In this document: positions 1-64,000 of the stretch, piece after piece
Layout of the letters: each line of letters starts with the position of its first letter
How positions within the stretch are numbered: the stretch's first letter is position 1
DNA from: Sulfitobacter sp. M39
GTDB taxonomy: Bacteria > Pseudomonadota > Alphaproteobacteria > Rhodobacterales > Rhodobacteraceae
Length of the DNA stretch: 64,000 nucleotides
NCBI RefSeq assembly: GCF_021735935.1
Contig: NZ_WMDZ01000001.1
Span: 1,302,001 to 1,366,000, forward strand
Direction: 5' to 3'
Notes under the pieces: model-generated
Database searches by the model: none
Seen by the model: the letters and a program-made list of their open reading frames with translations, nothing else
What the model was told of the DNA's origin: nothing
Position numbers and translations under genes: made by a program

Positions 1-60
1 GGCAGAGATGCCCGCGATGCCGCCGCCGATCACAAGGATATCGGATGTGTTTTCTGTCAT
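1..60 (-). CDS. FAD-dependent oxidoreductase, N-terminal 20 residues (partial)
   Basis: Only the first 20 codons are inside the window; the gene continues beyond base 1. They read MTENTSDILVIGGGIAGISA, a beta strand followed by GGGIAG, the dinucleotide-binding Rossmann start (GxGxxG) typical of FAD-dependent oxidoreductases. The start is the ATG at 58-60. The next gene upstream on the same strand, a GST, stops at 165, so the two may be co-transcribed. The substrate cannot be told from this fragment. Confidence 0.7.
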   Translation of the reverse strand, partial: MTENTSDILVIGGGIAGISA

Positions 61-164
61 AGGTACCCCCTGTCCCTTGCACCGGTTTCGCGCAGGTCTA
101 TCCCGCCGGCCCCACGTTCCGTGCTTATGGGTGACATGGGCCGGTGGGACGTGCAACCGCGCGG

Positions 165-779
165 TTAGGCATCGGTCTTGCCGCGCGCGGTGGCGCGGCC
201 ATAGGCGGGGCGCGCGTGGATCATCTCGACAAAGCCGGCGAGCGCCGGATAATCCTTGGCGCGGCCCTGCTGCATCGCGATCTCTGCCGGAAAGCTGAGC
301 ATGATATCCGCCGCTGACAATGTATCCTGCACAAAATGCCCCGAGGCCCGCACGCGGCTGTTCATGTAGCTATAATGGTTGTCCAGCTCAGACGTGATGC
401 GCGGATGCAGCGGCGCACCGGCGTCGCCTAAGCGGCTGACATAGAGGTTCAGCAGGATCGGCGTCATCGCGGACCCTTCGGCGAAATGCATCAGTTCAAG
501 GTGCTGCAGATAGGCGGCGCTGTCACGATCCGGTATCATCTCGGGGGCGAAACGGGTGCAGAGCACTTCGGTGATTGCGGCGCTCTCGGCAATCAGCGTG
601 CCGTCAATCTCGACCATGGGGGATTTGCCCAAGGGGTGCACGAGCTTTAGCTCGGGCGGGGCGAGGTTGGTCTTGGCATCGCGGGTATAGGGAATGACAT
701 CATAAGGCGCGCCGATTTCTTCGAGCAGCCACAAAATGCGATGAGAGCGGGACCGGTTCAGGTGGTGGATTTTGATCAT
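165..779 (-). CDS. Glutathione S-transferase family protein
   Basis: A 204-residue protein of normal GST length. The N-terminal half is a thioredoxin-like domain: the start MIKIHHLNRSRSHRILWLLE carries the Ser-rich active-site loop near residues 8-12, and a GKSPMVEIDG segment near 50 supplies the cis-Pro, followed by ESAAI, the glutathione-contacting turn. The C-terminal half is the all-helical GST domain. It probably conjugates or reduces electrophiles in the cytoplasm; the substrate is not predictable. It follows the PepSY gene on the same strand but is separated from it by a strong hairpin at 827-859. Confidence 0.88.
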   Translation of the reverse strand: MIKIHHLNRSRSHRILWLLEEIGAPYDVIPYTRDAKTNLAPPELKLVHPLGKSPMVEIDGTLIAESAAITEVLCTRFAPEMIPDRDSAAYLQHLELMHFAEGSAMTPILLNLYVSRLGDAGAPLHPRITSELDNHYSYMNSRVRASGHFVQDTLSAADIMLSFPAEIAMQQGRAKDYPALAGFVEMIHARPAYGRATARGKTDA

Positions 780-826
780 GACGCTGATGATAGCGTGTTG
801 CAGGCGGATGGGTAGTGGGCATGCAT

Positions 827-859
827 CCCCCGCGCCGTATTTGACAAGCGGCGCGGGGG
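827..859 (-). terminator. GC-rich hairpin downstream of the PepSY gene
   Basis: CCCCCGCGCCG at 827-837 pairs perfectly with CGGCGCGGGGG at 849-859 around an 11-base loop. It lies just past the stop of the PepSY gene and before the GST start. There is no U-run, so it may be a terminator of the low-U kind or only an mRNA-stabilising stem. Confidence 0.5.
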
Positions 860-869
860 GGGCTTTAGG

Positions 870-2255
870 TCAGGTCAGACGGTGGCGCAGCGCGGGTAGG
901 CGCGACAGGATCAACACATCGACCGCCAGCACGCTCAGCAGCACGGCCCCGGCCATGGGAAAGGCCATCGACACGAACAGTCCGACCAGCACGGCACCCT
1001 GCCACAACGGCAGCTCTGACGGCATGGGCGGAGCGGACAGGCGGCCAGCGGCGGTAGGGCGACGCTTCCACCAAAGCACCAGCGCACTGACGCAGAGGAA
1101 CAGCACCGACAGGCAGACCAGCGTATTGGCCAGCACGCTCAGCAGCCCCAAGGTGCCCATGTGCAGCGCAATCCCCACTGCCATGGCTTTGCCCGCAAGC
1201 GAATAATCGGCATAGCGCACATCGACGAGGATATTGCCGCTGTGCCGGTCGATATGCACGGTGCGGTCCGACATCGGGTCGGTGCTGTCGGTGTTCATGG
1301 AATCGCGGCTCAGCGTCCAGACGCCAGTATCGTCCTGCGGCAGGTTCATCTGATAGCGCGCGTCAAAGCCGATCTCGCGCGCCAATGCATCGATGCTGTC
1401 AATGGTGACGGCCCCTGCAATGCCCGCGTCCCCAGCCGCGCTTCCAGAGGCAGGCATCGGCGTTTGCTCAAGCGCCCAAGGCACCTCGCGGCGGTGGTGG
1501 TTCATGCTGGCGTGGATGTCGTCCGATAGGGGCACGGCGTCCCATTTCTCGGCGGGGAACTGGCTCCAGGCTTGCACCATCTTGCCGCCCCAGATGCCCG
1601 CCCACGACAGGCCCGAGATCAGGAACAGCACCAGAAAGGCAGACACCCAGATGCCCACAACGCCATGCAGCGATTTCCACATCGCACGGCCCTTGGTGAA
1701 ACGTGGCACCAGCGTTCCGCGCCAGCCTGCACCGCGGGGCCACCACATATAAAGCCCCGTGGTAATCAGCACCAAGGCGATCGAGGCCGCGGCTTCTATC
1801 ATGCGATCACCGGTCACCCCCAGCATCAGATCACTGTGCATGCCATCCGCGAAATCGTACCAGCCGGACCGACGCGGAAAGCTCTCGATCACCTTGGCCG
1901 TATAGGGATCAACCGCAACCATCACCGCATCCCCATCGTGGTCCACGCGGAACAGGGCCGCCAGATCAGGCGCGCGCGGCGCCACATATTGCACCAGCGT
2001 GCCGCCGGGCACGGCCTCGACCGCGGCTTGCGACTGAGCCGAGACCGACAGAACGGTTTCCTGCACGGTCACCGGGGTATATTCACCGTCGCGCCCGTCA
2101 ATCCAAGCGATCCACAGCATCGCCATGCCGGTTATGGCGAGAACCGACAGAAAGGGCAGCACGAACAGCCCCGCATAGAAATGCCAGCGCCATGCAGCAA
2201 AGTAGAGTTTGTTCACGCCGCCGTCGGGCTGCGTGGTTTGGGTAGGGGTCGTCAT
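870..2255 (-). CDS. PepSY-associated membrane protein (putative ferric/siderophore reductase-like)
   Basis: A 461-residue inner-membrane protein. The N-terminus has the PepSY_TM signature (KLYFAAWRWHFYAGLFVLPF, then a long hydrophobic helix), a periplasmic PepSY-like part around residues 60-150, more helices near 180-215 (WKSLHGVVGIWVSAFLVLF) and three clustered helices at the C-terminus. Proteins of this family often sit with TonB receptors or metal homeostasis genes and are thought to act in iron or copper handling. The small exported protein just upstream (stop at 2324) is on the same strand and probably in the same transcript. Confidence 0.82.
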   Translation of the reverse strand: MTTPTQTTQPDGGVNKLYFAAWRWHFYAGLFVLPFLSVLAITGMAMLWIAWIDGRDGEYTPVTVQETVLSVSAQSQAAVEAVPGGTLVQYVAPRAPDLAALFRVDHDGDAVMVAVDPYTAKVIESFPRRSGWYDFADGMHSDLMLGVTGDRMIEAAASIALVLITTGLYMWWPRGAGWRGTLVPRFTKGRAMWKSLHGVVGIWVSAFLVLFLISGLSWAGIWGGKMVQAWSQFPAEKWDAVPLSDDIHASMNHHRREVPWALEQTPMPASGSAAGDAGIAGAVTIDSIDALAREIGFDARYQMNLPQDDTGVWTLSRDSMNTDSTDPMSDRTVHIDRHSGNILVDVRYADYSLAGKAMAVGIALHMGTLGLLSVLANTLVCLSVLFLCVSALVLWWKRRPTAAGRLSAPPMPSELPLWQGAVLVGLFVSMAFPMAGAVLLSVLAVDVLILSRLPALRHRLT

Positions 2256-2323
2256 ATGAGGGCTCCAAGCCTAAGGGCCTGCATCATCGGCAGGCGGAAA
2301 GAATGAACAGATGGGATAGATGT

Positions 2324-2689
2324 TCAGACTTGGGGCGGGGCGCGGGTCAGCCGGCTGGGGTCAGGCTTGCGTGTGTGCAGCAGCCGTTTCGCCACAAAGC
2401 GCAGGGTTTGCGTTTTCTCAAGCACGGGAACGGGCAGGCCGGTGACCGCTTGGGGCAGCGCCATGGCACCGATCAGACGGCAGGTCTTACAATCGGCCAT
2501 AGTGCCTGAGTGCGGGCTATCACCGGTGCCGCAGAGGTCCGCCAGCGCGCCGCCATTGGCAACATAGGCTTGCAGCTCGGGCGACAGGTCTACGGGCGCG
2601 AAACGATGCGCAAACCCCGATGTCGCAAGCGACAGCAGCACCAGAACGGTGGCAAGCAGCTGGCAGGGGAAGGCGGGCAGAAAGCGCAT
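2324..2689 (-). CDS. Small exported DUF2946-like protein
   Basis: 121 residues if translation starts at the ATG at 2687-2689 (MRFLPAFPCQLLATVLVLLS), which gives a clean signal peptide ending near ATSGFA; the open frame extends further upstream but that part has no export signal and looks non-coding. The mature part has a CGTGDS segment and a CKTC motif, as in DUF2946-type proteins found beside PepSY and TonB genes in proteobacteria. A metal-related role is only inferred from this context. Confidence 0.6.
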   Translation of the reverse strand: MRFLPAFPCQLLATVLVLLSLATSGFAHRFAPVDLSPELQAYVANGGALADLCGTGDSPHSGTMADCKTCRLIGAMALPQAVTGLPVPVLEKTQTLRFVAKRLLHTRKPDPSRLTRAPPQV

Positions 2690-2764
2690 GTGCCTTCTGT
2701 AGGCAGCTTGGTTGCCCCACACCAGATGCGTTTTGTCGCAAGACGGGTCACTGCGGTGATTTCG

Positions 2765-2797
2765 CAACAAAAAAGGCCCCGCGGATGCGAGGCCTTT
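2765..2797 (-). terminator. Rho-independent terminator of the purine operon
   Basis: On the minus strand AAAGGCC pairs with GGCCTTT (stem 2772-2797), followed directly by a T-run (the A-run at 2765-2774 of the plus strand). It lies 25 bases past the stop of the BMP-type binding-protein gene and is a textbook end to the operon. Confidence 0.85.
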
Positions 2798-2821
2798 GAT
2801 CGTGTCAGGTCAGTGTCCGGC

Positions 2822-3895
2822 TTAGTTCGGAATGTCGCCCTTGATGCCTTCGACATAGAAGTTCATGCCCGCCAGCGTGCCGTCATCGGCTGTTTCGCCT
2901 TCCGCCAGGAAATCGGAACCGTCCTGCTTTTTCAGCGGGCCGGTGAACGGGTGGTAGGACCCATCCGCGATCGATGCTTTCAGCGCCAGCGCTTCCTCTT
3001 TCACATCAGCAGGCACGGCGTCCGTAATCTCGCCGATACCAACCATGCCGGCACCGATGCCGTCCCATGTGTCTGTGCTTTCCCATGTGCCATCCATGAC
3101 CGCTTTGGTGCGGGCAATGTAATAGGGGGCCCAATCGTCAATGATCGACGAGACGCGCGGCTTGGGCGCGTATTGCGCCATGTCGGACGCCTGACCAAAG
3201 GTGATCACGTCGCCCGCTTCTTGCGCCGCCGCCTGAGGTGCTGTGGAATCGGTGTGCTGCAGGACGACATCCGCACCCTGTTCGATCAGAACCTTGGCCG
3301 CATCTGCTTCTTTGGCGGGGTCAAACCATGTGTAGGCCCAAACAATCTTGAACTCGACATCGGGGTTCACCTTCTTGGCGTGGATATAGGCCGAGTTGAT
3401 GCCACGGATCACTTCGGGGATCGGGAAGGACCCGATATAGCCGATGATGTTCGATTTGGTCATCTTGCCTGCGATGTGGCCCTGAATGGCGCGGCCTTCG
3501 TAGAAACGTGCGGAATAGGTCGACACGTTGTCGGCGCGCTTGTAGCCGGTGGCGTGCTCGAATTTCACATCCGGAAATTTGGCCGCGATGTTGATGGTCG
3601 GGTCCATATAGCCAAACGAGGTGGTAAAGATCAGATCCGCACCGTCCAATGCCATCTGCGTCATCACACGCTCGGAATCGGGGCCCTCGGCCACGCTCTC
3701 GACAAACACGGTTTCGACCGCGTCGCCGAATTCCTTTTCGACAGCCAAACGACCTTGGTTGTGTTCATAGGTCCAGCCGCCATCGCCGACGGGGCCAACA
3801 AAGACAAAGCCGACCTTGGTCTTGTCCTGGGCATAGGCCCCGCCTGCAAGCCCAAGCGCCAAAGCCGCGCTGGCCATAAGTGTGGTGAATTTCAT
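2822..3895 (-). CDS. BMP-family ABC transporter substrate-binding protein (purine/nucleoside type)
   Basis: A 357-residue periplasmic binding protein of the Bmp (PnrA/Med) family. A signal peptide with an AYA cleavage site ends near residue 22, followed by KVGFVFVGPVGDGGWTYEHN, the characteristic first strand and loop of Bmp lipoproteins. Family members bind nucleosides or purines. Last gene of the module, 53 bases after the permease and followed by a terminator. With xanthine dehydrogenase genes at the other end of the module, a xanthine or other purine base is the likely ligand, but this is inference. A GGGGA Shine-Dalgarno precedes the ATG. Confidence 0.92.
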   Translation of the reverse strand: MKFTTLMASAALALGLAGGAYAQDKTKVGFVFVGPVGDGGWTYEHNQGRLAVEKEFGDAVETVFVESVAEGPDSERVMTQMALDGADLIFTTSFGYMDPTINIAAKFPDVKFEHATGYKRADNVSTYSARFYEGRAIQGHIAGKMTKSNIIGYIGSFPIPEVIRGINSAYIHAKKVNPDVEFKIVWAYTWFDPAKEADAAKVLIEQGADVVLQHTDSTAPQAAAQEAGDVITFGQASDMAQYAPKPRVSSIIDDWAPYYIARTKAVMDGTWESTDTWDGIGAGMVGIGEITDAVPADVKEEALALKASIADGSYHPFTGPLKKQDGSDFLAEGETADDGTLAGMNFYVEGIKGDIPN

Positions 3896-3948
3896 AACGT
3901 AGTCCCCTGAGTAACGCGCCTTTTTTGCGGGCGCTTGAAGATATGCCC

Positions 3949-4869
3949 CTAGTTTGAGGCGTGGAAAATGCGGCCCAGCGATGCCGGAGCAGCGCTTTTA
4001 TCCGCAGAAAGGATCACCAGTACAAGGATGGTGATGATGTAGGGTGACATTGCCAGATACTCGACTGGAATAGCAACGCCGGCACCCTGCAGATTTAGTT
4101 GAAGCTGCGTGATACCGCCAAAAAGATAGGCACCCAGCAACAGCCGCCAGGGCTTCCAGCTGGCAAAAACAACCAACGCAAGGGCGATCCAGCCCACACC
4201 GGCGGTCATGCCTTCGGTCCATTGGGGCACGCGGATCAGGCTGATGTAGGCCCCGCCCAGACCGGCACAGGCCCCGCCAAACATGATCGCCAGCGTGCGG
4301 ATGCGCACCACCTTATAGCCAAGGGCGTGGGCCGCTTCGTGGCTTTCGCCAACAGCGCGCAGGATCAGCCCCATGCGGGTGAATTTCAGCACAGCCCAAA
4401 CGGCGACGACCAGCGCAAAGCCCAAGTACAGAATAATGTCATGGGAAAAGAAGATCGGCCCGATGACGGGGATGTCATGCAGCGGGCCAAAGTTCACATC
4501 CGGCAGGCGCGGCGGTTTGATCCCGACATAGCTCTGCCCCAGCAAAGCCGAAAACCCCAGCCCGAACAGCGTCAGCGCCAACCCCGATGCCACTTGATTG
4601 GCCAGCGTGATCTGGGTCAGAAAGGCGAACAGCAGGCTCAGCAACGCGCCCCCCACGGCGGCGGCCGCAAAGCCCAACAGGGGCGATCCGGTTTCAACGG
4701 CCGTGGCAAAGCCGCAGATCGCGCCAATGATCATCATCCCTTCGACGCCAAGGTTCAGCACGCCGGATTTCTCGACCACCAACTCGCCCAAAGCGGCAAA
4801 GATCAGCGGCGTCGCCGCCACCAGAAAGCCCGCGACAAAGAGCACCGGATTGATTGCAGACAGATCCAT
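3949..4869 (-). CDS. ABC transporter permease, NupQ/YufQ type
   Basis: A 306-residue inner-membrane permease of the branched-chain amino acid/nucleoside type. It has about eight hydrophobic segments and the conserved EKSGVLNLGVEGMMIIGA stretch near residues 33-50 that is diagnostic of the nucleoside-transporter permease pair. Its ATG overlaps the stop of the preceding permease by one base (TAATG), so the two are translationally coupled and presumably form the heterodimeric channel. Confidence 0.92.
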   Translation of the reverse strand: MDLSAINPVLFVAGFLVAATPLIFAALGELVVEKSGVLNLGVEGMMIIGAICGFATAVETGSPLLGFAAAAVGGALLSLLFAFLTQITLANQVASGLALTLFGLGFSALLGQSYVGIKPPRLPDVNFGPLHDIPVIGPIFFSHDIILYLGFALVVAVWAVLKFTRMGLILRAVGESHEAAHALGYKVVRIRTLAIMFGGACAGLGGAYISLIRVPQWTEGMTAGVGWIALALVVFASWKPWRLLLGAYLFGGITQLQLNLQGAGVAIPVEYLAMSPYIITILVLVILSADKSAAPASLGRIFHASN

Positions 4870-5951
4870 TACGCGACCTCCGTCCGGCCAAGGCGCAGCC
4901 GGTAATGGGTGAAAAGATCAAAGGCGAGCAGGAAGAACAGCAACATCCCCTGAAACACCTGAATGGCGGCGGCAGGCAGACCCAACTGGCTTTGCGCGAT
5001 GTCGCCTCCGATATAGGTCAGCGCCATCAGGCCACCGGCCAGCAGGATACCCACCGGATGCAACCGCCCCAGAAAGGCGACGATGATCGCGGTGAACCCG
5101 TAGCCCACGTTAAAATCGATGGTGATCTGCCCCGCAGGGCCCGCGACCTCGAACATGCCTGCCAGACCGGCCAGCAGACCCGACATGCCCATGCAGAACA
5201 ACACCAGCCGCGTCGGGTTCACGCCGGAAAACCGCGCCGCCCGCGGTGCCTCGCCGGTCACGCGGATGGCAAAGCCCAACCGGTGCCGCGCCAGCAACAC
5301 ATAGGCAAAGATCACCGCGATCAGGGCCGCAACCACCCCCCAATGCATCCCCGATCCCGCGATCAACTCGCCATTATGGGCCGAGGCGTATTGCTGCAGG
5401 TTGCGACTGCCCGGAAAGCCGAAGCCTTCGGGGTTTTTCAGCAATCCAAGACTGACAGAGGCGAGGAATTGTTCCGCCACATAGACCAGCATCAATGACA
5501 CCAGGATCTCGTTCGTCCCGAATTTGACCTTGAGCACGGCAGGGATCATGGCCCAGACCCATCCGCCAAGCGCGCCTGCAAGCACCATCACCGGAAAGAT
5601 AAAAACACTCTCTGCGGGGTAGAAGGCCAGACCTGCACCGGCACCGCAAATGGCCCCCATGATGTACTGGCCCTCGGCCCCGATGTTCCAGATCCCCGCC
5701 TTGAACCCCAGCGACAGGCCAATGGCGATCAAGACCAGGGGCGCCCCTTTCACCAGCAGTTGCGGGCGATAGTAAAAGGCGAAATCGCCGAACAGCGGCT
5801 CCCAGAAAATCGTCATGATCGACGCCACAGGGTCTTTGCCAAGCACTGCGAACAGCGCGCCGCCAAAAACCATCGTTGCAATCACCGCCAGAACCGGCGT
5901 TGCATAGGAAAACGCCCGGCTGGCCTGCGGCCGTTTCTCAAGCCGCATCAT
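4869..5951 (-). CDS. ABC transporter permease, NupP/YufP type
   Basis: A 360-residue inner-membrane permease, partner of the following one. It has a cytoplasmic N-terminus, about ten hydrophobic segments, the family stretch GFKAGIWNIGAEGQYIMGAI near residues 83-102, and FGTNEILVSLML in the middle. It is separated from the upstream ATPase gene by 87 bases that hold a repeat-like hairpin, the only sizeable gap apart from that before the binding-protein gene. Confidence 0.92.
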   Translation of the reverse strand: MMRLEKRPQASRAFSYATPVLAVIATMVFGGALFAVLGKDPVASIMTIFWEPLFGDFAFYYRPQLLVKGAPLVLIAIGLSLGFKAGIWNIGAEGQYIMGAICGAGAGLAFYPAESVFIFPVMVLAGALGGWVWAMIPAVLKVKFGTNEILVSLMLVYVAEQFLASVSLGLLKNPEGFGFPGSRNLQQYASAHNGELIAGSGMHWGVVAALIAVIFAYVLLARHRLGFAIRVTGEAPRAARFSGVNPTRLVLFCMGMSGLLAGLAGMFEVAGPAGQITIDFNVGYGFTAIIVAFLGRLHPVGILLAGGLMALTYIGGDIAQSQLGLPAAAIQVFQGMLLFFLLAFDLFTHYRLRLGRTEVA

Positions 5952-5976
5952 GCCGCGCCCCAGTTCTTGTCATCTG

Positions 5977-6028
5977 CTTCATTTTGCAAGGAAAACTCCA
6001 CGGGGGTGTGGGGGTGTGAAACCCCCGC
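5977..6028. repeat. Short palindromic repeat element in the purine operon (copy 1)
   Basis: This 87-base gap between the ATPase and permease genes holds CTTCATTTTGC at 5977-5987 and a GGGGGTGTGAAACCCCC palindrome at 6010-6026. The same 11-mer occurs at 19902-19912 and, inverted, at 19874-19884 in the element after hisG, so this looks like a copy of a dispersed intergenic repeat. It could modulate expression of the downstream part of the operon. Confidence 0.5.
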
Positions 6029-6038
6029 AAGCAACGAG

Positions 6039-7559
6039 TCAAACATGCGCCACCTCCATCCCGTGGGCCCCGCCCATCATCAATCCGATCTCGTCCACCG
6101 TCAGCCCTGCCGCGGCGCGTGGCTCCGACAGGCGGCCCTCGTTCAGCGCGGCGAAGCGGTCCGAAATTTCCATCAGCTCGTCCAGATCCTGACTGATCAC
6201 GATCACCGCTGTGCCATTCTCGGCCAGATCCAGCAGCGCCTGCCGGATCGCGGCCGCGGCAGAGGCATCGACCCCCCATGTGGGTTGGTTGACCACCAGC
6301 ACCTGCGGATTTTGTAACACCTCACGGCCGATGACGAATTTTTGCAGGTTCCCGCCCGACAGTGACCGCGCGGCATTGCCGGGGCCGGGGGTGCGGACGT
6401 CGAAATCGGCGATGATACGTTCGGCAAACCGTTTGGCGGCGGGCCAGTTCAACATGCCGCGGCGCTCCAGCTTTTCGCGCACGGCACCGGTTAACATCGC
6501 ATTCTCGGTCAGGGACATATCAGGGGCGGCGGCATGGCCAAGCCGTTCTTCCGGCGCGGTCAGGATACCAAGGCGGCGGCGCGCGGTGGGGCCAAGCTGG
6601 CCCACGTCCTGACCCTCGAACCCGATCATGCCAGCGGCGGTCAGCAGCTCGCCCGACAGGGCCGACAGCAATTCATCCTGCCCGTTGCCCGCCACGCCAC
6701 CGATGCCCAGAATCTCGCCCGCGCGGACTTGCACGGTGATGTCACGCAGCGGCATCCCGAATGAACTCGGCGAAGGTGCCGACAGTCCCTTCAGGTCCAG
6801 CTTGACCGCGCCCGGAGTCTTGCCTGCGCGGGTCGGTGTCTTGAGCGTGCTGCCCACCATCATCTCCGCCATATCCCGTGCCGTCGTCTCGGACGGGGTG
6901 CAATGGCCCACCACTTTGCCCAAACGCAGGATCGTGGCGCTGTCACACAGGCTGCGGATCTCTTCGAGCTTGTGCGAGATATAGAGGATCGCAGTGCCCT
7001 CGGCGCTGAGCTTGCGCAGGGTTTTGAACAGAATTTCAACCTCTTGCGGGGTCAGAACGCTGGTGGGTTCATCCATGATCAACAGTTTGGGGTCTTGCAG
7101 CAGGCAGCGGATGATCTCGACCCGTTGGCGTTCACCGGCCGAAAGGTCGCCGACGATGCGGTCGGGGGCCAGCGGCAGGCCGTAGGCCTCGGACACGTCG
7201 CGGATCTGCTTGCTGAGGGTGCGCAGCTTGGGCGCGTTCTCCATCCCCAGAGCGATGTTTTCGGCCACGCTCAGCGCGTCGAACAGTGAGAAATGCTGGA
7301 ACACCATGCCCACACCGGCGGCGCGTGCGGCGCGGGGCTCGTGCGGGGCAAAGCTGGTGCCGTGCATCTGCATCGTGCCGCTATCGGGTTTGACTAGCCC
7401 ATAGATCATCTTGACCAGCGTCGACTTGCCCGCGCCGTTTTCCCCCAGCAGCGCGTGGACCTCGCCCGGCGCGATCCGCAATGACACGTCATCATTGGCG
7501 ACAACACCGGGGTAGGCTTTGGTCAGCCCGGAAAGCGCCAGAAGGGGCGTGTCGGTCAT
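6039..7559 (-). CDS. ABC transporter ATP-binding protein, two NBDs (NupO/YufO type)
   Basis: A 506-residue double-ATPase subunit like RbsA/YufO. The first domain has Walker A GENGAGKST near residue 38, LSAGERQR signature and IMDEPT Walker B. The second half begins near 260, has a degenerate P-loop (GGVAGNGQDE), signature SGGNLQK and NQPTWGVD in place of the usual DEPT, as usual for the second domain in this family. It energises the two downstream permeases. Its ATG overlaps the xdhC stop (ATGA), tying the transporter to the xanthine dehydrogenase genes. Confidence 0.93.
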   Translation of the reverse strand: MTDTPLLALSGLTKAYPGVVANDDVSLRIAPGEVHALLGENGAGKSTLVKMIYGLVKPDSGTMQMHGTSFAPHEPRAARAAGVGMVFQHFSLFDALSVAENIALGMENAPKLRTLSKQIRDVSEAYGLPLAPDRIVGDLSAGERQRVEIIRCLLQDPKLLIMDEPTSVLTPQEVEILFKTLRKLSAEGTAILYISHKLEEIRSLCDSATILRLGKVVGHCTPSETTARDMAEMMVGSTLKTPTRAGKTPGAVKLDLKGLSAPSPSSFGMPLRDITVQVRAGEILGIGGVAGNGQDELLSALSGELLTAAGMIGFEGQDVGQLGPTARRRLGILTAPEERLGHAAAPDMSLTENAMLTGAVREKLERRGMLNWPAAKRFAERIIADFDVRTPGPGNAARSLSGGNLQKFVIGREVLQNPQVLVVNQPTWGVDASAAAAIRQALLDLAENGTAVIVISQDLDELMEISDRFAALNEGRLSEPRAAAGLTVDEIGLMMGGAHGMEVAHV

Positions 7560-8527
7560 GCGCAGCGTTCCTTTTGTGTCAAACGAACCTGTTTATTCGT
7601 GCGGGCGGGTTCAAATTGCAAGAGTTGCGTGGCCACCCCAAGCGCAATCGCTTGAGGATGCTTGCCAAATTGCCGCGCGCCGATAGGGCAGGTGATGCGG
7701 GCGATCTGTTCGGGGGCATGACCAAGGGAGGCCAGACGGCCGCGAAACCGCGCCCATTTCGTGTCTGACCCGATCAACCCGCCGAACGCGAAATCGCGTT
7801 GCAGCAAGCGGTGGCACAGGTCCAGATCGTCGTCATGGGCCGGTGTCATGATGAAATGCGCGGCGTCATCTTCGGCGCTGTGCAGCGCGGTACCCCAAGG
7901 GCCATCGTCGCCGCTGACACCCTCTGGCAGATCGTCCAGATAACCGGGGCGCGGGTCGGCGAGTGTAACGCGAAACTGCGGCAGCGGGGCCAGTATACGT
8001 GCCAGCGCGCTGCCGACATGGCCCGCGCCGTGGATGACCACTTGCCGCGCGGGCTGCCACAGCGGCTCTGCCAGCCAGCCGCCGTGCAGGGTAATGGCGA
8101 GCGGTGTCGTGCCGCCACTGGCACGGTCGATCTTGGCGCGAAAACTGTCTGCAAGGGGCGGGGCCGCCGGATCGACGGCGCGCAGGTAGATGTCGGTGTA
8201 GGTGTCGGGCAGGGCTTCGACTGTGGCGGCGTCGAAACGCTCTGTCACGACTGTCACCGCCCCGCCGCAGCATTGGTTCATCGCGGGCCCAAGGGCGGCG
8301 CGGGTCAGCTTGCTGCGGGGGCCACCGGCGAGCATGGCCGCGCCGTCGCGCATAGATTGTAGCTCAAGCTGGCCGCCGCCGATGGTGCCGGACGCACCGC
8401 CGGCCCAGACCAGCATCGCCGTGCCCGCCGGACGCGGGGCAGAGCCTTTGACCTGCACCACAACGATGCGCGCCACCGTGCCATGCGCGGCAACGGCCTG
8501 CGCCAGGGCTGCGCGGTCAAAGGGCAT
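7556..8527 (-). CDS. xdhC: Xanthine dehydrogenase accessory protein XdhC
   Basis: A 323-residue XdhC-family protein, which binds molybdenum cofactor, helps its sulfuration and inserts it into xanthine dehydrogenase. Visible features: VVVQVKGSAPRPAGTAMLVW near the N-terminus, GGGQLE, a CCGGAV motif near residue 88 and a Rossmann-like VIHGAGHVGSALARIL in the middle. I chose the ATG at 8525-8527 ([10 protein letters not shown]), preceded by GGGAAGG, over a TTG 15 bases upstream. It overlaps the end of xdhB by 11 bases and the ATPase start by four. Confidence 0.92.
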   Translation of the reverse strand: MPFDRAALAQAVAAHGTVARIVVVQVKGSAPRPAGTAMLVWAGGASGTIGGGQLELQSMRDGAAMLAGGPRSKLTRAALGPAMNQCCGGAVTVVTERFDAATVEALPDTYTDIYLRAVDPAAPPLADSFRAKIDRASGGTTPLAITLHGGWLAEPLWQPARQVVIHGAGHVGSALARILAPLPQFRVTLADPRPGYLDDLPEGVSGDDGPWGTALHSAEDDAAHFIMTPAHDDDLDLCHRLLQRDFAFGGLIGSDTKWARFRGRLASLGHAPEQIARITCPIGARQFGKHPQAIALGVATQLLQFEPARTNKQVRLTQKERCA

Positions 8528-10922
8528 TGCGGGCCTTCCCAATGGCGGTCAGCACTGCTTCGGCCGTGGCGGGTGTTTGCAGGTCGCCAAACCCGTCGCC
8601 ACAGGCGCTCACCGCATCCGACAGCGCCATGAAGGCCGAGATGCCCAGCATCAGCGGCGGCTCCCCCACCGCTTTTGACCGGTAGATCGTCTGCGCGGGG
8701 TTGGGTTCGTCCCAAAGCGCCACGTTGAACACATCGGGCCGGTCCGAGATGGCGGGGATCTTGTAGGTCGACGGCGCGTGGGTTTTCAGTGTGCCTTTGG
8801 CGTCCCAGACCAGTTCCTCGGTCGTGAGCCAGCCCGCCCCCTGCACGTAGCCGCCTTCGATCTGGCCGATGTCCAGCGCGGGGTTCAGTGATGCGCCCGC
8901 GTCATGCAGGATGTCCGCGCGCAGAATGCGGTTTTCGCCCGTCAGCGTGTCGATCACCACTTCGGTGACGGCTGCGCCATAGGCAAAGTAGAAGAACGGG
9001 CGGCCGCGGCCCTTGATGCGGTCCCATTCGATTTCGGGCGTTTTGTAGTAGCCGGTGGACGAAAGCGACACGCGGTTTTCATAAGCAGAGGCGGCGGCTT
9101 GGGCAAAGCTGATGACCCTTTCCCCGATATGAACCTGCGCATCGGCAAAGCGTATCTGGTCTGCGGTGGTCAGATAACGCTCGGCCAGATGGTCGGCGAT
9201 GCGGTCGCGGATCGTGTCGCAGGCCGCTTGCACTGCCATGCCGTTCAGGTCCGTCCCCGAAGACGCCGCCGTGGCCGAGGTATTGGGCACTTTACCCGTG
9301 TCTGTCGCGGTGATCTTGACCGCCGACAGGTCAACGCCAAAGCGGCTGGCGGCGACCTGCGCGACCTTCTGGAACAGGCCCTGACCCATTTCAGTGCCGC
9401 CGTGGTTCAGGTGGATCGACCCGTCTTGATAGACATGCACCAACGCCCCCGCCTGATTGAGGTGGGTGAGGGTGAAAGAAATGCCGAACTTCACCGGCGT
9501 CAGCGCGATGCCGCGTTTCAGGACCGGCTGTGTCGCGTTCCAATCGGCAATGGCGGCGCGGCGGGCGGTATAGTCTGATGTCTGGGCCAGCCGGTCCGTC
9601 AGCGCGTTGATGATACAGTCCTGCACCGGTTGGTGGTAGGGTGTGGTTTGCAGACCCGTGGGCTGGGGTGGCATGCTTTCCTGTGGTGCGGGCGGTGCCC
9701 CGCGAGAGGCAAGATCAGCCTCGGTGTCATGGGGCAGGGCGCGGTGGTCATGGGACTTCCCGCTTGCGTCAGGCTGCATCACATCGGCGTAGAAATTGGC
9801 GCGCCGCACCGCCAGCGGATCAAACCCGAGTGACTGCGCGATATGGTCCATGACCCGTTCGATCCCCACGATCCCCTGTGGCCCGCCAAACCCGCGAAAC
9901 GCGGTGGCGCTTTGCGTATTGGTGCGCAAGCGGTGCGAGGTGATGCGGATGTTATCGAGGTGATAGGCATTATCCGCATGCAGCATCGCACGGTCGGCAA
10001 CGGGCAGGGACAGGTCCATCGCCCAGCCACAGCGGGTGTAATGGGTGAAATCCAGCGCTGTGATGCGGCCAGTGGCGTCGAAGCCAACGGTATAGTCGAT
10101 GCGGAAATCATGGCGTTTGCCTGTGACGATCATATCATCATCACGGTCATAGCGCATTTTGCAGGGGCGTCCCGTGCGCGCGGCGGCGACGGCACAGGCC
10201 ACGGCGAGCGCGTTGCCCTGACTTTCCTTGCCACCAAAACCACCGCCCATGCGCCGCGTCTCTACCCGCACGGCGTGCATTGGCGTGCCAAGCGCCTCTG
10301 CCACCTTATGCTGGATCTCTGTCGGGTGCTGGGTCGAGGAATGGACGACCATGTCGCCATTATCTTGCGGCAGGGCGAGGGCGGCCTGACCTTCGAGGTA
10401 GAAATGCTCTTGCCCGCCGATATTGATCGTCCCGCTCAGATTTTGGGGGGCGGTGGTCAGCGCGGCGGCAGCGTCCCCCTTCTGGTAGATGCGGGGGCCA
10501 TCCTCGAACCGAGCATCGGCGGCCAGCGCCTCTTCGATGGTCAGGATCGGGGCGGTCGGGGTAATGTCCACCGCCCCAAGCCGCGCGGCGTGGCGGGCGG
10601 CAAGGTGGGTTGTCGCGATGACCATGAAGACGGGCTGGCCCGCATAATGTACCGCGTCGGTGGCCAGCAGGGGTTCGTCATGGTTGGAGGGCGATACGTC
10701 ATTGTCAAACGGCAGATCCGCTGCCGTCAGCACCGCCACTACACCAGGGGCAGCAGCGACATCGCGCAGGTCCATGCCGTTGAGCGTGCCCGCGGCCACC
10801 GTGCTTAGGCCAAAGGCGATGTGCAGCGTTGTGGCCGGTGTCGGGATGTCGTCAACGTAACGCGCAGCCCCCGTGACATGGAGCTTGGCTGCATCATGGG
10901 GGAGGGGTTTGGCAACGCTCAT
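8517..10922 (-). CDS. xdhB: Xanthine dehydrogenase, molybdopterin-binding subunit
   Basis: An 801-residue large subunit oxidising hypoxanthine/xanthine to urate. [10 protein letters not shown] near residue 225 is the Mo-pterin contact, SGTDLNG another cofactor loop, and [11 protein letters not shown] near the C-terminus contains the general-base glutamate (E754). It overlaps xdhA by four bases. Oddity: between [10 protein letters not shown] and TTPYHQPVQ, about bases 9650-9780, there is a hydrophilic Pro/His-rich insertion of around 40 residues where related enzymes run directly from one helix to the next. Confidence 0.95.
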
Positions 10923-12337
10923 GCTGTCACCTCGTGCAGGTTCGTGGGCAGGCCGTTCAGGTCATGCAGATAGCGCAGCAGCAGGTTCTGGGCGGTCAGC
11001 AAGCGGTACTGCGCCGAGGCGCGCATGTCGGTCATCGGCTGATAATCCAGCGCCAAGGCATCCATCGCGCGGCGGATCGTCGCCTCGTCAAAGGGGTGAT
11101 TGACCAGCGCCGCTTCGGTTTGGCTTGCCCGTTTGGGTGTGCCTGCCATGCCGCCAAAGGCGATGCGTGCGTCTGTGATCACATCGCCGTCGCGGGTGAT
11201 GTTGATACAGCCGCACAGCGCCGAAATGTCCTGATCGAAACGTTTGCTGATCTTATAGCAGCGCAGGGTGTCGTCGCTGCCAGTGGGAAGTTTCGGCACG
11301 GTGATCGCCTCGACAAATTCGCCGGGGGCGCGGTCCTGTTTGCCGTAGTCGATAAAGAAGTCCTCAAGCGGCAAGCTTCGGCGGGTGTCGCCGTGACGCA
11401 GGTGCAATGTTGCCCCCATCGCGATGAGCGCCGGAGGGCCGTCCCCGATGGGCGAGCCATTGGCGATATTGCCCCCGATGGTGGCCGCATTGCGCACCTG
11501 CGCGGATCCGTACCGCCGCAGCATCGCGCCCAAGCTGGGGTAGAGCGGGGCAAGATGCGCGGTGAGCGTGGCAAGGGTGGTGGCTGCGCCGACGCGCCAG
11601 TGATCGCCGCCATCGGTGATGCCGCGCAGGTCGGGGATCTGGTTGAGAAACACGACCGGCCCCAGATCGCGGAATTGCTTGGTGACCCAGAGGCCAACAT
11701 CCGTTGCCCCTGCAATCAGGGTCGCATCGGGGTGGTCGGCGTACCAGTGGGCCAGTTCATCCGTGGTCGTGGGGCGCGAGGGCGCAGGGGGCTGTCCGCC
11801 CCCGTCCGGCTGCGCCGGCCCCCCCGAGGATTTTGGGCCATTTGGAATTTTGAGGTTGCGCAGATGCGCGGGCACGGGGGCGGCCTCGGCGGCTTTGGCA
11901 GCGCGGATGATGGGCGCGTAGCCGGTGCAGCGGCACAGGTTTCCGGCGAGCTGCGTGTCGTGGTCCGTGGCCCCGTTCAGATGGTCGGTCGCCATGGTGA
12001 CGGCAAAGCCCGGCGTGCAAAAGCCGCATTGGCTGCCGTGATAGTCGACCATGGTTTGCTGCACCGGATGCAGGCTGCCATCAGGTGCTGCGAGCCCTTC
12101 GACGGTGGTGACGGATTTGCCGTTGATCTGGGGCAGGAACAGGATGCAGCCGTTCAGGGCGCGGTGGCCTTGGTCGTCGCTGATCATGACGGAACAGGCA
12201 CCGCAATCGCCTTCGTTGCAACCTTCCTTGGTGCCGGTCAGATGTCGGGTTTCGCGTAGCCAATCCAGCAGCGTCATGGTGGGGGAGACGCCGGTCAGTG
12301 ACACGACTTCCCCGTTGAGGAGAAAAGTGATGTCCAT
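10919..12337 (-). CDS. xdhA: Xanthine dehydrogenase, iron-sulfur and FAD-binding subunit
   Basis: A 472-residue small subunit. Residues 1-80 are a plant-type [2Fe-2S] domain (C40, C45, C48, C64); 80-150 are the second [2Fe-2S] domain (C104, C107, C135, C137 in CGFC and CRC); from about 195 an FAD-binding domain with [14 protein letters not shown] and [15 protein letters not shown]. The start at 12335-12337 (MDITFLLNG) fits the family; the frame upstream is non-coding. Residues about 160-192 form an unusual Gly/Pro linker encoded by a hairpin-rich DNA insert. First gene of the purine module, diverging from dnaE. Confidence 0.95.
11770..11857. repeat. Hairpin-rich insert encoding the XdhA interdomain linker
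   Basis: Within xdhA this stretch holds two adjacent hairpins, GGGGG/CCCCC at 87-91 and 99-103 of the 11700 block and CCGGC/GCCGG at 11806-11818, then a C-run with GAGGATTTTGGGCC. Its composition resembles the intergenic palindromic repeats of Rhodobacteraceae and is unlike the flanking codons. It is translated in frame as a Gly/Pro/Ser linker between the iron-sulfur and FAD domains. Confidence 0.45.
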
Positions 12338-12561
12338 AGGGTTCGTTCCGCCGCGGTACCTCAGCCCGTGATCTGCGCGGCGTTCGATGCGACGTAGAAC
12401 GCGGCGCGGGCAAATGTTGAACGAGGCTAGGCGGGGGCAAGGGGGCTTGGCAAGAGATTTCGTGGCGTCCTGCCCTCGCAGACGTGTCGTGTTGCTGGAA
12501 AAACGGGCGCGGGGTGCCGGTGGGACTGGTGACTGCGGGTGGGCTTGGGTAAGTTGGCCCC

Positions 12562-15500
12562 ATGGCACAAGCACCCCGATTCATTCACCTGCGCACGCAC
12601 TCCGAGTATTCGTTGTTGGAAGGGGCGTTGCGGCTGAAAAAGCTGCCCGATCTGTGCAAGGGGGCCGATATGCCGGCGCTAGCCCTGACGGATACCAACA
12701 ACATGTTCGCCGCGTTGGAATTTTCGGTCGCCATGGCGGGGGCCGGTGTGCAACCGATCATCGGCTGTCAGGTGGATCTGGCCTATGTGAAGGTGCAACC
12801 GGGGGAAAAGCCGCGGGATCCGGCCCCTGTGGTTTTGCTGGCCCAATCCGAGGCCGGGTATGAAAACCTGATGAAGCTGAACTCCTGCCTTTATATCGAC
12901 AAGGGCGGGGCGCTGCCGCAGGTCACCTTGGAGGAGCTGGAGGCGCTGAACGGTGGGTTGATCTGTCTGACAGGCGGGGCGGGCGGCCCCGTGGGGCAGT
13001 TGTTGCAGGGCGGTCAACGCCCCGCGGCAGAGGCATTGATGGCGCGGCTGCACGGGGCCTTTGCCGACCGGCTTTACGTCGAGTTGCAGCGCCACCCTGG
13101 CGAGGATGGCCAGCCCGTAGCCGAACAGCTGACCGAACGCGGCTTTGTCGAGATGGCCTATGACATGGGCATCCCCCTGGTCGCGACGAATGACGTCTAT
13201 TTCCCCAAGGCCGATATGTACGAGGCCCATGACGCGCTGATCTGTATCGCGGATGGGGCCTATGTCGATCAGCAGCACGAACGCCGCCGGCTGACCGCGC
13301 AGCATTACTTCAAATCGCAGGCCGAGATGGTGACGCTGTTCGCTGATCTGCCCGAAGCGATCGAGAACACGGTCGAGATCGCCAAGCGCTGTGCCTTTAT
13401 GGCCTATCGCCGTGATCCGATCCTGCCGAAGTTTGCAGATGACGAGATCGAAGAGCTGAAGCGGCAGGCGCACGAGGGGCTCAAGAACCGACTTAAGGTG
13501 ATCCCCCATGCCACCAGCGTCGAGGAATATGAAAAGCGGCTGGATTTTGAACTGGGCATCATCGAGGGCATGGGGTTCCCCGGCTACTTTTTGATCGTTG
13601 CGGATTTTATCAAATGGGCGAAAGACAATAATATTCCCGTCGGGCCGGGGCGGGGGTCGGGTGCGGGTAGTCTGGTGGCCTATGCGCTGACGATTACCGA
13701 TCTAGACCCGCTGCGCTATCAGCTGCTGTTTGAACGGTTCCTGAACCCCGAACGGGTATCGATGCCCGACTTTGACATCGATTTTTGCATGGATCGCCGG
13801 GAAGAGGTGATCCAGTATGTGCAGCGCAAATACGGGCGCGACAAGGTGGGGCAGATCATCACCTTCGGGGCGCTTTTGTCCAAGGCGGCGGTGCGCGACA
13901 TCGGGCGGGTGTTGCAGATGCCGTACGGGCAGGTGGATCGTCTGTCCAAGATGATCCCCGTCGAGGGCGTGAAACCTGTCAGCATCGAAAAGGCGCTGGC
14001 GGATGAACCACGTCTGCGCGAAGAGGCCAAGAACGAGGAAGTCGTCGCGCGGCTGTTGAACTATGGCCAGCAGGTCGAGGGGCTCTTGCGCAACGCATCG
14101 ACCCACGCGGCGGGGGTTGTGATCGGGGACCGGCCGCTGGACGCGCTGGTGCCGCTTTATCAAGATCCGCGGTCCGACATGCCCGCGACGCAGTTCAACA
14201 TGAAATGGGTCGAACAGGCCGGTCTGGTCAAGTTCGACTTTCTGGGTCTCAAGACCCTGACCGTCATCCAGAACGCGGTCGACCAGATCAAATCCTCGGG
14301 CCGCCACCTGCATGTGGCCGCCGACGGGACAGAGCTGTTCGAGCCGCCCGAGGGGCTGATCGACGATATCGCCACCATCCCGCTGGACGACGAGGCCTCT
14401 TACAAGCTTTATGCCAGCGCCAAGACGGTGGCGGTGTTCCAGGTGGAATCCAGCGGCATGATGGATGCGCTCAAACGGATGAAGCCGACCTGTATCGAAG
14501 ACATTGTCGCCTTGGTCGCGCTGTACCGGCCCGGCCCGATGGAGAATATTCCGGTCTATTGCGAGGTCAAGAACGGCCAGCGTGAACGGGAATCCGTGCA
14601 TCCGTCGATTGACCACATTCTGGAGGAAACGCAGGGGATTATTGTTTACCAGGAACAGGTTATGCAGATCGCGCAGGTCATGGCGGGCTATAGCCTTGGC
14701 GGCGCTGACCTGCTGCGCCGTGCGATGGGTAAAAAGATCGCCGAGGAAATGGCCAAGGAACGCCCCAAGTTCGAAAAGGGCGCGATGGCCAACGGGGTCG
14801 ACAAGAAAAAGGCGTCGGAGGTTTTCGACCTTCTGGAAAAATTCGCCAACTACGGTTTCAACAAATCCCACGCCGCCGCCTATGCCGTGGTCAGCTATCA
14901 GACCGCATGGCTCAAGGCGAACCATCCGGTCGAATTTATGGCCGGCGTGATGAACTGCGATATCCATCTGACCGACAAGCTGGCGGTCTATTTTGAAGAG
15001 GTCCGCAAACGGCTGGAACTGCCCTGGGTGCCGCCGTGCGTGAACCGGAGCGATGCGACGTTCAAAGTGGTCGAGGGCGCGTTGGTCTATGCCTTGGGCG
15101 CGCTGAAAAACGTCGGCGTGGAAGCGATGAAGCTGATCACCGAAGGCCGCAAGGTGGACGGCGTCGACAAGCCCTTTGCCACGCTTTTTGATCTGGCGCG
15201 GCGGGTTGATCTGAAACGGGTGGGGAAACGCCCGCTTGAGATGCTGGCCCGGTCCGGTGCGTTCGACCAGCTGGACAATAACCGACGCCGCGTCTGGCAG
15301 TCGCTGGACGGGTTGGTCAGCTATTCCGCTGCGATCCACGAGCAGAAAGCCTCTAATCAGGTGTCGTTGTTTGGCGAGGCGGGGGATGACTTGCCAGAGC
15401 CGCGCATCGTGCCTTGCGACGATTGGGAGGCCGCCGAGCGCCTGACCGAAGAGTTCAAGGCCGTGGGCTTCTATCTATCTGGCCACCCGCTGGACGATTA

Positions 15501-16095
15501 CATGGGGCCGATGAAACGCAAATCCGCTACGGGCGGTGTGCCGTTCCTGACGCTGGACGAGCTGACCGAGAAAGTCTCGGTCAAAGGGGCGATGAACGCC
15601 CGTCTGGCAGGGATCGTCGCCGGACGGCAGGAACGCAAATCAGCGCGCGGCAACCGCTTTGCCTTTGCACAACTGTCGGACCCGACGGGCGCTTACGAGG
15701 TGACGCTGTTCTCGGACACGCTGGAACTGGCGCGCGACCACCTTGAGACAGGGTCGAAAGTCGTGGTCATGGTCGAGGCGACGATGGAAAGCGACCAGTT
15801 GAAACTGCTGGGCCGGTCCGTGGTGCCGATCGACACGGTGGTCGAGGATGCGGGCAACATGGGGCTGCGGATCTTTGTGGATGATGCGGGGGCTATTCAG
15901 GCGGTCGCCGATGTGCTGGCCGGTGCCCGTTCAGCTGCACGCAGCGCGGGCAAGGGGCCGGTGCAACTGTGCCTGATGGACCCGACCCTCCCCGGCGAGG
16001 TGGAGGTTGATCTTTGCGCCGAATACCCTGTCACCCCAAAGATTAAGGGCGCGATCCGGTCCCTGACCGGCGTGATGGAGGTAGAGGAAATCTGA
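12562..16095 (+). CDS. dnaE: DNA polymerase III alpha subunit
   Basis: An 1177-residue replicative polymerase of normal DnaE1 length. An N-terminal PHP domain begins [18 protein letters not shown]; the polymerase core contains [15 protein letters not shown] near 370 and the catalytic PDFDIDF with D403 and D405; [10 protein letters not shown] marks the fingers; LTPxxHxH-type beta-clamp contacts and an OB-fold ([24 protein letters not shown]) lie in the C-terminal third. It stands alone, diverging from the purine operon across 224 bases. Confidence 0.98.
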
Positions 16096-16139
16096 CGCGC
16101 CCACCGGGGCGACGGCAGCTTCCTAGATGAGGCATCCGA

Positions 16140-16334
16140 TCAATAGTGTGGCGGGCGTTCGTTGCCGATGACAACCCCTTCGGAGCCCGCTGCCTCGCGT
16201 TCGCCCTCGCGCTGCATCAACATATGAACCCGCCGTGTCAGCACCGCGATCTCTGACTCCTGACGGGCGACGACATCGGACAGGTCATCCACCGTACGGA
16301 TCAGATGGGCCATTTGTTCTTCGAGCTTATCCAT
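16140..16334 (-). CDS. slyX: SlyX family protein
   Basis: A 64-residue coiled-coil protein, [20 protein letters not shown] followed by [20 protein letters not shown] and an RPPHY C-terminus. The leucine-heptad start and the PPHY end are the SlyX hallmarks. The function of SlyX is not established. The start at 16332-16334 was chosen because upstream codons in the open frame do not resemble the family. It is encoded opposite to hisS and converges with dnaE. Confidence 0.85.
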
Positions 16335-16492
16335 GTGGGCACCTTGCAGCTTGCGCGTTTGCCGTCCTCCTAACAGGTTGTATGGCGTTCGATAAGGGGG
16401 GATGCGTGCCGCAGCGGGGCCGCGTCGCTTGCCCTTGGCGGGGGGTTGGGCTAGACGCGAAGCGCGATATTCAGCCCACAGGATGTGATCCA

Positions 16493-18058
16493 ATGGCCAA
16501 GCCAAAAAAGACCCCCCGCCCCAAGGCCGAAACGCCAAAGGGGTTTCGTGACTATTTCGGTGCAGAAGTAACACAGCGTGCCGAGATGCTGCATAAGATC
16601 GCGCAGGTCTATCATCGCTATGGCTTTGACGCGCTGGAAAGCTCTGGGGTCGAGACGGTGCAGGCTTTGGGCAAGTTCCTTCCCGATGTGGATCGCCCCA
16701 ATGAGGGCGTATTCGCGTGGCAAGAGGATGCAGAGGCGGACAAGCCCGGCGACTGGCTCGCCCTGCGCTATGACCTGACCGCACCGCTGGCACGGGTCTA
16801 CGCTCAACACCGCAACGATCTGCCCACGCCCTACCGGCGCTATGCGATGGGGCCGGTCTGGCGCAACGAAAAGCCGGGGCCAGGCCGCTTCCGCCAGTTC
16901 TATCAATGCGATGCCGACACGGTCGGCGCGCCGTCGGTCGCGGCCGATGCAGAGATCTGCGCGATGCTGGCCGATTGTTTGGAAGAAGTCGGGATCGACC
17001 GCGGCGATTACATTGTGCGGGTGAACAACCGCAAAGTGCTCAACGGAGTCCTTGAAGTGGTCGGGTTGAATAAGGATTTTCCTGAGGGGAATGACCTGAG
17101 AGGAACTGTCGAAGCGGCGTACTCGAAGGTGATGAGCCAGTCGCTAATGAAAGCAATAAACGCGGACGACGTACTTCGTACGATCGACAAGTTTGATAAA
17201 GTCGGTGTCCAAGGGGTTTTTGAGCTTCTTACTTCGGGGCGCAAAGATCAGTCAGGTGCGTTCATTGATGGCGTAGGTTTGCCAGAGAAAGATGCTCGCA
17301 TTGTTCTAAACTTCCTCACGGCTAAAGGGAGTACGAATGCGGACACGATTGCTAACCTACGCAAAGCAGTAGCAGGCTCTGAGATCGGAAACGAGGGCGT
17401 GGACGAACTGGAAACCATCGCGGATCTGATGGCAGCCGGCGGCTATGGCTCTGACCGCGTAGAGATCGACCCCTCTGTCGTGCGGGGTCTTGGCTATTAC
17501 ACCGGCCCAGTCTTCGAGGCGGAACTGACCTTCGAGATCCAAGACGAAAAAGGCCGGCCCCGCAACTTTGGCTCTGTCGCAGGGGGCGGGCGGTACGACG
17601 ATCTGGTCAAGCGCTTTACCGGTCAGGAAGTCCCTGCAACGGGAGTCTCTATCGGCGTCGACCGGCTGCTTGCCGCGCTACAGGCCAAGGGCCGGATGTC
17701 GGCGCAGGCCGAAGGGCCCGTGGTGGTGACTGTGATGGATAAGGCGCGTATGTCCGACTATCAGGCGATGGTCGCCGAACTGCGTCAGGCAGGAATCCGG
17801 GCCGAGGTTTATCTGGGCAATCCCAAGAATTTTGGCAACCAGCTGAAATATGCAGACCGCCGCGCCAGCCCGGTGGCGGTAATCGCGGGCGGGGATGAAT
17901 TCGACAAGGGCATGATCCAGATCAAGGACCTTATCCTGGGCGCGAAAATTGCTGAAAGCGCAACGCTCGAGGAATGGAAAGACCGCCCGAGCCAATATGA
18001 AGTGGCGCGTGGTGACCTTGTCGCCAAAGTGCGCGAAATACTGGAGCTGAACCGCTGA
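16493..18058 (+). CDS. hisS: Histidine--tRNA ligase
   Basis: A 521-residue class II synthetase charging tRNA-His. Seen: [12 protein letters not shown] at the start (motif 1 region), motif 2 [21 protein letters not shown] near residue 120, the histidine-specific [11 protein letters not shown] near 330, motif 3 [13 protein letters not shown] near 385, and an anticodon-binding domain. The ATG at 16493 gives the usual N-terminus. Bases about 17041-17390 (residues 183-299, the insertion between motifs 2 and 3) have about 50% GC and AT-ending codons, against 62-65% on both sides, suggesting a recombined segment. First gene of a hisS-hisZ-hisG operon. Confidence 0.96.
17041..17390. other. Low-GC mosaic segment inside hisS
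   Basis: Sixty-base windows across this stretch contain 48-50% GC until about 17340 and 55% to 17400, while windows just outside contain 62-65%. Codons change too (CTA, CTT, TTG, AAA, GTA and ACG appear repeatedly). The reading frame is intact, so it is an in-frame replacement rather than an insertion of foreign DNA with its own genes. Confidence 0.7.
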
Positions 18059-19137
18059 TGGCTACACGATCCGACATCCTCGCCAAGGCCGCAAGCCTGC
18101 GCGCCTTGTTCGAGGCGCAGGGGGCTGCGGTGGTGGAACCGCCGATCCTGCAACCTGCCGAGACCCTGCTCGACCTTTATGGCGAAGACATCCGCGCGCG
18201 CGCCTATGTTACCTCGGATGCGATGCGCGGCGAACAAATGCTGCGCCCCGATTATACCTTGCCCGTGGTGCAGATGCATATGGCCCATGGTGCGGACCCG
18301 GCACGCTACACCTACGCGGGCGAAGTGTTCCGCCGTCAGGAACGCGATCCCAACCGCGCCAATGAATATATTCAGGCGGGCTACGAAGTCTTTGACCGTG
18401 GCGATCCCGCGGCAGCTGATGCCGAAGTCTTTGCCCTGATTCAGGGCGCGTTGGAGGGGCTTCCGGTCACTGCGGTGACAGGGGATATCGGTATCTTGAT
18501 GGCTGCGGTTGCGGGGCTCGATACATCGGTGTCGCGCAAGGCGGCACTGATGCGGCACATCTGGCGGCCCCGCCGGTTCCGAGCGCTGCTTGACCGCTAT
18601 GCCGGCAAAACGCCGATGCCCGCGACCCGCGCGGCGCTCTTGGCCAGTGACGGTGCGATCACCGCACCACTGATCGGCCTGCGCAGTCTGGACGAGATTG
18701 AAACACGCATTGCCGCCCTGCGCGCCGACGCTTCCGAGCCAGCGCTGTCGCGCACACAGGTGTCCTTGCTGCTGGCGCTACTGGATGTGCGTGAAACCAT
18801 GCCCAATGCGATCAGCCAGTTGCATGACCTTGCCGTCGATATGCCCGCGATTTCTGATGCGGTGGACCGTGTCGCGGCGCGGGAGAAGGCCCTTGCCGCC
18901 CGCGGTGTCGATACCGGTAACCTGATGTTCGAAGCCAGCTTTGGCCGCGTGTCGATGGAATATTATGACGGGTTCGTCTTTGGCTTCCGCGCGGCGACAC
19001 GGCCCGACCTGCCCACCATCGCCACAGGCGGACGCTATGACGCACTGACACGGCGGCTGGGGCAGGGCGGCGAAATCCCCGCGGTGGGGGGCGTCATGCG
19101 CCCCGGGCTGATGCTGGAACTGGAGGCAGGCCAATGA
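18058..19137 (+). CDS. hisZ: ATP phosphoribosyltransferase regulatory subunit
   Basis: A 359-residue catalytically inactive paralogue of histidyl-tRNA synthetase that pairs with short-form HisG. It keeps the class II fold landmarks (RPDYTLPVVQMHM near 62, YAGEVFRRQERDPNRANEYIQAGYE near 83, YYDGFVFGF near 302) but lacks a functional aminoacylation site and an anticodon-binding domain. Its ATG overlaps the hisS stop by one base (TGATG). The HisZ-HisG pair forms the first, feedback-inhibited enzyme of histidine synthesis. Confidence 0.94.
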   Translation: MATRSDILAKAASLRALFEAQGAAVVEPPILQPAETLLDLYGEDIRARAYVTSDAMRGEQMLRPDYTLPVVQMHMAHGADPARYTYAGEVFRRQERDPNRANEYIQAGYEVFDRGDPAAADAEVFALIQGALEGLPVTAVTGDIGILMAAVAGLDTSVSRKAALMRHIWRPRRFRALLDRYAGKTPMPATRAALLASDGAITAPLIGLRSLDEIETRIAALRADASEPALSRTQVSLLLALLDVRETMPNAISQLHDLAVDMPAISDAVDRVAAREKALAARGVDTGNLMFEASFGRVSMEYYDGFVFGFRAATRPDLPTIATGGRYDALTRRLGQGGEIPAVGGVMRPGLMLELEAGQ

Positions 19138-19823
19138 CGATCAAACTCGGTGTGCCCTCAAAAGGGCGTCTGATGGAGAAAACCTTTGAATGGTTTTCCG
19201 CACGCGGGATCACCTTGCAACGCACGGGGTCCGAACGTGAATACGCGGGGGCCGTCGAAGGCATTGACGGCGTGTCGTTGATCCTGCTCTCTGCGGGCGA
19301 AATCCCCCGCGAGCTGGCCGCTGGCCGTATCCACCTGGGCGTCACCGGCACCGATCTGGTGCAAGAGAAATTGGCGCTGTGGGATCAGCTTGTCGCCCCG
19401 GTCGAAGAGCTCGCCTTTGGGCATGCCGATCTGATCATTGCGGTGCCGCAAGCCTGGATCGATGTTGATACGCTCGATGATCTGGATGCCGCCGCCTCGG
19501 CCTTTCGCGACAAGCACGGGTTCCGCCTGCGCATCGCGACGAAATACCACCGGCTGGTGCGGGAGTTCCTGCGCGGCACCGGTGTCGCGGATTATGCGCT
19601 GGTCGACAGCCAGGGGGCGACCGAAGGCACGATCAAAAATGAAACCGCAGAGGCCATCGCCGACATCACCTCGAGCGGGGAGACATTGCGCGCCAACCAC
19701 CTCAAGATCCTGTCCGACGGGCTGATCCTGCGGTCCCAGGCGACGCTTTGGCGCAGCCGGATGGCAGAGATGGATGATGCGGATCGCGCGACAATGACGG
19801 CCCTGCTGGCGCAGCTGTCCTGA
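19134..19823 (+). CDS. hisG: ATP phosphoribosyltransferase, short form
   Basis: A 229-residue catalytic subunit that joins ATP and PRPP in the first step of histidine synthesis. LGVPSKGRLMEKT at the N-terminus, a PELAAGRIHLGVTGTD-type loop near 65 and the PRPP-binding VDSQGATEGTIKNET near 160-172 are visible. It lacks the C-terminal regulatory domain of long HisG, consistent with the hisZ gene just upstream, which it overlaps by four bases (ATGA). Confidence 0.95.
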   Translation: MTIKLGVPSKGRLMEKTFEWFSARGITLQRTGSEREYAGAVEGIDGVSLILLSAGEIPRELAAGRIHLGVTGTDLVQEKLALWDQLVAPVEELAFGHADLIIAVPQAWIDVDTLDDLDAAASAFRDKHGFRLRIATKYHRLVREFLRGTGVADYALVDSQGATEGTIKNETAEAIADITSSGETLRANHLKILSDGLILRSQATLWRSRMAEMDDADRATMTALLAQLS

Positions 19824-19861
19824 CGCGCATGCGCGCGGCATCCTGCGGATGCGCCTCCGGC

Positions 19862-19930
19862 GGGAGTTTAAGGGCAAAATGAAGAGGCACGCGCGGCCCT
19901 GCTTCATTTTGCCAAATAAACTCAAATCCC
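19862..19930. repeat. Imperfect inverted repeat between hisG and DUF1489 (copy 2)
   Basis: The left arm has GGGAGTTTAAGG then GCAAAATGAAG (19874-19884); the right arm has CTTCATTTTGC (19902-19912) then AAATAAACTCAAATCCC. Both are flanked by GCGCGC-rich sequence extending the pairing. The 11-mer also occurs at 5977-5987. It sits between two convergent genes and could serve as a terminator for both; the shared core points to a dispersed repeat family. Confidence 0.6.
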
Positions 19931-19958
19931 GCGGGGGATGCGCGCGCAGGGGCTGCTA

Positions 19959-20390
19959 CTAGAGCACGCCGATCTCGGCCAGCGCGCGGTTCAACTCTAT
20001 GGGCAGGGGCTCTTCGTGGTCGCGGCCTTCGGGCAGATCGGCAGGGGCATCCTGCGGCGCAAGGTAGCGCCACCCCTGAAACGGGCGTTTGAGGCTGCCT
20101 TGCACCCGGATGATCTTGGGGTCCAGCACGATCGCGCAGCGGCGCACGCCGTCCGCGCCCGACGTCTCGTCCAGACGCAGGATTTTCTGACGACACTGGA
20201 TCACACCTTTGATCACCCAGAAGATCGACCCGCCGTTCAGAATCTCGGGTTCGCGTTTGGGCCACATGCGCGTCACGTGACGAGGAAAACCGTCCTCGGT
20301 TTGCGCCTGTTTTTTTTCCTGCCATGCAGCTAGATCATCGACGGTTTCCGTGCCAACGGACAACTTGATGAGATTAATATGATTTTTCAC
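19959..20390 (-). CDS. DUF1489 family protein
   Basis: A 143-residue protein of a family that is widespread in alphaproteobacteria and has no known function. HINLIKLSVG at the N-terminus, HVTRMWPKREPEIL, GSIFWVIKG and FQGWRYL are the family blocks. I place the start at a GTG (20388-20390), because GGAGG lies five bases before it and the family begins with this KHINLxKL segment; the open frame upstream is unlike the family. It converges with hisG and diverges from nrdJ. Confidence 0.85.
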   Translation of the reverse strand: MKNHINLIKLSVGTETVDDLAAWQEKKQAQTEDGFPRHVTRMWPKREPEILNGGSIFWVIKGVIQCRQKILRLDETSGADGVRRCAIVLDPKIIRVQGSLKRPFQGWRYLAPQDAPADLPEGRDHEEPLPIELNRALAEIGVL

Positions 20391-20407
20391 AGAATCCTCC
20401 GTCGCTG

Positions 20408-20423
20408 CTACAGCATCATGTAG
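20408..20423. promoter_or_regulatory. 16-bp palindrome upstream of nrdJ
   Basis: CTACA-GCATCA-TGTAG is a perfect inverted repeat in the divergent region between the DUF1489 gene and nrdJ, about 90 bases before the nrdJ ATG. It has the length of an NrdR box, but its centre does not match the NrdR consensus as I recall it, so the identity of any binding protein is open. Confidence 0.3.
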
Positions 20424-20513
20424 TGGAATACACATTTTCTTCAACCTGTTGTGCTTGCGCTTTGATTGGGGGTGTGGTGAACACATTGCCAAACAGCCCT
20501 CAAGGAATCGAAT

Positions 20514-22796
20514 ATGTCACGATTTGCCGCCCCCATTGCCGAACAGATTTGGGACATGAAATACCGTTTTAAAGATGCCGACGGCACGCCGCGTGATGTG
20601 ACGGTAGAAGACAGCTGGCGGCGAATCGCCCGTGATCTGGCACAGGTCGAAAAAGCACCGGAAAAATGGGAAGAGGCATTTTACGAAGCGTTGGAGGATT
20701 TCAAATTCCTCCCCGCGGGCCGCATCACTGCCGGGGCAGGTACTGCGCGCCGCGTGACATTGTTCAACTGTTTCGTCATGGGCACCGTGCCTGACAGCAT
20801 GGCCGGTATCTTCGACATGCTCAAAGAAGCCGCTGTGACCATGCAGCAGGGGGGCGGGATCGGCTATGACTTTTCCACCATCCGGCCCCGTGGCGCGGAT
20901 GTGCTGGGGGTCTCTGCTGACGCCTCCGGCCCGCTGAGCTTTATGGATGTCTGGGATGCCATGTGCCGGACGATCATGTCCGCCGGGTCGCGCCGTGGCG
21001 CGATGATGGCCACCATGCGCTGTGATCATCCCGATGTCGAAGACTTCATCGCCGCTAAATCCGACCCCGCGCGGCTGCGGATGTTCAACATGTCCGTGTT
21101 GATCACAGACCCTTTCATGGATGCGGTCAAGGCCGATGCCAGCTGGGATCTGCAGTTCAACGGCAAGGTCTACCGCACCGTTCAGGCCCGTGATCTGTGG
21201 AACCGGATCATGAAAGCCACTTACGAGTTCGCCGAGCCCGGTGTGATCTTTATCGATCGCATCAACGAGGCCAACAACCTGAGCTATTGCGAAACCATCG
21301 CCGCCACAAACCCCTGTGGGGAACAGCCGCTGCCGCCCTATGGTGCCTGTTTGCTGGGGTCGATCAACATGGCGCGGATGGTATCCGACCCGTTTGGCGA
21401 CAACCCTCAGCTGGACGTCGAGGCGTTGAACAAGCTGGTCGCGACCGCTGTGCGCATGATGGATAACGTCGTTGACGTGTCGAAATTCCCGCTGGACGAA
21501 CAGCAGGCAGAGGCGAAAGCTAAGCGCCGCATCGGTCTGGGTGTCACCGGTCTGGCGGATGCCTTGTTGATGGTCGGGCTGCGTTATGGCTCGGACGCGG
21601 CGGCAGAGCAGACCGAGGCATGGCTCAAGGCGATTGCGCGGGCGGCCTATCTGGCCTCCGTCGATCTGGCGAAGGAAAAGGGTGCCTTCCCGCTGTTCGA
21701 GGCGGACGCCTATCTGGCTTCCGGCACCATGCAGCAGATGGATGATGACGTGCGCGACGCCATTGCCGAAAACGGCATCCGCAACGCGCTTTTGACCTCG
21801 ATCGCGCCCACAGGCACCATCAGCCTTTATGCAGGCAACGTCAGCTCGGGGATCGAGCCGGTCTTTGCCTATGCCTACACCCGCAAGGTTCTGCAAAAGG
21901 ATGGCAGCCGGACCGAGGAAGAAGTCGTCGATTACGCCGTACAGATGTGGCGCGATCTGAAGGGCGACGCGCCGTTGCCCGACTATTTCGTCAATGCCCA
22001 AACGCTGGCACCGTTGGACCACGTCAAAATGCAGGCTGCGGCGCAGAAGTGGGTCGACAGCAGCATCTCGAAAACCATCAACTGCCCCGAAGACATCAGC
22101 TTTGACGCGTTCAAGGATGTTTATATGGCCGCGTGGGATCAAGGCTGCAAAGGCTGCACGACCTACCGCCCCAACGATGTCACCGGATCGGTTCTGTCGG
22201 TATCGGAAAGCGCCGATACAGCCCCGGGCGAGGTTGCGGCCCAAGCCACCGCAGAGGAAGGCGGCGAGGTCGTCTATATGTCCGATCCGCTGGACCGTCC
22301 GGAAGAGCTTGAGGGCTCCACCTACAAGATCAAATGGCCCGACAGCGAGCATGCGCTGTATATCACCATCAACGATGTGGTGATCGGTGGGCATCGGCGT
22401 CCGTTCGAGGTCTTTATCAACTCCAAGAACATGGAGCATTTTGCCTGGACCGTCGCGCTTACCCGCATGATCTCTGCCGTGTTCCGTCGCGGTGGTGATG
22501 TGTCCTTTGTCGTCGAAGAGCTGAAGGCCGTCTTTGACCCGCGCGGCGGAGCCTGGATGCGCGGCAAATACATCCCGTCGATGCTGGCCGCGATCGGAGG
22601 CGTGATCGAACAACACTTGATCGCCACCGGCTTTATCGCCGGCGAAGGGCAGGGCCTGAAATCCGACCCGCAAGCCAAGGTCGTCGGCCTTGAGGCCCCC
22701 CGAGGCAAAGCTTGCAGCAGCTGCGGCCAATACGACCTGCGCATGGTCGAAGGCTGCATGACCTGCGGCAGCTGTGGGCATAGTAAGTGTGGGTGA
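20514..22796 (+). CDS. nrdJ: Adenosylcobalamin-dependent (class II) ribonucleotide reductase
   Basis: A 760-residue single-subunit reductase making deoxyribonucleotides with a B12 radical. N-terminal FLPAGRITAGAGT, NCFVMGTVPDS with the first redox Cys, AATNPCGEQPLPPYGACLLGSIN with the active-site NPCGE near residue 263, and APTGTISLYAGNVSSGIEPVFA near 425 define the barrel. The C-terminus, CSSCGQYDLRMVEGCMTCGSC, is a zinc-ribbon-like Cys module. No class I nrdAB is present in the window, so the cell depends at least partly on cobalamin for DNA precursors. No cobalamin riboswitch is visible in the short leader. Confidence 0.95.
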   Translation: MSRFAAPIAEQIWDMKYRFKDADGTPRDVTVEDSWRRIARDLAQVEKAPEKWEEAFYEALEDFKFLPAGRITAGAGTARRVTLFNCFVMGTVPDSMAGIFDMLKEAAVTMQQGGGIGYDFSTIRPRGADVLGVSADASGPLSFMDVWDAMCRTIMSAGSRRGAMMATMRCDHPDVEDFIAAKSDPARLRMFNMSVLITDPFMDAVKADASWDLQFNGKVYRTVQARDLWNRIMKATYEFAEPGVIFIDRINEANNLSYCETIAATNPCGEQPLPPYGACLLGSINMARMVSDPFGDNPQLDVEALNKLVATAVRMMDNVVDVSKFPLDEQQAEAKAKRRIGLGVTGLADALLMVGLRYGSDAAAEQTEAWLKAIARAAYLASVDLAKEKGAFPLFEADAYLASGTMQQMDDDVRDAIAENGIRNALLTSIAPTGTISLYAGNVSSGIEPVFAYAYTRKVLQKDGSRTEEEVVDYAVQMWRDLKGDAPLPDYFVNAQTLAPLDHVKMQAAAQKWVDSSISKTINCPEDISFDAFKDVYMAAWDQGCKGCTTYRPNDVTGSVLSVSESADTAPGEVAAQATAEEGGEVVYMSDPLDRPEELEGSTYKIKWPDSEHALYITINDVVIGGHRRPFEVFINSKNMEHFAWTVALTRMISAVFRRGGDVSFVVEELKAVFDPRGGAWMRGKYIPSMLAAIGGVIEQHLIATGFIAGEGQGLKSDPQAKVVGLEAPRGKACSSCGQYDLRMVEGCMTCGSCGHSKCG

Positions 22797-22813
22797 TAAG
22801 GGTTCGGGGCTAG

Positions 22814-23030
22814 TTGTGTGACCCATCCGCTCAAGGTTTGGGGAATACAGCCGATCTTCCCCTCTCGTGGTTTGCTGGCAAACCACTGCCGGTCAACGGG
22901 ATGCAATGGCCGCGATCGCGCCCGCCTGCGTTTCGTATGAGCCTTGATGCTCGAACACCATCCAAACCGCGCGAGCGCGGACCTCTGGCGAGTAGCGATT
23001 TGCCATTTTGCTTTTTGTCATAACCATCAT
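22814..23030 (-). pseudogene. IS3-family transposase OrfA relic
   Basis: From an ATG near 23019-23030 the minus strand reads MTKSKMANRYSPEVRARAVW, then MVFEHQGSYETQAGAIAAIA, the helix-turn-helix start of IS3-family OrfA, before a stop at 22895-22897. The expected continuation, KIGCIPQTLSGWVTQ, resumes in another frame after about 38 extra bases containing the hairpin GTGGTTTG-ctgg-CAAACCAC (22869-22888). The reading then ends abruptly just after the nrdJ stop. OrfB is absent. CTCCGACAAACTCGGAG at about 23049-23067 may be part of the IS terminus. Not functional. Confidence 0.75.
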
Positions 23031-23120
23031 CCTTACTAAAGTTGATGGTCTCCGACAAACTCGGAGCGATTCATTAGCCCAGTGGGTAGAGGTCTTGTGG
23101 ATGTCGCGCCATGTTCTGTG

Positions 23121-24011
23121 CTAGATAAGTCGCGCCGAAGCCTGGGCCGAATGGCTCCATTCTCGGGGCGACTGTCCATACATGCGCTTGAACTCCCGGC
23201 TGAACTGTGACGCGCTTTGGTAGCCGACGGCCCAAGCTGCCTCGGACACGGTCTTGCCCTCGGCGATCTTCATGGCAGCGTTGTTCAATCGCATCGACTT
23301 TATGAACTGGAGTGGCGATATCGTGGTCGCCTGTTTGAACCGGCGATGGAATACAGCACGGCTCATGCCGACGTGGTCGGCCATGTCTTCGATCGTGACC
23401 TGTTCGTTCAGGTGGGTGGATAGATAGTCAATGGTGCGCGCAATTTCGTTCCCGACACCAAAGGCGCGCCGCGCGGCTGTGCTAGCTTCGCCCTTGAGCA
23501 CGGCATAGTAGAGCTCCCGCAGACGCCCCGGCCCCAAAATCGCCGTATCCACTGGGTTGTCTAGCAGTTCCACCAGCCGATACAGCGCTTGGGTGAAGTC
23601 GGTATCCCAATCCGCCAGCGTCAGGGCCTGCGGGGGCGAGGCGTCTGACTTGTGCAGGGCTCCGGACGTGGTCTCCATCTCAATGGCAAGTTCGCGCATG
23701 ATCCGTGGATCCAACGCGATCATCACGCCGACCAAGGGTGTCTCTGGTGAGGCTTGCGGGGATCCGGCCTCTACCGGTAGGGTCATGGGGCAAACCATAT
23801 AGCGGTTGCTGTCATAGACATGGTGTTCCCCGTCTAGGATGGCTTCCTTGGAGCCGCCTAGGATCGCCACGACCGTAGGCTCATACACCGCGGGCACACA
23901 TGGCACGGGTTCGGTCACACGGAAAAGTTGCACGCTTTTCAAAGCGGTATCCACAAGACCCGCGCCGGGCAGGTAGCGATCGATGAGCTGTTTGATCTGG
24001 TCCTTGGTCAT
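23121..24011 (-). CDS. AraC-family transcriptional regulator (AraC_N/YqhC-like)
   Basis: 296 residues from the ATG at 24009-24011; a TTG 57 bases upstream is also possible and neither has a clear Shine-Dalgarno. The N-terminal 160 residues are a cupin-like AraC_N domain (EPTVVAILGGSKEAILDG), and the C-terminus has two helix-turn-helix units (VTIEDMADHVGMSRAVFHRRFK and KTVSEAAWAVGYQSASQFSREF). Relatives such as E. coli YqhC activate aldehyde reductases; here SDR and aldo/keto reductase genes lie just beyond on the other strand, which suggests a carbonyl-stress role. Confidence 0.88.
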   Translation of the reverse strand: MTKDQIKQLIDRYLPGAGLVDTALKSVQLFRVTEPVPCVPAVYEPTVVAILGGSKEAILDGEHHVYDSNRYMVCPMTLPVEAGSPQASPETPLVGVMIALDPRIMRELAIEMETTSGALHKSDASPPQALTLADWDTDFTQALYRLVELLDNPVDTAILGPGRLRELYYAVLKGEASTAARRAFGVGNEIARTIDYLSTHLNEQVTIEDMADHVGMSRAVFHRRFKQATTISPLQFIKSMRLNNAAMKIAEGKTVSEAAWAVGYQSASQFSREFKRMYGQSPREWSHSAQASARLI

Positions 24012-24068
24012 GCTGGCAAGCTGGCAGAGTAAATCGCGCAAATCAATAAGGCCGAGACGATCAGGCAA

Positions 24069-24536
24069 GTATACAAGATGAATCGGCCTGTTCTGATGCT
24101 CTTGGAATACTAAGCTTGCCTTAAATCAAACTGACCAAGAGAAAAACGACGGGCTTTTGGAGAGAGGATGCATAGTCGCGACCCTTTTCCGACCTAACGG
24201 ATAGCCTCCAAGCCGCCTCGGCTCCCTCGCGGGTAAAGCTTACGCCATCACGGGCGCAACGATAGGGACGGGGTTTGAAACCACTCGATGGGCAAGGGCG
24301 CGGCGCGATGACCATCACCAACGACATCACCGCAAGTCAGCCGCCAGCCTATGAAGCACGTTATAGCCCGATAGCCTGATGCCCGCCGGAAAGACTGAAG
24401 TGAACCCGATCTGATACAATCAGGCAAGTAAGCGCGACAATCATACCTGTGAATATACCCTGGAATGGATATCTCACCGTTCAGAGCAAACAGACACCCC
24501 AAAAAATCGCCAGTCCAAGCTGGAAGGAGAAATACA
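24069..24536. other. Gene-poor, AT-richer gap before the SDR gene
   Basis: About 470 bases with roughly 47% GC in several 60-base lines, below the adjacent genes. I see only short open frames, among them a 23-codon one starting at 24310 (MTITNDITASQPPAYEARYS and three more residues) with no recognisable relatives. The last 60 bases must hold the SDR promoter and its GGAAGGAGA Shine-Dalgarno. Confidence 0.4.
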
Positions 24537-25487
24537 ATGGCAGACAAAACTTTCGGACCAAAGGGCTGGACGCCCGAACGCCTCGGCAACCTGAGCGGCA
24601 AGACATACCTCATCACCGGTGCGAACGCCGGCGCTGGTTTTCAGGCCACGCGAACGTTGTTGAAAAAGAAGGCCAAGGTCGTGATGTTGAACCGCTCGGT
24701 CGAGAAATCAACAGCCGCCATAAACGAGCTGAAACAAGAATTCGGTGCATCCGCTGATGTCAGCTTTGTCTACATGGACCTTTCTGTTCTGGACAGCGTG
24801 CGCACCGCCGCTGCCGAGGTGCTGAAAACCGTGCCGCGCATCGACGCGCTAATCAACAACGCGGCTATCGCGCAGGTGCCCACCCGGAAACTGACGGAGG
24901 ATGGTTTTGAAAGCCAGCTTGGCACTAACCATTACGGCCACTTCCTGCTGAATGGCCTGCTGTTTGAACGGATCGCTGAAAGCAAGGGGCGGATCGTTAT
25001 CGTCGGCAGCCTTGGCTACAACATGGGTCTGAAGACAATCAAGTTCGGTGATATGAATTGGAATGAAGGCTACGGCGCAAACATCGCCTATTCGCAAAGC
25101 AAGCTGGCGCAGATGATGTTTGCCTATGAATTGCAAGATCGGCAGGCGGCTGCGGGTCGCAACGAAGTCGAAGTGTTCGTTTGCCATCCAGGCGCGTCTG
25201 CGACTTCGCTGATTAGCTCGAGCGGCAGCAGGTTCACCCGGTTTATCTGGTGGCTTACGACCAAGACTTCGTTGGTCCAGACTGCGGAACAAGGGTCCTA
25301 TCCAGAGGTTATGTGCGCGACGGAAGACGGCTTGGAACAACGTGCGCTCTATGGCCCGACAGGCCGCCTAGAAATGGTTGGACCGGTCGGCAAGGGCACC
25401 CTGAACGCCCATGCCTATGACAAGGCAGTGATGACACAGCTCTGGGACGTGTCCGAAAATGCCGTCGGCTTCGAATGGTCGCTTTAA
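24537..25487 (+). CDS. Short-chain dehydrogenase/reductase
   Basis: A 316-residue SDR of the retinol dehydrogenase/protochlorophyllide reductase-like group. It has the cofactor loop TGANAGAGF near residue 26, NNAAIAQ near 108 and the catalytic YSQSK near 186, with NHYGHFLL before it. The ATG at 24537 is preceded by AAGGAGA; the frame upstream is not conserved-looking. GC is about 52-56%, lower than the core genes. Substrate unknown; together with the next gene it may reduce reactive carbonyls. Confidence 0.88.
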   Translation: MADKTFGPKGWTPERLGNLSGKTYLITGANAGAGFQATRTLLKKKAKVVMLNRSVEKSTAAINELKQEFGASADVSFVYMDLSVLDSVRTAAAEVLKTVPRIDALINNAAIAQVPTRKLTEDGFESQLGTNHYGHFLLNGLLFERIAESKGRIVIVGSLGYNMGLKTIKFGDMNWNEGYGANIAYSQSKLAQMMFAYELQDRQAAAGRNEVEVFVCHPGASATSLISSSGSRFTRFIWWLTTKTSLVQTAEQGSYPEVMCATEDGLEQRALYGPTGRLEMVGPVGKGTLNAHAYDKAVMTQLWDVSENAVGFEWSL

Positions 25488-25792
25488 TCTCGTGAAAGCC
25501 CTCGGCCCCGCGTGGCGCGGGCCCACCTGAGGTTTCTATCATCCGCTGGACCTTACCGCGATGCGCACCGGATAGGCGTCATCGCGACCGGCATCGGCAT
25601 TTATCGTCCCACGACCCCTGATGGGCCATTGTCGACATATTCAAGGGCGGCCTCCTCGGCTTCTAGATCGCCACCAGCGTCACGCCGATTGGCAGAAAAA
25701 GAAAGCATTTCACCTATGGCAGCTTTGCGGCGTCTCACGATTCCTAGGCAGCCTGAAACCCCACCCGAACAAACCCTGAAAGGTGCATTGAC
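25488..25792. other. Intergenic stretch between SDR and aldo/keto reductase genes
   Basis: About 305 bases with no recognisable gene on either strand. Open frames that run through it are continuations of opposite-strand frames and have no domain signature. It probably holds a separate promoter for the aldo/keto reductase gene. Confidence 0.4.
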
Positions 25793-26821
25793 ATGAAATA
25801 TAAATCTCTTGGGAACACAGGCCTCTATGTGTCTGAACTGACGCTGGGCACGATGACTTTCGACAATGAAGGCGGCAGCTATTCCGGGATGATCGGTGCC
25901 ACGGGACAGGAACTGGCCAGACGCATGGTGGATCTTGCGATCGAGGCCGGGATCAACCTCTTTGACACTGCCAATGTCTACAGTTCGGGCGTGTCCGAGG
26001 AAATGCTCGGCACGGCGCTGGGGGCGCGGCGTAACGATGTGCTGGTTGCGACCAAGGTCGCCAGCACTCTGACAACCGGACCAAATGATTTTGGCACCAG
26101 CCGCGGCGCGATCATGCGCGAGGTCGAAGGCAGCTTGAGCCGACTGGGCACCGACTACATCGACCTGTACCAAGTACACAGCTTTGACGACACGGCTCCG
26201 CTGGAAGAGACCCTGCGGGCGCTTGATGACCTCGTGCGGCAGGGCAAGGTCCGCTACATCGGCTTGTCGAATTTTGCCGGATGGCAGATCGCCAAGGCCG
26301 ATGGACTGGCGCGGCAGATGGGGACCGACCGCTTCGCCTCGATCCAATCTTACTACAGCCTTGTCGGGCGCGAGCTAGAGCGCGAAATCATTCCCGCAGG
26401 GATGGATCTTGGGCTTGGCACCCTGATCTGGAGCCCGCTGGCAGGCGGCTTTCTTAGCGGTAAATACACCCGCGAGGACGAGGCCAAAGGCCGCCGCGCC
26501 TCATTTGAATTCCCGCCCGTTGATGAGAAGCAAGGCTTTGACGTCGTGGATGCGCTAAAGGACATTGCGGCGGACAAGGGCGCATCGGTTGCGCAGATCG
26601 CGCTGGCGTGGCTGCTGCACAAGCCCGGCGTGACCAGCGTGATCGTCGGTGCACGCAAGCAAGAGCAACTGGTCGACAACCTCGGTGCTGCCGCCATTGA
26701 CCTGAGCGGAGCCGAGATGGCGCGGTTGGACGACGTCAGTGCGCTGAAGTCCGAGTACCCCGGTTACTTGCCACAGATGCGCCGCGGCGACAGCCTATTT
26801 GACCGCTTGCACGACGCCTGA
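25793..26821 (+). CDS. Aldo/keto reductase
   Basis: A 342-residue NADPH-dependent reductase with a TIM-barrel fold. MKYKSLGNTGLYVSELTLGT is the family start; FDTANVYSSG carries the catalytic Asp and Tyr, ATKV the Lys, and VHSFDD the His. GLSNFAGWQI and the C-terminal KPGVTSVIVGARKQEQL, which binds the NADPH phosphate, are present. It resembles the Tas/YajO-like subgroup. The neighbouring AraC regulator of the YqhC type fits a role in reducing aldehydes. Confidence 0.92.
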   Translation: MKYKSLGNTGLYVSELTLGTMTFDNEGGSYSGMIGATGQELARRMVDLAIEAGINLFDTANVYSSGVSEEMLGTALGARRNDVLVATKVASTLTTGPNDFGTSRGAIMREVEGSLSRLGTDYIDLYQVHSFDDTAPLEETLRALDDLVRQGKVRYIGLSNFAGWQIAKADGLARQMGTDRFASIQSYYSLVGRELEREIIPAGMDLGLGTLIWSPLAGGFLSGKYTREDEAKGRRASFEFPPVDEKQGFDVVDALKDIAADKGASVAQIALAWLLHKPGVTSVIVGARKQEQLVDNLGAAAIDLSGAEMARLDDVSALKSEYPGYLPQMRRGDSLFDRLHDA

Positions 26822-27244
26822 GCCCGCGATCTTGTTATAGTTTTCGCAGCCAGATCGAAGCACAAATCCCAGGGCACCCGTCCATGCCGGGCGGATGCCT
26901 ACTAGGTGCCGTGGAAGGGCTGGTTCAGTCAATTCTCTATGCTCACTGAAAAGCTGCTGTCGCAACTGAGGCAAAATATTACAGCAGAAAAGCGCAACTT
27001 TAGTCGGCATCGCGGGCAGCAGGGTGACTTGAAATACTGCGGTGTCGACGAAGGTCTGGTGGGCGGATTGAATAGCCCGATCAAGGCAATCAGTTCACAT
27101 CGCTTGCATGGACCGACCGGCTGCGGCGATGCTGCCCTTCGTCAAATGGGGCTGAGGGAGCTTGGTTTGCGGGTGCGTTCAATAAGAACGCTGGTGCGTC
27201 AGCTGGCAGCGTGGTCAGCGAAAGCGTCTGATCCGGTCTGGCTG
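26822..27244. other. Gene-poor gap between aldo/keto reductase and LysR genes
   Basis: About 420 bases between convergent genes, near 47% GC in places. A 120-codon plus-strand frame at 26906-27268 runs into the lysR 3' end and shows no domain, signal or good ribosome site, so I do not call it. It could be worn-down remains of a mobile element, but no transposase motif is readable. Confidence 0.35.
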
Positions 27245-28150
27245 CTACGCGCCCCATTCTGCATGTGAGCCAAGATACGCGATGAGAAAGTCGATCAGGA
27301 TGCGCGTCTTGGGGGTGAGCACGTTTGAACGCGGGTACATCAACCACAAGACCGAACTGTCGTTCAGCTTCCATTCCGGAAGGACGCGGATCAACCGGCC
27401 CGAGCGCAGCTCGTCCGAGACGCTCCAGAGGGAGTTGATCGACAGGCCGGCCCCCGCAAGGGTGGCCTCACGTTGAGCGTCACCATCGTCAACGATAGTC
27501 CGGCACATCATCTGGGCTGGGTCAAGCGGCGCGGTTTCGCCCTCAGGGCCGATCAAATCGCGCGGCTCAAGGTCGACCCATGCTAGAAAGCGATGCCCTC
27601 GAAGCTCTGCCGGCGACTGCGGTACGCCATGTTCCTCAAGATATGCAGGAGAGGCGCAAAGGACGCGGGTATCACCCGCCAGCTTGCGCCCCTTGAGGCT
27701 GCTGTCGGTCAGGGGGGCCGCGCGCAACGCAAGGTCAAAACTGCCCTCGATCGCGTCAAACCGTGCGTCAGACAGGCGAAGTTCGAGCGTAAGTTCGGGG
27801 AACGCCGCGTGAAACTGCGGCAGAAGCGGCATGATGTGACGCTGCGCGAAACTGCTTGGCGCCGCAAATCGTATGGTGCCTTTGGGGCTGGTTTCATGGC
27901 TGCCAAGAACGGCCTTCGCGGCGTCGGCCTGCGCCAGAATTTCCCGCGCATAAGGTAGGAAATCGGACCCTTCTAGCGACAGGGATACTTTGCGGGTGGT
28001 ACGTCGCAGCAGCTCTACGCCAAGCTCCTGTTCCAGTTTGGCAAGGCGCGCGCTGGCGACTGCAGGGGCAAGGCCCAGATTCCGTCCGGCAGCAGAGATG
28101 TTAAGCCGGTCGGCAGCCATCACAAAAAGGCGCAGGTTGTCAGTATCCAC
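27245..28150 (-). CDS. LysR-family transcriptional regulator
   Basis: 301 residues from a GTG at 28148-28150 (VDTDNLRLFVMAADRLNISA), chosen because this is where LysR proteins of this group begin and GGAG lies nine bases before it. The N-terminal winged helix has AAGRNLGLAPAVASARLAKLEQELG; the remainder is the periplasmic-binding-like effector domain. It diverges from the quinone-reductase-like gene across about 100 bases and probably controls it. Confidence 0.9.
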   Translation of the reverse strand: MDTDNLRLFVMAADRLNISAAGRNLGLAPAVASARLAKLEQELGVELLRRTTRKVSLSLEGSDFLPYAREILAQADAAKAVLGSHETSPKGTIRFAAPSSFAQRHIMPLLPQFHAAFPELTLELRLSDARFDAIEGSFDLALRAAPLTDSSLKGRKLAGDTRVLCASPAYLEEHGVPQSPAELRGHRFLAWVDLEPRDLIGPEGETAPLDPAQMMCRTIVDDGDAQREATLAGAGLSINSLWSVSDELRSGRLIRVLPEWKLNDSSVLWLMYPRSNVLTPKTRILIDFLIAYLGSHAEWGA

Positions 28151-28251
28151 CGCTATTATCTCCGCTATCCGAATAATCAAATCGGAAAAATGCCGGTTTT
28201 CTTCAATTTGGCAAGTTATATTTTGCGGAAACACAAAGAAGGAACAAGCAT

Positions 28252-29247
28252 ATGAAAGCCATTGGCTATAGCGCGGCGGGCCCTGCGGACACGCTCGATC
28301 TGATTGAAATCGACCGGCCCGAGGTGGGGCCGCGTGATCTGTTGGTCGCGGTGAAAGGCATCTCGGTCAATCCGGTCGACGTGAAGCTGCGCGCCGCCGC
28401 CCAACCCGAAGGTGCTGCGCGCGTTCTGGGCTTTGACGCGGCAGGCGTCGTGGCCGAGGTGGGCGCGTCGGTCACCGGTTATAAGATCGGCGATGAGGTC
28501 TTCTATGCGGGCGACGTCACGCGGGCGGGCACCAATGCGGAATTCCATGCCGTCGATGAACGGATCGTCGGGCGCAAACCAGCCAGCCTCGACTTTACCG
28601 AAGCGTCGGGGCTGCCGCTGACCTCGATCACCGCGTGGGAGATGTTGTTCGACGCATTCCGCCTGACCGAAGGAGGTGGGGCGGGTCAAAGCTTGCTGGT
28701 GATCGGTGGCGCTGGCGGCGTCGGCTCTATCTTGATCCAACTGGCCAAAGCGCTGACCGGGCTTACCGTCATTGCGACGGCCTCTCGGCCCGAGACGCAG
28801 GATTGGGTGCGCAAAATGGGGGCGGATCACGTGGTTGACCATCGCGGTGACCTAGCCGCGCAGCTGGCAGAGCTGGGCCAGACCCCAAACTATGTCGCCG
28901 CGTTGACGGCCACGGACCAGCATTGGCCCGCGATCATCGACTTGATCGCGCCACGCGGCCAGATCGCGCTGATCGACGACCCCGAGGCGCTGGATATCAA
29001 GGCGGCCAAACCCAAGGCGTTGAGCATCCATTGGGAGTTCATGTTCACCCGTTCGATGTTCGGGACCGACGATATGGATGCCCAACAAGACCTGCTGAAC
29101 CGCGTCGCAGCGATGATCGACGCAGGCACATTGCAGTCGACAGTCACCGAACGCGTCGAGGCGCTGACCGTCGAGGCGCTGCGCGCGGCGCATCTGCGGC
29201 AAGAAAGCGGTCGCGTGATTGGCAAACAGGTGCTTGGCGGACTTTAA
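28252..29247 (+). CDS. Zinc-binding alcohol dehydrogenase family protein (quinone reductase-like)
   Basis: A 331-residue MDR-superfamily enzyme. The GroES-like N-terminus has [12 protein letters not shown] and [15 protein letters not shown]; the Rossmann domain has [19 protein letters not shown] near residue 150. Structural zinc cysteines are missing, which fits the zinc-free quinone oxidoreductase branch despite the family name. AAGAAGGAACAAGC precedes the ATG. Divergent LysR gene suggests inducible expression. Confidence 0.9.
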
Positions 29248-29259
29248 GCAATAGAGATC

Positions 29260-29300
29260 ACGCGAGGGCGTGGTGCCATGTTCGCGCCACGCCCCCGCGT
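29260..29300 (+). terminator. Hairpin after the quinone-reductase-like gene
   Basis: ACGCGAGGGCGTGG (29260-29273) pairs with CCACGCCCCCGCGT (29287-29300) with one internal mismatch, 13 bases after the stop. No T-run follows, so termination may depend on other factors. Confidence 0.5.
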
Positions 29301-29408
29301 CCCCTGCGCCTTTGAGGGGGCGCGTAGATTGCCCATAGTTTCGCGCAAGCGCAATCGGGTGCCCATCAGGGCTTGACCTACGCCTGATGAATCAATAATT
29401 CCCGATAT

Positions 29409-29741
29409 ATGGATAAAACTAACGCTCTCGACGCTTTTGCGGCGCTCAGTCAGGTAACCCGCCTTGATGTCTTCCGCCTTCTCATCACAGCCGGAGAAGG
29501 GGGGATGTCGGCAGGCGATATCGGCGACACCTTGGGGGTGCGTCAGAATACGATGTCGACCAACCTCGCGATTTTAGCGCGGTCTGGCCTTATTCGCAGC
29601 AAGCGCGAAGGACGAAGCATTCGTTACTTTGCCGATATGGAGGGGCTGCGCGGTTTGCTCGCCTTTCTGATGGAGGATTGCTGCGGCGGGCGTCCGGAAC
29701 TCTGCCAGCCCATCATAAACGAGCTCGCCTGCCCCTGTTAG
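29409..29741 (+). CDS. arsR: ArsR-family arsenic-responsive repressor
   Basis: A 110-residue winged-helix repressor that should release the ars promoter on binding arsenite. The recognition helix region reads MSAGDIGDTLGVRQNTMSTN. There is no CVC motif in the DNA-binding helix; instead the C-terminus has C91, C92 and C99, plus C108 and C110, which resembles the C-terminal As(III) site of the Acidithiobacillus-type ArsR. First gene of arsR-acr3-arsC-arsH. Confidence 0.92.
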   Translation: MDKTNALDAFAALSQVTRLDVFRLLITAGEGGMSAGDIGDTLGVRQNTMSTNLAILARSGLIRSKREGRSIRYFADMEGLRGLLAFLMEDCCGGRPELCQPIINELACPC

Positions 29742-29844
29742 GCGCGCATGGGGGAGGTGCCGCAGTGGGACTGTAACATTCCTGTGCTGACATCGGGCAA
29801 CCACATACTCACGGCCAAGGGGCTGCAATTTCTGAAGGTTCGAT

Positions 29845-30912
29845 ATGACTGATACGACACTTCCCGCGGCGGCGGGTCTGGGCACGTTTGAAAAATGGCT
29901 GTCCGTCTGGGTTGCGCTGGCGATTGGCGCGGGGTTGCTGCTTGGCAATCTATTCCCGACTGCGTTTGGTATGCTTGCCGGGCTTGAGGTGGCGTCGGTG
30001 AACCTGCCCGTTGCGGTGCTGATCTGGGCGATGGTGTTCCCGATGATGGTCGGGGTGGATTTCGGAGCCTTGCGTCAGGTGGGGGACAAGCCGAAAGGGT
30101 TGGTTGTCACGGTGGTGGTGAACTGGCTGATCAAACCCTTCACCATGGCCGCCCTTGGCGTGTTGTTTTTTAACTACTTTTTCGCGGGTCTGATCCCGCC
30201 GGATGACGCGCAGGCCTATCTTGCGGGCGTTATCCTGCTGGGGGCCGCGCCCTGTACCGCGATGGTGTTCGTCTGGTCGAACCTGACGCGGGGGGATGCG
30301 ACCTATACGCTGGTGCAGGTGAGCGTGAACGACGTCATCATGGTGTTCGCCTTCGCGCCCATCGTTGCCTTTCTGCTGGGGGCCACGGATATCGTTGTGC
30401 CCTGGGATACGCTGCTGTTGTCCGTGGGCCTTTACGTGATGCTGCCGCTTTTGGTGGGGTATCTGACGCGCCAGCGGCTGATTGCGCAAGGCGGCGAAGC
30501 GGCGGTGGATCGGTTCAAGTCGGGTGTGCAGCCGTTTTCGATCATTGGTCTGCTTGTGACGGTGGTCTTGCTTTTCGCTTTTCAGGGCGAGGTGATCCTG
30601 GACCGGCCGCTGGTGATTGCCTTGATCGCTGTGCCCCTTCTGATCCAGTCCTACGGGATATTCTTTCTGGCCTACGGGGTCGCGCGGGCCTGGGGCATTC
30701 CCTTCAACGTCGCGGCACCCTGCGCCTTGATCGGCACCTCCAACTTTTTTGAGCTGGCCGTCGCGGTTGCGATCAGCCTTTTCGGGCTCGGATCCGGTGC
30801 GGCATTGGCGACGGTCGTCGGTGTCTTGGTCGAAGTGCCTGTCATGCTGTCGCTTGTGGCTTTTGCAAATAGAACCCGCCACTGGTTCCCTGCCTCGGAG
30901 GGTTCAGCATGA
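29845..30912 (+). CDS. acr3: Arsenite efflux transporter, ACR3 family
   Basis: A 355-residue inner-membrane protein with about ten hydrophobic segments that exports arsenite. The family landmarks are visible: [31 protein letters not shown] with the conserved Cys of the transport helix near residue 137, and [18 protein letters not shown] near 300. The frame ends by overlapping arsC by four bases (ATGA). Confidence 0.95.
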
Positions 30913-31331
30913 GCGTTGTCATTCACCATAACCCCGACTGCGGCACGTCCCGCAATGTGCTGGCCATCATAAAAGCATCGGGGGTGGAGCCGGTGGTGAT
31001 CCCCTATCTTGATACCGGCTGGACGCGCGGACAGCTTCTGGGGCTTTTTGCGGCGGCGGGTTTGACGCCGCGCAGCGCCCTACGGGTAAAGCGGTCTCCG
31101 GCAGAGGCATTGGGGCTGCTTGATCCCGACGTGGGCGACGAAGCGCTTCTGGACGCCATGCTGGAACACCCCATTCTGGTCAATCGCCCCATCGTCTGCA
31201 CGCCCAAAGGCGTCCGGCTGTGCCGCCCAAGCGAGGCCGTGTTGGACTTGCTGGACCACCTGCCACCGGGGCCGCTGACCAAGGAAGACGGCTCTTTACT
31301 GATTGACGCGGAAGGAAACCGAGTTGCCTGA
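30909..31331 (+). CDS. arsC: Arsenate reductase, glutaredoxin-dependent type
   Basis: A 140-residue enzyme reducing arsenate to arsenite with glutathione/glutaredoxin. The active site [13 protein letters not shown] places the catalytic Cys at residue 11; [20 protein letters not shown] near 96-115 holds the arginine anion-binding residues. It feeds the Acr3 exporter encoded immediately upstream, which it overlaps. Confidence 0.95.
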
Positions 31332-32034
31332 TGCCCCGAACCTCGATGACACCCATTTCAAAGCGATTGATGAGGCGCGTCTGTTCGAACCCGCAGCAGA
31401 CGCGGACCGCCCGCGTATCCTGTTGCTTTACGGATCACTGCGGGACCGTTCGTTCAGCCGGCTCATGACCGAAGAAGCCGCGCGCATTCTGACACGCTTG
31501 GGGGCCGAGACGCGTACCTATTCGCCGTCTGGTCTGCCGCTGCCGGATGATGCCGACGCCAGTCACCCCAAAGTGCAGGAGCTGCGCGATCTGGTCACAT
31601 GGTCAGATGGGATGGTCTGGTGTTCACCCGAACGCCACGGGGCCATGACCGGCATCATGAAAACCCAGATCGACTGGATTCCGCTGTCCTTGGGCGGTGT
31701 GCGCCCGACGCAGGGCAAAACGCTGGCTGTCATGCAGGTCAGCGGGGGGTCACAAAGCTTTAACGCCGTGAACCAGCTGCGCATCCTTGGGCGTTGGATG
31801 CGGTTGCTCACGATCCCGAACCAGTCCTCCACCCCCAAAGCCTTTCTGGAGTTTGACGACGCGGATCGGATGAAGCCATCGCCGTTCTATGATCGGGTCG
31901 TTGATGTCATGGAAGAGCTGGTGAAGTTCACGATGCTGACCAAAGACAGGAAAGACTACCTGCTGGATCGCTATAGCGAGCGTAAGGAAAGCGCCGCCGA
32001 GTTGTCGAAGCGCGTGAACCAGAAGTCGATCTGA
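31324..32034 (+). CDS. arsH: ArsH NADPH-dependent FMN reductase / organoarsenical oxidase
   Basis: 236 residues if started at the TTG at 31324, seven bases after GGAAGGA and overlapping the arsC stop by eight bases; a TTG at 31303 is in frame but has no ribosome site. The flavodoxin-like fold shows [40 protein letters not shown] and [17 protein letters not shown]. ArsH proteins oxidise trivalent methylarsenicals or reduce quinones and Fe(III). Confidence 0.92.
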
Positions 32035-32198
32035 CCGGTGCATCGTTGCCGGTGATGCGTGGCCTCGGGCGCCTCGTCTGGCGGGGTAAGGCAAAGATGA
32101 TCACACCATTGCGTCTTTGGTTTTACTATGGGGCCTTCAGGGGGTAAGACAGGCCAACGGCATGGCTGCTTTTCACCACTTTCAACAAAGGCTTTCCC

Positions 32199-33125
32199 AT
32201 GGCCACCAAGACCAATCTGCACCCCCGCAACCTCCACAACGAGGGGTATGATTTCGCGCGTCTGATTGCGGTCCTCCCCGAGCTTGAGCCGTTTACCGGC
32301 CCCAATCCAGCGGGGCAGACCACCATCGATTTTCGGGACGTGGCGGCTGTGCGTATGCTCAATCGGGCGCTGCTCAAGGCGGATTACGGCATTGATTTCT
32401 GGGACATCCCGCCGAACTATCTTTGCCCGCCTATTCCGGGGCGCGTCGATTATATCCACCATCTGGCCGATCTGCTTGCACGCAGCAACAACAACGAGAT
32501 CCCGCGCGGGCCGAAGATCAAGGCGTTGGACATCGGCACCGGTGCAAGCCTGGTCTACCCGCTGACGGGGCACAGCGCCTATGGCTGGCAGTTTACCGGT
32601 GTCGATATCGACCCTGTGGCCATCAAGTCTGCGCAACAGATTGCAAAGGCCAACGCGCTGGACGTGGACCTGCGGCTGCAAGAGAACCGCGAGGATATTT
32701 TCAACGGGTTGATCAAGCCCGACGACCGTTTTCACGTCACCCTGTGCAATCCGCCCTTTCACGCCTCGATAGAGAGGGCGACGAAGGGCACGCAACGGAA
32801 GTGGGCGAACCTTGGCAAAGGGCGGTCAGGCAAGCTTAATTTCGGCGGGCAAAACGCCGAGCTTTGGTGCCCCGGCGGCGAGATCAAATTCATCGCCAGC
32901 ATGGTCGACCAAAGCCGCGCGATTGCGGGGCAATGTCTGTGGTTTACGTCACTTGTGTCGAAAAAGGACAACGTGCAGACGCTTTATAAAATCCTGAAAA
33001 AGGCCAAGGTCGCCAACTGCGATGTGGTCGAAATGGCGCAGGGGCAAAAAACCAGCCGGTTCATCGCCTGGACATTCATCAAGAAAGATCAGCGTGCGTC
33101 CTTTATGAAGGGATCCGCGCGCTAG
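32199..33125 (+). CDS. rlmF: 23S rRNA (adenine(1618)-N(6))-methyltransferase
   Basis: A 308-residue SAM-dependent methyltransferase. It begins LHPRNLHNEGYDFARLIAVLPELEPF, the RlmF signature; motif I is ALDIGTGASLVYPL near residue 110 and motif IV is CNPPFHAS near 187, typical of N6-adenine methylation. It stands alone between the ars operon and a convergent channel gene. Confidence 0.93.
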   Translation: MATKTNLHPRNLHNEGYDFARLIAVLPELEPFTGPNPAGQTTIDFRDVAAVRMLNRALLKADYGIDFWDIPPNYLCPPIPGRVDYIHHLADLLARSNNNEIPRGPKIKALDIGTGASLVYPLTGHSAYGWQFTGVDIDPVAIKSAQQIAKANALDVDLRLQENREDIFNGLIKPDDRFHVTLCNPPFHASIERATKGTQRKWANLGKGRSGKLNFGGQNAELWCPGGEIKFIASMVDQSRAIAGQCLWFTSLVSKKDNVQTLYKILKKAKVANCDVVEMAQGQKTSRFIAWTFIKKDQRASFMKGSAR

Positions 33126-33158
33126 AACAGCCATGCACGTGTCTGATACCCCGCGACA

Positions 33159-33938
33159 CTAACCGCCCGTATCGCCCTTCGTCTCGATCTTGAGCGTGGT
33201 GCCGCAGTGTTTGCAGTGAACGGCGTCTGTCTCGTGACGGTTCAGGCCACATTCGGGGCAGGTGTGCTTGATCTTGGAGGGTTGGAAAATCGTCCGCGCC
33301 AATTGCACGAACAGCGCGACCCCGACCACCATGATGAACACCGACAGCAGCTTGCCCCCCGTTGTCGTCATCGTGATATCGCCAAAACCCGTTGTCGTCA
33401 GCGTCGCCACTGTAAAGTATAGTGCATCGACATAGCCCGCGACGCCCGCGTCCTCTTCAAAGGTCAGCACAAACACCAGCGATGTGATGACAAAGATGAA
33501 CACCAGCAGGTTGACCGCCGCAAGGATCGCGTCCTCGTGTTTGCGGAAAAACGCGCTTTCGCGTCGCAGATCGTGCAGCAGGTGATAGGCATGGATCAGC
33601 CGCAAACCGCGCAAGACCCGCAGGAACGCAAAGCTTTCGGCCATAAGCGGTGCCAGTACCAGCGATATCACCACAACCAGATCAGCAAGGGTGTAGATCC
33701 GCGTCAGCTCTTTGCGCAGGTTCGTAGAGATCCAAAGACGCGCGGCAAGGTCGAACAGGATGAACAGACCAAAGAACGCATTGACCGCCGTAATCACCGG
33801 CGTTGACGGCAGCGCGGCAGTGGCAATGAAATAGATGATCGTCAGGGAATCAAACAGGATCAACCCGTAACGAAACCGCCGCGAGCGCGTGCTGTGCCCA
33901 TCGTATAAAGATTTAATCGTACTGCGTAGACTGTTCAT
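33159..33938 (-). CDS. Voltage-gated-like potassium channel with C-terminal zinc ribbon
   Basis: A 259-residue membrane protein of the six-helix ion-channel family. The S1-S4-like part includes RVLRGLRLIHAYHLL, an arginine-bearing helix near 110-125; the pore loop and filter is TVATLTTTGFGD near residue 185, with TGFG in place of TVGYG-type sequences. After the last helix come CPEC and CKHC, a small zinc ribbon at the C-terminus. Probably a K+ channel, regulation unknown. Confidence 0.85.
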   Translation of the reverse strand: MNSLRSTIKSLYDGHSTRSRRFRYGLILFDSLTIIYFIATAALPSTPVITAVNAFFGLFILFDLAARLWISTNLRKELTRIYTLADLVVVISLVLAPLMAESFAFLRVLRGLRLIHAYHLLHDLRRESAFFRKHEDAILAAVNLLVFIFVITSLVFVLTFEEDAGVAGYVDALYFTVATLTTTGFGDITMTTTGGKLLSVFIMVVGVALFVQLARTIFQPSKIKHTCPECGLNRHETDAVHCKHCGTTLKIETKGDTGG

Positions 33939-34107
33939 CGTTTCAACTTGCTACCTGTTTCGGGGACGGTCACGCGAGATGCCGTTGGCCATCAAACTGG
34001 AGCAGTTTACCTCGAAATCAATTGCTTGCGTGGAAGCGGCACGCGGGCACCGTTCGGTCTGACTCTACCAGACCGGCGAACACCTCAGGCGTATATCAGG
34101 CGCAAGG

Positions 34108-35166
34108 TCAGCGCAGACGTTGTTCCGTGTTGGCGTCAAACAGCATCGCCCGCTCGGGTGGGATTTTCACGCCAACCTGCGCCCCTTCGCGCGACCGGTC
34201 GTCGCCGCGTTCCTCGACGATGATCTTGGCACCAGTGTCGGACAGTAGGTGAACATAGGATACTCCGCCAAGGGCTTCGGTCATTTCGACGGTGAAGCCT
34301 TTGCCTTGGGGGTCAATTTCGATGTGCTCTGGCCGGATGCCGAGGGTGATGTCCCGGCCGTCTTCGGGTGGGGTCACGGGCAGGGCATAGCTGCCGTCCA
34401 ACCCGTCCAGCACGACCTTGCCGCCGCTGGTAGTGCCATCCAGAAAGTTCATCGCGGGCGAACCGATGAAGCCTGCCACAAAGCGGTTGTCAGGATCGCG
34501 GTAGAGGTCAAGCGGTGCGCCGACCTGTTCGATCCGGCCCTTGCGCAGCACAACGATCTTATCGGCGAGGGTCATCGCCTCTACCTGATCGTGAGTGACA
34601 TAGACCATCGTCGCCCCGATTTCCTTATGCAGGCGGGCGATCTCGACGCGCATTTCGACACGCAGCTCGGCGTCGAGGTTGGATAGCGGTTCGTCGAACA
34701 GAAAGACTTCGGGGCCGCGTACGATGGCGCGCCCGATGGATACGCGTTGCCGCTGGCCCCCCGACAGGGCAGCGGGCTTGCGGTCAAGATACTCTTCCAA
34801 CTTCAGGATCCGCGTCGCCTCGGCCACCTTCTGGGCGATCTCGGCTTTGGGGTGGCCGTTCATTTTTAGGCCAAACCCCATGTTGTCGCGCACGGTCATA
34901 TGCGGATACAGCGCGTAGGTCTGGAACACCATCGCGACCCCGCGCTCTGCCGGGTCCATGCGGGTCACATCCCGGTCGCCGATGCTCATGCTGCCTTCGG
35001 TGGTTTCTTCCAGCCCGGCAATCATGCGCAGCAAGGTCGACTTGCCGCAGCCTGACGGGCCGACAAAAACGCAGAACTCGCCATTTTCGATTTCAAGGTC
35101 GATCCCGTGTATCACCTGAACACCGCCATAGCGTTTCACGACATCTTTCATGACGACACCGGCCAT
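34108..35166 (-). CDS. Sugar ABC transporter ATP-binding protein (UgpC/MalK type)
   Basis: 352 residues from the ATG at 35164-35166 (MAGVVMKDVVKRYGG), preceded by AAGGAAG. Walker A GPSGCGKST, signature LSGGQRQRV, Walker B VFLFDEPLSNLD and a C-terminal TOBE domain with GIRPEHIE are present. It follows the IclR gene by 13 bases, and divergently from the binding-protein/permease operon; since that operon lacks an ATPase, this gene very likely supplies it. Confidence 0.94.
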   Translation of the reverse strand: MAGVVMKDVVKRYGGVQVIHGIDLEIENGEFCVFVGPSGCGKSTLLRMIAGLEETTEGSMSIGDRDVTRMDPAERGVAMVFQTYALYPHMTVRDNMGFGLKMNGHPKAEIAQKVAEATRILKLEEYLDRKPAALSGGQRQRVSIGRAIVRGPEVFLFDEPLSNLDAELRVEMRVEIARLHKEIGATMVYVTHDQVEAMTLADKIVVLRKGRIEQVGAPLDLYRDPDNRFVAGFIGSPAMNFLDGTTSGGKVVLDGLDGSYALPVTPPEDGRDITLGIRPEHIEIDPQGKGFTVEMTEALGGVSYVHLLSDTGAKIIVEERGDDRSREGAQVGVKIPPERAMLFDANTEQRLR

Positions 35167-35179
35167 ATACGACTTCCTT

Positions 35180-35965
35180 TTATGAGGGGACAGAGGGAGA
35201 CTGCCAGGACTGCGCCTCGGCCCCGATGCGGGTGGCACACTCAAGCAGGGCAGGGCGGAACGCATTCAGACCGTCCAGCGTATGACGGTGTGTTGCAGTT
35301 GCAATGGATACGGCACCCACGACGCGACCCGCGTCGGTCAAGATGGGGGCGGCGATGCTGATGATGCCGGCCTCGTGTTCTTCGCGGTCAAAGGCGATGC
35401 CCTCGGCGCGAATCTGTTCCAGCTCGCGCACAAGGGTTTCGGTGCTGGTATGGGTGGCATCGGTATATTTCAAAAACGCCTGCTGCTGTAGCGCCTGTGC
35501 TTGTGCCTCGGGTTCAAGATACGCGAGAATCGCCTTGCCGACACCTGTGCAATAGGCGGGGGCGACCTGACCGGTGCGCGCCAATGTGGCAAAACGGCTG
35601 CTGGCCTGACGCTTGTCAACGAACACGACCTGGCCGTTGTCGATTTGCGCAAGGTGGATCGCCTCGCGCAGGCGTTCGCCGAGGGCGCTGATATAGGGGG
35701 CGGCAATGGGTGCGAGCGAGGCTTGCGACCATGCGGAATGGGCAAGGCTGACCAGACGGATGCCCGGCGCATAGGTCTGCTGATCCTTGTCATAGCTTAG
35801 CATACGTTGACTGGTGAGCGTCTGAAGTAGCCGATACAGCGTCGGTTTTGGAAACTCCGATGTCTCCAGCAACTCGCGCATGCGGACAGGGCGGCCCATT
35901 GCTGTCACCTGATCCAGCACGCTCAGCGCCTTTGCAACAGTCCCGTCGCTGTTCACCACATTCAT
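35180..35965 (-). CDS. IclR-family transcriptional regulator of the galactoside locus
   Basis: A 261-residue regulator. Residues 5-65 are the winged helix (KALSVLDQVTAMGRPVRMRE, then LLETSEFPKPTLYRLLQTL), and about 80-250 form the IclR effector domain (GVGKAILAYLEPEA, FDREEHEAGIISIAAPI). GGAGAACGAT precedes the ATG. It is transcribed with the ABC ATPase and diverges from the ten-gene catabolic operon; the ligand is probably galactose, galactonate or the keto-deoxy acid, by analogy with the pathway. Confidence 0.92.
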   Translation of the reverse strand: MNVVNSDGTVAKALSVLDQVTAMGRPVRMRELLETSEFPKPTLYRLLQTLTSQRMLSYDKDQQTYAPGIRLVSLAHSAWSQASLAPIAAPYISALGERLREAIHLAQIDNGQVVFVDKRQASSRFATLARTGQVAPAYCTGVGKAILAYLEPEAQAQALQQQAFLKYTDATHTSTETLVRELEQIRAEGIAFDREEHEAGIISIAAPILTDAGRVVGAVSIATATHRHTLDGLNAFRPALLECATRIGAEAQSWQSPSVPS

Positions 35966-36043
35966 ATCGTTCTCCGTCCCTCAGGGCGCTGCATCCTGTG
36001 GGGTCTTTTGACTGACCCATCCCCCATGCAGCGCACCAAACTG

Positions 36044-36073
36044 TTGACAAGGCTAGCGAGCTTGATCTTATAT
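36044..36073 (+). promoter_or_regulatory. Putative sigma-70 promoter of the galactoside operon
   Basis: TTGACA at 36044-36049 and TTATAT at 36068-36073 are separated by 18 bases, about 70 bases before the binding-protein ATG. The TTGACA match is exact; the -10 is in an AT-rich TATATATCAATATA stretch that could also be read slightly shifted. Confidence 0.55.
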
Positions 36074-36091
36074 ATCAATATACAAAACTAA

Positions 36092-36108
36092 GTTTCAAAT
36101 AATGAGAC
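36092..36108. promoter_or_regulatory. Imperfect inverted repeat, candidate IclR operator
   Basis: GTTTCA-AATAA-TGAGAC has one mismatch between its arms and lies between the promoter and the start of the binding-protein gene. Its position just downstream of the promoter suits repression. Binding by the divergently encoded IclR protein is inferred only from the layout. Confidence 0.35.
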
Positions 36109-36142
36109 AGTTTTGGATTGCGGAAGCATCAGGGAGGATACC

Positions 36143-37402
36143 ATGCATTCCATTCTCAAGAGGTCACTCGCGGCTGTTGTCGCTGCGGGATTTTCAACAT
36201 CGTTTGCTGTCGCGGACGAAAGCCAGCTTTCAGGGGAGCTCAAGATCACCTCTGACATGTCGAACCCCGCGCCGCGCGCGGTGATGGAGAGTTTGGCAGC
36301 GGGTTTCGGAGAGCTGCATCCGGACGTCGATATCGAACTGACGATCGTCGACCGCGAGGCGTGGAAAACGCAGATCCGGAATGCCTTGGGGGCGAACCCG
36401 CCCGATGTGATCAACTGGTATGCCGCGAACCGCATGGGCCCTTATGTCTCTGCCGGGTTGTTCGAAGACATCTCTGATATGTATGCCAACGGCGATCTGC
36501 CCGGGCTTGAGTCTGTCAAAGGTGCGCTGACCATCGACGGCAAGCAATATGGTGTGCCCTATACCTACTATCAGTGGGGCATGTACTACCGCGAAGATAT
36601 CTTCAAGGAACTGGGACTGACCGAGCCTGAAACCTTTGAGCAAGAGCTTGCGAACTGCGAAAAGATCGTTGCCTCGGGCCGTGCGTGCTATGCCATCGGG
36701 ACCAAGTTCCTGTGGACCGCTGGCGGCTGGTTCGACTATCTGAACATGCGCACCAACGGGTTTGACTTCCACATGGAGCTGGCCCGTGGCGAGGTGCCCT
36801 GGACCGATCCGCGCGTCCGCGAAACCTTTGCCAACTGGCGCAAGATCATCGACATGGGCGGCTATGTCGCCGATCACCAATCCTATTCCTGGCAGGAAGC
36901 GTTGAACTTCATGATCGACGGCGAGGCGGTGGCCTATCTGATGGGGAACTTCGCCGTTGCCGCGATGCGCGAAGGCGGCCTGGACGACAGCCAGATCGAC
37001 TTCTACCAGTTCCCGAAGATCGCGGATGTGCCACAGGGCGAGGATGCCCCGACCGACACGTTCCACATCCCGTCAGGAGCCAAGAACAAGGAAAACGCCC
37101 GCGCGTTCCTTCAGTATGTGACATCGGCTGATGTGCAGACCAAGATCAACGCAGGCGACGCCTTGGGGCAGCTGCCCATCAACTCTGAATCCTCGGTCGA
37201 TAAGGACGAGTTCCTCGAGCAGGGGTTCGAGATGCTGAACACCAGCGCCAAGGGCGGTGTGGCCCAGTTCTTTGACCGCGACTTCAGCGCCGAGATGGCC
37301 AGCGTCGGCATGGAGGGGTTGCAGGAATTCATGGTGGTTCCCGACAACCTTGACGACATCCTAGAGCGTCTCGAAGAAACGCGTCAGCGCATCTACGAAT
37401 AA
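36143..37402 (+). CDS. Sugar ABC transporter substrate-binding protein
   Basis: A 419-residue extracellular binding protein (family 1, as for oligosaccharides). The ATG at 36143 follows GGGAGG and opens a signal peptide ending near TSFAVA. The ligand-binding fold shows GFGELHPDVDIELTIVDREA, NPPDVINWYAANRM and GVPYTYYQWGMYYRED with several aromatic residues suited to sugar stacking. First gene of the operon, followed by a hairpin at 37415-37439. The neighbouring hydrolases suggest a galactoside ligand. Confidence 0.93.
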   Translation: MHSILKRSLAAVVAAGFSTSFAVADESQLSGELKITSDMSNPAPRAVMESLAAGFGELHPDVDIELTIVDREAWKTQIRNALGANPPDVINWYAANRMGPYVSAGLFEDISDMYANGDLPGLESVKGALTIDGKQYGVPYTYYQWGMYYREDIFKELGLTEPETFEQELANCEKIVASGRACYAIGTKFLWTAGGWFDYLNMRTNGFDFHMELARGEVPWTDPRVRETFANWRKIIDMGGYVADHQSYSWQEALNFMIDGEAVAYLMGNFAVAAMREGGLDDSQIDFYQFPKIADVPQGEDAPTDTFHIPSGAKNKENARAFLQYVTSADVQTKINAGDALGQLPINSESSVDKDEFLEQGFEMLNTSAKGGVAQFFDRDFSAEMASVGMEGLQEFMVVPDNLDDILERLEETRQRIYE

Positions 37403-37414
37403 CGCTAAAGCGTC

Positions 37415-37439
37415 GCGTCCTCCCGCATCGGGGGGACGC
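37415..37439 (+). terminator. Hairpin between binding-protein and permease genes
   Basis: GCGTCCTCCC pairs with GGGGGGACGC around the loop GCATC (ten pairs including one G-U). No T-run follows. Such stems after binding-protein genes usually stabilise the upstream mRNA or partly terminate, giving more binding protein than permease. Confidence 0.6.
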
Positions 37440-37515
37440 AACCAGCCGCCTCAATCCATTCGCAAGCCCGCCGACGGCCGGTTTTCGCATGTGTTGATTT
37501 ACCGGAGACCACGGC

Positions 37516-38448
37516 ATGGCAGCAACAACACCGCCCCCCGCGCGCAGTTGGTACAAACGCAACGAGATCGCGCTGACGCCGTGGCTTTTCCTGCTGCCGG
37601 CGATGCTGTTCTTTGCGGTCTATGTGATCATTCCCATCGGCCAAAGCGTCGCGATCAGTTTTCACCAGTGGGACGGACTGGGGGAAAAGACCTTTGTCGG
37701 CACCGCGAACTATGAACGATTGCTGGGGATCGGTGACCAGAAGATGGACCGCAAGTTCGAGATCTCTTTCTGGAACAACCTCAAATGGCTGGTGCTGTAT
37801 TTGCTGGCGGTGCCCGCGGGGCTGTTTATCGCCTTGTTCCTGAACCAGACCGTGCGCGGCATCCGTATCTACAAGTCGTTGTTCTTCTTTCCTTTTGTCA
37901 TTTCACAGGTGGTCGTCGGGCTGGTGTTCTCGTGGTTCTACCTGCCACGCGAAGGGCTGCTGAACGCGATGCTGGCGATTTTCGGGGCAGGGCCGGTGAA
38001 TATCCTGGGCGATCCGTCTACGGCAACCTACGGGATCATCGCGGCGGGGCTGTGGCCGCAGACGGCCTATTGCATGATCCTCTATCTGACCGGCCTGAAT
38101 GCGGTGGACCCCGAACAGATCGAGGCCGCGCGACTGGACGGGGCCAAGGGGCGCAAGATGCTGTGGTACATCATCCTGCCCCAGCTCAAGCCCGCGACGT
38201 TCATCGCCTTTGTCGTCACCATCATCGGCGCGCTGCGGTCGTTTGACCTGATCAGCGTCATGACCAACGGCGGCCCCTTCGGATCGACCCGCGTGCTGTC
38301 GTTCTACATGTTCGAAGAAGCCCTGTCCGAGTTCGGCTTCCGCATGGGCTATGGCTCTGCCATCGCGGTGATCCTGTTCCTCATCATGCTCGGGTTCATC
38401 GCCTATTTCCTTTACGCCATGTGGCGCGAAGAGCGGGAGGCGCGCTGA
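37516..38448 (+). CDS. Sugar ABC transporter permease (MalF type)
   Basis: A 310-residue inner-membrane permease with six main hydrophobic segments. The conserved EAA loop reads EAARLDGAKGRKMLWYIILP near residue 200, the contact with the ATPase. LPAMLFFAVYVIIPIGQSVA is the first helix. The stop overlaps the next permease start by one base (TGATG). Confidence 0.94.
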   Translation: MAATTPPPARSWYKRNEIALTPWLFLLPAMLFFAVYVIIPIGQSVAISFHQWDGLGEKTFVGTANYERLLGIGDQKMDRKFEISFWNNLKWLVLYLLAVPAGLFIALFLNQTVRGIRIYKSLFFFPFVISQVVVGLVFSWFYLPREGLLNAMLAIFGAGPVNILGDPSTATYGIIAAGLWPQTAYCMILYLTGLNAVDPEQIEAARLDGAKGRKMLWYIILPQLKPATFIAFVVTIIGALRSFDLISVMTNGGPFGSTRVLSFYMFEEALSEFGFRMGYGSAIAVILFLIMLGFIAYFLYAMWREEREAR

Positions 38449-39296
38449 TGTTCCCTACACCGATCGCCAAACAATCGCGCAGCCGCCAGCTGACCTATCA
38501 GACGTTGCTGCCCGTCGCGCTGATCCTGTGGCTCTTGCCGCTGATCGCGGTGGCCCTGTTCTCTATCAAGCCGGGGTCGGATTTCGCCGCCGGGAACTAC
38601 TGGGGATGGCCGTCCAGCTTCGAGGGGCTGACGAACTACGGCAAGGTCTTCTTTGAAAGCAATATGCCGCGCTACCTGATGAACTCGGTCTTTATCACGC
38701 TGCCCACTGTGCTGGGGGCGATTGCGCTGTCCAGCATGGCGGGGTTCGCCTTAGGTATCTACAAGTTCAAGGGCAACCTGCTGATCTTCTTCATGTTCAT
38801 CGCGGGCAACTTTGTCCCGTTCCAGATCCTGATGGTGCCCGTGCGCGACCTGACCATATCGCTGGGGATGTATGACAGCATTCAGGGGCTGGTCCTGTTT
38901 CACGTGGCGTTCCAGACGGGCTTTTGCACGCTCTTCATGCGCAACTTCATCCGCGCATTGCCTTTCCCCTTGATCGAGGCCGCCCGTGTCGAGGGCGTGG
39001 CCGAATGGCGCATCTTCTTCTTTGTGGTGCTGCCATTGATGAAGCCCGCGCTGGCCGCGCTGGCGGTATTGGTCTTTACCTTCATCTGGAACGATTATTT
39101 CTGGGCCGTCGTGCTGACCCAAGGGCCAAGCGCGCAACCTGTTACAGCGGGCATCACCGAATTCAACTCGCAGTTCCGCGCGGCCTATCACCTGATGAGC
39201 GCGGGATCGATTGTCGCCGCCTTTCCGCCGGTCGCGATGTTCTTTCTGATGCAGAAACACTTCATCGCCGGTCTCACGCTTGGCGCAGTAAAGTAG
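38448..39296 (+). CDS. Sugar ABC transporter permease (MalG type)
   Basis: 282 residues from the ATG at 38448, which follows GGGAGG and overlaps the previous stop (TGATG). Six helices and the EAA loop IEAARVEGVAEWRIFFFVVLP near residue 180 are visible. It pairs with the preceding permease; the ATPase gene is divergent, at 34108-35166. The alpha-galactosidase gene starts six bases after its stop. Confidence 0.94.
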   Translation: MFPTPIAKQSRSRQLTYQTLLPVALILWLLPLIAVALFSIKPGSDFAAGNYWGWPSSFEGLTNYGKVFFESNMPRYLMNSVFITLPTVLGAIALSSMAGFALGIYKFKGNLLIFFMFIAGNFVPFQILMVPVRDLTISLGMYDSIQGLVLFHVAFQTGFCTLFMRNFIRALPFPLIEAARVEGVAEWRIFFFVVLPLMKPALAALAVLVFTFIWNDYFWAVVLTQGPSAQPVTAGITEFNSQFRAAYHLMSAGSIVAAFPPVAMFFLMQKHFIAGLTLGAVK

Positions 39297-39302
39297 AGAG
39301 TT

Positions 39303-41384
39303 ATGACACAGACCTACCGCCTTGATGACGGGCGCCAGACGCTTGTTCTGGCCTCTGCGCACGACCGCCCGCCGCAGGTGGTCTATTGGGGCAGCCCGCT
39401 GCGCGACGGCGAAAATCTGGACGAGATTTGCGCCGCCCATGCCATCGACGTGACCGGCGGCATGCTGGACGAGACCCCTGATCTGTCGCTGTGCCCCGAA
39501 GCCGGGCGCAGCTTTCCGGGGCAGGCGGGGTTGGCACTCGCGCGTGCCGATGGCACGCCGCTGCGCCCCTTGTTTCACCTGCGCAACGTGGTGCAGGATG
39601 CAGGGCTGCGGTTTGTCTGCGCGGCACCGGACGAAGGGCTGACGCTGACCTTTGACTTTGCGGTTGATGTAGCAACCGGCGTGATTACCTGCCAAACGAC
39701 ACTGGAGGCCGCGCAGCCCGTGCGTCTGCACTGGCTTGCCGCGCCGGTGGTGCCCGCACCGCAGCTGAGCACAGAGATGATCGACGTCTCGGGCCGGTGG
39801 TGCGGTGAATTCCAGTTGAACCGCACCCCGTGGCGCGCAGGCATCCACGCGCGCGACAACCGCACAGGCCGCACGGGCCACGAACACTTCCCCGGACTGC
39901 TGATCCCGACCACGGGGACCACAAACACCCAAGGGACATGCTACGGGTTCCACTATGGCTGGTCCGGCGGTCATACGATGATCGCCGAAGAGCTTCAGGA
40001 CGGGCGGCGGCAGGTGCAATGGGGCCATGCGGCTGGCACCCAAGACGCCCCCGCGACACGGTTCCAGACGGCACCGCTTTACCTGACCTATTCTGACACC
40101 GGTCTGAACGGCTGTGCCGTCAGTTTTCAGCGTCATCTGCGCGACCGCATCGTGACATGGCCCAAGCCCGACACTCCGCGCCCCGTCCATTACAACTGTT
40201 GGGAAGCAGTGTATTTCGATCATGACTGGTCTGTCCTGACCGATATCGCCGACCGTGCTGCCGCTTTGGGGGCAGAGCGTTTCGTGCTGGATGACGGCTG
40301 GTTCGGTCAGCGCGATGACGACACCAGCAGTCTCGGCGACTGGATCATCGATCCGCGCAAATACCCCAAGGGGCTGACCCCGCTGATCGACCATGTTCAG
40401 GGCTTGGGGATGCGTTTTGGCCTCTGGTTCGAGCCCGAGATGGTCTCGCGCGATAGCGACCTTTACCGCGCCCACCCCGATTGGATTCTGGGCCCGCGGG
40501 ACCAGATAGAGGGGCGTCAGCAGCTGGTGCTGAACATGGCGCTGCCGCAGGTCCAAGAACTGCTCTACGACCGGATAGCCACGGTGCTGCGCGGCAATGC
40601 CATCGACTATATCAAATGGGACCATAATCGCGTGTTGCCCGCACCCGACGCGGCGCAGACACAGGGCATCTATGCGCTGCTGGACCGGTTGCGCGCCGAT
40701 TTTCCGCTGGTCGAGATTGAAAGCTGCGCGTCAGGCGGAGGGCGGATCGATTTCGGGATCATGGCGCGGACCCAGCGGGTCTGGCTGTCGGATAGCAACG
40801 ATGCGCTGGAACGGCTGCGCATCCAGCATGACGCCGCCTTGTTCCTGCCCGCTGCCGTGACCGGCAGCCATGTCGGCCCACGCCACTGCCACACCTCTGG
40901 CCGCACGCTGGACATCAGCTTTCGCGCCTGGGTCGCCGCGCAGCGCCACATGGGGTTCGAGATGGACCCGCGCGAGCTCGACCCCCGCGAAACCGATGTG
41001 CTGAAACAGGTCACGCAGTGGTGGAAGAACAATCGCGGATGGATGCGCACCGCTGACATCCTGCGGCTCGACAGCGCTGATCCGGCGGTGATCGCAGAGC
41101 AGCAACAGGCCACCGATGGTACGCGTTTGGTGGTGTTCGCGGGCAAGGCCGCGACCTCGGCCCAGATCTCACCGCGCCCGCTGCGGCTGACCGCACTTGA
41201 CCCGCAGGCGCGCTACCGGATCACGCTGGCAAACCGCGACGATGCGGTCGCGCTGTCACGGGGCGATGCCGCGCTCAAATCCCGCGATCTGGTGCTGTCG
41301 GGCCAGTACCTCATGAACCATGGCGTGACCCTGCCATGGTCGTTCCCTGAACGCATGTGGGTCATTGAAGGAACACGGCTATGA
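39303..41384 (+). CDS. Alpha-galactosidase, GH36 family
   Basis: A 693-residue hydrolase releasing terminal alpha-galactose. An N-terminal beta-sandwich (to about 290) precedes a TIM barrel with ERFVLDDGWFGQRDDD near 325, GLWFEPEMVS near 373, the nucleophile D440 in DYIKWDHNR, CASGGGRID near 475 and the probable acid/base D497 in LSDSNDALERL. No signal peptide is present, so it acts on imported galactosides in the cytoplasm. It overlaps the following dehydratase gene by four bases. Confidence 0.95.
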   Translation: MTQTYRLDDGRQTLVLASAHDRPPQVVYWGSPLRDGENLDEICAAHAIDVTGGMLDETPDLSLCPEAGRSFPGQAGLALARADGTPLRPLFHLRNVVQDAGLRFVCAAPDEGLTLTFDFAVDVATGVITCQTTLEAAQPVRLHWLAAPVVPAPQLSTEMIDVSGRWCGEFQLNRTPWRAGIHARDNRTGRTGHEHFPGLLIPTTGTTNTQGTCYGFHYGWSGGHTMIAEELQDGRRQVQWGHAAGTQDAPATRFQTAPLYLTYSDTGLNGCAVSFQRHLRDRIVTWPKPDTPRPVHYNCWEAVYFDHDWSVLTDIADRAAALGAERFVLDDGWFGQRDDDTSSLGDWIIDPRKYPKGLTPLIDHVQGLGMRFGLWFEPEMVSRDSDLYRAHPDWILGPRDQIEGRQQLVLNMALPQVQELLYDRIATVLRGNAIDYIKWDHNRVLPAPDAAQTQGIYALLDRLRADFPLVEIESCASGGGRIDFGIMARTQRVWLSDSNDALERLRIQHDAALFLPAAVTGSHVGPRHCHTSGRTLDISFRAWVAAQRHMGFEMDPRELDPRETDVLKQVTQWWKNNRGWMRTADILRLDSADPAVIAEQQQATDGTRLVVFAGKAATSAQISPRPLRLTALDPQARYRITLANRDDAVALSRGDAALKSRDLVLSGQYLMNHGVTLPWSFPERMWVIEGTRL

Positions 41385-43090
41385 CAAAAGAGAAACGCAA
41401 CCGCGCTTGGTACGGCAAGAATGATCGGGACGGGTTCATTCACCGCAGCTGGATGAAAAATCAGGGCTTTCCCGACCACGCGTTTGATGGCCGCCCCATT
41501 ATCGGTATCTGCAATACATGGTCCGAACTGACCCCGTGCAACTCGGGCCTGCGCGATCTGGCCGAAGGGGTGAAGCGCGGCGTGTGGGAGGCAGGGGGCT
41601 TTCCGGTCGAATTTCCGGTGATGAGCCTTGGCGAGACCCAGATGAAGCCGACCGCCATGCTGTTTCGCAACCTGCTGGCGATGGACGTCGAAGAAAGCAT
41701 TCGCGCCTATGGTATCGATGGGGTGGTTCTGCTGGGCGGCTGTGACAAGACCACGCCGGGTCAACTGATGGGCGCGGCAAGCGTCGATCTGCCGACGATC
41801 GTTGTCAGCTCCGGACCGATGCTGAACGGCAAGTGGAAGGGCAAGGACATCGGCTCTGGCACGGATGTGTGGAAGTTCTCGGAAGATGTGCGCGCGGGCG
41901 AGATGACCTTGCAGGATTTCATGGCCGCTGAATCCGGCATGAGCCGGTCCAAGGGCGTGTGCATGACGATGGGCACGGCCTCCACGATGGCGAGCGTGGT
42001 AGAGGCGATGGGGATGTCACTTCCCACCAACGCCGCGCTGCCTGCCGTTGACGCGCGCCGCATGGCGCTGGCGCATCTGACCGGCAAGCGCATCGTCGAG
42101 ATGGTCGAGGAAGATATCAAGCTGTCACAGGTCGTTACCCGTGCCTCTATCGAGAACGCCATTCTGGCCAATGCCGCGGTCGGTGGGTCGACCAACGCCG
42201 TGATCCATCTGCTGGCCATCGCGGGCCGCGTCGGCATCGACCTGACGCTCGATGATTTCGAGCTTGGGGCGGATATCCCGCTGCTGGTCAACTGCATGCC
42301 CTCGGGTAAATATCTGATGGAGGATTTCTGCTATGCGGGCGGGATGCCCGTGGTGCTGTCCCATCTGCGCGACAAGCTGCGGCCCGCGCAGACCGTCATG
42401 GGCGGGGATATCCTTGCCTATGCCGAAGGGGCTGAATGCTACAACGCGGATGTGATCCGGCCGCTGGATAATCCGCTGCGCCCTGCGGCCGGGTTGAAGG
42501 TGCTGCGCGGCAATATCGCGCCCAATGGGGCGATCGTGAAACCCTCGGCGGCGACGGACGCCTTACTCGAACACGAGGGCGAGGCATATGTCTTCGAGAA
42601 TATCGAGGATATGAAAGCCAATATCGACCGCGAGGATCTGCCGGTGACCGCAGATACGGTTCTTGTGCTCAAGGGCTGTGGCCCAAAGGGCTACCCCGGT
42701 ATGCCCGAAGTCGGCAACATGCCGATCCCCGCGCGGCTGGTCAAAGAAGGCGTGCGCGACATGGTGCGCGTGTCCGACGCGCGTATGTCCGGCACCGCCT
42801 ATGGCACCGTGATCCTGCACGTCAGCCCTGAATCCAACGCAGGCGGCAATCTGGGGCTGGTACAGACCGGCGACCGTATCCGGCTATCGGTGGCGCAAGG
42901 CACATTGGACGTGCTTGTCTCTGACGAGGTGTTGGCACAGCGCCGCGCTGCGTGGGTACCCGAACCGCCCCGATACGATCGCGGTTATGCCAAGCTCTAT
43001 ACCGAGACGGTGTTGCAGGCAGACAAAGGCGCGGACCTTGATTTTCTGGTGGGCAAAGACACCCGCCCCGTCACACGGGAGAGCCACTGA
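41381..43090 (+). CDS. IlvD/Edd-family sugar acid dehydratase (galactonate/arabonate type)
   Basis: A 569-residue Fe-S dehydratase. The presumed cluster cysteines lie in GICNTWSELTPCNSG, LGGCDKTTPGQLM and KGVCMTMGTASTM; DARMSGTAYG near 462 is the C-terminal family signature. It is closest in look to L-arabonate/D-galactonate dehydratases of this superfamily. In this operon it should convert D-galactonate to 2-keto-3-deoxygalactonate, the substrate of the DgoK encoded downstream. L-arabonate could also be used. It overlaps its neighbours on both sides. Confidence 0.9.
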   Translation: MTKEKRNRAWYGKNDRDGFIHRSWMKNQGFPDHAFDGRPIIGICNTWSELTPCNSGLRDLAEGVKRGVWEAGGFPVEFPVMSLGETQMKPTAMLFRNLLAMDVEESIRAYGIDGVVLLGGCDKTTPGQLMGAASVDLPTIVVSSGPMLNGKWKGKDIGSGTDVWKFSEDVRAGEMTLQDFMAAESGMSRSKGVCMTMGTASTMASVVEAMGMSLPTNAALPAVDARRMALAHLTGKRIVEMVEEDIKLSQVVTRASIENAILANAAVGGSTNAVIHLLAIAGRVGIDLTLDDFELGADIPLLVNCMPSGKYLMEDFCYAGGMPVVLSHLRDKLRPAQTVMGGDILAYAEGAECYNADVIRPLDNPLRPAAGLKVLRGNIAPNGAIVKPSAATDALLEHEGEAYVFENIEDMKANIDREDLPVTADTVLVLKGCGPKGYPGMPEVGNMPIPARLVKEGVRDMVRVSDARMSGTAYGTVILHVSPESNAGGNLGLVQTGDRIRLSVAQGTLDVLVSDEVLAQRRAAWVPEPPRYDRGYAKLYTETVLQADKGADLDFLVGKDTRPVTRESH

Positions 43091-43860
43091 TGACCCTCAA
43101 CGCGACATTTCCCGATCTGCGCGACCGGTCGGTGTTCATCACCGGCGGCGGCGCGGGGATCGGTGCCTTTCTGACTGATGGGTTTCTGGCGCAAGGGGCC
43201 AAGGTTAGCTTTGTCCAGCGCAGCGACGCCACCGCGTTTTGCAACGAGATGGAAGAAAAACACGGACAGCGCCCCTTTGCGCAGACCTGCGATATCTCGG
43301 ATATCGCGGCACTTCGGTCCAGTCTGGCCGCAGCCGCCGATGAACATGGCCCTGTCACGGTTTTGGTGAACAACGCCGCCAATGATGCCCGCCACACCGC
43401 CGAGGAGGTCACCGAAGACTTCTGGGACCAGTCGCAGGCGATCAACCTCAAGTCCTATTTCTTCGCCTGTCAGGCCGTGGTCGCAGGGATGCGCGCCGCG
43501 GGCGGCGGGGCCGTGGTGAACATGAGCTCGATCTCGTATATGATGGGGAACGCGGGCTATCCTGCCTATACGACCGCCAACGCCGGCATCAACGGTATGA
43601 CCCGTTCGCTGGCGCGGGAATTCGGGCCGGACAAGATCCGCTTTAACGCGCTGGCGCCGGGGTGGGTGTTGACGGAAAAGCAGATCGAACAATGGGTCAC
43701 GCCCGAAGCACTGGCGGCGCATATTGACCGGCAATGCCTTAAGGATACGTTGAAGCCGCAAGACATCGTGGACGCGGTGCTGTTTTTATCCTCTGCCTCC
43801 AGCCGCATGATGACGGGGCAGTTGATGGCCGTCGATGGCGGCGTCGTGGTCACCGGATAG
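43090..43860 (+). CDS. SDR-family sugar dehydrogenase, probable galactose 1-dehydrogenase
   Basis: A 256-residue short-chain dehydrogenase. The cofactor loop TGGGAGIG is near residue 18, NNAAND near 94, and catalytic S147 and Y160 are in place, but the lysine four residues after the Tyr is N164 (YTTAN), an unusual change. By position between dehydratase and kinase it should oxidise galactose to galactonolactone, completing the pathway with the SMP-30 protein. Its start overlaps the dehydratase stop (TGATG). Assignment of substrate is by context. Confidence 0.82.
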   Translation: MTLNATFPDLRDRSVFITGGGAGIGAFLTDGFLAQGAKVSFVQRSDATAFCNEMEEKHGQRPFAQTCDISDIAALRSSLAAAADEHGPVTVLVNNAANDARHTAEEVTEDFWDQSQAINLKSYFFACQAVVAGMRAAGGGAVVNMSSISYMMGNAGYPAYTTANAGINGMTRSLAREFGPDKIRFNALAPGWVLTEKQIEQWVTPEALAAHIDRQCLKDTLKPQDIVDAVLFLSSASSRMMTGQLMAVDGGVVVTG

Positions 43861-43871
43861 GAAGGGATACC

Positions 43872-44786
43872 GTGCAACACTACGCTGAATGGATCGCTGT
43901 CGATTGGGGCACGTCAAACCTGCGGGTCTGGATGATGGGCGCCGATGGCAAGCCCTTTGCCGCTGACAGGTCCGACAAGGGGATGGCGGGGCTGACGCAG
44001 GACGGGTTCGAAGCTGCCTTGCTTTCGTTGATAGACCCCTACCTAAATCCGGACCATGTGACCCCTGTGATCTGCGCGGGTATGGTGGGCGCCCGCGAAG
44101 GCTGGCGCGAGGCCGCCTACGTCGCCACGCCTTGCGCGCCTCCGGATGCGCGGGCGGCGGTTGCGGTACAAGCCCGTGACCCGCGGATCGCGGTCCACAT
44201 CCTGCCCGGCGTGAAACAGATGGCCGCGCCTGACGTGATGCGCGGCGAGGAAACCCAGATCGCAGGGGTGCTGCACAGTCAGCCGGCGTTTGACGGCATC
44301 CTCTGTCTGCCCGGCACCCACACCAAATGGGTCCACATCAGCGCGGGCGAGATCGTGAACTTCCAGACCTGCATGACCGGCGAGATCTTCGCGCTGCTGG
44401 CCAGCCAGTCGGTCCTGCGCCATTCGGTCACCACGGCAGAGTGGGACGAGGACAGCTTTATCGACGGCGTCACGCAGGCGATGGACAGCCCGCAAAGCTT
44501 CGCCGCCAGGCTGTTTGGCCTGCGTGCAGGGGGGCTGTTGCAGGGCACCCCTGCGGGGGCGGCGCGGGCGCGGCTGTCAGGGTTGCTTGTGGGGCTAGAG
44601 CTGGCCGGCACGCGCCCCTATTGGCTGGGCCGCCATGTCGCCATTCTGGGCGCAGACAGCGTCGCCGCGCATTACCGGTGCGCATTGGCCGCGCAGGGTG
44701 TGCAGGCCGAAACACTGGATAACGCGGGTCTGACGCTGGCGGGCCTGACCTCTGCCTATCGTTCATTGAAAGGGGCCCTTGTATGA
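43872..44786 (+). CDS. dgoK: 2-dehydro-3-deoxygalactonokinase
   Basis: A 304-residue kinase phosphorylating 2-keto-3-deoxygalactonate at C6. AVDWGTSNLRVWMMG near the N-terminus is the phosphate-1 loop of DgoK, and LCLPGTHTKWVHI near 140 plus FQTCMTGEIFALL are family blocks. It starts with GTG (43872), five bases after GGAAGGGA. It overlaps dgoA by four bases. Confidence 0.95.
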   Translation: MQHYAEWIAVDWGTSNLRVWMMGADGKPFAADRSDKGMAGLTQDGFEAALLSLIDPYLNPDHVTPVICAGMVGAREGWREAAYVATPCAPPDARAAVAVQARDPRIAVHILPGVKQMAAPDVMRGEETQIAGVLHSQPAFDGILCLPGTHTKWVHISAGEIVNFQTCMTGEIFALLASQSVLRHSVTTAEWDEDSFIDGVTQAMDSPQSFAARLFGLRAGGLLQGTPAGAARARLSGLLVGLELAGTRPYWLGRHVAILGADSVAAHYRCALAAQGVQAETLDNAGLTLAGLTSAYRSLKGALV

Positions 44787-45391
44787 GCCGCAATATCATC
44801 GCCATTCTGCGTGGCATCCAGCCGCATGAGGCCGCTGACATCTGCGCCGCCTTGATCGACGCAGGCATCACCCGCATCGAGGTGCCGCTGAATTCGCCAG
44901 AACCGCTGAAATCCATCGAAGCGATGGCCCAAACCTATGGGGCCGACGCGTTGATCGGCGCGGGCACGGTGTTGGACGTTGAAAACGTCGCGGCGGTGGC
45001 GGCTGTGGGGGGGCGGATGATCGTCTCTCCGAATGCGGACCCTTCTGTTATCACGGCAAGCAAGGCGGCGGGCATGATGTCCTATCCCGGTGTGATGACG
45101 CCCACGGAATGTTTTGCCGCGCTTAAGGCCGGGGCCGATGGGCTCAAGCTGTTTCCGTCGTTCCTGCTGGGGATCGAAGGGCTAAAGGCGATCAGGGCGG
45201 TGCTTCCGGCGCGGACCGAAACCTATGCGGTTGGCGGCGTCGGCCCGTCGAATTTTGCGGAATGGCTTGCGGCAGGGGTGACGGGTTTTGGCCTTGGGTC
45301 CAGCCTGTATAAACCGGGTCAAAGCGCGGCTGATGTGGCGCAAAGCGCGCGCGCGGCGGTAAGCGCCTATGACAAGGCGGCCCTCTCTTGA
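44783..45391 (+). CDS. dgoA: 2-dehydro-3-deoxy-6-phosphogalactonate aldolase
   Basis: A 202-residue class I aldolase of the KDPG/KDPGal family, splitting the phosphorylated keto acid into pyruvate and glyceraldehyde 3-phosphate. AILRGIQPHEA, the GAGTVLDVENV strand, the Glu in RIEVPLNSPEP and the Schiff-base Lys in DGLKLFPS near 126 are all present. It lies between dgoK and the lactonase gene with overlapping ends. Confidence 0.95.
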   Translation: MSRNIIAILRGIQPHEAADICAALIDAGITRIEVPLNSPEPLKSIEAMAQTYGADALIGAGTVLDVENVAAVAAVGGRMIVSPNADPSVITASKAAGMMSYPGVMTPTECFAALKAGADGLKLFPSFLLGIEGLKAIRAVLPARTETYAVGGVGPSNFAEWLAAGVTGFGLGSSLYKPGQSAADVAQSARAAVSAYDKAALS

Positions 45392-46233
45392 ACGCCACAG
45401 TCTTTGATGCGCGGGCGTGCGTGTTGGGCGAAGGGCCGCTGTGGCACCCCGAACGGGGCCAGCTGTTCTGGTTCGACATCCTCGGCAAAACCCTGATGTC
45501 GCGGCAGGGCGATAAAACGCTGTCGTGGCAGTTTGACGAATGCGTCTCTGCCGCGGGGTGGGTCGATAGGGATACCCTGCTTGTCGCGTCCGAAACCGCG
45601 CTGTGGCGGTTCGACCTAAACGGAGAGGAGCGTTCCCTCGTCGTGCCACTTGAGGCGGATCAGCCGCTGACCCGATCCAACGACGGGCGCGCCGACCCGT
45701 GGGGCGGGTTCTGGATCGGGACAATGGGCTTCAACGCAGAGCGGGGGGCGGGGGCGATCTACCGCTACTACAAGGGCGCGCTGCGACAGCTTTTCGCGGA
45801 GATTACCATTTCGAACGCGATCTGCTTTTCGCCCGACCGACGGTTTGCCTATTACACCGACACGCCCACGCGCCAGATCATGCGTGTGCCCCTAAATGCG
45901 ACAGACGGCTGGCCGTCGGCCCCGCCGGAGGTGTTTGTCGATCTCAAGAAAGGCAAGCGTAACCCCGACGGCGCGGTTGTCGACAGCGATGGCTGCTTGT
46001 GGAACGCGCAATGGGGGGCCGGGCAGGTCGCCCGCTACAGCCCCGAGGGCACCTTGTTGCAGACCGTTGATATTCCCGCAGCGCAGGCCACCTGTCCGGC
46101 CTTTGGCGGTGCGGATCTGCGGACGCTCTTTGTCACCTCAGCCGCGCAGGGCCGTGACGGGGCGGAGGATGGCCAGACCTTCCAGCTTGCAACGGACGTG
46201 CGAGGCCAGCGGGAACACCGGATAATTTTGTGA
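45388..46233 (+). CDS. SMP-30/gluconolactonase-family lactonase
   Basis: A 281-residue six-bladed beta-propeller. It begins at a TTG that overlaps the dgoA stop (TTGA); the family segment ACVLGEGPLWHPERG with the metal-binding Glu follows at once, so no later start fits. SNDGRADPWGGFWIGTMG carries the metal-binding Asn/Asp, and NPDGAVVDSDGCLWNAQWG another. In this operon it should hydrolyse galactonolactone to galactonate. Confidence 0.92.
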   Translation: MNATVFDARACVLGEGPLWHPERGQLFWFDILGKTLMSRQGDKTLSWQFDECVSAAGWVDRDTLLVASETALWRFDLNGEERSLVVPLEADQPLTRSNDGRADPWGGFWIGTMGFNAERGAGAIYRYYKGALRQLFAEITISNAICFSPDRRFAYYTDTPTRQIMRVPLNATDGWPSAPPEVFVDLKKGKRNPDGAVVDSDGCLWNAQWGAGQVARYSPEGTLLQTVDIPAAQATCPAFGGADLRTLFVTSAAQGRDGAEDGQTFQLATDVRGQREHRIIL

Positions 46234-46239
46234 GGCGTG

Positions 46240-48141
46240 ATGAAACGAACCCTAGGGACCTGCTATTACCCTGAACAATGGCCCGAAGAGATGTGGGAAA
46301 CCGACGCCCGCCGCATGGTCGAAGCTGGCCTGACATGGGTGCGCATCGGCGAGTTTTCATGGAGCAAACTAGAACCGCAACCCGGCCAGTATGACTGGGC
46401 GTGGCTGGATCGCGCGATTGACATTTTAGGGGCTGCCGGTCTGCGGGTTGTGCTGGGCACCCCCACCGCCACCCCGCCCCGCTGGATGCTGAAACGCCAC
46501 CCCGACATGCTTGCCGTGGATATTGAAGGGCGTCCGCGCAAGTTCGGGTCGCGCAGGCACTACTGTTTCAGCCACGAGGGTTATCAGCAGGAATGCGTCA
46601 CGATTGCCACGTTGATGGCCAAACGCTATGGCGCGAACCCCCAAGTGGCCGCGTGGCAGATCGACAATGAATACGGCTGCCACGACACGGTGATCTCGTA
46701 TAGTGACGCGGCAGCCCATGCTTTTCGGGGCTGGCTGGCACAACGCTACGGCACCCCCGCCGCGCTGAATGCCGCGTGGGGGAATACCTTCTGGTCGATG
46801 GACTACGACAGTTTCGACGACATCGACCCGCCCAACCTGACCGTGACCGAAGCCAACCCTGCGCATCGTCTGGCGTTCCGGCGGTTCAGCTCGGATCAGG
46901 TGGTGGCATTCAACAGGCGTCAGCTTGACGTGATCCGCGCGCACAGCGCCGCCCCCGTGAGCCATAATTACATGGGCCGGATCACTGACTTTGACCATTT
47001 CGCGGTGGGTGAAAATCTTGATATCGCCACATGGGACAGCTACCCGCTGGGCTTTCTCGAGGATCGGGTCGGCGCGGATGCGGCGCAGCAGCACCGCTAT
47101 GCGCGGCAGGGCGACCCCGACTTTCAGGCGTTCCACCACGATCTTTACCGCGCCGTGGGCAAGGGGCGCTGGTGGGTGATGGAACAGCAGCCCGGGCCGG
47201 TGAACTGGGCCCCGCACAACCCCGTGCCACTGGCCGGTATGGTGCGTCTGTGGACATGGGAGGCCTTCGCCCACGGGGCCGAAGCGGTGTGCTATTTCCG
47301 CTGGCGACAGGCCCCTTTCGCCCAAGAGCAACTGCACGCCGGCTTGCTCCGTCCCGACAGTGCCGACGCTTTCGCGATGGCGGAGGTCCGGCAGGTCGGC
47401 GCAGAGATGGCCAAGGCGCCGGAGGTGCAGCCCGCGCAGGCACCGGTCGCGCTGCTGTTCGACTATGACGCGGATTTCGCATGGGCGACCCAGCCCCATG
47501 GTGCGGACCTAAGCTATTTCGGGTTGGTCTTTCACACCTACAAGGCGCTGCGGCGTCAGGGGCTGTCGGTTGATATCCTGCCCGCCACCTACCGCGATTT
47601 TGACGGCTACGGGCTGGTGATGGCGCCGGGGGTGATGCACATGCCGGACGCCCTGAAACTGGCGCTGGCGGGCAGCGCGGCGGCGGTCGTCTATGGCCCC
47701 CGCACCGGCGCGCGCACGCCCGAGATGGCGATCCCCGTGCCGCTGCCTCCCGCAATCGACGGGTTGGACGTGACGGTCACGCAGGTCGAAAGCCTGCGGC
47801 ATGACATCTCCGTGCCGCTGGAGGGGGGTGGGAAAGTGATCCGCTACCGTGATGTGCTGGACGGCACGGCAAAGGTGATCTTGCGGACCACTGACGCAGA
47901 GCCGGTTGCCATGCGCGACGGGCAGCAGATCTATCTGGGGGGCTGGCTGGATGATGACACGCTCGACCAATTCGTCAGCGGTCTGTGCAGACAAGCAGGG
48001 ATTGACCTGCTGCCGATGCCCGAAGGGGTACGTACCCGCACGACGGGGGGCGAACGGTTCTGGTTCAATTACTCAGATGCAAAAGTGGCATGTCACGGTG
48101 TCGAACTGCCTGCCGCGGGCGTTCTGCGTGTGCCGGTCTGA
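46240..48141 (+). CDS. Beta-galactosidase, GH42 family
   Basis: 633 residues from the ATG at 46240 (a GTG one codon earlier is possible). A TIM barrel has the acid/base E144 in AWQIDNEYG and the nucleophile E315 in WWVMEQQPGPVNWAPHN, followed by the trimerisation and C-terminal beta domains of GH42. No signal peptide, so cytoplasmic. Having both alpha- and beta-galactosidases means the imported substrates probably include both linkages. Last gene of the operon, followed by a strong hairpin. Confidence 0.95.
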   Translation: MKRTLGTCYYPEQWPEEMWETDARRMVEAGLTWVRIGEFSWSKLEPQPGQYDWAWLDRAIDILGAAGLRVVLGTPTATPPRWMLKRHPDMLAVDIEGRPRKFGSRRHYCFSHEGYQQECVTIATLMAKRYGANPQVAAWQIDNEYGCHDTVISYSDAAAHAFRGWLAQRYGTPAALNAAWGNTFWSMDYDSFDDIDPPNLTVTEANPAHRLAFRRFSSDQVVAFNRRQLDVIRAHSAAPVSHNYMGRITDFDHFAVGENLDIATWDSYPLGFLEDRVGADAAQQHRYARQGDPDFQAFHHDLYRAVGKGRWWVMEQQPGPVNWAPHNPVPLAGMVRLWTWEAFAHGAEAVCYFRWRQAPFAQEQLHAGLLRPDSADAFAMAEVRQVGAEMAKAPEVQPAQAPVALLFDYDADFAWATQPHGADLSYFGLVFHTYKALRRQGLSVDILPATYRDFDGYGLVMAPGVMHMPDALKLALAGSAAAVVYGPRTGARTPEMAIPVPLPPAIDGLDVTVTQVESLRHDISVPLEGGGKVIRYRDVLDGTAKVILRTTDAEPVAMRDGQQIYLGGWLDDDTLDQFVSGLCRQAGIDLLPMPEGVRTRTTGGERFWFNYSDAKVACHGVELPAAGVLRVPV

Positions 48142-48164
48142 CCACAGGGGCGCGGCCCGAAAGA

Positions 48165-48196
48165 CCGGATACCGCCCTGTCATTGGCGGTATCCGG
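48165..48196. terminator. Bidirectional hairpin between GH42 and metQ
   Basis: CCGGATACCGCC (48165-48176) pairs perfectly with GGCGGTATCCGG (48185-48196) around an eight-base loop. It sits between two convergent genes; a short TCTTTC follows on the minus strand, and TCACTTT on the plus strand, so it can end both transcripts. Confidence 0.75.
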
Positions 48197-48205
48197 CGCG
48201 TCACT

Positions 48206-48982
48206 TTACCACGAAGTGATGACGGTCCCGTGGTAGCTTTCGTCGATGAAGGCTTTGATCTCGTCCGAGTGATACGCCTCTAGCAGGGTCTTGACCCAAG
48301 GCGCGTCTTCCTTGCCCTCTTGCACAACGATCACGTTCACATAGGGGTTTTCGGCGCTTTCCATCGCGATGGAATCCTCTTTGGGGCTAAGACCCGAGGC
48401 GATGGCGTAGTTCGTGTTGATCAGCGCCGCATCCAGATCGGCCAGCGAACGGGGCAGCTGCGCCGCGTCGAGTTCCTTGAACGACAGGTCTTTGGGGTTC
48501 TCGGTGATGTCCAGAACGGTGGGGACCAGACCCGCAGCAGGGTCGACCTTGATCATGCCAAGCTGTTGCAGCACCAGCAAGGCGCGCCCGCCGTTGGTAG
48601 GGTCGTTCGGGATGCCAAAGGTCGCGCCTTCTTCAAGCTCGGCGATATCGGTGATCTTGTCCGAATAGATGCCCATCGGCGTGGTGATCGTGTTGCCCAC
48701 AACTGCCAGCGCGAAGCCGCGGTCTTTCATCTGTGCTTCAAGGTAAGGCACGTGCTGGAAGGAGTTCGCCTCGATGTCGCCATCGGCCAGCGCCTGGTTC
48801 GGCACCACATAGTCAGAGAATTCGACAACGTCGATCTCAAGGCCCATCGGTTCGGCCACGCGGGCGACCTCTTCCATGATCTCGGCGTGCTCGCCGGGGG
48901 AAACGCCGACTTTGATCTGCTCGGCCATCAGCGATGTCGCCATAAGCGCGAGGGTAGAGGTCAGGGTCGCAATGCGTAGCAT
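48206..48982 (-). CDS. metQ: Methionine ABC transporter substrate-binding protein
   Basis: A 258-residue NlpA/MetQ-family protein that captures methionine (D or L) for MetNI. IKVGVSPGEHAEIMEEVARV and NSFQHVPYLEAQMKDRG are typical. The signal peptide ends in SLMAEQ and has no lipobox cysteine, so unlike E. coli MetQ it is probably soluble in the periplasm. It follows metI by 49 bases. Confidence 0.93.
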   Translation of the reverse strand: MLRIATLTSTLALMATSLMAEQIKVGVSPGEHAEIMEEVARVAEPMGLEIDVVEFSDYVVPNQALADGDIEANSFQHVPYLEAQMKDRGFALAVVGNTITTPMGIYSDKITDIAELEEGATFGIPNDPTNGGRALLVLQQLGMIKVDPAAGLVPTVLDITENPKDLSFKELDAAQLPRSLADLDAALINTNYAIASGLSPKEDSIAMESAENPYVNVIVVQEGKEDAPWVKTLLEAYHSDEIKAFIDESYHGTVITSW

Positions 48983-49031
48983 GTATATGCTCCTTTAACT
49001 GGGAAACGAAATTGGGAGGAGGAGACGGGCG

Positions 49032-49706
49032 CTATTGCCCGCCGCTTTTGGTGGCGCGTTTGTCGACAGCGGCTGCGATGCGTTCGCCGATCGATTGCAC
49101 AAGCTGCACCAAGACGATGAGGATGATCACGACAACCGCCATAACGTCGGGCATAAACCGTTGATACCCATAGCGAATGCCCAGATCGCCCAGACCTTCG
49201 CCGCCCACGGCACCAACCATGGCGGAATAGCCGATCAGGCTAACGATGGCGAGTGTAAGGCCAAGCGTGATACCGGGCAGCGCTTCGGGCAGCAGCACCT
49301 TGCGGATGATCTGCAACGGGGTCGCGCCCATTGCGCGCGCCGCCTCGATCAGGCCGGACTCAACCTCGCGGATCGCGTTTTCCACCAGACGCGCGATGAA
49401 GGGCACGGTGGCAATCGTCAGCGGCACAATCGCGGCTGTCGTGCCGATCGACGTGCCCGCAACCATCCGCGTGAAAGGGATGATCGCGACCACCAGAATG
49501 ATGAACGGCACCGACCGCGTGGCATTGACCACCAGCCCGAGCACCTTGTTGACCCACGGGGCCGAGAGCAGCTCGCCGCGTTGCGAGGTTGCCAGAAACA
49601 GCCCCAAGGGCAGGCCAAGCAGCGTCCCCAAAAGCGCCGAGATGGCGACCATGTAAAGCGTCTGGCCCGTGGCCTCGATCAGTAGGTTGATAAGGTTAGC
49701 CGACAT
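49032..49706 (-). CDS. metI: Methionine ABC transporter permease
   Basis: 224 residues from the ATG at 49704-49706, which lies eight bases after GGAGGT inside the end of metN; a TTG six bases earlier is too near that site. Five hydrophobic helices and the coupling loop ESGLIEAARAMGATPLQIIRK near residue 125 mark the MetI family. It overlaps metN by 11 bases. Confidence 0.93.
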   Translation of the reverse strand: MSANLINLLIEATGQTLYMVAISALLGTLLGLPLGLFLATSQRGELLSAPWVNKVLGLVVNATRSVPFIILVVAIIPFTRMVAGTSIGTTAAIVPLTIATVPFIARLVENAIREVESGLIEAARAMGATPLQIIRKVLLPEALPGITLGLTLAIVSLIGYSAMVGAVGGEGLGDLGIRYGYQRFMPDVMAVVVIILIVLVQLVQSIGERIAAAVDKRATKSGGQ

Positions 49707-50751
49707 AGCCAAGCACCTCCGTCATAAGCCCGTGGCTTTCCAAAAATGAACGCGCTTCTGCGGCTTTGGCCACAGGCAGCGATACCAGCAGGTTGCCGAA
49801 GGGGCGGGTGCCGATTTCCTCGACCGCGCCGGCAAGGATATTGACCGGAATGCCCATGTCCTGCGTCAGCCGCGCCAGCATCGGGTCGGTGGCGTGCTGG
49901 CCCGCAAAGGTCACGCGGATCACCTCTTCGCCGCCCTGCGCGGGGGCGTTTGGGACCAGACGATCCTTGACGAAAGCGGGCAGGGTGACGCCCGTCACCC
50001 CCGACAGGAAAGACCGCGTGGTCGCATGCTGAGGCGCGGTGAAGATATCGTAGGTCTCGCCATGTTCGACGATGCGGCCCGCGTCGATCACGGCGACGTG
50101 GCTGGCGATGTCACGGACCACCGCCATCTCGTGGGTGATCAGCAGGATGGTCAGCCTCAGTTCGCGGTTGATGTCCTTGAGCAGCGACAGCACCGTTTGC
50201 GTCGTTTCAGGGTCCAGCGCGGATGTCGCCTCGTCCGACAGCAGCACTTTGGGGCCGGTGGCCAGTGCCCGCGCGATGCCGACGCGTTGCTTTTGCCCGC
50301 CCGACAGCTCTGCCGGATAGCGTGTGGCGTGCGCGCTAAGTCCGACCCGTTCGATCAGGTCGGCCACGCGGGGTTTGATTTGCGATGACGGCACACCGGC
50401 GATTTCCAGCGGTAGGGCGATGTTGCCCGCCACTGTGCGCGAGGCGAGCAGGTTAAAGTGCTGAAAGATCATCCCCACATCGCGGCGGATCGCACGCAGC
50501 TTGGACCCTTTGGCGGCCCCCACATTCTGCCCGCCCACCAGAACCGAGCCCGCCGTAGGCCGCTCGATCCCGTTGACCATGCGCAGCAGCGTCGATTTGC
50601 CAGCCCCCGACCGTCCGATGATGCCGGTGATTGATCCCGGCTCCATCGCCAAAGAGACGCCTTCAAGCGCCGTGACAGTCGTGCCGCCGGATTTGGAATA
50701 GGCTTTGCCCACGTTCTCAAACGTGATCGAAGCGCCGTTGGGTTCTGTCAT
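49696..50751 (-). CDS. metN: Methionine ABC transporter ATP-binding protein
   Basis: 351 residues from the ATG at 50749-50751 (MTEPNGASITFENVGKAYSK). Walker A GRSGAGKST, signature LSGGQKQRVGIARAL and Walker B VLLSDEATSALD are followed by a C-terminal NIL domain (VIRVTFAGQHATDPMLARLT) that senses methionine and inhibits the transporter. I looked for a SAM riboswitch in the 118 bases upstream and recognise none. Confidence 0.95.
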   Translation of the reverse strand: MTEPNGASITFENVGKAYSKSGGTTVTALEGVSLAMEPGSITGIIGRSGAGKSTLLRMVNGIERPTAGSVLVGGQNVGAAKGSKLRAIRRDVGMIFQHFNLLASRTVAGNIALPLEIAGVPSSQIKPRVADLIERVGLSAHATRYPAELSGGQKQRVGIARALATGPKVLLSDEATSALDPETTQTVLSLLKDINRELRLTILLITHEMAVVRDIASHVAVIDAGRIVEHGETYDIFTAPQHATTRSFLSGVTGVTLPAFVKDRLVPNAPAQGGEEVIRVTFAGQHATDPMLARLTQDMGIPVNILAGAVEEIGTRPFGNLLVSLPVAKAAEARSFLESHGLMTEVLGYVG

Positions 50752-50869
50752 GATCGGTCCAGCCTGCGGTCGGTTGCGGTGGCGCCCGTAGACAGAAAGG
50801 CAGGGGGTATTGCAAGCGCAGTTTTCGCATACCCGCCCTGACTTTACCGATGTGCTGAACGCTAGGTTT

Positions 50870-53800
50870 TCACAGGTCCAGCACCAGATGCCCACCCGCT
50901 GCCGCCGCGCGCGACTGGCAGGTGATCAACGTGGTTTCACGCTGCGCCTGTGACAGCACATAATCGCGGTGATCGGCGTCGCCCTCGACCAGCCCGCAAG
51001 CGCAAACCCCGCAGATCCCGTCGGCGCATTTCACATCCACGGGCACGCCTGCCTCTGTCAGCATATCGGACAGGCTGCGGTCGGCGGGGACGTGGATGTC
51101 TTTGCCGGTCTTGGCCAGATGGACCGTAAAGCTATGGTTCTCGCGCGGGGGGGCTTCGGGGACGGCGAAATATTCGATGTGACACTGATCCTCGGCAAAG
51201 CCCGCGCGGGCGGCGGCGGTCATTGCGGCCTCCATATAGGCGGGGGTGCCGCAGGCGTAGGCGTGACTGCCCGCAGCATGGCCCGATAGGATCGTGTCAA
51301 ACTCTGCCCGGCTGCCCTGATCGCTGACGTGCAGCAGGGCATGGGCGGCCCAAGGGGCGGCAGCGATCTCGGCCGCAAAGGCCAGATCAGCGGCGGTGCG
51401 GGCAGAGTAATGCAGCGCGAAATCGCGGCCCAAATGGTGCAGGCGGTGCGCCATGGCGATCATCGGCGTGATACCGATGCCGCCGCCCATCAACACGCTG
51501 AAGGGGGCGTCTTCGATGAGGGGGAAATGGTTGATCGGGCGGGCGGCGAAAATCTTGCGCCCCTGCGTGAAGATACGGTGCATCAGAGCGCTGCCGCCGC
51601 GGCCCTGATCCTCGCGCTGGACGGCAATGACATAGCGCGACCGGTCCGATGGATCGCCGCACAAAGAATATTGGCGCAGGTATTCAGGCGCGATCACCAC
51701 ATCCAGATGCGCCCCTGCCTGCCACAGGGGCAGATCGGCCCCGTCGGGATCGCGCAGTTCATACCGTGTGATGCCGTCGCTTAACACATCCGCGCGGGTG
51801 ACGGTCAGCGGCAACACCGGACTATCCGCCAGCGGTTTGAGCGCAGGGACCAGCCCTTGTGTGTCTCCGCTTGCGACACGCGCGCGGTGTGTGGCGGCGG
51901 GGATCATCGCGCCATAGGCGCGGATGCCGGCCTCGCGGTCCATCGGGTCGGGGTAGGGGTAGGGATGCGGGGCGAGCGGCGCAGGGTAGACGGCCAGCGT
52001 CTGGTCCTGCGCGCGCAGCTTCAGGTCTTTTTGCAGACCGCGGGTGTTCACCGGCTTGTCGGTGGGGCGGTAGCCGCCGTCGTCCTGCACCTCTAGATCC
52101 CACCACCATTTCTTGACGGGGTTGATGTCGCCACGGTCCAGCAGATCATCCAGCTTGGCAAGGGCGGGCGCTGTGGCGGGCAGCTTCATCGCGGTCCAGC
52201 GCCATACACTGTCGGCCAAGATCCCCTCAAGGTTCCACGGGCAGGTCTTCATGCAGCGCCCGCACATGGCACCGCCTTCGGTCGTGATCCGGTAGGTGGC
52301 GCATTTCTGGCTGTCGGATTTCCAGATTTCGTAGCCGTTGAACATCAGCTTCGGCCCCGCCGTGATCGCCCCCGAGGGACATTCCCGCGCGCATTTCTGG
52401 CAGCTTTCGCAAAATTTCTGCAGGCCGAAGTCGATCGGCTTGTCATGGGTCATCGGCAGGGTGGTCGTCACCGCGCCCGATTTCAGACGCGGGCCAAGAT
52501 AGGGGTTCAGGATCACTTCGCCGATGCGGCTGACCTCGCCCAAACCCGACAGCAGCAGCAGCGGGGGTTGCAGCACATCGCCATCCATCACCGTATGCGC
52601 CTTGGCCGGATACCCCAGATCGCGGATCAACCGCGCCAGCACGCCGCCCACTAGGCTGAACCGCAGATAAGCGCGCATGGATTGCGCCACGCTGATCCAA
52701 TCATCGCCCGAGGCCCCCTCCATCGTGTCGAAACCCTGATCGATAACGAGGCTGATTGCCTGATCATGGGGCGGGTCGATCGCGGTGCCGGTGGCGTCAT
52801 GGCTGTACCACGCCCAATCGGGACAACGGCTGACGCCCACGGCATCGGCCCCAAGGAAATAGGCAACCGCCTTGACCATCTCTGCCGCCTGTTGCGGGGC
52901 GGGGGCGGTTTGCGTTTCGGCAGCTTGCCCGTCTTGCAGCAGACCAAAGGCCCCAAGCGCGCGCCGCTGCGCCATCGAGGTCGGCGTCTTGCGGATGTAG
53001 CGCCCGCCGGTGGCCCCGTCTTGCAGCTTTTTGCCCATGTCCCCGAACAGCGCACGGCTGAACATATCGGTACGCTTGGGCAGACGCGGGATGCGCGGTT
53101 CGTCCATATAGGTCGTTGGGCTGTCCACGCGTTTGAGTTTCTCAAAAGGCTGCGCGCCATCGACAAAGCGCCGTGTTGCATAGGCGGGCGCTGTGCGGGG
53201 CAGGGCGGCGGCGGCCAAGGGGCGGTCACAGGCCAGATCCATCGCCATGGTGACGGCGGCCAACGAAAAGCGCGTGCCGACAAAAGGGGCGGTCAGCTGA
53301 CCGTCTTGGGGCAACGCCAGACCCGCCGCGACCGCCAGCTGGTTCAGGTCCACATCGCTTGCCGTCATCGTGTGCCCGCGCGCCGGACGCCCCAGCAGGC
53401 GGATGTAATTCGACAATACCGCCGCCGATTCCGCGGCCAGTAGCGACGACCGGTGATCCTCCATCCCTGCGATCCATGTCGCACCGGGTTCATCCTGCTC
53501 GACCGCGCGGGGGTGCGCGAAAAGCAGCACCAGCGCATGGGTATGGCCTGCGATGTCCGTCTCGGGTGCGGTGACGGAGTCGCGCAGGTCGGCCATGATC
53601 GCATCCACACCAGAGGCGAGCGTCTTGACCTGGCGCGTCTGCAAATCCTGCGCCAGCCGCGCCACATCCGCATTGCGCAGCGGCTGTGCCAGATGGTGGT
53701 CGGGGGCAAGCTTGCAAATCCCCACCATCGTCGCATCGTTGAAAAGGGCAAACGCCTTGAGATGCTGCGCCCGCTCGGTCAGATCGGCGGAGATCTCGGC

Positions 53801-54013
53801 CACGGCCTTGTTCACCAGACCCTCGCGGATCGCATCCAGCATGGCGCGGTGATCCCGCGTGGCTTGTGCCAGCGGACGCGCGTCGCCCGTCACGCCCAAG
53901 GGGGTGAAGGCCGGCACCGGCCCTGCAACACCCTCCGCCCGCCGCAGCTTTTCAGTCGGGTAGGCACCCATATGGATGGGGCGGTTTTTGCGGGAACGCA
54001 GCCGTGGGGTCAT
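50870..54013 (-). CDS. Self-sufficient B12-dependent reductive dehalogenase fused to a PDR-type reductase
   Basis: A 1047-residue fusion. Residues 1 to about 620 match non-respiratory reductive dehalogenases (BhbA/NpRdhA type): no Tat signal, a SRCPDWAWYSH segment, catalytic-site Y449, K511 and R575 at the same spacing as Tyr426, Lys488 and Arg552 of NpRdhA (recalled numbering, offset 23), and eight Fe-S cysteines (C535, 538, 541, 545; C571, 584, 587, 591). After a linker, about 735-1047 form a phthalate-dioxygenase-reductase-like module: FMN motif RQYSLCGD (780), NAD(P)H motif GGGIGITPM (843) and a plant-type [2Fe-2S] site (C996, C1001, C1004, C1032). It should reduce halogenated, probably brominated, phenols in the cytoplasm using NAD(P)H. 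GAGG precedes the ATG. Substrate is inferred. Confidence 0.9.
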   Translation of the reverse strand: MTPRLRSRKNRPIHMGAYPTEKLRRAEGVAGPVPAFTPLGVTGDARPLAQATRDHRAMLDAIREGLVNKAVAEISADLTERAQHLKAFALFNDATMVGICKLAPDHHLAQPLRNADVARLAQDLQTRQVKTLASGVDAIMADLRDSVTAPETDIAGHTHALVLLFAHPRAVEQDEPGATWIAGMEDHRSSLLAAESAAVLSNYIRLLGRPARGHTMTASDVDLNQLAVAAGLALPQDGQLTAPFVGTRFSLAAVTMAMDLACDRPLAAAALPRTAPAYATRRFVDGAQPFEKLKRVDSPTTYMDEPRIPRLPKRTDMFSRALFGDMGKKLQDGATGGRYIRKTPTSMAQRRALGAFGLLQDGQAAETQTAPAPQQAAEMVKAVAYFLGADAVGVSRCPDWAWYSHDATGTAIDPPHDQAISLVIDQGFDTMEGASGDDWISVAQSMRAYLRFSLVGGVLARLIRDLGYPAKAHTVMDGDVLQPPLLLLSGLGEVSRIGEVILNPYLGPRLKSGAVTTTLPMTHDKPIDFGLQKFCESCQKCARECPSGAITAGPKLMFNGYEIWKSDSQKCATYRITTEGGAMCGRCMKTCPWNLEGILADSVWRWTAMKLPATAPALAKLDDLLDRGDINPVKKWWWDLEVQDDGGYRPTDKPVNTRGLQKDLKLRAQDQTLAVYPAPLAPHPYPYPDPMDREAGIRAYGAMIPAATHRARVASGDTQGLVPALKPLADSPVLPLTVTRADVLSDGITRYELRDPDGADLPLWQAGAHLDVVIAPEYLRQYSLCGDPSDRSRYVIAVQREDQGRGGSALMHRIFTQGRKIFAARPINHFPLIEDAPFSVLMGGGIGITPMIAMAHRLHHLGRDFALHYSARTAADLAFAAEIAAAPWAAHALLHVSDQGSRAEFDTILSGHAAGSHAYACGTPAYMEAAMTAAARAGFAEDQCHIEYFAVPEAPPRENHSFTVHLAKTGKDIHVPADRSLSDMLTEAGVPVDVKCADGICGVCACGLVEGDADHRDYVLSQAQRETTLITCQSRAAAAGGHLVLDL

Positions 54014-54038
54014 GGGTATTGCCTCTTAATTCGGCGCT

Positions 54039-54060
54039 ATAGTTGTCCTAGATCAACTAT
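54039..54060. promoter_or_regulatory. Palindromic operator between dehalogenase and MarR genes
   Basis: ATAGTTG-tcctagat-CAACTAT has perfect seven-base arms. It lies 26 bases before the dehalogenase ATG and 32 bases before the MarR start, so a protein bound there would block both promoters. TAGTTG/CAACTA arms are common in MarR-family operators. Binding by the adjacent MarR protein is inferred. Confidence 0.65.
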
Positions 54061-54091
54061 TTTGCAAGCAAACAGTAGCAGCGTGGCAAAA

Positions 54092-54577
54092 ATGAAGTAT
54101 TCATGCCTTATGACCGGACCCGAGAACACCTCTGCCTCCTATAGTCTGCACGACAGGCTGGGCTTTCGCGTGTCGCGGCTCGCCGCCGCCATGAGAGCCA
54201 GTCTGGATGCAGAGCTTTCGCAGCTTGGCCTGACACGGTTGGAATGGTGCGTCTTGGCCAGTATCGCGCTGGAAGGCATCACCGCACCCTCTGGTATCGC
54301 CGAGAATATCGGCATCACCCGCCCCACGGCGTCGCGGACGTTCAAGCAGATGCGCGACAAAGGCTGGCTGGTGCAGAACCTGACAGAAGGCGACGGGCGC
54401 GCCCGTGCGATCACGCTGACCGAGGCGGGGCAAGACCTACTGGCGCGTGCGCGGGTGCTGGTCGACGCGCATCAGGCGCGGTTTCTGGACAAGCTCGACC
54501 CCCAAGCGGCTGCGCATTTCCTATCCGCGCTGGATGCGCTGCTTGAAGGTGTGCACGACCGGTTCGACGATCCGTAG
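54092..54577 (+). CDS. MarR-family transcriptional regulator
   Basis: 161 residues from the ATG at 54092; an ATG at 54110 is equally possible since neither has a clear ribosome site. The winged helix reads LTRLEWCVLASIALEGITAP and SGIAENIGITRPTASRTFKQ, then the wing NLTEGDGRARAITLTEAG. MarR proteins of this kind release DNA on binding phenolic or aromatic ligands. It diverges from the dehalogenase gene across a 22-bp palindrome, so it is probably its substrate-responsive repressor. Confidence 0.9.
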   Translation: MKYSCLMTGPENTSASYSLHDRLGFRVSRLAAAMRASLDAELSQLGLTRLEWCVLASIALEGITAPSGIAENIGITRPTASRTFKQMRDKGWLVQNLTEGDGRARAITLTEAGQDLLARARVLVDAHQARFLDKLDPQAAAHFLSALDALLEGVHDRFDDP

Positions 54578-54583
54578 GGTGGT

Positions 54584-55042
54584 TCAGGCCACCACGGGAA
54601 ACACGTTCGACTGTTTCAGCACGCCATAGGCAAAGCTGGAATCGATCGACGCGATGCCGGGGATGTTGTGGAGCTTGTGGCGCACGAATTCCTCGTAGCT
54701 TTTCAGATCCTCGACCAGCACGCGCAACAGATAATCCTCGCTGCCGGTGATGACATAGCAATCGAGGATCTGTTCGGTCTCGTGCACCTTCTTCTCGAAC
54801 AGTTTCACCACCTCGCCCGTGTGGCTGCTCAGCCGGATGCGCACCAGCGCGGTCACGGGCAGCCCGTAGGCGCGTTCATCCACAATCGCGGTATATCCCT
54901 TGATCACGCCCTTTTCTTCCAGCGCGCGGGTGCGCCGCAAGCAGGGGGAGGGCGACAGATTCACCTGAGCCGCCAGATCCTGATTGGTCAGCCGCCCGTT
55001 GCGCTGCAGCGCTTTGATGATCTCGCGATCTTTGCTGTCCAT
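54584..55042 (-). CDS. Lrp/AsnC-family transcriptional regulator
   Basis: A 152-residue regulator. The N-terminal helix-turn-helix is DREIIKALQRNGRLTNQDLA and QVNLSPSPCLRRTRALEEKG; the C-terminal RAM domain has the effector loop ITGSEDYLLRVLVEDLKSYE. It converges with the MarR gene (six bases apart) and diverges from the EamA exporter gene, whose expression it probably controls in response to an amino acid. Confidence 0.93.
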   Translation of the reverse strand: MDSKDREIIKALQRNGRLTNQDLAAQVNLSPSPCLRRTRALEEKGVIKGYTAIVDERAYGLPVTALVRIRLSSHTGEVVKLFEKKVHETEQILDCYVITGSEDYLLRVLVEDLKSYEEFVRHKLHNIPGIASIDSSFAYGVLKQSNVFPVVA

Positions 55043-55156
55043 TTTAGCCCTATAAGGGCAGGATATGCCCTAAAATCATATTTTTACGCAATCATTAGCA
55101 AGCATCTGCCCGCGGGTACAGCGTAAAACAGCGCAGATACAACGCGCAGGAATAGT

Positions 55157-56077
55157 ATGCTTAACTCTCCCTCACTGCCCGCCGCGCATGGATTTGGTCC
55201 GCGGCAGATCCCCCTTCGGCCCTTGGTTGGCTATCTCGCGATTGCGGTGACCGTGCTGGTCTGGGCGGGGTTCGCGCTGTCCACCCGTGCCGCCAGCGGG
55301 GCGCAGCTGACGTTTGGCGATGTGGCGCTGATCCGGTCGGGTATTCCGGCGCTGTTCTTTGTACCCTTCCTGCCGAAACGTATCGCTGTGTTAAGGCGGT
55401 TGCCCGCGCATCGCTGGCTGATGATCGCGGCGGGGGCGGGGCTGCCGTTCTTCTGGCTCGCGGCTATGGGCGGGGCGCAGACCTCGGCCACGCATGTGGG
55501 GGCGTTGATTGCCGGGACGACACCGGTGTCGGTGGCTGTTCTGACGTGGGTGATCTACCGCCAGCGCCCCGCGGTGTTGCTGCCGCTGGGGGTCATCCTT
55601 GTGGGGGTGGCGGCGCTGATTGGGGCCTCGGGCAATTTGGCCGCAGGCAGTTTGACCGGCGTGGCGCTGCTGCTGTCGGCCAGTCTGCTGTGGGGATGCT
55701 ATACGCTGGGGCTACGGGGCAGCGGCTTGGACCCGATTGGCTGCGCGCTGGTGCTGGCACTGCCGTCCACGCTGGTACTGCTGCCGCTGCTTGCCACGGG
55801 GGTGTTGCCCAGCAATCTGACGCAGGTGCGACTGGCCGAGGCGATGCCGTTCATCCTTGCCCAAGGGGTCGGCGTCGGCCTTGTCTCGAGCCTGACCTAT
55901 GCCATCGCCATCGCCCGCCTTGGTGTCGCGAAATGTGCCGCGATCGGGTCGCTCGCCCCTGCGATTGCGGCGGTGCTTGCCGTGCCGCTGCTGCACGAGG
56001 CCCTGACGCTTGGCACGATTTTGGCCGTTCTCATTATTTGCGCCGGCGTCATGCTGGCCAACCGCCCCAAGGAGTAA
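55157..56077 (+). CDS. EamA/DMT-family exporter
   Basis: A 306-residue inner-membrane protein with ten predicted helices in two EamA repeats (first from about 15, second from about 165). AAMGGAQTSATHVGALIAGTTP and SSLTYAIAIARLGVAKCAAI with PAIAAVLAVPLLHEAL are the usual blocks. Such proteins often export amino acids. It precedes the aminotransferase gene by five bases and diverges from lrp. Confidence 0.9.
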   Translation: MLNSPSLPAAHGFGPRQIPLRPLVGYLAIAVTVLVWAGFALSTRAASGAQLTFGDVALIRSGIPALFFVPFLPKRIAVLRRLPAHRWLMIAAGAGLPFFWLAAMGGAQTSATHVGALIAGTTPVSVAVLTWVIYRQRPAVLLPLGVILVGVAALIGASGNLAAGSLTGVALLLSASLLWGCYTLGLRGSGLDPIGCALVLALPSTLVLLPLLATGVLPSNLTQVRLAEAMPFILAQGVGVGLVSSLTYAIAIARLGVAKCAAIGSLAPAIAAVLAVPLLHEALTLGTILAVLIICAGVMLANRPKE

Positions 56078-56082
56078 CCCCG

Positions 56083-57261
56083 ATGCTCGACGCGCTTGCC
56101 GCCCTTCCCGAAGACCCGATCTGGGGACTAACCTCTGCCTTTCGCGCCGATCCGCGCAGCCACAAGATCGACATGGTCATCGGCGTCTACCGCGATGACA
56201 AAGGGGCCACGCCGAATATGAAGGCGGTGCGCATGGCCGAGCGCGCCTTGGCGCAGGACAGTGCGCCGAAAACCTACCGCGCTTTGGCGGGCAATGCGGT
56301 GTTCAACGCGGGCATGGCGCGGCTGGTCTTGGGCGATGCGCCCGCGCGGATCGCGCGCAGCCATGTTATCCAGACGGTCGGCGGGACAGGAGCCTTGCGC
56401 GTGCTGGGGGATATGCTGGCGAGCCTGCGCCCCGACACCACGGTCTGGAGCACGGACCCCGGCTATGTGAACCACCGCCCGATATTCGAGGGTGCCGGGC
56501 TGACGCTGCAGTTGTATCGCTGGCAGGCCAAGGGCGACGCGCTGGATCTTGATCGCGTGCTCGCGGATCTGGCGGCGGCGAAACCGGGGGATGTGGTGCT
56601 GCTGCACGGCTGCTGCCACAACCCCACGGGCATCGATCCTGATGCGGATATGTGGCATGCGCTGGCCCGATTTTGCGCGGCGCGGGGGCTGATCCCGTTG
56701 ATCGATATTGCCTATCAGGGCTTTGGCCGTGGGCTAGACGAAGATGCGGCGGGGCTGCGGGTCATGGTCGAGGCGGTGCCCGTGGCGATGGTTGCGGCAA
56801 GCGGGTCCAAGAACATGGGGCTATATTGCGAACGTATCGGGGCGGCGATGGTGCTGGGGCCGGATGCGGGGTCCATCGCCCATGTGGGCCGCCACCTAGA
56901 GACATTGACCCGCGCGAATTATTCGATGCCCCCCGAACATGGTGCCGCTGTCGCCTGCCACGTCTTTGACACCCGCGCCATCTGGGAGGAAGAGCTCAAC
57001 AGCATGCGCGCCCGTGTCCAATCGCTGCGGCAGCAGATGGCGGATGCGCTGGCCGCGATTGATGCGGCCCCCGCGTTTCAGGCGTTGCGGCACCATCAGG
57101 GGATGTTTTCCCTGCTGCCCCTCGCGCCCGACCAGATGGAGAGCTTGCGCCATCACCACGCGATCTATGGCACGGCCACCGGTCGGATCAATATCGCCGG
57201 TCTGCGCCGCACGCAGATCGAACAGGTCGCGGCGGCGCTTCGGGATGTGTCACAGGCGTGA
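56083..57261 (+). CDS. Aromatic/aspartate aminotransferase (class I)
   Basis: A 392-residue PLP enzyme of the AspC/TyrB group. The ATG at 56083 follows AAGGAG and starts MLDALAALPEDPIWGLTSAF. DMVIGVYRDDKGATP, the GCCHNPTGID loop, and the PLP lysine in AASGSKNMGLYCERIGA near 245 are seen. It transfers amino groups between aromatic amino acids or aspartate and keto acids. Same transcript as the EamA exporter, under a divergent Lrp regulator. Confidence 0.93.
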   Translation: MLDALAALPEDPIWGLTSAFRADPRSHKIDMVIGVYRDDKGATPNMKAVRMAERALAQDSAPKTYRALAGNAVFNAGMARLVLGDAPARIARSHVIQTVGGTGALRVLGDMLASLRPDTTVWSTDPGYVNHRPIFEGAGLTLQLYRWQAKGDALDLDRVLADLAAAKPGDVVLLHGCCHNPTGIDPDADMWHALARFCAARGLIPLIDIAYQGFGRGLDEDAAGLRVMVEAVPVAMVAASGSKNMGLYCERIGAAMVLGPDAGSIAHVGRHLETLTRANYSMPPEHGAAVACHVFDTRAIWEEELNSMRARVQSLRQQMADALAAIDAAPAFQALRHHQGMFSLLPLAPDQMESLRHHHAIYGTATGRINIAGLRRTQIEQVAAALRDVSQA

Positions 57262-57296
57262 CACTGGCCCGCCCCTTGGGCCAGCGTCTGTAGGTC

Positions 57297-58379
57297 TTAG
57301 CGGGGGGCGGCGTCGAGCAGCCCCAGACGCGGCTCTGTCAGCGAGGTCACGGCAATGCGCCCGTCGGGCAGGGTCACGGCACCCGTGGTCAACGCATAGT
57401 CACCTGCCGGATCCTGAAGCGTTTCCAGCACCTCGCCCGAGGCATCCATCCGCAGGACAAACCCGTAACGCAGCGGCGCTGGTTTCATCGCGTCGGGCAG
57501 GCGCATGATCGCGCGGCGCAGGAAGGGGCTACTTGCCAGTTGATCCATGACGGGGTTGCGCGGGCTGACCAGACCGACCCAGAATGTGCCATCGGGGGCG
57601 TTGTTGATATTGTCTGGAAATCCCGGCAGGTTCTCCAGAACCACCGTGCCTGCGCTGCCGTCCATGGGGAAGCGCCAGACGCGGTAGCTGCCGGTTTCGA
57701 CCACAAATACCGCGCTGTTCGCGTCATCCACCGCCACCCCGTTGGCAAAGTTCAGGCCGTCGGCAAAGACAGACGTTTCGCCCGATGCGGGGTCGTATTT
57801 CAGGATGCGGGCGTTCGACGAATGCTCCACCAGATCCAACACCGACGCCGCCAGCGTGCCGCCGTTATCCTGCGCGCCAAAGCGGGTCGAGGCATCCGAG
57901 AAATAGACGCTCCCATCGGCGGCGATATCCACATCATCGGCGTAAAGGATCGGGCTGCCGTCCTTGGTCGTCTCGGCCAGCAGGGTCACCTTGCCGCCGC
58001 GGTCCACCGACAGCAGGCCACGATAGGCGTCAGCGACGTAAAGCGTGCCACTGTCGTCAAATTCGATCCCAAGAGGGCGGCCCTCGGTCTGCGCAAAAAC
58101 GGTGATGGCCCCGTTCTCTTCGATCCGCAGGATTTCACCATCGTGGGTGGCGACATGCACCAGCCCGTCCGGGCCGATATCGGCATCCTCCGGCCCGCTG
58201 CGGCCCTCAAGCTCGACGATCTTCAATGCGGTCAAACGGTCGTTGGCCGCGAAATCACCGGTGTAGCCTTGATCGGGCGGTGCCTCCCACGCGACGGGGG
58301 CGACGGATACGGGCCAGAACGCAAGATAGGCAAGCAAGGCCAGCAGGGCGATGCCCAGTAGTGTAAATAGTTTTTTCAT
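57297..58379 (-). CDS. Strictosidine synthase-like/SMP-30 beta-propeller, membrane-anchored
   Basis: A 360-residue protein with one N-terminal hydrophobic helix (KLFTLLGIALLALLAYLAFW) followed by a six-bladed propeller. GPEDADIGPDGLVHVATHDG, GIEFDDSGTLYVADAYRGL, FANGVAVDDANSAVFVVETG and NINNAPDGTFWVGLVSPRNP are the repeats. Bacterial members probably act as lactonases or esterases in the periplasm; strictosidine synthesis itself is not implied. Confidence 0.85.
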   Translation of the reverse strand: MKKLFTLLGIALLALLAYLAFWPVSVAPVAWEAPPDQGYTGDFAANDRLTALKIVELEGRSGPEDADIGPDGLVHVATHDGEILRIEENGAITVFAQTEGRPLGIEFDDSGTLYVADAYRGLLSVDRGGKVTLLAETTKDGSPILYADDVDIAADGSVYFSDASTRFGAQDNGGTLAASVLDLVEHSSNARILKYDPASGETSVFADGLNFANGVAVDDANSAVFVVETGSYRVWRFPMDGSAGTVVLENLPGFPDNINNAPDGTFWVGLVSPRNPVMDQLASSPFLRRAIMRLPDAMKPAPLRYGFVLRMDASGEVLETLQDPAGDYALTTGAVTLPDGRIAVTSLTEPRLGLLDAAPR

Positions 58380-58510
58380 CGGTGATCTCCTCCCCGGAGT
58401 TCGCGCCGAAGTAGTGGCGCACAGCGTAGGGTTGCCGATCCCTCGGGCAGGTGCAAGAGGCTACGCCGCGCGATTTGTGTCAGGCGCTTTGGCCCGCGCC
58501 GAGGTCGCAT

Positions 58511-58537
58511 CCCTCGCAGTGGTGACCACCGCGAGGG
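58511..58537 (-). terminator. Hairpin after the saccharopine dehydrogenase-like gene
   Basis: CCCTCGC (58511-58517) pairs with GCGAGGG (58531-58537), with an inner GTGGT/ACCAC pairing. It lies nine bases past the stop of the next gene on the minus strand. No T-run. Confidence 0.5.
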
Positions 58538-58545
58538 GGTGCTCC

Positions 58546-59703
58546 TTAGCTCTCTACCTCGAACGTCAGCCCGGCATTGGCTGTGAGCCGGTCAATGATC
58601 GCACCACCAAAGGCAGGGGCCGCCGTCAGCACGCCGCCGGGGGTGTCGGCGGCTTCCTCAATCAGACAGATCGCCGCTTCGGTCAGCATTTTGGAGGTGG
58701 AGCCATAGCCCGGATCACGGTCGCCTTTGACGCCAACGGTCAGCCGCTCTTTGTCAGCGGAGGTGCCGGTAAACATCAGGTCATAGCTGCCGTTTTCGCG
58801 TTCTTCTTTCGACGGGCCTTCGCCGGGTTTGATATCATCGTCGCCCATAGGGTTGGATTTGGCGATGCTCTTGGCGATCGCCTCGCCTTTTTCGCCCTTG
58901 CCGGTGAACATCATCTCTTCATAGGTGAAATCCGTGCCATAGGGGTGGCCCATCAGCATATTGGACCGATGCACGTTCTTGGTATTGATCGACGCCATCA
59001 CGAAAGGGGCGACCCAGATGCCGAAATCAGGGTCTTCGTAGGGCTTGTTGCCGTAAGGCTGTGTCGGCCCCTCAAACCCCGGTGTCAGCGCGAAGGACGA
59101 GACCAAGCGCTTCATCACATCGGGATCCCCCATGGCCAGCTTCATCGTCTCTTTGCCCGACGCCGCCGTCCCGCCCGAGAACGTGCCCTTCATCCCGCGC
59201 ACGCGTCCTTTGACGTCTTTCAGCGGCGCGCCAAAGCGTTTTTGTGCCTCTTGCTGCAGGAAATAGACGCCCATATCGAAGGGGATGCTGTCAAAGCCGC
59301 AGGAATGTACGATCCGGGCCCCGCTGGCCTTGGCGGCATCGTTGTACTTCTCGATCATGTCCCACATGAAGGGCGGCTCGCCCGAAAGGTCAACGTAATC
59401 GGTGCCCGCCTTGACACAGGCCGCGACCAGCGGTTCGCCGTACAGCAGATAGGGGCCGACGGTGGTGATGATGACCCGCGCCCGCGCGACCATCGCGTCA
59501 AGCGAGGCAGGGTCAGAGGCATCTGCCTCGATCAGGGGTGTATCGGCAGGCAGTCCCATCTCGTCGCGCACCTGTGCCAGCTTGGACGCGCTGCGACCGG
59601 CCATGGCCCAGGGACGATCCGGATAGGTCGCGTGGATGTATTCCGCGACCAGCCGCCCCGTAAACCCTGTCGCGCCGTAGATGATGATATCGAATTCAGC
59701 CAT
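58546..59703 (-). CDS. Saccharopine dehydrogenase-like NADP-binding protein
   Basis: 385 residues from the ATG at 59701-59703, which follows GGAGGA. The N-terminal Rossmann domain begins FDIIIYGATGFTGRLVAEYI; AMAGRSASKLAQV and VITTVGPYLLYGEPLVAACV follow, and GTDYVDLSGEPPFM. This group includes trans-acting enoyl reductases and proteins of unknown role rather than lysine-pathway enzymes. No operon partner is evident. Confidence 0.88.
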   Translation of the reverse strand: MAEFDIIIYGATGFTGRLVAEYIHATYPDRPWAMAGRSASKLAQVRDEMGLPADTPLIEADASDPASLDAMVARARVIITTVGPYLLYGEPLVAACVKAGTDYVDLSGEPPFMWDMIEKYNDAAKASGARIVHSCGFDSIPFDMGVYFLQQEAQKRFGAPLKDVKGRVRGMKGTFSGGTAASGKETMKLAMGDPDVMKRLVSSFALTPGFEGPTQPYGNKPYEDPDFGIWVAPFVMASINTKNVHRSNMLMGHPYGTDFTYEEMMFTGKGEKGEAIAKSIAKSNPMGDDDIKPGEGPSKEERENGSYDLMFTGTSADKERLTVGVKGDRDPGYGSTSKMLTEAAICLIEEAADTPGGVLTAAPAFGGAIIDRLTANAGLTFEVES

Positions 59704-59798
59704 GTGCCGTTCCTCCCCGATTGGTTGCATGTCTTTGCGCCGACTATGGGACAGCGCAGACGGTATTGACCATTACCGAGTTTCAGAACGCTGCGTCG

Positions 59799-59839
59799 GG
59801 GGGCAAAAGAAACGGGCCGCAGCAGATGCTACGGCCCGT
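59799..59839 (-). terminator. Terminator of the alanine/sodium symporter gene
   Basis: ACGGGCCG (59812-59819) pairs with CGGCCCGT (59832-59839). On the minus strand the stem is followed by TTTCTTTTG, making a good intrinsic terminator 27 bases after the symporter stop. Confidence 0.75.
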
Positions 59840-59866
59840 CTCGAATTCAGGTAGGATGCGTCCGGA

Positions 59867-61294
59867 TCACTCTGCCGGGAACTTCCATGCGTCGCGGTCG
59901 ATATCCAGATCGGCATAATCGTCCGGGTTCAGCACGGGGCGTTCGACGCCTGCCTTCAGCTGACGACGGAAGTCGCGCAGCAGGCGCATGGCCACGGGGA
60001 AGAGCATCATGATCGCCAGCAAGTTGACCAGCGCCAGAATACCCATCATCGGATCCGAGAAGAAGAACACCGCAGTCGCCGCCGGTGCTGTCGCACCCAG
60101 GAAGACAATCGCGATGATCGCGATCCGCAGGCCGAGGATGCCCAAGGGGCTCTTTGTCAGTACCGTCATCGCGTTTTCACCCAGATAGTAGTTGTAGATG
60201 ATCGACGAGAACGAGAACAGCAGGATCGCGCCGCTCAGGAAATACTGCACCCATGTGCCCAGATGCGACACCATGCTTTGCTGTGTCAGCGCCACGCCGT
60301 CGATGCCTTCGGCACCGGGAACATAGACATCGCCCAGCAGGATCACGAACGCCGTGCACGAGCAGATGATGATCGTGTCGATAAAGACCGAAAACGACTG
60401 CGTGATGCCTTGGCTGATGGGGTGACGTACCTCGGCGGTGGCCGCGACGTTCGGGGCAGAGCCCAGACCCGCCTCGTTCGAGAACAGACCGCGCCGCAGA
60501 CCCTGCGCAACCGCAGCACCCATACCGCCACCAACGGCTTCTTGCAGGCCGAAGGCATTGGTTACGATGTCATAGATCACGCCGGGCAAGCTGGTGATGT
60601 TGAGCAGGATTACGATCAGCGCCATTGCGAGATAGCCGATGGCCATAATCGGCACGACAACATCCGACACTTTGGCAATACGGTGGATGCCGCCAAAGAT
60701 GATAAAGCCCGAGATGACCGCCAGCGCGATACCGGTCCACAGACGATCAATGCCAAAGCTGTCCTGCATCGAACCTGCAACCGTATTGCCCTGGAACGCG
60801 TTGAAGCCCAGACCGAAGGCCGCAATCAGGCAGATCGCATAGATCACTGCCAGCCAGCGGTATTCCTTGCCCAACCCGTGGATGATGGCCGCTGCAGGGC
60901 CGCCGCGGTAGCTGTGCTCTCCGACTTTGCGCTTGAAGAGCTGTGCCAGCGAACATTCGACAAGGCTGGTGGCCATACCGACCAACGCGATGGCCCACAT
61001 CCAGAAGACCGCACCCGGGCCGCCAAGGGTGATCGCAACCGCGACGCCCGCGATGTTGCCGCCACCGACACGTCCACCGACCGACACCAGCAAGGCTTCG
61101 CGCGCTGAAATCTGGTTGGAATCATCCGCGTTGTTCTTGTTCGACAGTACGCGGAACATGCGGCCAAAGTATTCGATCTGCACAAAACCGGTGGCGATTG
61201 TGATAAAGATACCGAAAATGACGAGGATCGGGATCAGCGACCATCCCCAGGTGAAGTCTCCGATCCAGCCGAAGAGCGTTTGTAGAAATTCCAT
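59867..61294 (-). CDS. Alanine/glycine:sodium symporter (AGCS family)
   Basis: A 475-residue membrane protein with about eleven helices. GGRVGGGNIAGVAVAITLGGPG near residue 75, GLFSNEAGLGSAPNVAATAE near 270 and FSSIIYNYYLGENAM near 365 are AGCS landmarks. It imports alanine, glycine or related amino acids with Na+, suitable for a marine cell. It lies 160 bases downstream of the asparaginase gene on the same strand. Confidence 0.94.
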   Translation of the reverse strand: MEFLQTLFGWIGDFTWGWSLIPILVIFGIFITIATGFVQIEYFGRMFRVLSNKNNADDSNQISAREALLVSVGGRVGGGNIAGVAVAITLGGPGAVFWMWAIALVGMATSLVECSLAQLFKRKVGEHSYRGGPAAAIIHGLGKEYRWLAVIYAICLIAAFGLGFNAFQGNTVAGSMQDSFGIDRLWTGIALAVISGFIIFGGIHRIAKVSDVVVPIMAIGYLAMALIVILLNITSLPGVIYDIVTNAFGLQEAVGGGMGAAVAQGLRRGLFSNEAGLGSAPNVAATAEVRHPISQGITQSFSVFIDTIIICSCTAFVILLGDVYVPGAEGIDGVALTQQSMVSHLGTWVQYFLSGAILLFSFSSIIYNYYLGENAMTVLTKSPLGILGLRIAIIAIVFLGATAPAATAVFFFSDPMMGILALVNLLAIMMLFPVAMRLLRDFRRQLKAGVERPVLNPDDYADLDIDRDAWKFPAE

Positions 61295-61455
61295 ATAAAT
61301 GTCCCTTTGTTTTGCCGCGTTTTACGGTGTTCTTGGCCAAAGCGTAAAGCCGAATGACGCAGCGCGAAGCACGCAGCCCCTGCGCGACGTCTAGTGCGTT
61401 GATCCTTATACAGGTTATTTCGCAATTCAACTCTCGCGGGTTAGCCCTTCGCGCG

Positions 61456-62406
61456 TTAACCAGCCATTTCGCCGCATTGATCCGCAGCCAGATAGGCGTG
61501 TTGCGCGTCAAATTCTGCAAAGCAGCTCAGCGCGAGGTGGATTTTGATGAAGGCCGCCTCGGCTGTCATCTGGCCGCCGTCGACCACCCCGCTGTCACGC
61601 AGCGCCTTGCCCGCGGCATAGGTGCCGATCTGCATGCCGCCCTCTGCGCATTGGCTGACGGCCACCACGGGAACGCCCTTGCCTTGCGCTTTGCGCAAGG
61701 CCGCACGCAGGGCGGGGCTGTCGGGGACCGTGCCCGCGCCAAAGCAGCGCAAAACGATCCCGTCGCAGGTGGTCGCCGCATGATCCAGGAGGGCGGCGCC
61801 GAAACCGGGGGTGACGGTCAGAAGGGCGACCTCGTGGGGCCGCAGGGGGCTGAGCTGCGGGTCGGGTGCGGTGACCCGCGGTGCCCTGTCGGTTGGCGTC
61901 GCGGTAAAGGCGTCCAGCGCTTGCGAATGGGCCTTGCGCACCCGCCCGCCATGCAGCCGTTTGCCGCCGAATTGCACCCAGACCCCCGCCGGCGCCGTGC
62001 GGGCTGCAGCAAGCGCATCGATCAGATTGGCGGTGCCGTCCGTGTCAGCCAAAGTCAGCGGTCGCATCGCGCCGGTCACGATCACAGGCTGCGCCAGACC
62101 GGGCAGCGCAAGGCACAGGGCGGCGGCGGTATAGGCCAGCGTATCCGTCCCGTGGGTCACAACGAAGCCGTCAAAGCGGCCCCGATGCTGATGGATGGTC
62201 TGCGCGATGCGCGCCCAATCCTGCGCCGTGGCGAGCGCGGAATCGATCAGCGGATCAAGGCGCAGTACTTCGACCTCTCCGGTGACCTTGCCGCTGGCCA
62301 CCAGCGCTGCGACCGCATCTTCGACCACCCCGTCGCGAGGGGCGAAACCGTCGGGGGTCTGGGCCATGCCAATCGTGCCGCCGGTGTGGATCAAGAGTGT
62401 CGCCAT
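61456..62406 (-). CDS. L-asparaginase family protein
   Basis: 316 residues from the ATG at 62404-62406 (MATLLIHTGGTIGMAQTPDG). The first catalytic Thr is T11 in TGGTIGM; the second site is VTHGTDTLAYTAAALC with T84 and D88. No signal peptide, so a cytoplasmic type I-like enzyme hydrolysing asparagine to aspartate and ammonia. The upstream 18 codons in frame lack conservation-like sequence. Confidence 0.93.
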   Translation of the reverse strand: MATLLIHTGGTIGMAQTPDGFAPRDGVVEDAVAALVASGKVTGEVEVLRLDPLIDSALATAQDWARIAQTIHQHRGRFDGFVVTHGTDTLAYTAAALCLALPGLAQPVIVTGAMRPLTLADTDGTANLIDALAAARTAPAGVWVQFGGKRLHGGRVRKAHSQALDAFTATPTDRAPRVTAPDPQLSPLRPHEVALLTVTPGFGAALLDHAATTCDGIVLRCFGAGTVPDSPALRAALRKAQGKGVPVVAVSQCAEGGMQIGTYAAGKALRDSGVVDGGQMTAEAAFIKIHLALSCFAEFDAQHAYLAADQCGEMAG

Positions 62407-62611
62407 GCTGCGCCCTTTGTGTTGATTGCCGCCCAATATGCCCCATCCGGAGCCCTGCAAAAACTGCCGCAGGCGGACCAGAAGCGCCCGTCGCTGTCAA
62501 GCCTGCTTGCCGTCAGCGCATGAGGCCAAACCCGCCATGACGTGACATCCGGCTTGACGGGCAGGGTGCGGCGGCGCGTATATACGCCCGACACGACCGG
62601 AAGGCCCCCAG

Positions 62612-63688
62612 ATGCGCACACCGACCCGCCGCCACTTTATCGCCCTTGCCAGTGCGGGTGCCGTCGCCGGATGTGGCGGGCAGGGCGGGTTCTCTGTCGT
62701 TGATCCGGACCACACCAGCGCAGGTGTAGGGGCGGATGTGGGCGCGGGCGTGCAACAGCTGCTCGTTGCGACCACACGCACCGCCGATCCCGCGCCGATC
62801 GCCTATGGGGCGGGGCGGGCCAAAACGCTGGATTTCGCGCGGCTTGCCATCTCGATCCCGCCAAACCACGAGGTCGGTCAGATCGAACGCAGCCGCGGAT
62901 CGCGGGCCGACCCGGCACGCCATTTCGCCCTCACCGGGGCAGAGACCTTGCCGGATCTGGAGGCGCTGGTCTCCGCCGCCCGCGCCGCGTCGACACCGGG
63001 GCAAGAGGCGGTCTTGTTCGTGCACGGCTATAACAACAGCTTTGCCAAGGCCGCGTATCGTCATGCGCAGGTGGCGTGGGATTATGAACTAAAGGGGCCG
63101 CAGATCCATTTTTCGTGGTCGTCAGCAGCGAACCCGTTCGAATATACCTATGACCGCGACAGCGTGCTGATCGCCCGCGATGCGCTGGCGACATTGCTGC
63201 GGCGCCTGCTGCGCGAGGACGGGCTGCGCGTATCGCTGGTGGGGCATTCGATGGGCGGGCTGCTGATTATGGAGACGTTGCGACAGATCGCGCTGAGCGG
63301 GGACCGCGCCCTGCTGGACCGTTTGTCGGCGACGACGCTGATCTCGCCTGATATTGATATGGATCTGTTCCGTGCACAGGCCCGTGCGCTTGGCCAGTTG
63401 CCGCAGCCCTTTACCGTGGCGATTGCACAGAACGACCGGCTGTTGCGCCTGTCGTCGGGCTTGTCAGGGGGTGCCGCGCGTTTGGGATCGGTAGAGGAAA
63501 TGAACCAGCTTGAAGGGCTTGGCGTCTTCGTGATGGATATGACGGGTATCGCCGACACGGGCAGCAATCACTTCCTGCCGGGCACCTCGGCCTCTGCCAT
63601 TGCGCTGATAAAGGGGTTGCGAGACGCCGATGCGCTGGCCCCGCAATCCCTGTCGGTCGGACCGGTGAGCATCAAGCTGGGCGGGTAG
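62612..63688 (+). CDS. DUF900 alpha/beta hydrolase, predicted lipoprotein
   Basis: A 358-residue esterase-like protein. An RR-containing signal (PTRRHFIALASAGAVAGC) ends in a lipobox with C21, so it is probably a lipoprotein. VLFVHGYNNSFAKAAYRHAQ near 135 and the nucleophile S213 in GHSMGG define the hydrolase; NHFLPG near the end contributes the His. DUF900 proteins are uncharacterised lipase-like enzymes. Its 3' end overlaps the convergent next gene by 17 bases. Confidence 0.87.
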   Translation: MRTPTRRHFIALASAGAVAGCGGQGGFSVVDPDHTSAGVGADVGAGVQQLLVATTRTADPAPIAYGAGRAKTLDFARLAISIPPNHEVGQIERSRGSRADPARHFALTGAETLPDLEALVSAARAASTPGQEAVLFVHGYNNSFAKAAYRHAQVAWDYELKGPQIHFSWSSAANPFEYTYDRDSVLIARDALATLLRRLLREDGLRVSLVGHSMGGLLIMETLRQIALSGDRALLDRLSATTLISPDIDMDLFRAQARALGQLPQPFTVAIAQNDRLLRLSSGLSGGAARLGSVEEMNQLEGLGVFVMDMTGIADTGSNHFLPGTSASAIALIKGLRDADALAPQSLSVGPVSIKLGG

Positions 63689-64000
63689 CCGCGTCGCCGG
63701 CCAGGCCCGCCGCTGACATGGCCGCCCGAAGCGCTGTGCTAAAGCGCGCCATCATCCTGCCATCCTCTGCCAAGCAGCGGCGCAGGGATCGGGGCAGTTC
63801 CAACTGCACGCCCGCGCCGCTGCGGGTACGGTTGCAGATGTTGCTGGGGTGTACGCCGGGCAGGGCCGTGTTCAGCGCGGCCCCAAACCCCGCCGCGCGC
63901 AATGCGTCGCCCACAGCATCCCGCAGGATTTCGTCACGCCCGCCCAGCCAGACCGTGTCGGTGCCATCATCCTTGCGCCCGTGAATGGCGATCGACGTGT
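63672..64000 (-). CDS. Poly-gamma-glutamate hydrolase-like protein, C-terminal part (partial)
   Basis: The frame runs off the right edge of the window. The visible 108 residues include TSIAIHGRKDDGTDTVWLGG, then DEILRDAVGDALRAAGFG and HPSNICNRTRSGAGVQLELP, matching the C-terminus of the phage-derived poly-gamma-glutamate hydrolase family (zinc peptidases). Its catalytic N-terminus is not in the window. The stop lies inside the end of the convergent DUF900 gene. Confidence 0.72.
   Translation of the reverse strand, partial: TSIAIHGRKDDGTDTVWLGGRDEILRDAVGDALRAAGFGAALNTALPGVHPSNICNRTRSGAGVQLELPRSLRRCLAEDGRMMARFSTALRAAMSAAGLAGDAATRPA

Follow-up and report, generated by a model that had tools for sequence, protein, structure and literature searches.

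Several known reductive dehalogenases bear on the gene described here. JtRdhA of Jhaorihella thermophila (WP_104007082) is a characterised, self-sufficient enzyme, NADPH-driven and air-tolerant, whose kinetics have been published together with its coupling under air and a table of substrates (PMC10463259). For its production an MBP fusion was combined with btuCEDFB. It acts on brominated and iodinated compounds only, and its best tested substrates were 3,5-dibromo-4-hydroxybenzoate and 3-bromo-4-hydroxyphenylacetate, with 2,6-dibromophenol at only 6.8% (PMC10463259). Ros_A3X954 of Roseobacter sp. MED193 is a Roseobacter-group debrominase without a Tat signal that acts on 2,6-dibromophenol and is reported to be oxygen-sensitive, with cluster motifs at residues 283-294 and 337-345 (PMC13101508). 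NpRdhA of Nitratireductor pacificus pht-3B (4RAS, 6ZXU-6ZY1) lacks a fused reductase. BhbA of Comamonas sp. 7D-2 is encoded on plasmid pBHB; we take it to be WP_015585978 (L101), a record that does not carry that name. An FMN, NAD(P)H and [2Fe-2S] module like that of the protein studied here also occurs in phthalate dioxygenase reductase (2PIA) and in the reductase part of CYP116B, which are known to serve oxygenases and not a corrinoid enzyme.

We have analysed a window of Sulfitobacter sp. M39 DNA (the whole stretch of 64,000 nucleotides) that contains a gene of this fused class, rdhA. Its reading frame runs from 54013 to 50870 on the minus strand, and stops interrupt the plus strand there. 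The features of the gene are as follows.

50870..54013, minus strand: rdhA, fused reductive dehalogenase-phthalate-dioxygenase-reductase-like protein of 1047 aa (ORF, profile and structure matches)
51869..54013, minus strand: dehalogenase module with predicted corrinoid and two [4Fe-4S] clusters, spanning roughly residues 1-715 (NpRdhA alignment)
53549..53692, minus strand: residues 108-155, a segment without NpRdhA match that is filled in the BhbA row too (gap between two phmmer stretches, family alignment)
53189..53197, minus strand: position of the absent linker of about 18 residues, after residue 274 (alignment and tree work)
52667..52669, minus strand: codon of Y449, matching the NpRdhA proton donor Y426 (alignment)
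52481..52483, minus strand: codon of K511, matching NpRdhA K488 (alignment)
52289..52291, minus strand: codon of R575, matching NpRdhA R552 (alignment)
52241..52411, minus strand: eight [4Fe-4S] cysteines, residues 535-591 (domain matches, family alignment)
50873..51814, minus strand: predicted FMN, NAD(P)H and [2Fe-2S] reductase module, residues 734-1047 (domain matches, 2pia alignment)
51392..51394, minus strand: codon of A874, in a putative NADPH 2'-phosphate region (family alignment)
50918..51028, minus strand: four [2Fe-2S] cysteines, residues 996-1032 (domain matches, family alignment)

Profile matches place M39 RdhA among the TIGR02486 reductive dehalogenases (188.7 bits, above the NCBIfam cut-off of 160.35) and not with epoxyqueuosine reductase QueG, whose model TIGR00276 reached 23 bits against a cut-off of 200. 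Its C-terminal third (residues 734-1047) matches phthalate dioxygenase reductase 2pia, Fer4_16 and Fer4_7 match at the two-[4Fe-4S] region, and the Foldseek/VIA matches listed include NpRdhA, PceA and flavin reductases. The N-terminus (MTPRLRSRKNRPIHMGAYP...) has neither a twin-arginine motif nor a hydrophobic stretch when read by eye, and no anchor-like (RdhB) gene was recognised among the neighbouring ORFs of at least 100 aa in the ORF list; the protein thus does not fit the respiratory type. A sequence-only reading of the locus had proposed just such a non-respiratory fusion of 1047 residues, and these results bear it out.

JtRdhA, as published, likewise joins an RdhA to a phthalate-dioxygenase-reductase-like module, has the Tyr/Lys/Arg triad and lacks a Tat signal (PMC10463259); it differs in having been characterised enzymatically. 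That reading had rightly named a fused enzyme from Jhaorihella, and had regarded substrate and physiology of the class as mostly open, which they are less so given the JtRdhA data. BhbA has the fused architecture from end to end and is 50.3% identical to M39 RdhA (1042 aligned columns). It differs from M39 RdhA in possessing a linker of about 18-21 residues after residue 274, which is missing in 52 of 222 aligned rows, M39 included. Its plasmid, typed as conjugative, carries genes for a protocatechuate 4,5-dioxygenase, a tripartite tricarboxylate binding protein and porins near bhbA, with a pobA-cluster gene upstream, whereas M39 rdhA lies on a 3.06-Mb contig. In Ros_A3X954 the reported cluster motifs come some 250 residues earlier than in M39 RdhA, so that it lacks the long N-terminal part; its architecture is another one, and its reported oxygen sensitivity also means that oxygen tolerance of M39 RdhA is not to be taken for granted.

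NpRdhA shares 41% identity with the M39 dehalogenase module over about 650 structurally aligned residues (phmmer E about 1e-146 for 4ras/6zxu), together with the triad and the dicluster, and has no match for the M39 segment 108-155. The phmmer alignment is ungapped from M39 residue 439 to about 647, and therefore Y449, K511 and R575, spaced by 62 and 64 residues, fall on Y426, K488 and R552 of the NpRdhA corrinoid site, in keeping with the spacing given in the sequence-only reading. Both checks set by that reading, on QueG and on the position of the triad, favour it. NpRdhA F290, A419 and N452 are replaced by M, V and V. The triad is invariant in all 217 aligned rows outside the M39 lineage, as are cysteines 535, 538, 541, 545, 571, 584, 587, 591, 996, 1001 and 1004; C1032 is conserved in 216 of these rows with a gap in the remaining one. 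All twelve cluster cysteines are present, in agreement with the earlier claim. Ka/Ks values of 0.067-0.083 among orthologues of four species indicate strong purifying selection. The predicted structure has a mean pLDDT of 76 with residues 313-327, 336-348 and 476-508 below 50; the model is therefore weak at the active site, and its geometry rests on sequence. At position 874, 203 of the 217 relatives have Arg and M39 RdhA has Ala, which may alter NADPH preference.

With considerable confidence as to the enzyme chemistry, we conclude that the rdhA product is a self-sufficient reductive dehalogenase of the cytosol and belongs to the catabolic BhbA/JtRdhA type; its catabolic use in M39 is less certain. 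The enzyme very probably strips bromine or iodine, its predicted halide range, from phenolics with the cell's NAD(P)H. In the proposed mechanism, hydride from NAD(P)H would pass to FMN in the C-terminal module and be split into single electrons, which would travel through the [2Fe-2S] cluster and the two [4Fe-4S] clusters to cobalamin. Cobalamin would then reduce a phenol that carries bromine or iodine in the ortho position, with K511, R575 and S445 holding its hydroxyl and Y449 donating a proton as the halide departs, and the dehalogenated phenol would most likely enter aromatic catabolism. The likeliest substrate would be an ortho-halophenol with a para substituent, for example 3-halo-4-hydroxybenzoate, or 3-halo-4-hydroxyphenylacetate in part of the relatives. 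Marine bromophenols had been the earlier guess, a term that proves too vague in view of the JtRdhA preferences (PMC10463259) and of the family neighbourhoods described below.

Three features flank rdhA directly.

54039..54060, no strand assigned: inverted repeat ATAGTTG-N8-CAACTAT, probable MarR operator (arms identical, spacer variable in four genomes)
54110..54577, plus strand: divergent marR regulator gene, start ATG at 54110 or 54092 (Pfam MarR_2, start codons)
48206..50751, minus strand, the same as rdhA: metN-metI-metQ transporter genes, 118 bp downstream of rdhA (profile matches)

The divergent MarR probably represses rdhA at the repeat, from which a phenolic ligand would release it. 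A search for operator-type repeats (arms TAGTTG/CAACTA, spacer 6-10) in 2.0 Mb gave four matches, in 4 of the 100 loci with upstream DNA, all upstream of M39-lineage rdhA genes; the repeat is therefore uninformative on the wider RdhA family. When two mismatches were allowed, the 64-kb window held two matches, one of them exact (the operator itself), a count that 10 of 100 shuffles reached, so that the evidence for an operator is its conservation across genomes and not its count. No cobalamin riboswitch or other Rfam element was found at gathering score within the window.

Fused RdhAs are a known and common class: within the genus 53 of 62 genomes carry rdhA, and within the family 151 of the 394 sampled do. 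Genes hmgA, hpaD or pobA, for homogentisate, homoprotocatechuate and 4-hydroxybenzoate breakdown, lie near rdhA in 22 of 102 family loci in several arrangements, and in 19 of the 73 loci with full flanks. In Sulfitobacter litoralis, for one, hmgA adjoins rdhA. These neighbour counts are lower bounds, as gene clustering can split families; for example, the MarR proteins of M39 and L106 stood apart from MarR1 in a later clustering and together with it in an earlier one. On the FastTree topology, of whose 115 inner branches 37 are open, the hmgA neighbourhood changed ten times, a count without a shuffle control that serves as an indication only. Such catabolic neighbours point to tyrosine-derived and 4-hydroxybenzoate-type halophenols as probable substrates in those relatives. 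Among the matches listed, titles and abstract openings on reductive dehalogenases do not report this association.

It is quite possible, if short of even, that M39 RdhA serves detoxification: toxic halophenols, bromophenols among them, would lose their halogen, and the product would not support growth of M39. Neither hmgA nor hpaD (HpaD) is present in the M39 genome, and rdhA stands with its MarR regulator and without a recognised ring-cleavage or other ring-degradation gene among its neighbours. Absence of hmgA, hpaD and pobA from the surroundings of rdhA in 54 of the 73 full-flank loci fits as well, as does the breadth of its occurrence in the genus, which would also suit a general protective role. 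However, M39 has pobA, one outlet for 4-hydroxybenzoate, and rdhA lies among ring-degradation genes in a fifth to a quarter of loci.

A route from halotyrosines is unlikely. Bromo- or iodotyrosine would be imported by the MetNIQ-type transporter, transaminated by the aromatic amino acid transaminase at 56083-57261 and dehalogenated by RdhA. That transaminase does lie next door, with an Lrp-type regulator and an EamA transporter nearby, and the homogentisate and homoprotocatechuate genes linked to part of the family stand for both ends of tyrosine breakdown. On the other hand, the adjoining MetQ is the sole MetQ/NlpA match in the M39 genome and hence probably belongs to an ordinary methionine importer, metNIQ adjoins rdhA solely in the M39 lineage (four species in the family neighbour survey), and M39 has HPPD but no hmgA. 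We consider metNIQ probably unrelated to rdhA, and a dedicated halotyrosine importer was dropped as the leading idea.

Returning to the catabolic dehalogenase that we favour, its chemistry is known; what we contribute is a testable proposal of how organic bromine and iodine are turned back into halide by common aerobic bacteria in the sea, made concrete by the prevalence of rdhA together with catabolic neighbours in about a fifth of loci. Relatives beside tyrosine-type aromatic breakdown genes hint at an everyday marine job. Added here are the short-linker clade, marR with its conserved repeat, the hmgA/hpaD/pobA linkage, the M39 gene complement and Ala874. We tentatively combine these as follows: fused RdhAs, common in aerobic marine Rhodobacterales, might mainly serve, under a MarR regulator, to remove bromine or iodine from tyrosine-derived phenols (3-halo-4-hydroxyphenylacetate, halotyrosines) bound for homogentisate and homoprotocatechuate breakdown, and the short-linker branch might have lost that outlet in M39, and possibly NADPH preference too, so that another phenol or NADH would be used.

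Phylogenetic trees were compared to place the M39 lineage, which belongs, by alignment and tree, to the clade without the linker of BhbA. In the FastTree tree it branches close to the root and apart from most of the other short-linker rows; in a mixture-model tree built after removal of the linker columns it groups with them (SH-aLRT 100). The latter placement was adopted, with the root on BhbA-type rows and without a non-fused outgroup. The stem branch of the lineage is long (0.49 in FastTree, 0.92 in the mixture-model tree), and at seven positions it departs from a residue that at least 97% of the other rows share, as might be expected of an RdhA turned QueG-like reductase or inactive homologue, which is nevertheless very improbable given the retained catalytic residues and cluster cysteines, the QueG score far under its cut-off and the strong purifying selection.

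The rdhA gene of Sulfitobacter sp. M39 runs on the minus strand from window position 54013 to 50870 and encodes a single unbroken protein of 1047 residues; stops interrupt the plus strand across 50870-54013. The protein scored 188.7 bits against the NCBIfam reductive dehalogenase family TIGR02486 (cut-off 160.35) and only 23 bits against the NCBIfam QueG model, for which 200 are needed. A PDB search matched it to NpRdhA, the structurally known dehalogenase of Nitratireductor pacificus (E ~1e-146), and matched residues 734-1047 to phthalate dioxygenase reductase. No gap interrupts the NpRdhA alignment between residues 439 and about 647; Y449, K511 and R575 therefore fall on Y426, K488 and R552, which PMC7565698 implicates in catalysis. 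The Tyr/Lys/Arg spacings that a sequence-only reading had given for NpRdhA are correct. All three residues, along with the equivalents of F291, S422 and M423, are invariant across the 217 aligned rows that do not belong to the window lineage (the close orthologue group of the window protein). In the same rows 11 of the 12 cluster cysteines are invariant, and the twelfth, C1032, is Cys in 216 and a gap in one. The window protein belongs to a known enzyme class, is well conserved and is very probably active, and the earlier observation of a dehalogenase-reductase fusion at 50870..54013 is sound.

Orthologues in three other Sulfitobacter genomes share 98, 95 and 93% identity with the window protein, and Ka/Ks among the four is 0.067-0.083. 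A 98%-identical protein cluster contains 693 member sequences. By hand count, 53 of 62 Sulfitobacter genomes have a fused match (E = 0) spanning the dehalogenase and reductase parts; the figure of 59/62 at E <= 0.001 takes in plain reductases. Across Rhodobacteraceae, sampled at nearly one genome for each genus, 151 of the 394 genomes matched at E <= 1e-100, a few of the listed matches being partial. Eight plasmid records carry a match spanning at least 80% of the query. One of them is pBHB of Comamonas sp. 7D-2; the protein it encodes, taken to be BhbA, is 50.3% identical to the window protein over 1042 columns. In three Sulfitobacter genomes (G008, G015, G018) the dehalogenase match is split between frames or has a stop in its N-terminal part, possibly through gene disruption or faulty assembly. 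Nine loci on contigs labelled Granulosicoccus or Granulosicoccaceae (L008, L014, L021, L022, L025, L036, L041, L066, L079) encode close relatives (59-63% identity) that sit among alphaproteobacterial rows in the FastTree tree, which suggests transfer or a binning error.

According to PMC10463259, the fused relative JtRdhA of Jhaorihella thermophila is driven by NADPH under air with 1:1 coupling and converts the tested bromo- and iodophenols, not the tested chloro- and fluorophenols. Its fastest substrates there are 3,5-dibromo-4-hydroxybenzoate and 3-bromo-4-hydroxyphenylacetate, and the value for 2,6-dibromophenol is 6.8%. PMC13101508 reports that a Roseobacter debrominase built differently is oxygen-sensitive, and notes that putative bhbA homologues occur widely across the Roseobacter clade. 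Enzyme class and distribution are therefore partly in print already. No report linking rdhA to homogentisate or homoprotocatechuate genes was found among the titles and abstract openings searched. What the present analysis adds is evidence on substrate from gene neighbourhoods, the short-linker lineage, the putative operator and the prediction for position 874.

Neighbourhoods were compared at the best 80 of at least 591 contig stretches encoding a relative (591 of 597 matched stretches did so, among the matches listed), five of the eight plasmid records mentioned above, 20 Sulfitobacter loci and the window; removal of four duplicates from these 106 left 102 loci, of which 73 have at least 7.5 kb on each side of rdhA (full-flank). 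Neighbouring ORFs were clustered and cluster representatives then identified. Representatives of hmgA, fumarylacetoacetase, maleylacetoacetate isomerase, HpaD, HpaE, HpaH, HpaR and PobA scored above cut-off, those resembling HpaG and HpaF below it; a sulfatase (Pfam) and a TRAP binding protein were also identified. The fetched flanks contain hmgA at 17/102 loci (15/73 full-flank), hpaD at five, pobA at six, a TRAP transporter at 14 and a sulfatase at five of the 102. At least one of hmgA, hpaD and pobA is present at 22/102 loci (19/73 full-flank) and none at 80/102 (54/73), so the association is frequent, not general. These catabolic neighbourhoods fit the two best JtRdhA substrates. Because hmgA lies upstream or downstream on either strand, and its presence near rdhA requires 10 changes on the FastTree tree (weakly resolved, and counted without a shuffle control), the arrangement does not resemble a single block passed on by descent. 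Among Sulfitobacter genomes with both genes, hmgA lies within ~5.5 kb of rdhA in 11/51 (hand count). At two loci (L072, L077) pobA starts ~8 and ~13 bp past rdhA. At three others a sulfatase-family gene ends ~11, ~6 and ~32 bp upstream of rdhA (L063, 8284-9990; L081, 8313-9989; L124), which suggests that the substrates of those lineages are sulfated halophenols.

Neither hmgA, present in 58/62 Sulfitobacter genomes, nor HpaD was found in the window genome, which has PobA, cobN and 4-hydroxyphenylpyruvate dioxygenase (G000:C1:2730036-2731061; L134 8016-9266, minus). In this strain PobA would be an outlet for dehalogenated 4-hydroxybenzoate, and 4-hydroxyphenylacetate would be without an outlet by either pathway tested. 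The genome carries 4-hydroxyphenylpyruvate dioxygenase without homogentisate 1,2-dioxygenase (hmgA). Its nearest relative, G020, has rdhA on contig C1 and hmgA on another, C3.

The window protein lacks ~18 residues after residue 274 that BhbA and most relatives possess, a short-linker state found in 52/222 aligned rows, the window counted. The FastTree tree (120 rows) requires the trait to change three times and sets the window lineage on a long stem near the root. Once the linker columns are taken out, a mixture-model tree built from 44 rows joins the four window-lineage rows to 11 others of the short-linker type (SH-aLRT 100), and one further short-linker row, L057, stands apart. We read these results as a single main linker loss and fast evolution of the window lineage. 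Position 874 is Ala in 5/5 window-lineage sequences and Arg in 203/217 others; judging from the fold family, it should lie in the region meeting the NADPH 2'-phosphate.

The immediate surroundings of rdhA comprise:
54039-54060: perfect inverted repeat ATAGTTG-N8-CAACTAT, between rdhA and the MarR gene
54110 or 54092 to 54577: MarR gene, divergent from rdhA
118 bp downstream of rdhA: metNIQ genes, with the only MetQ match of the window genome

In four window-lineage genomes the arms of the repeat are identical and the spacer is variable. At 23/102 loci a MarR-type gene from one of three clusters is found near rdhA; the MarR genes of the window and of locus L106 belong to a further cluster and are not included in the 23. 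We infer regulation of rdhA by a phenolic ligand. Since metNIQ holds the genome's only MetQ match, it is not read as part of the dehalogenase system. A sugar-acid catabolism cluster at 41381-48141 encodes 2-dehydro-3-deoxy-6-phosphogalactonate aldolase and a member of the dihydroxy-acid dehydratase family; no NCBIfam model matched the 634-aa protein at 46237-48141 at E 1e-30. Just past marR, 54584-57261 encodes an Lrp-type regulator, an EamA transporter and an aromatic amino acid transaminase that exceeds the NF006719 cut-off.
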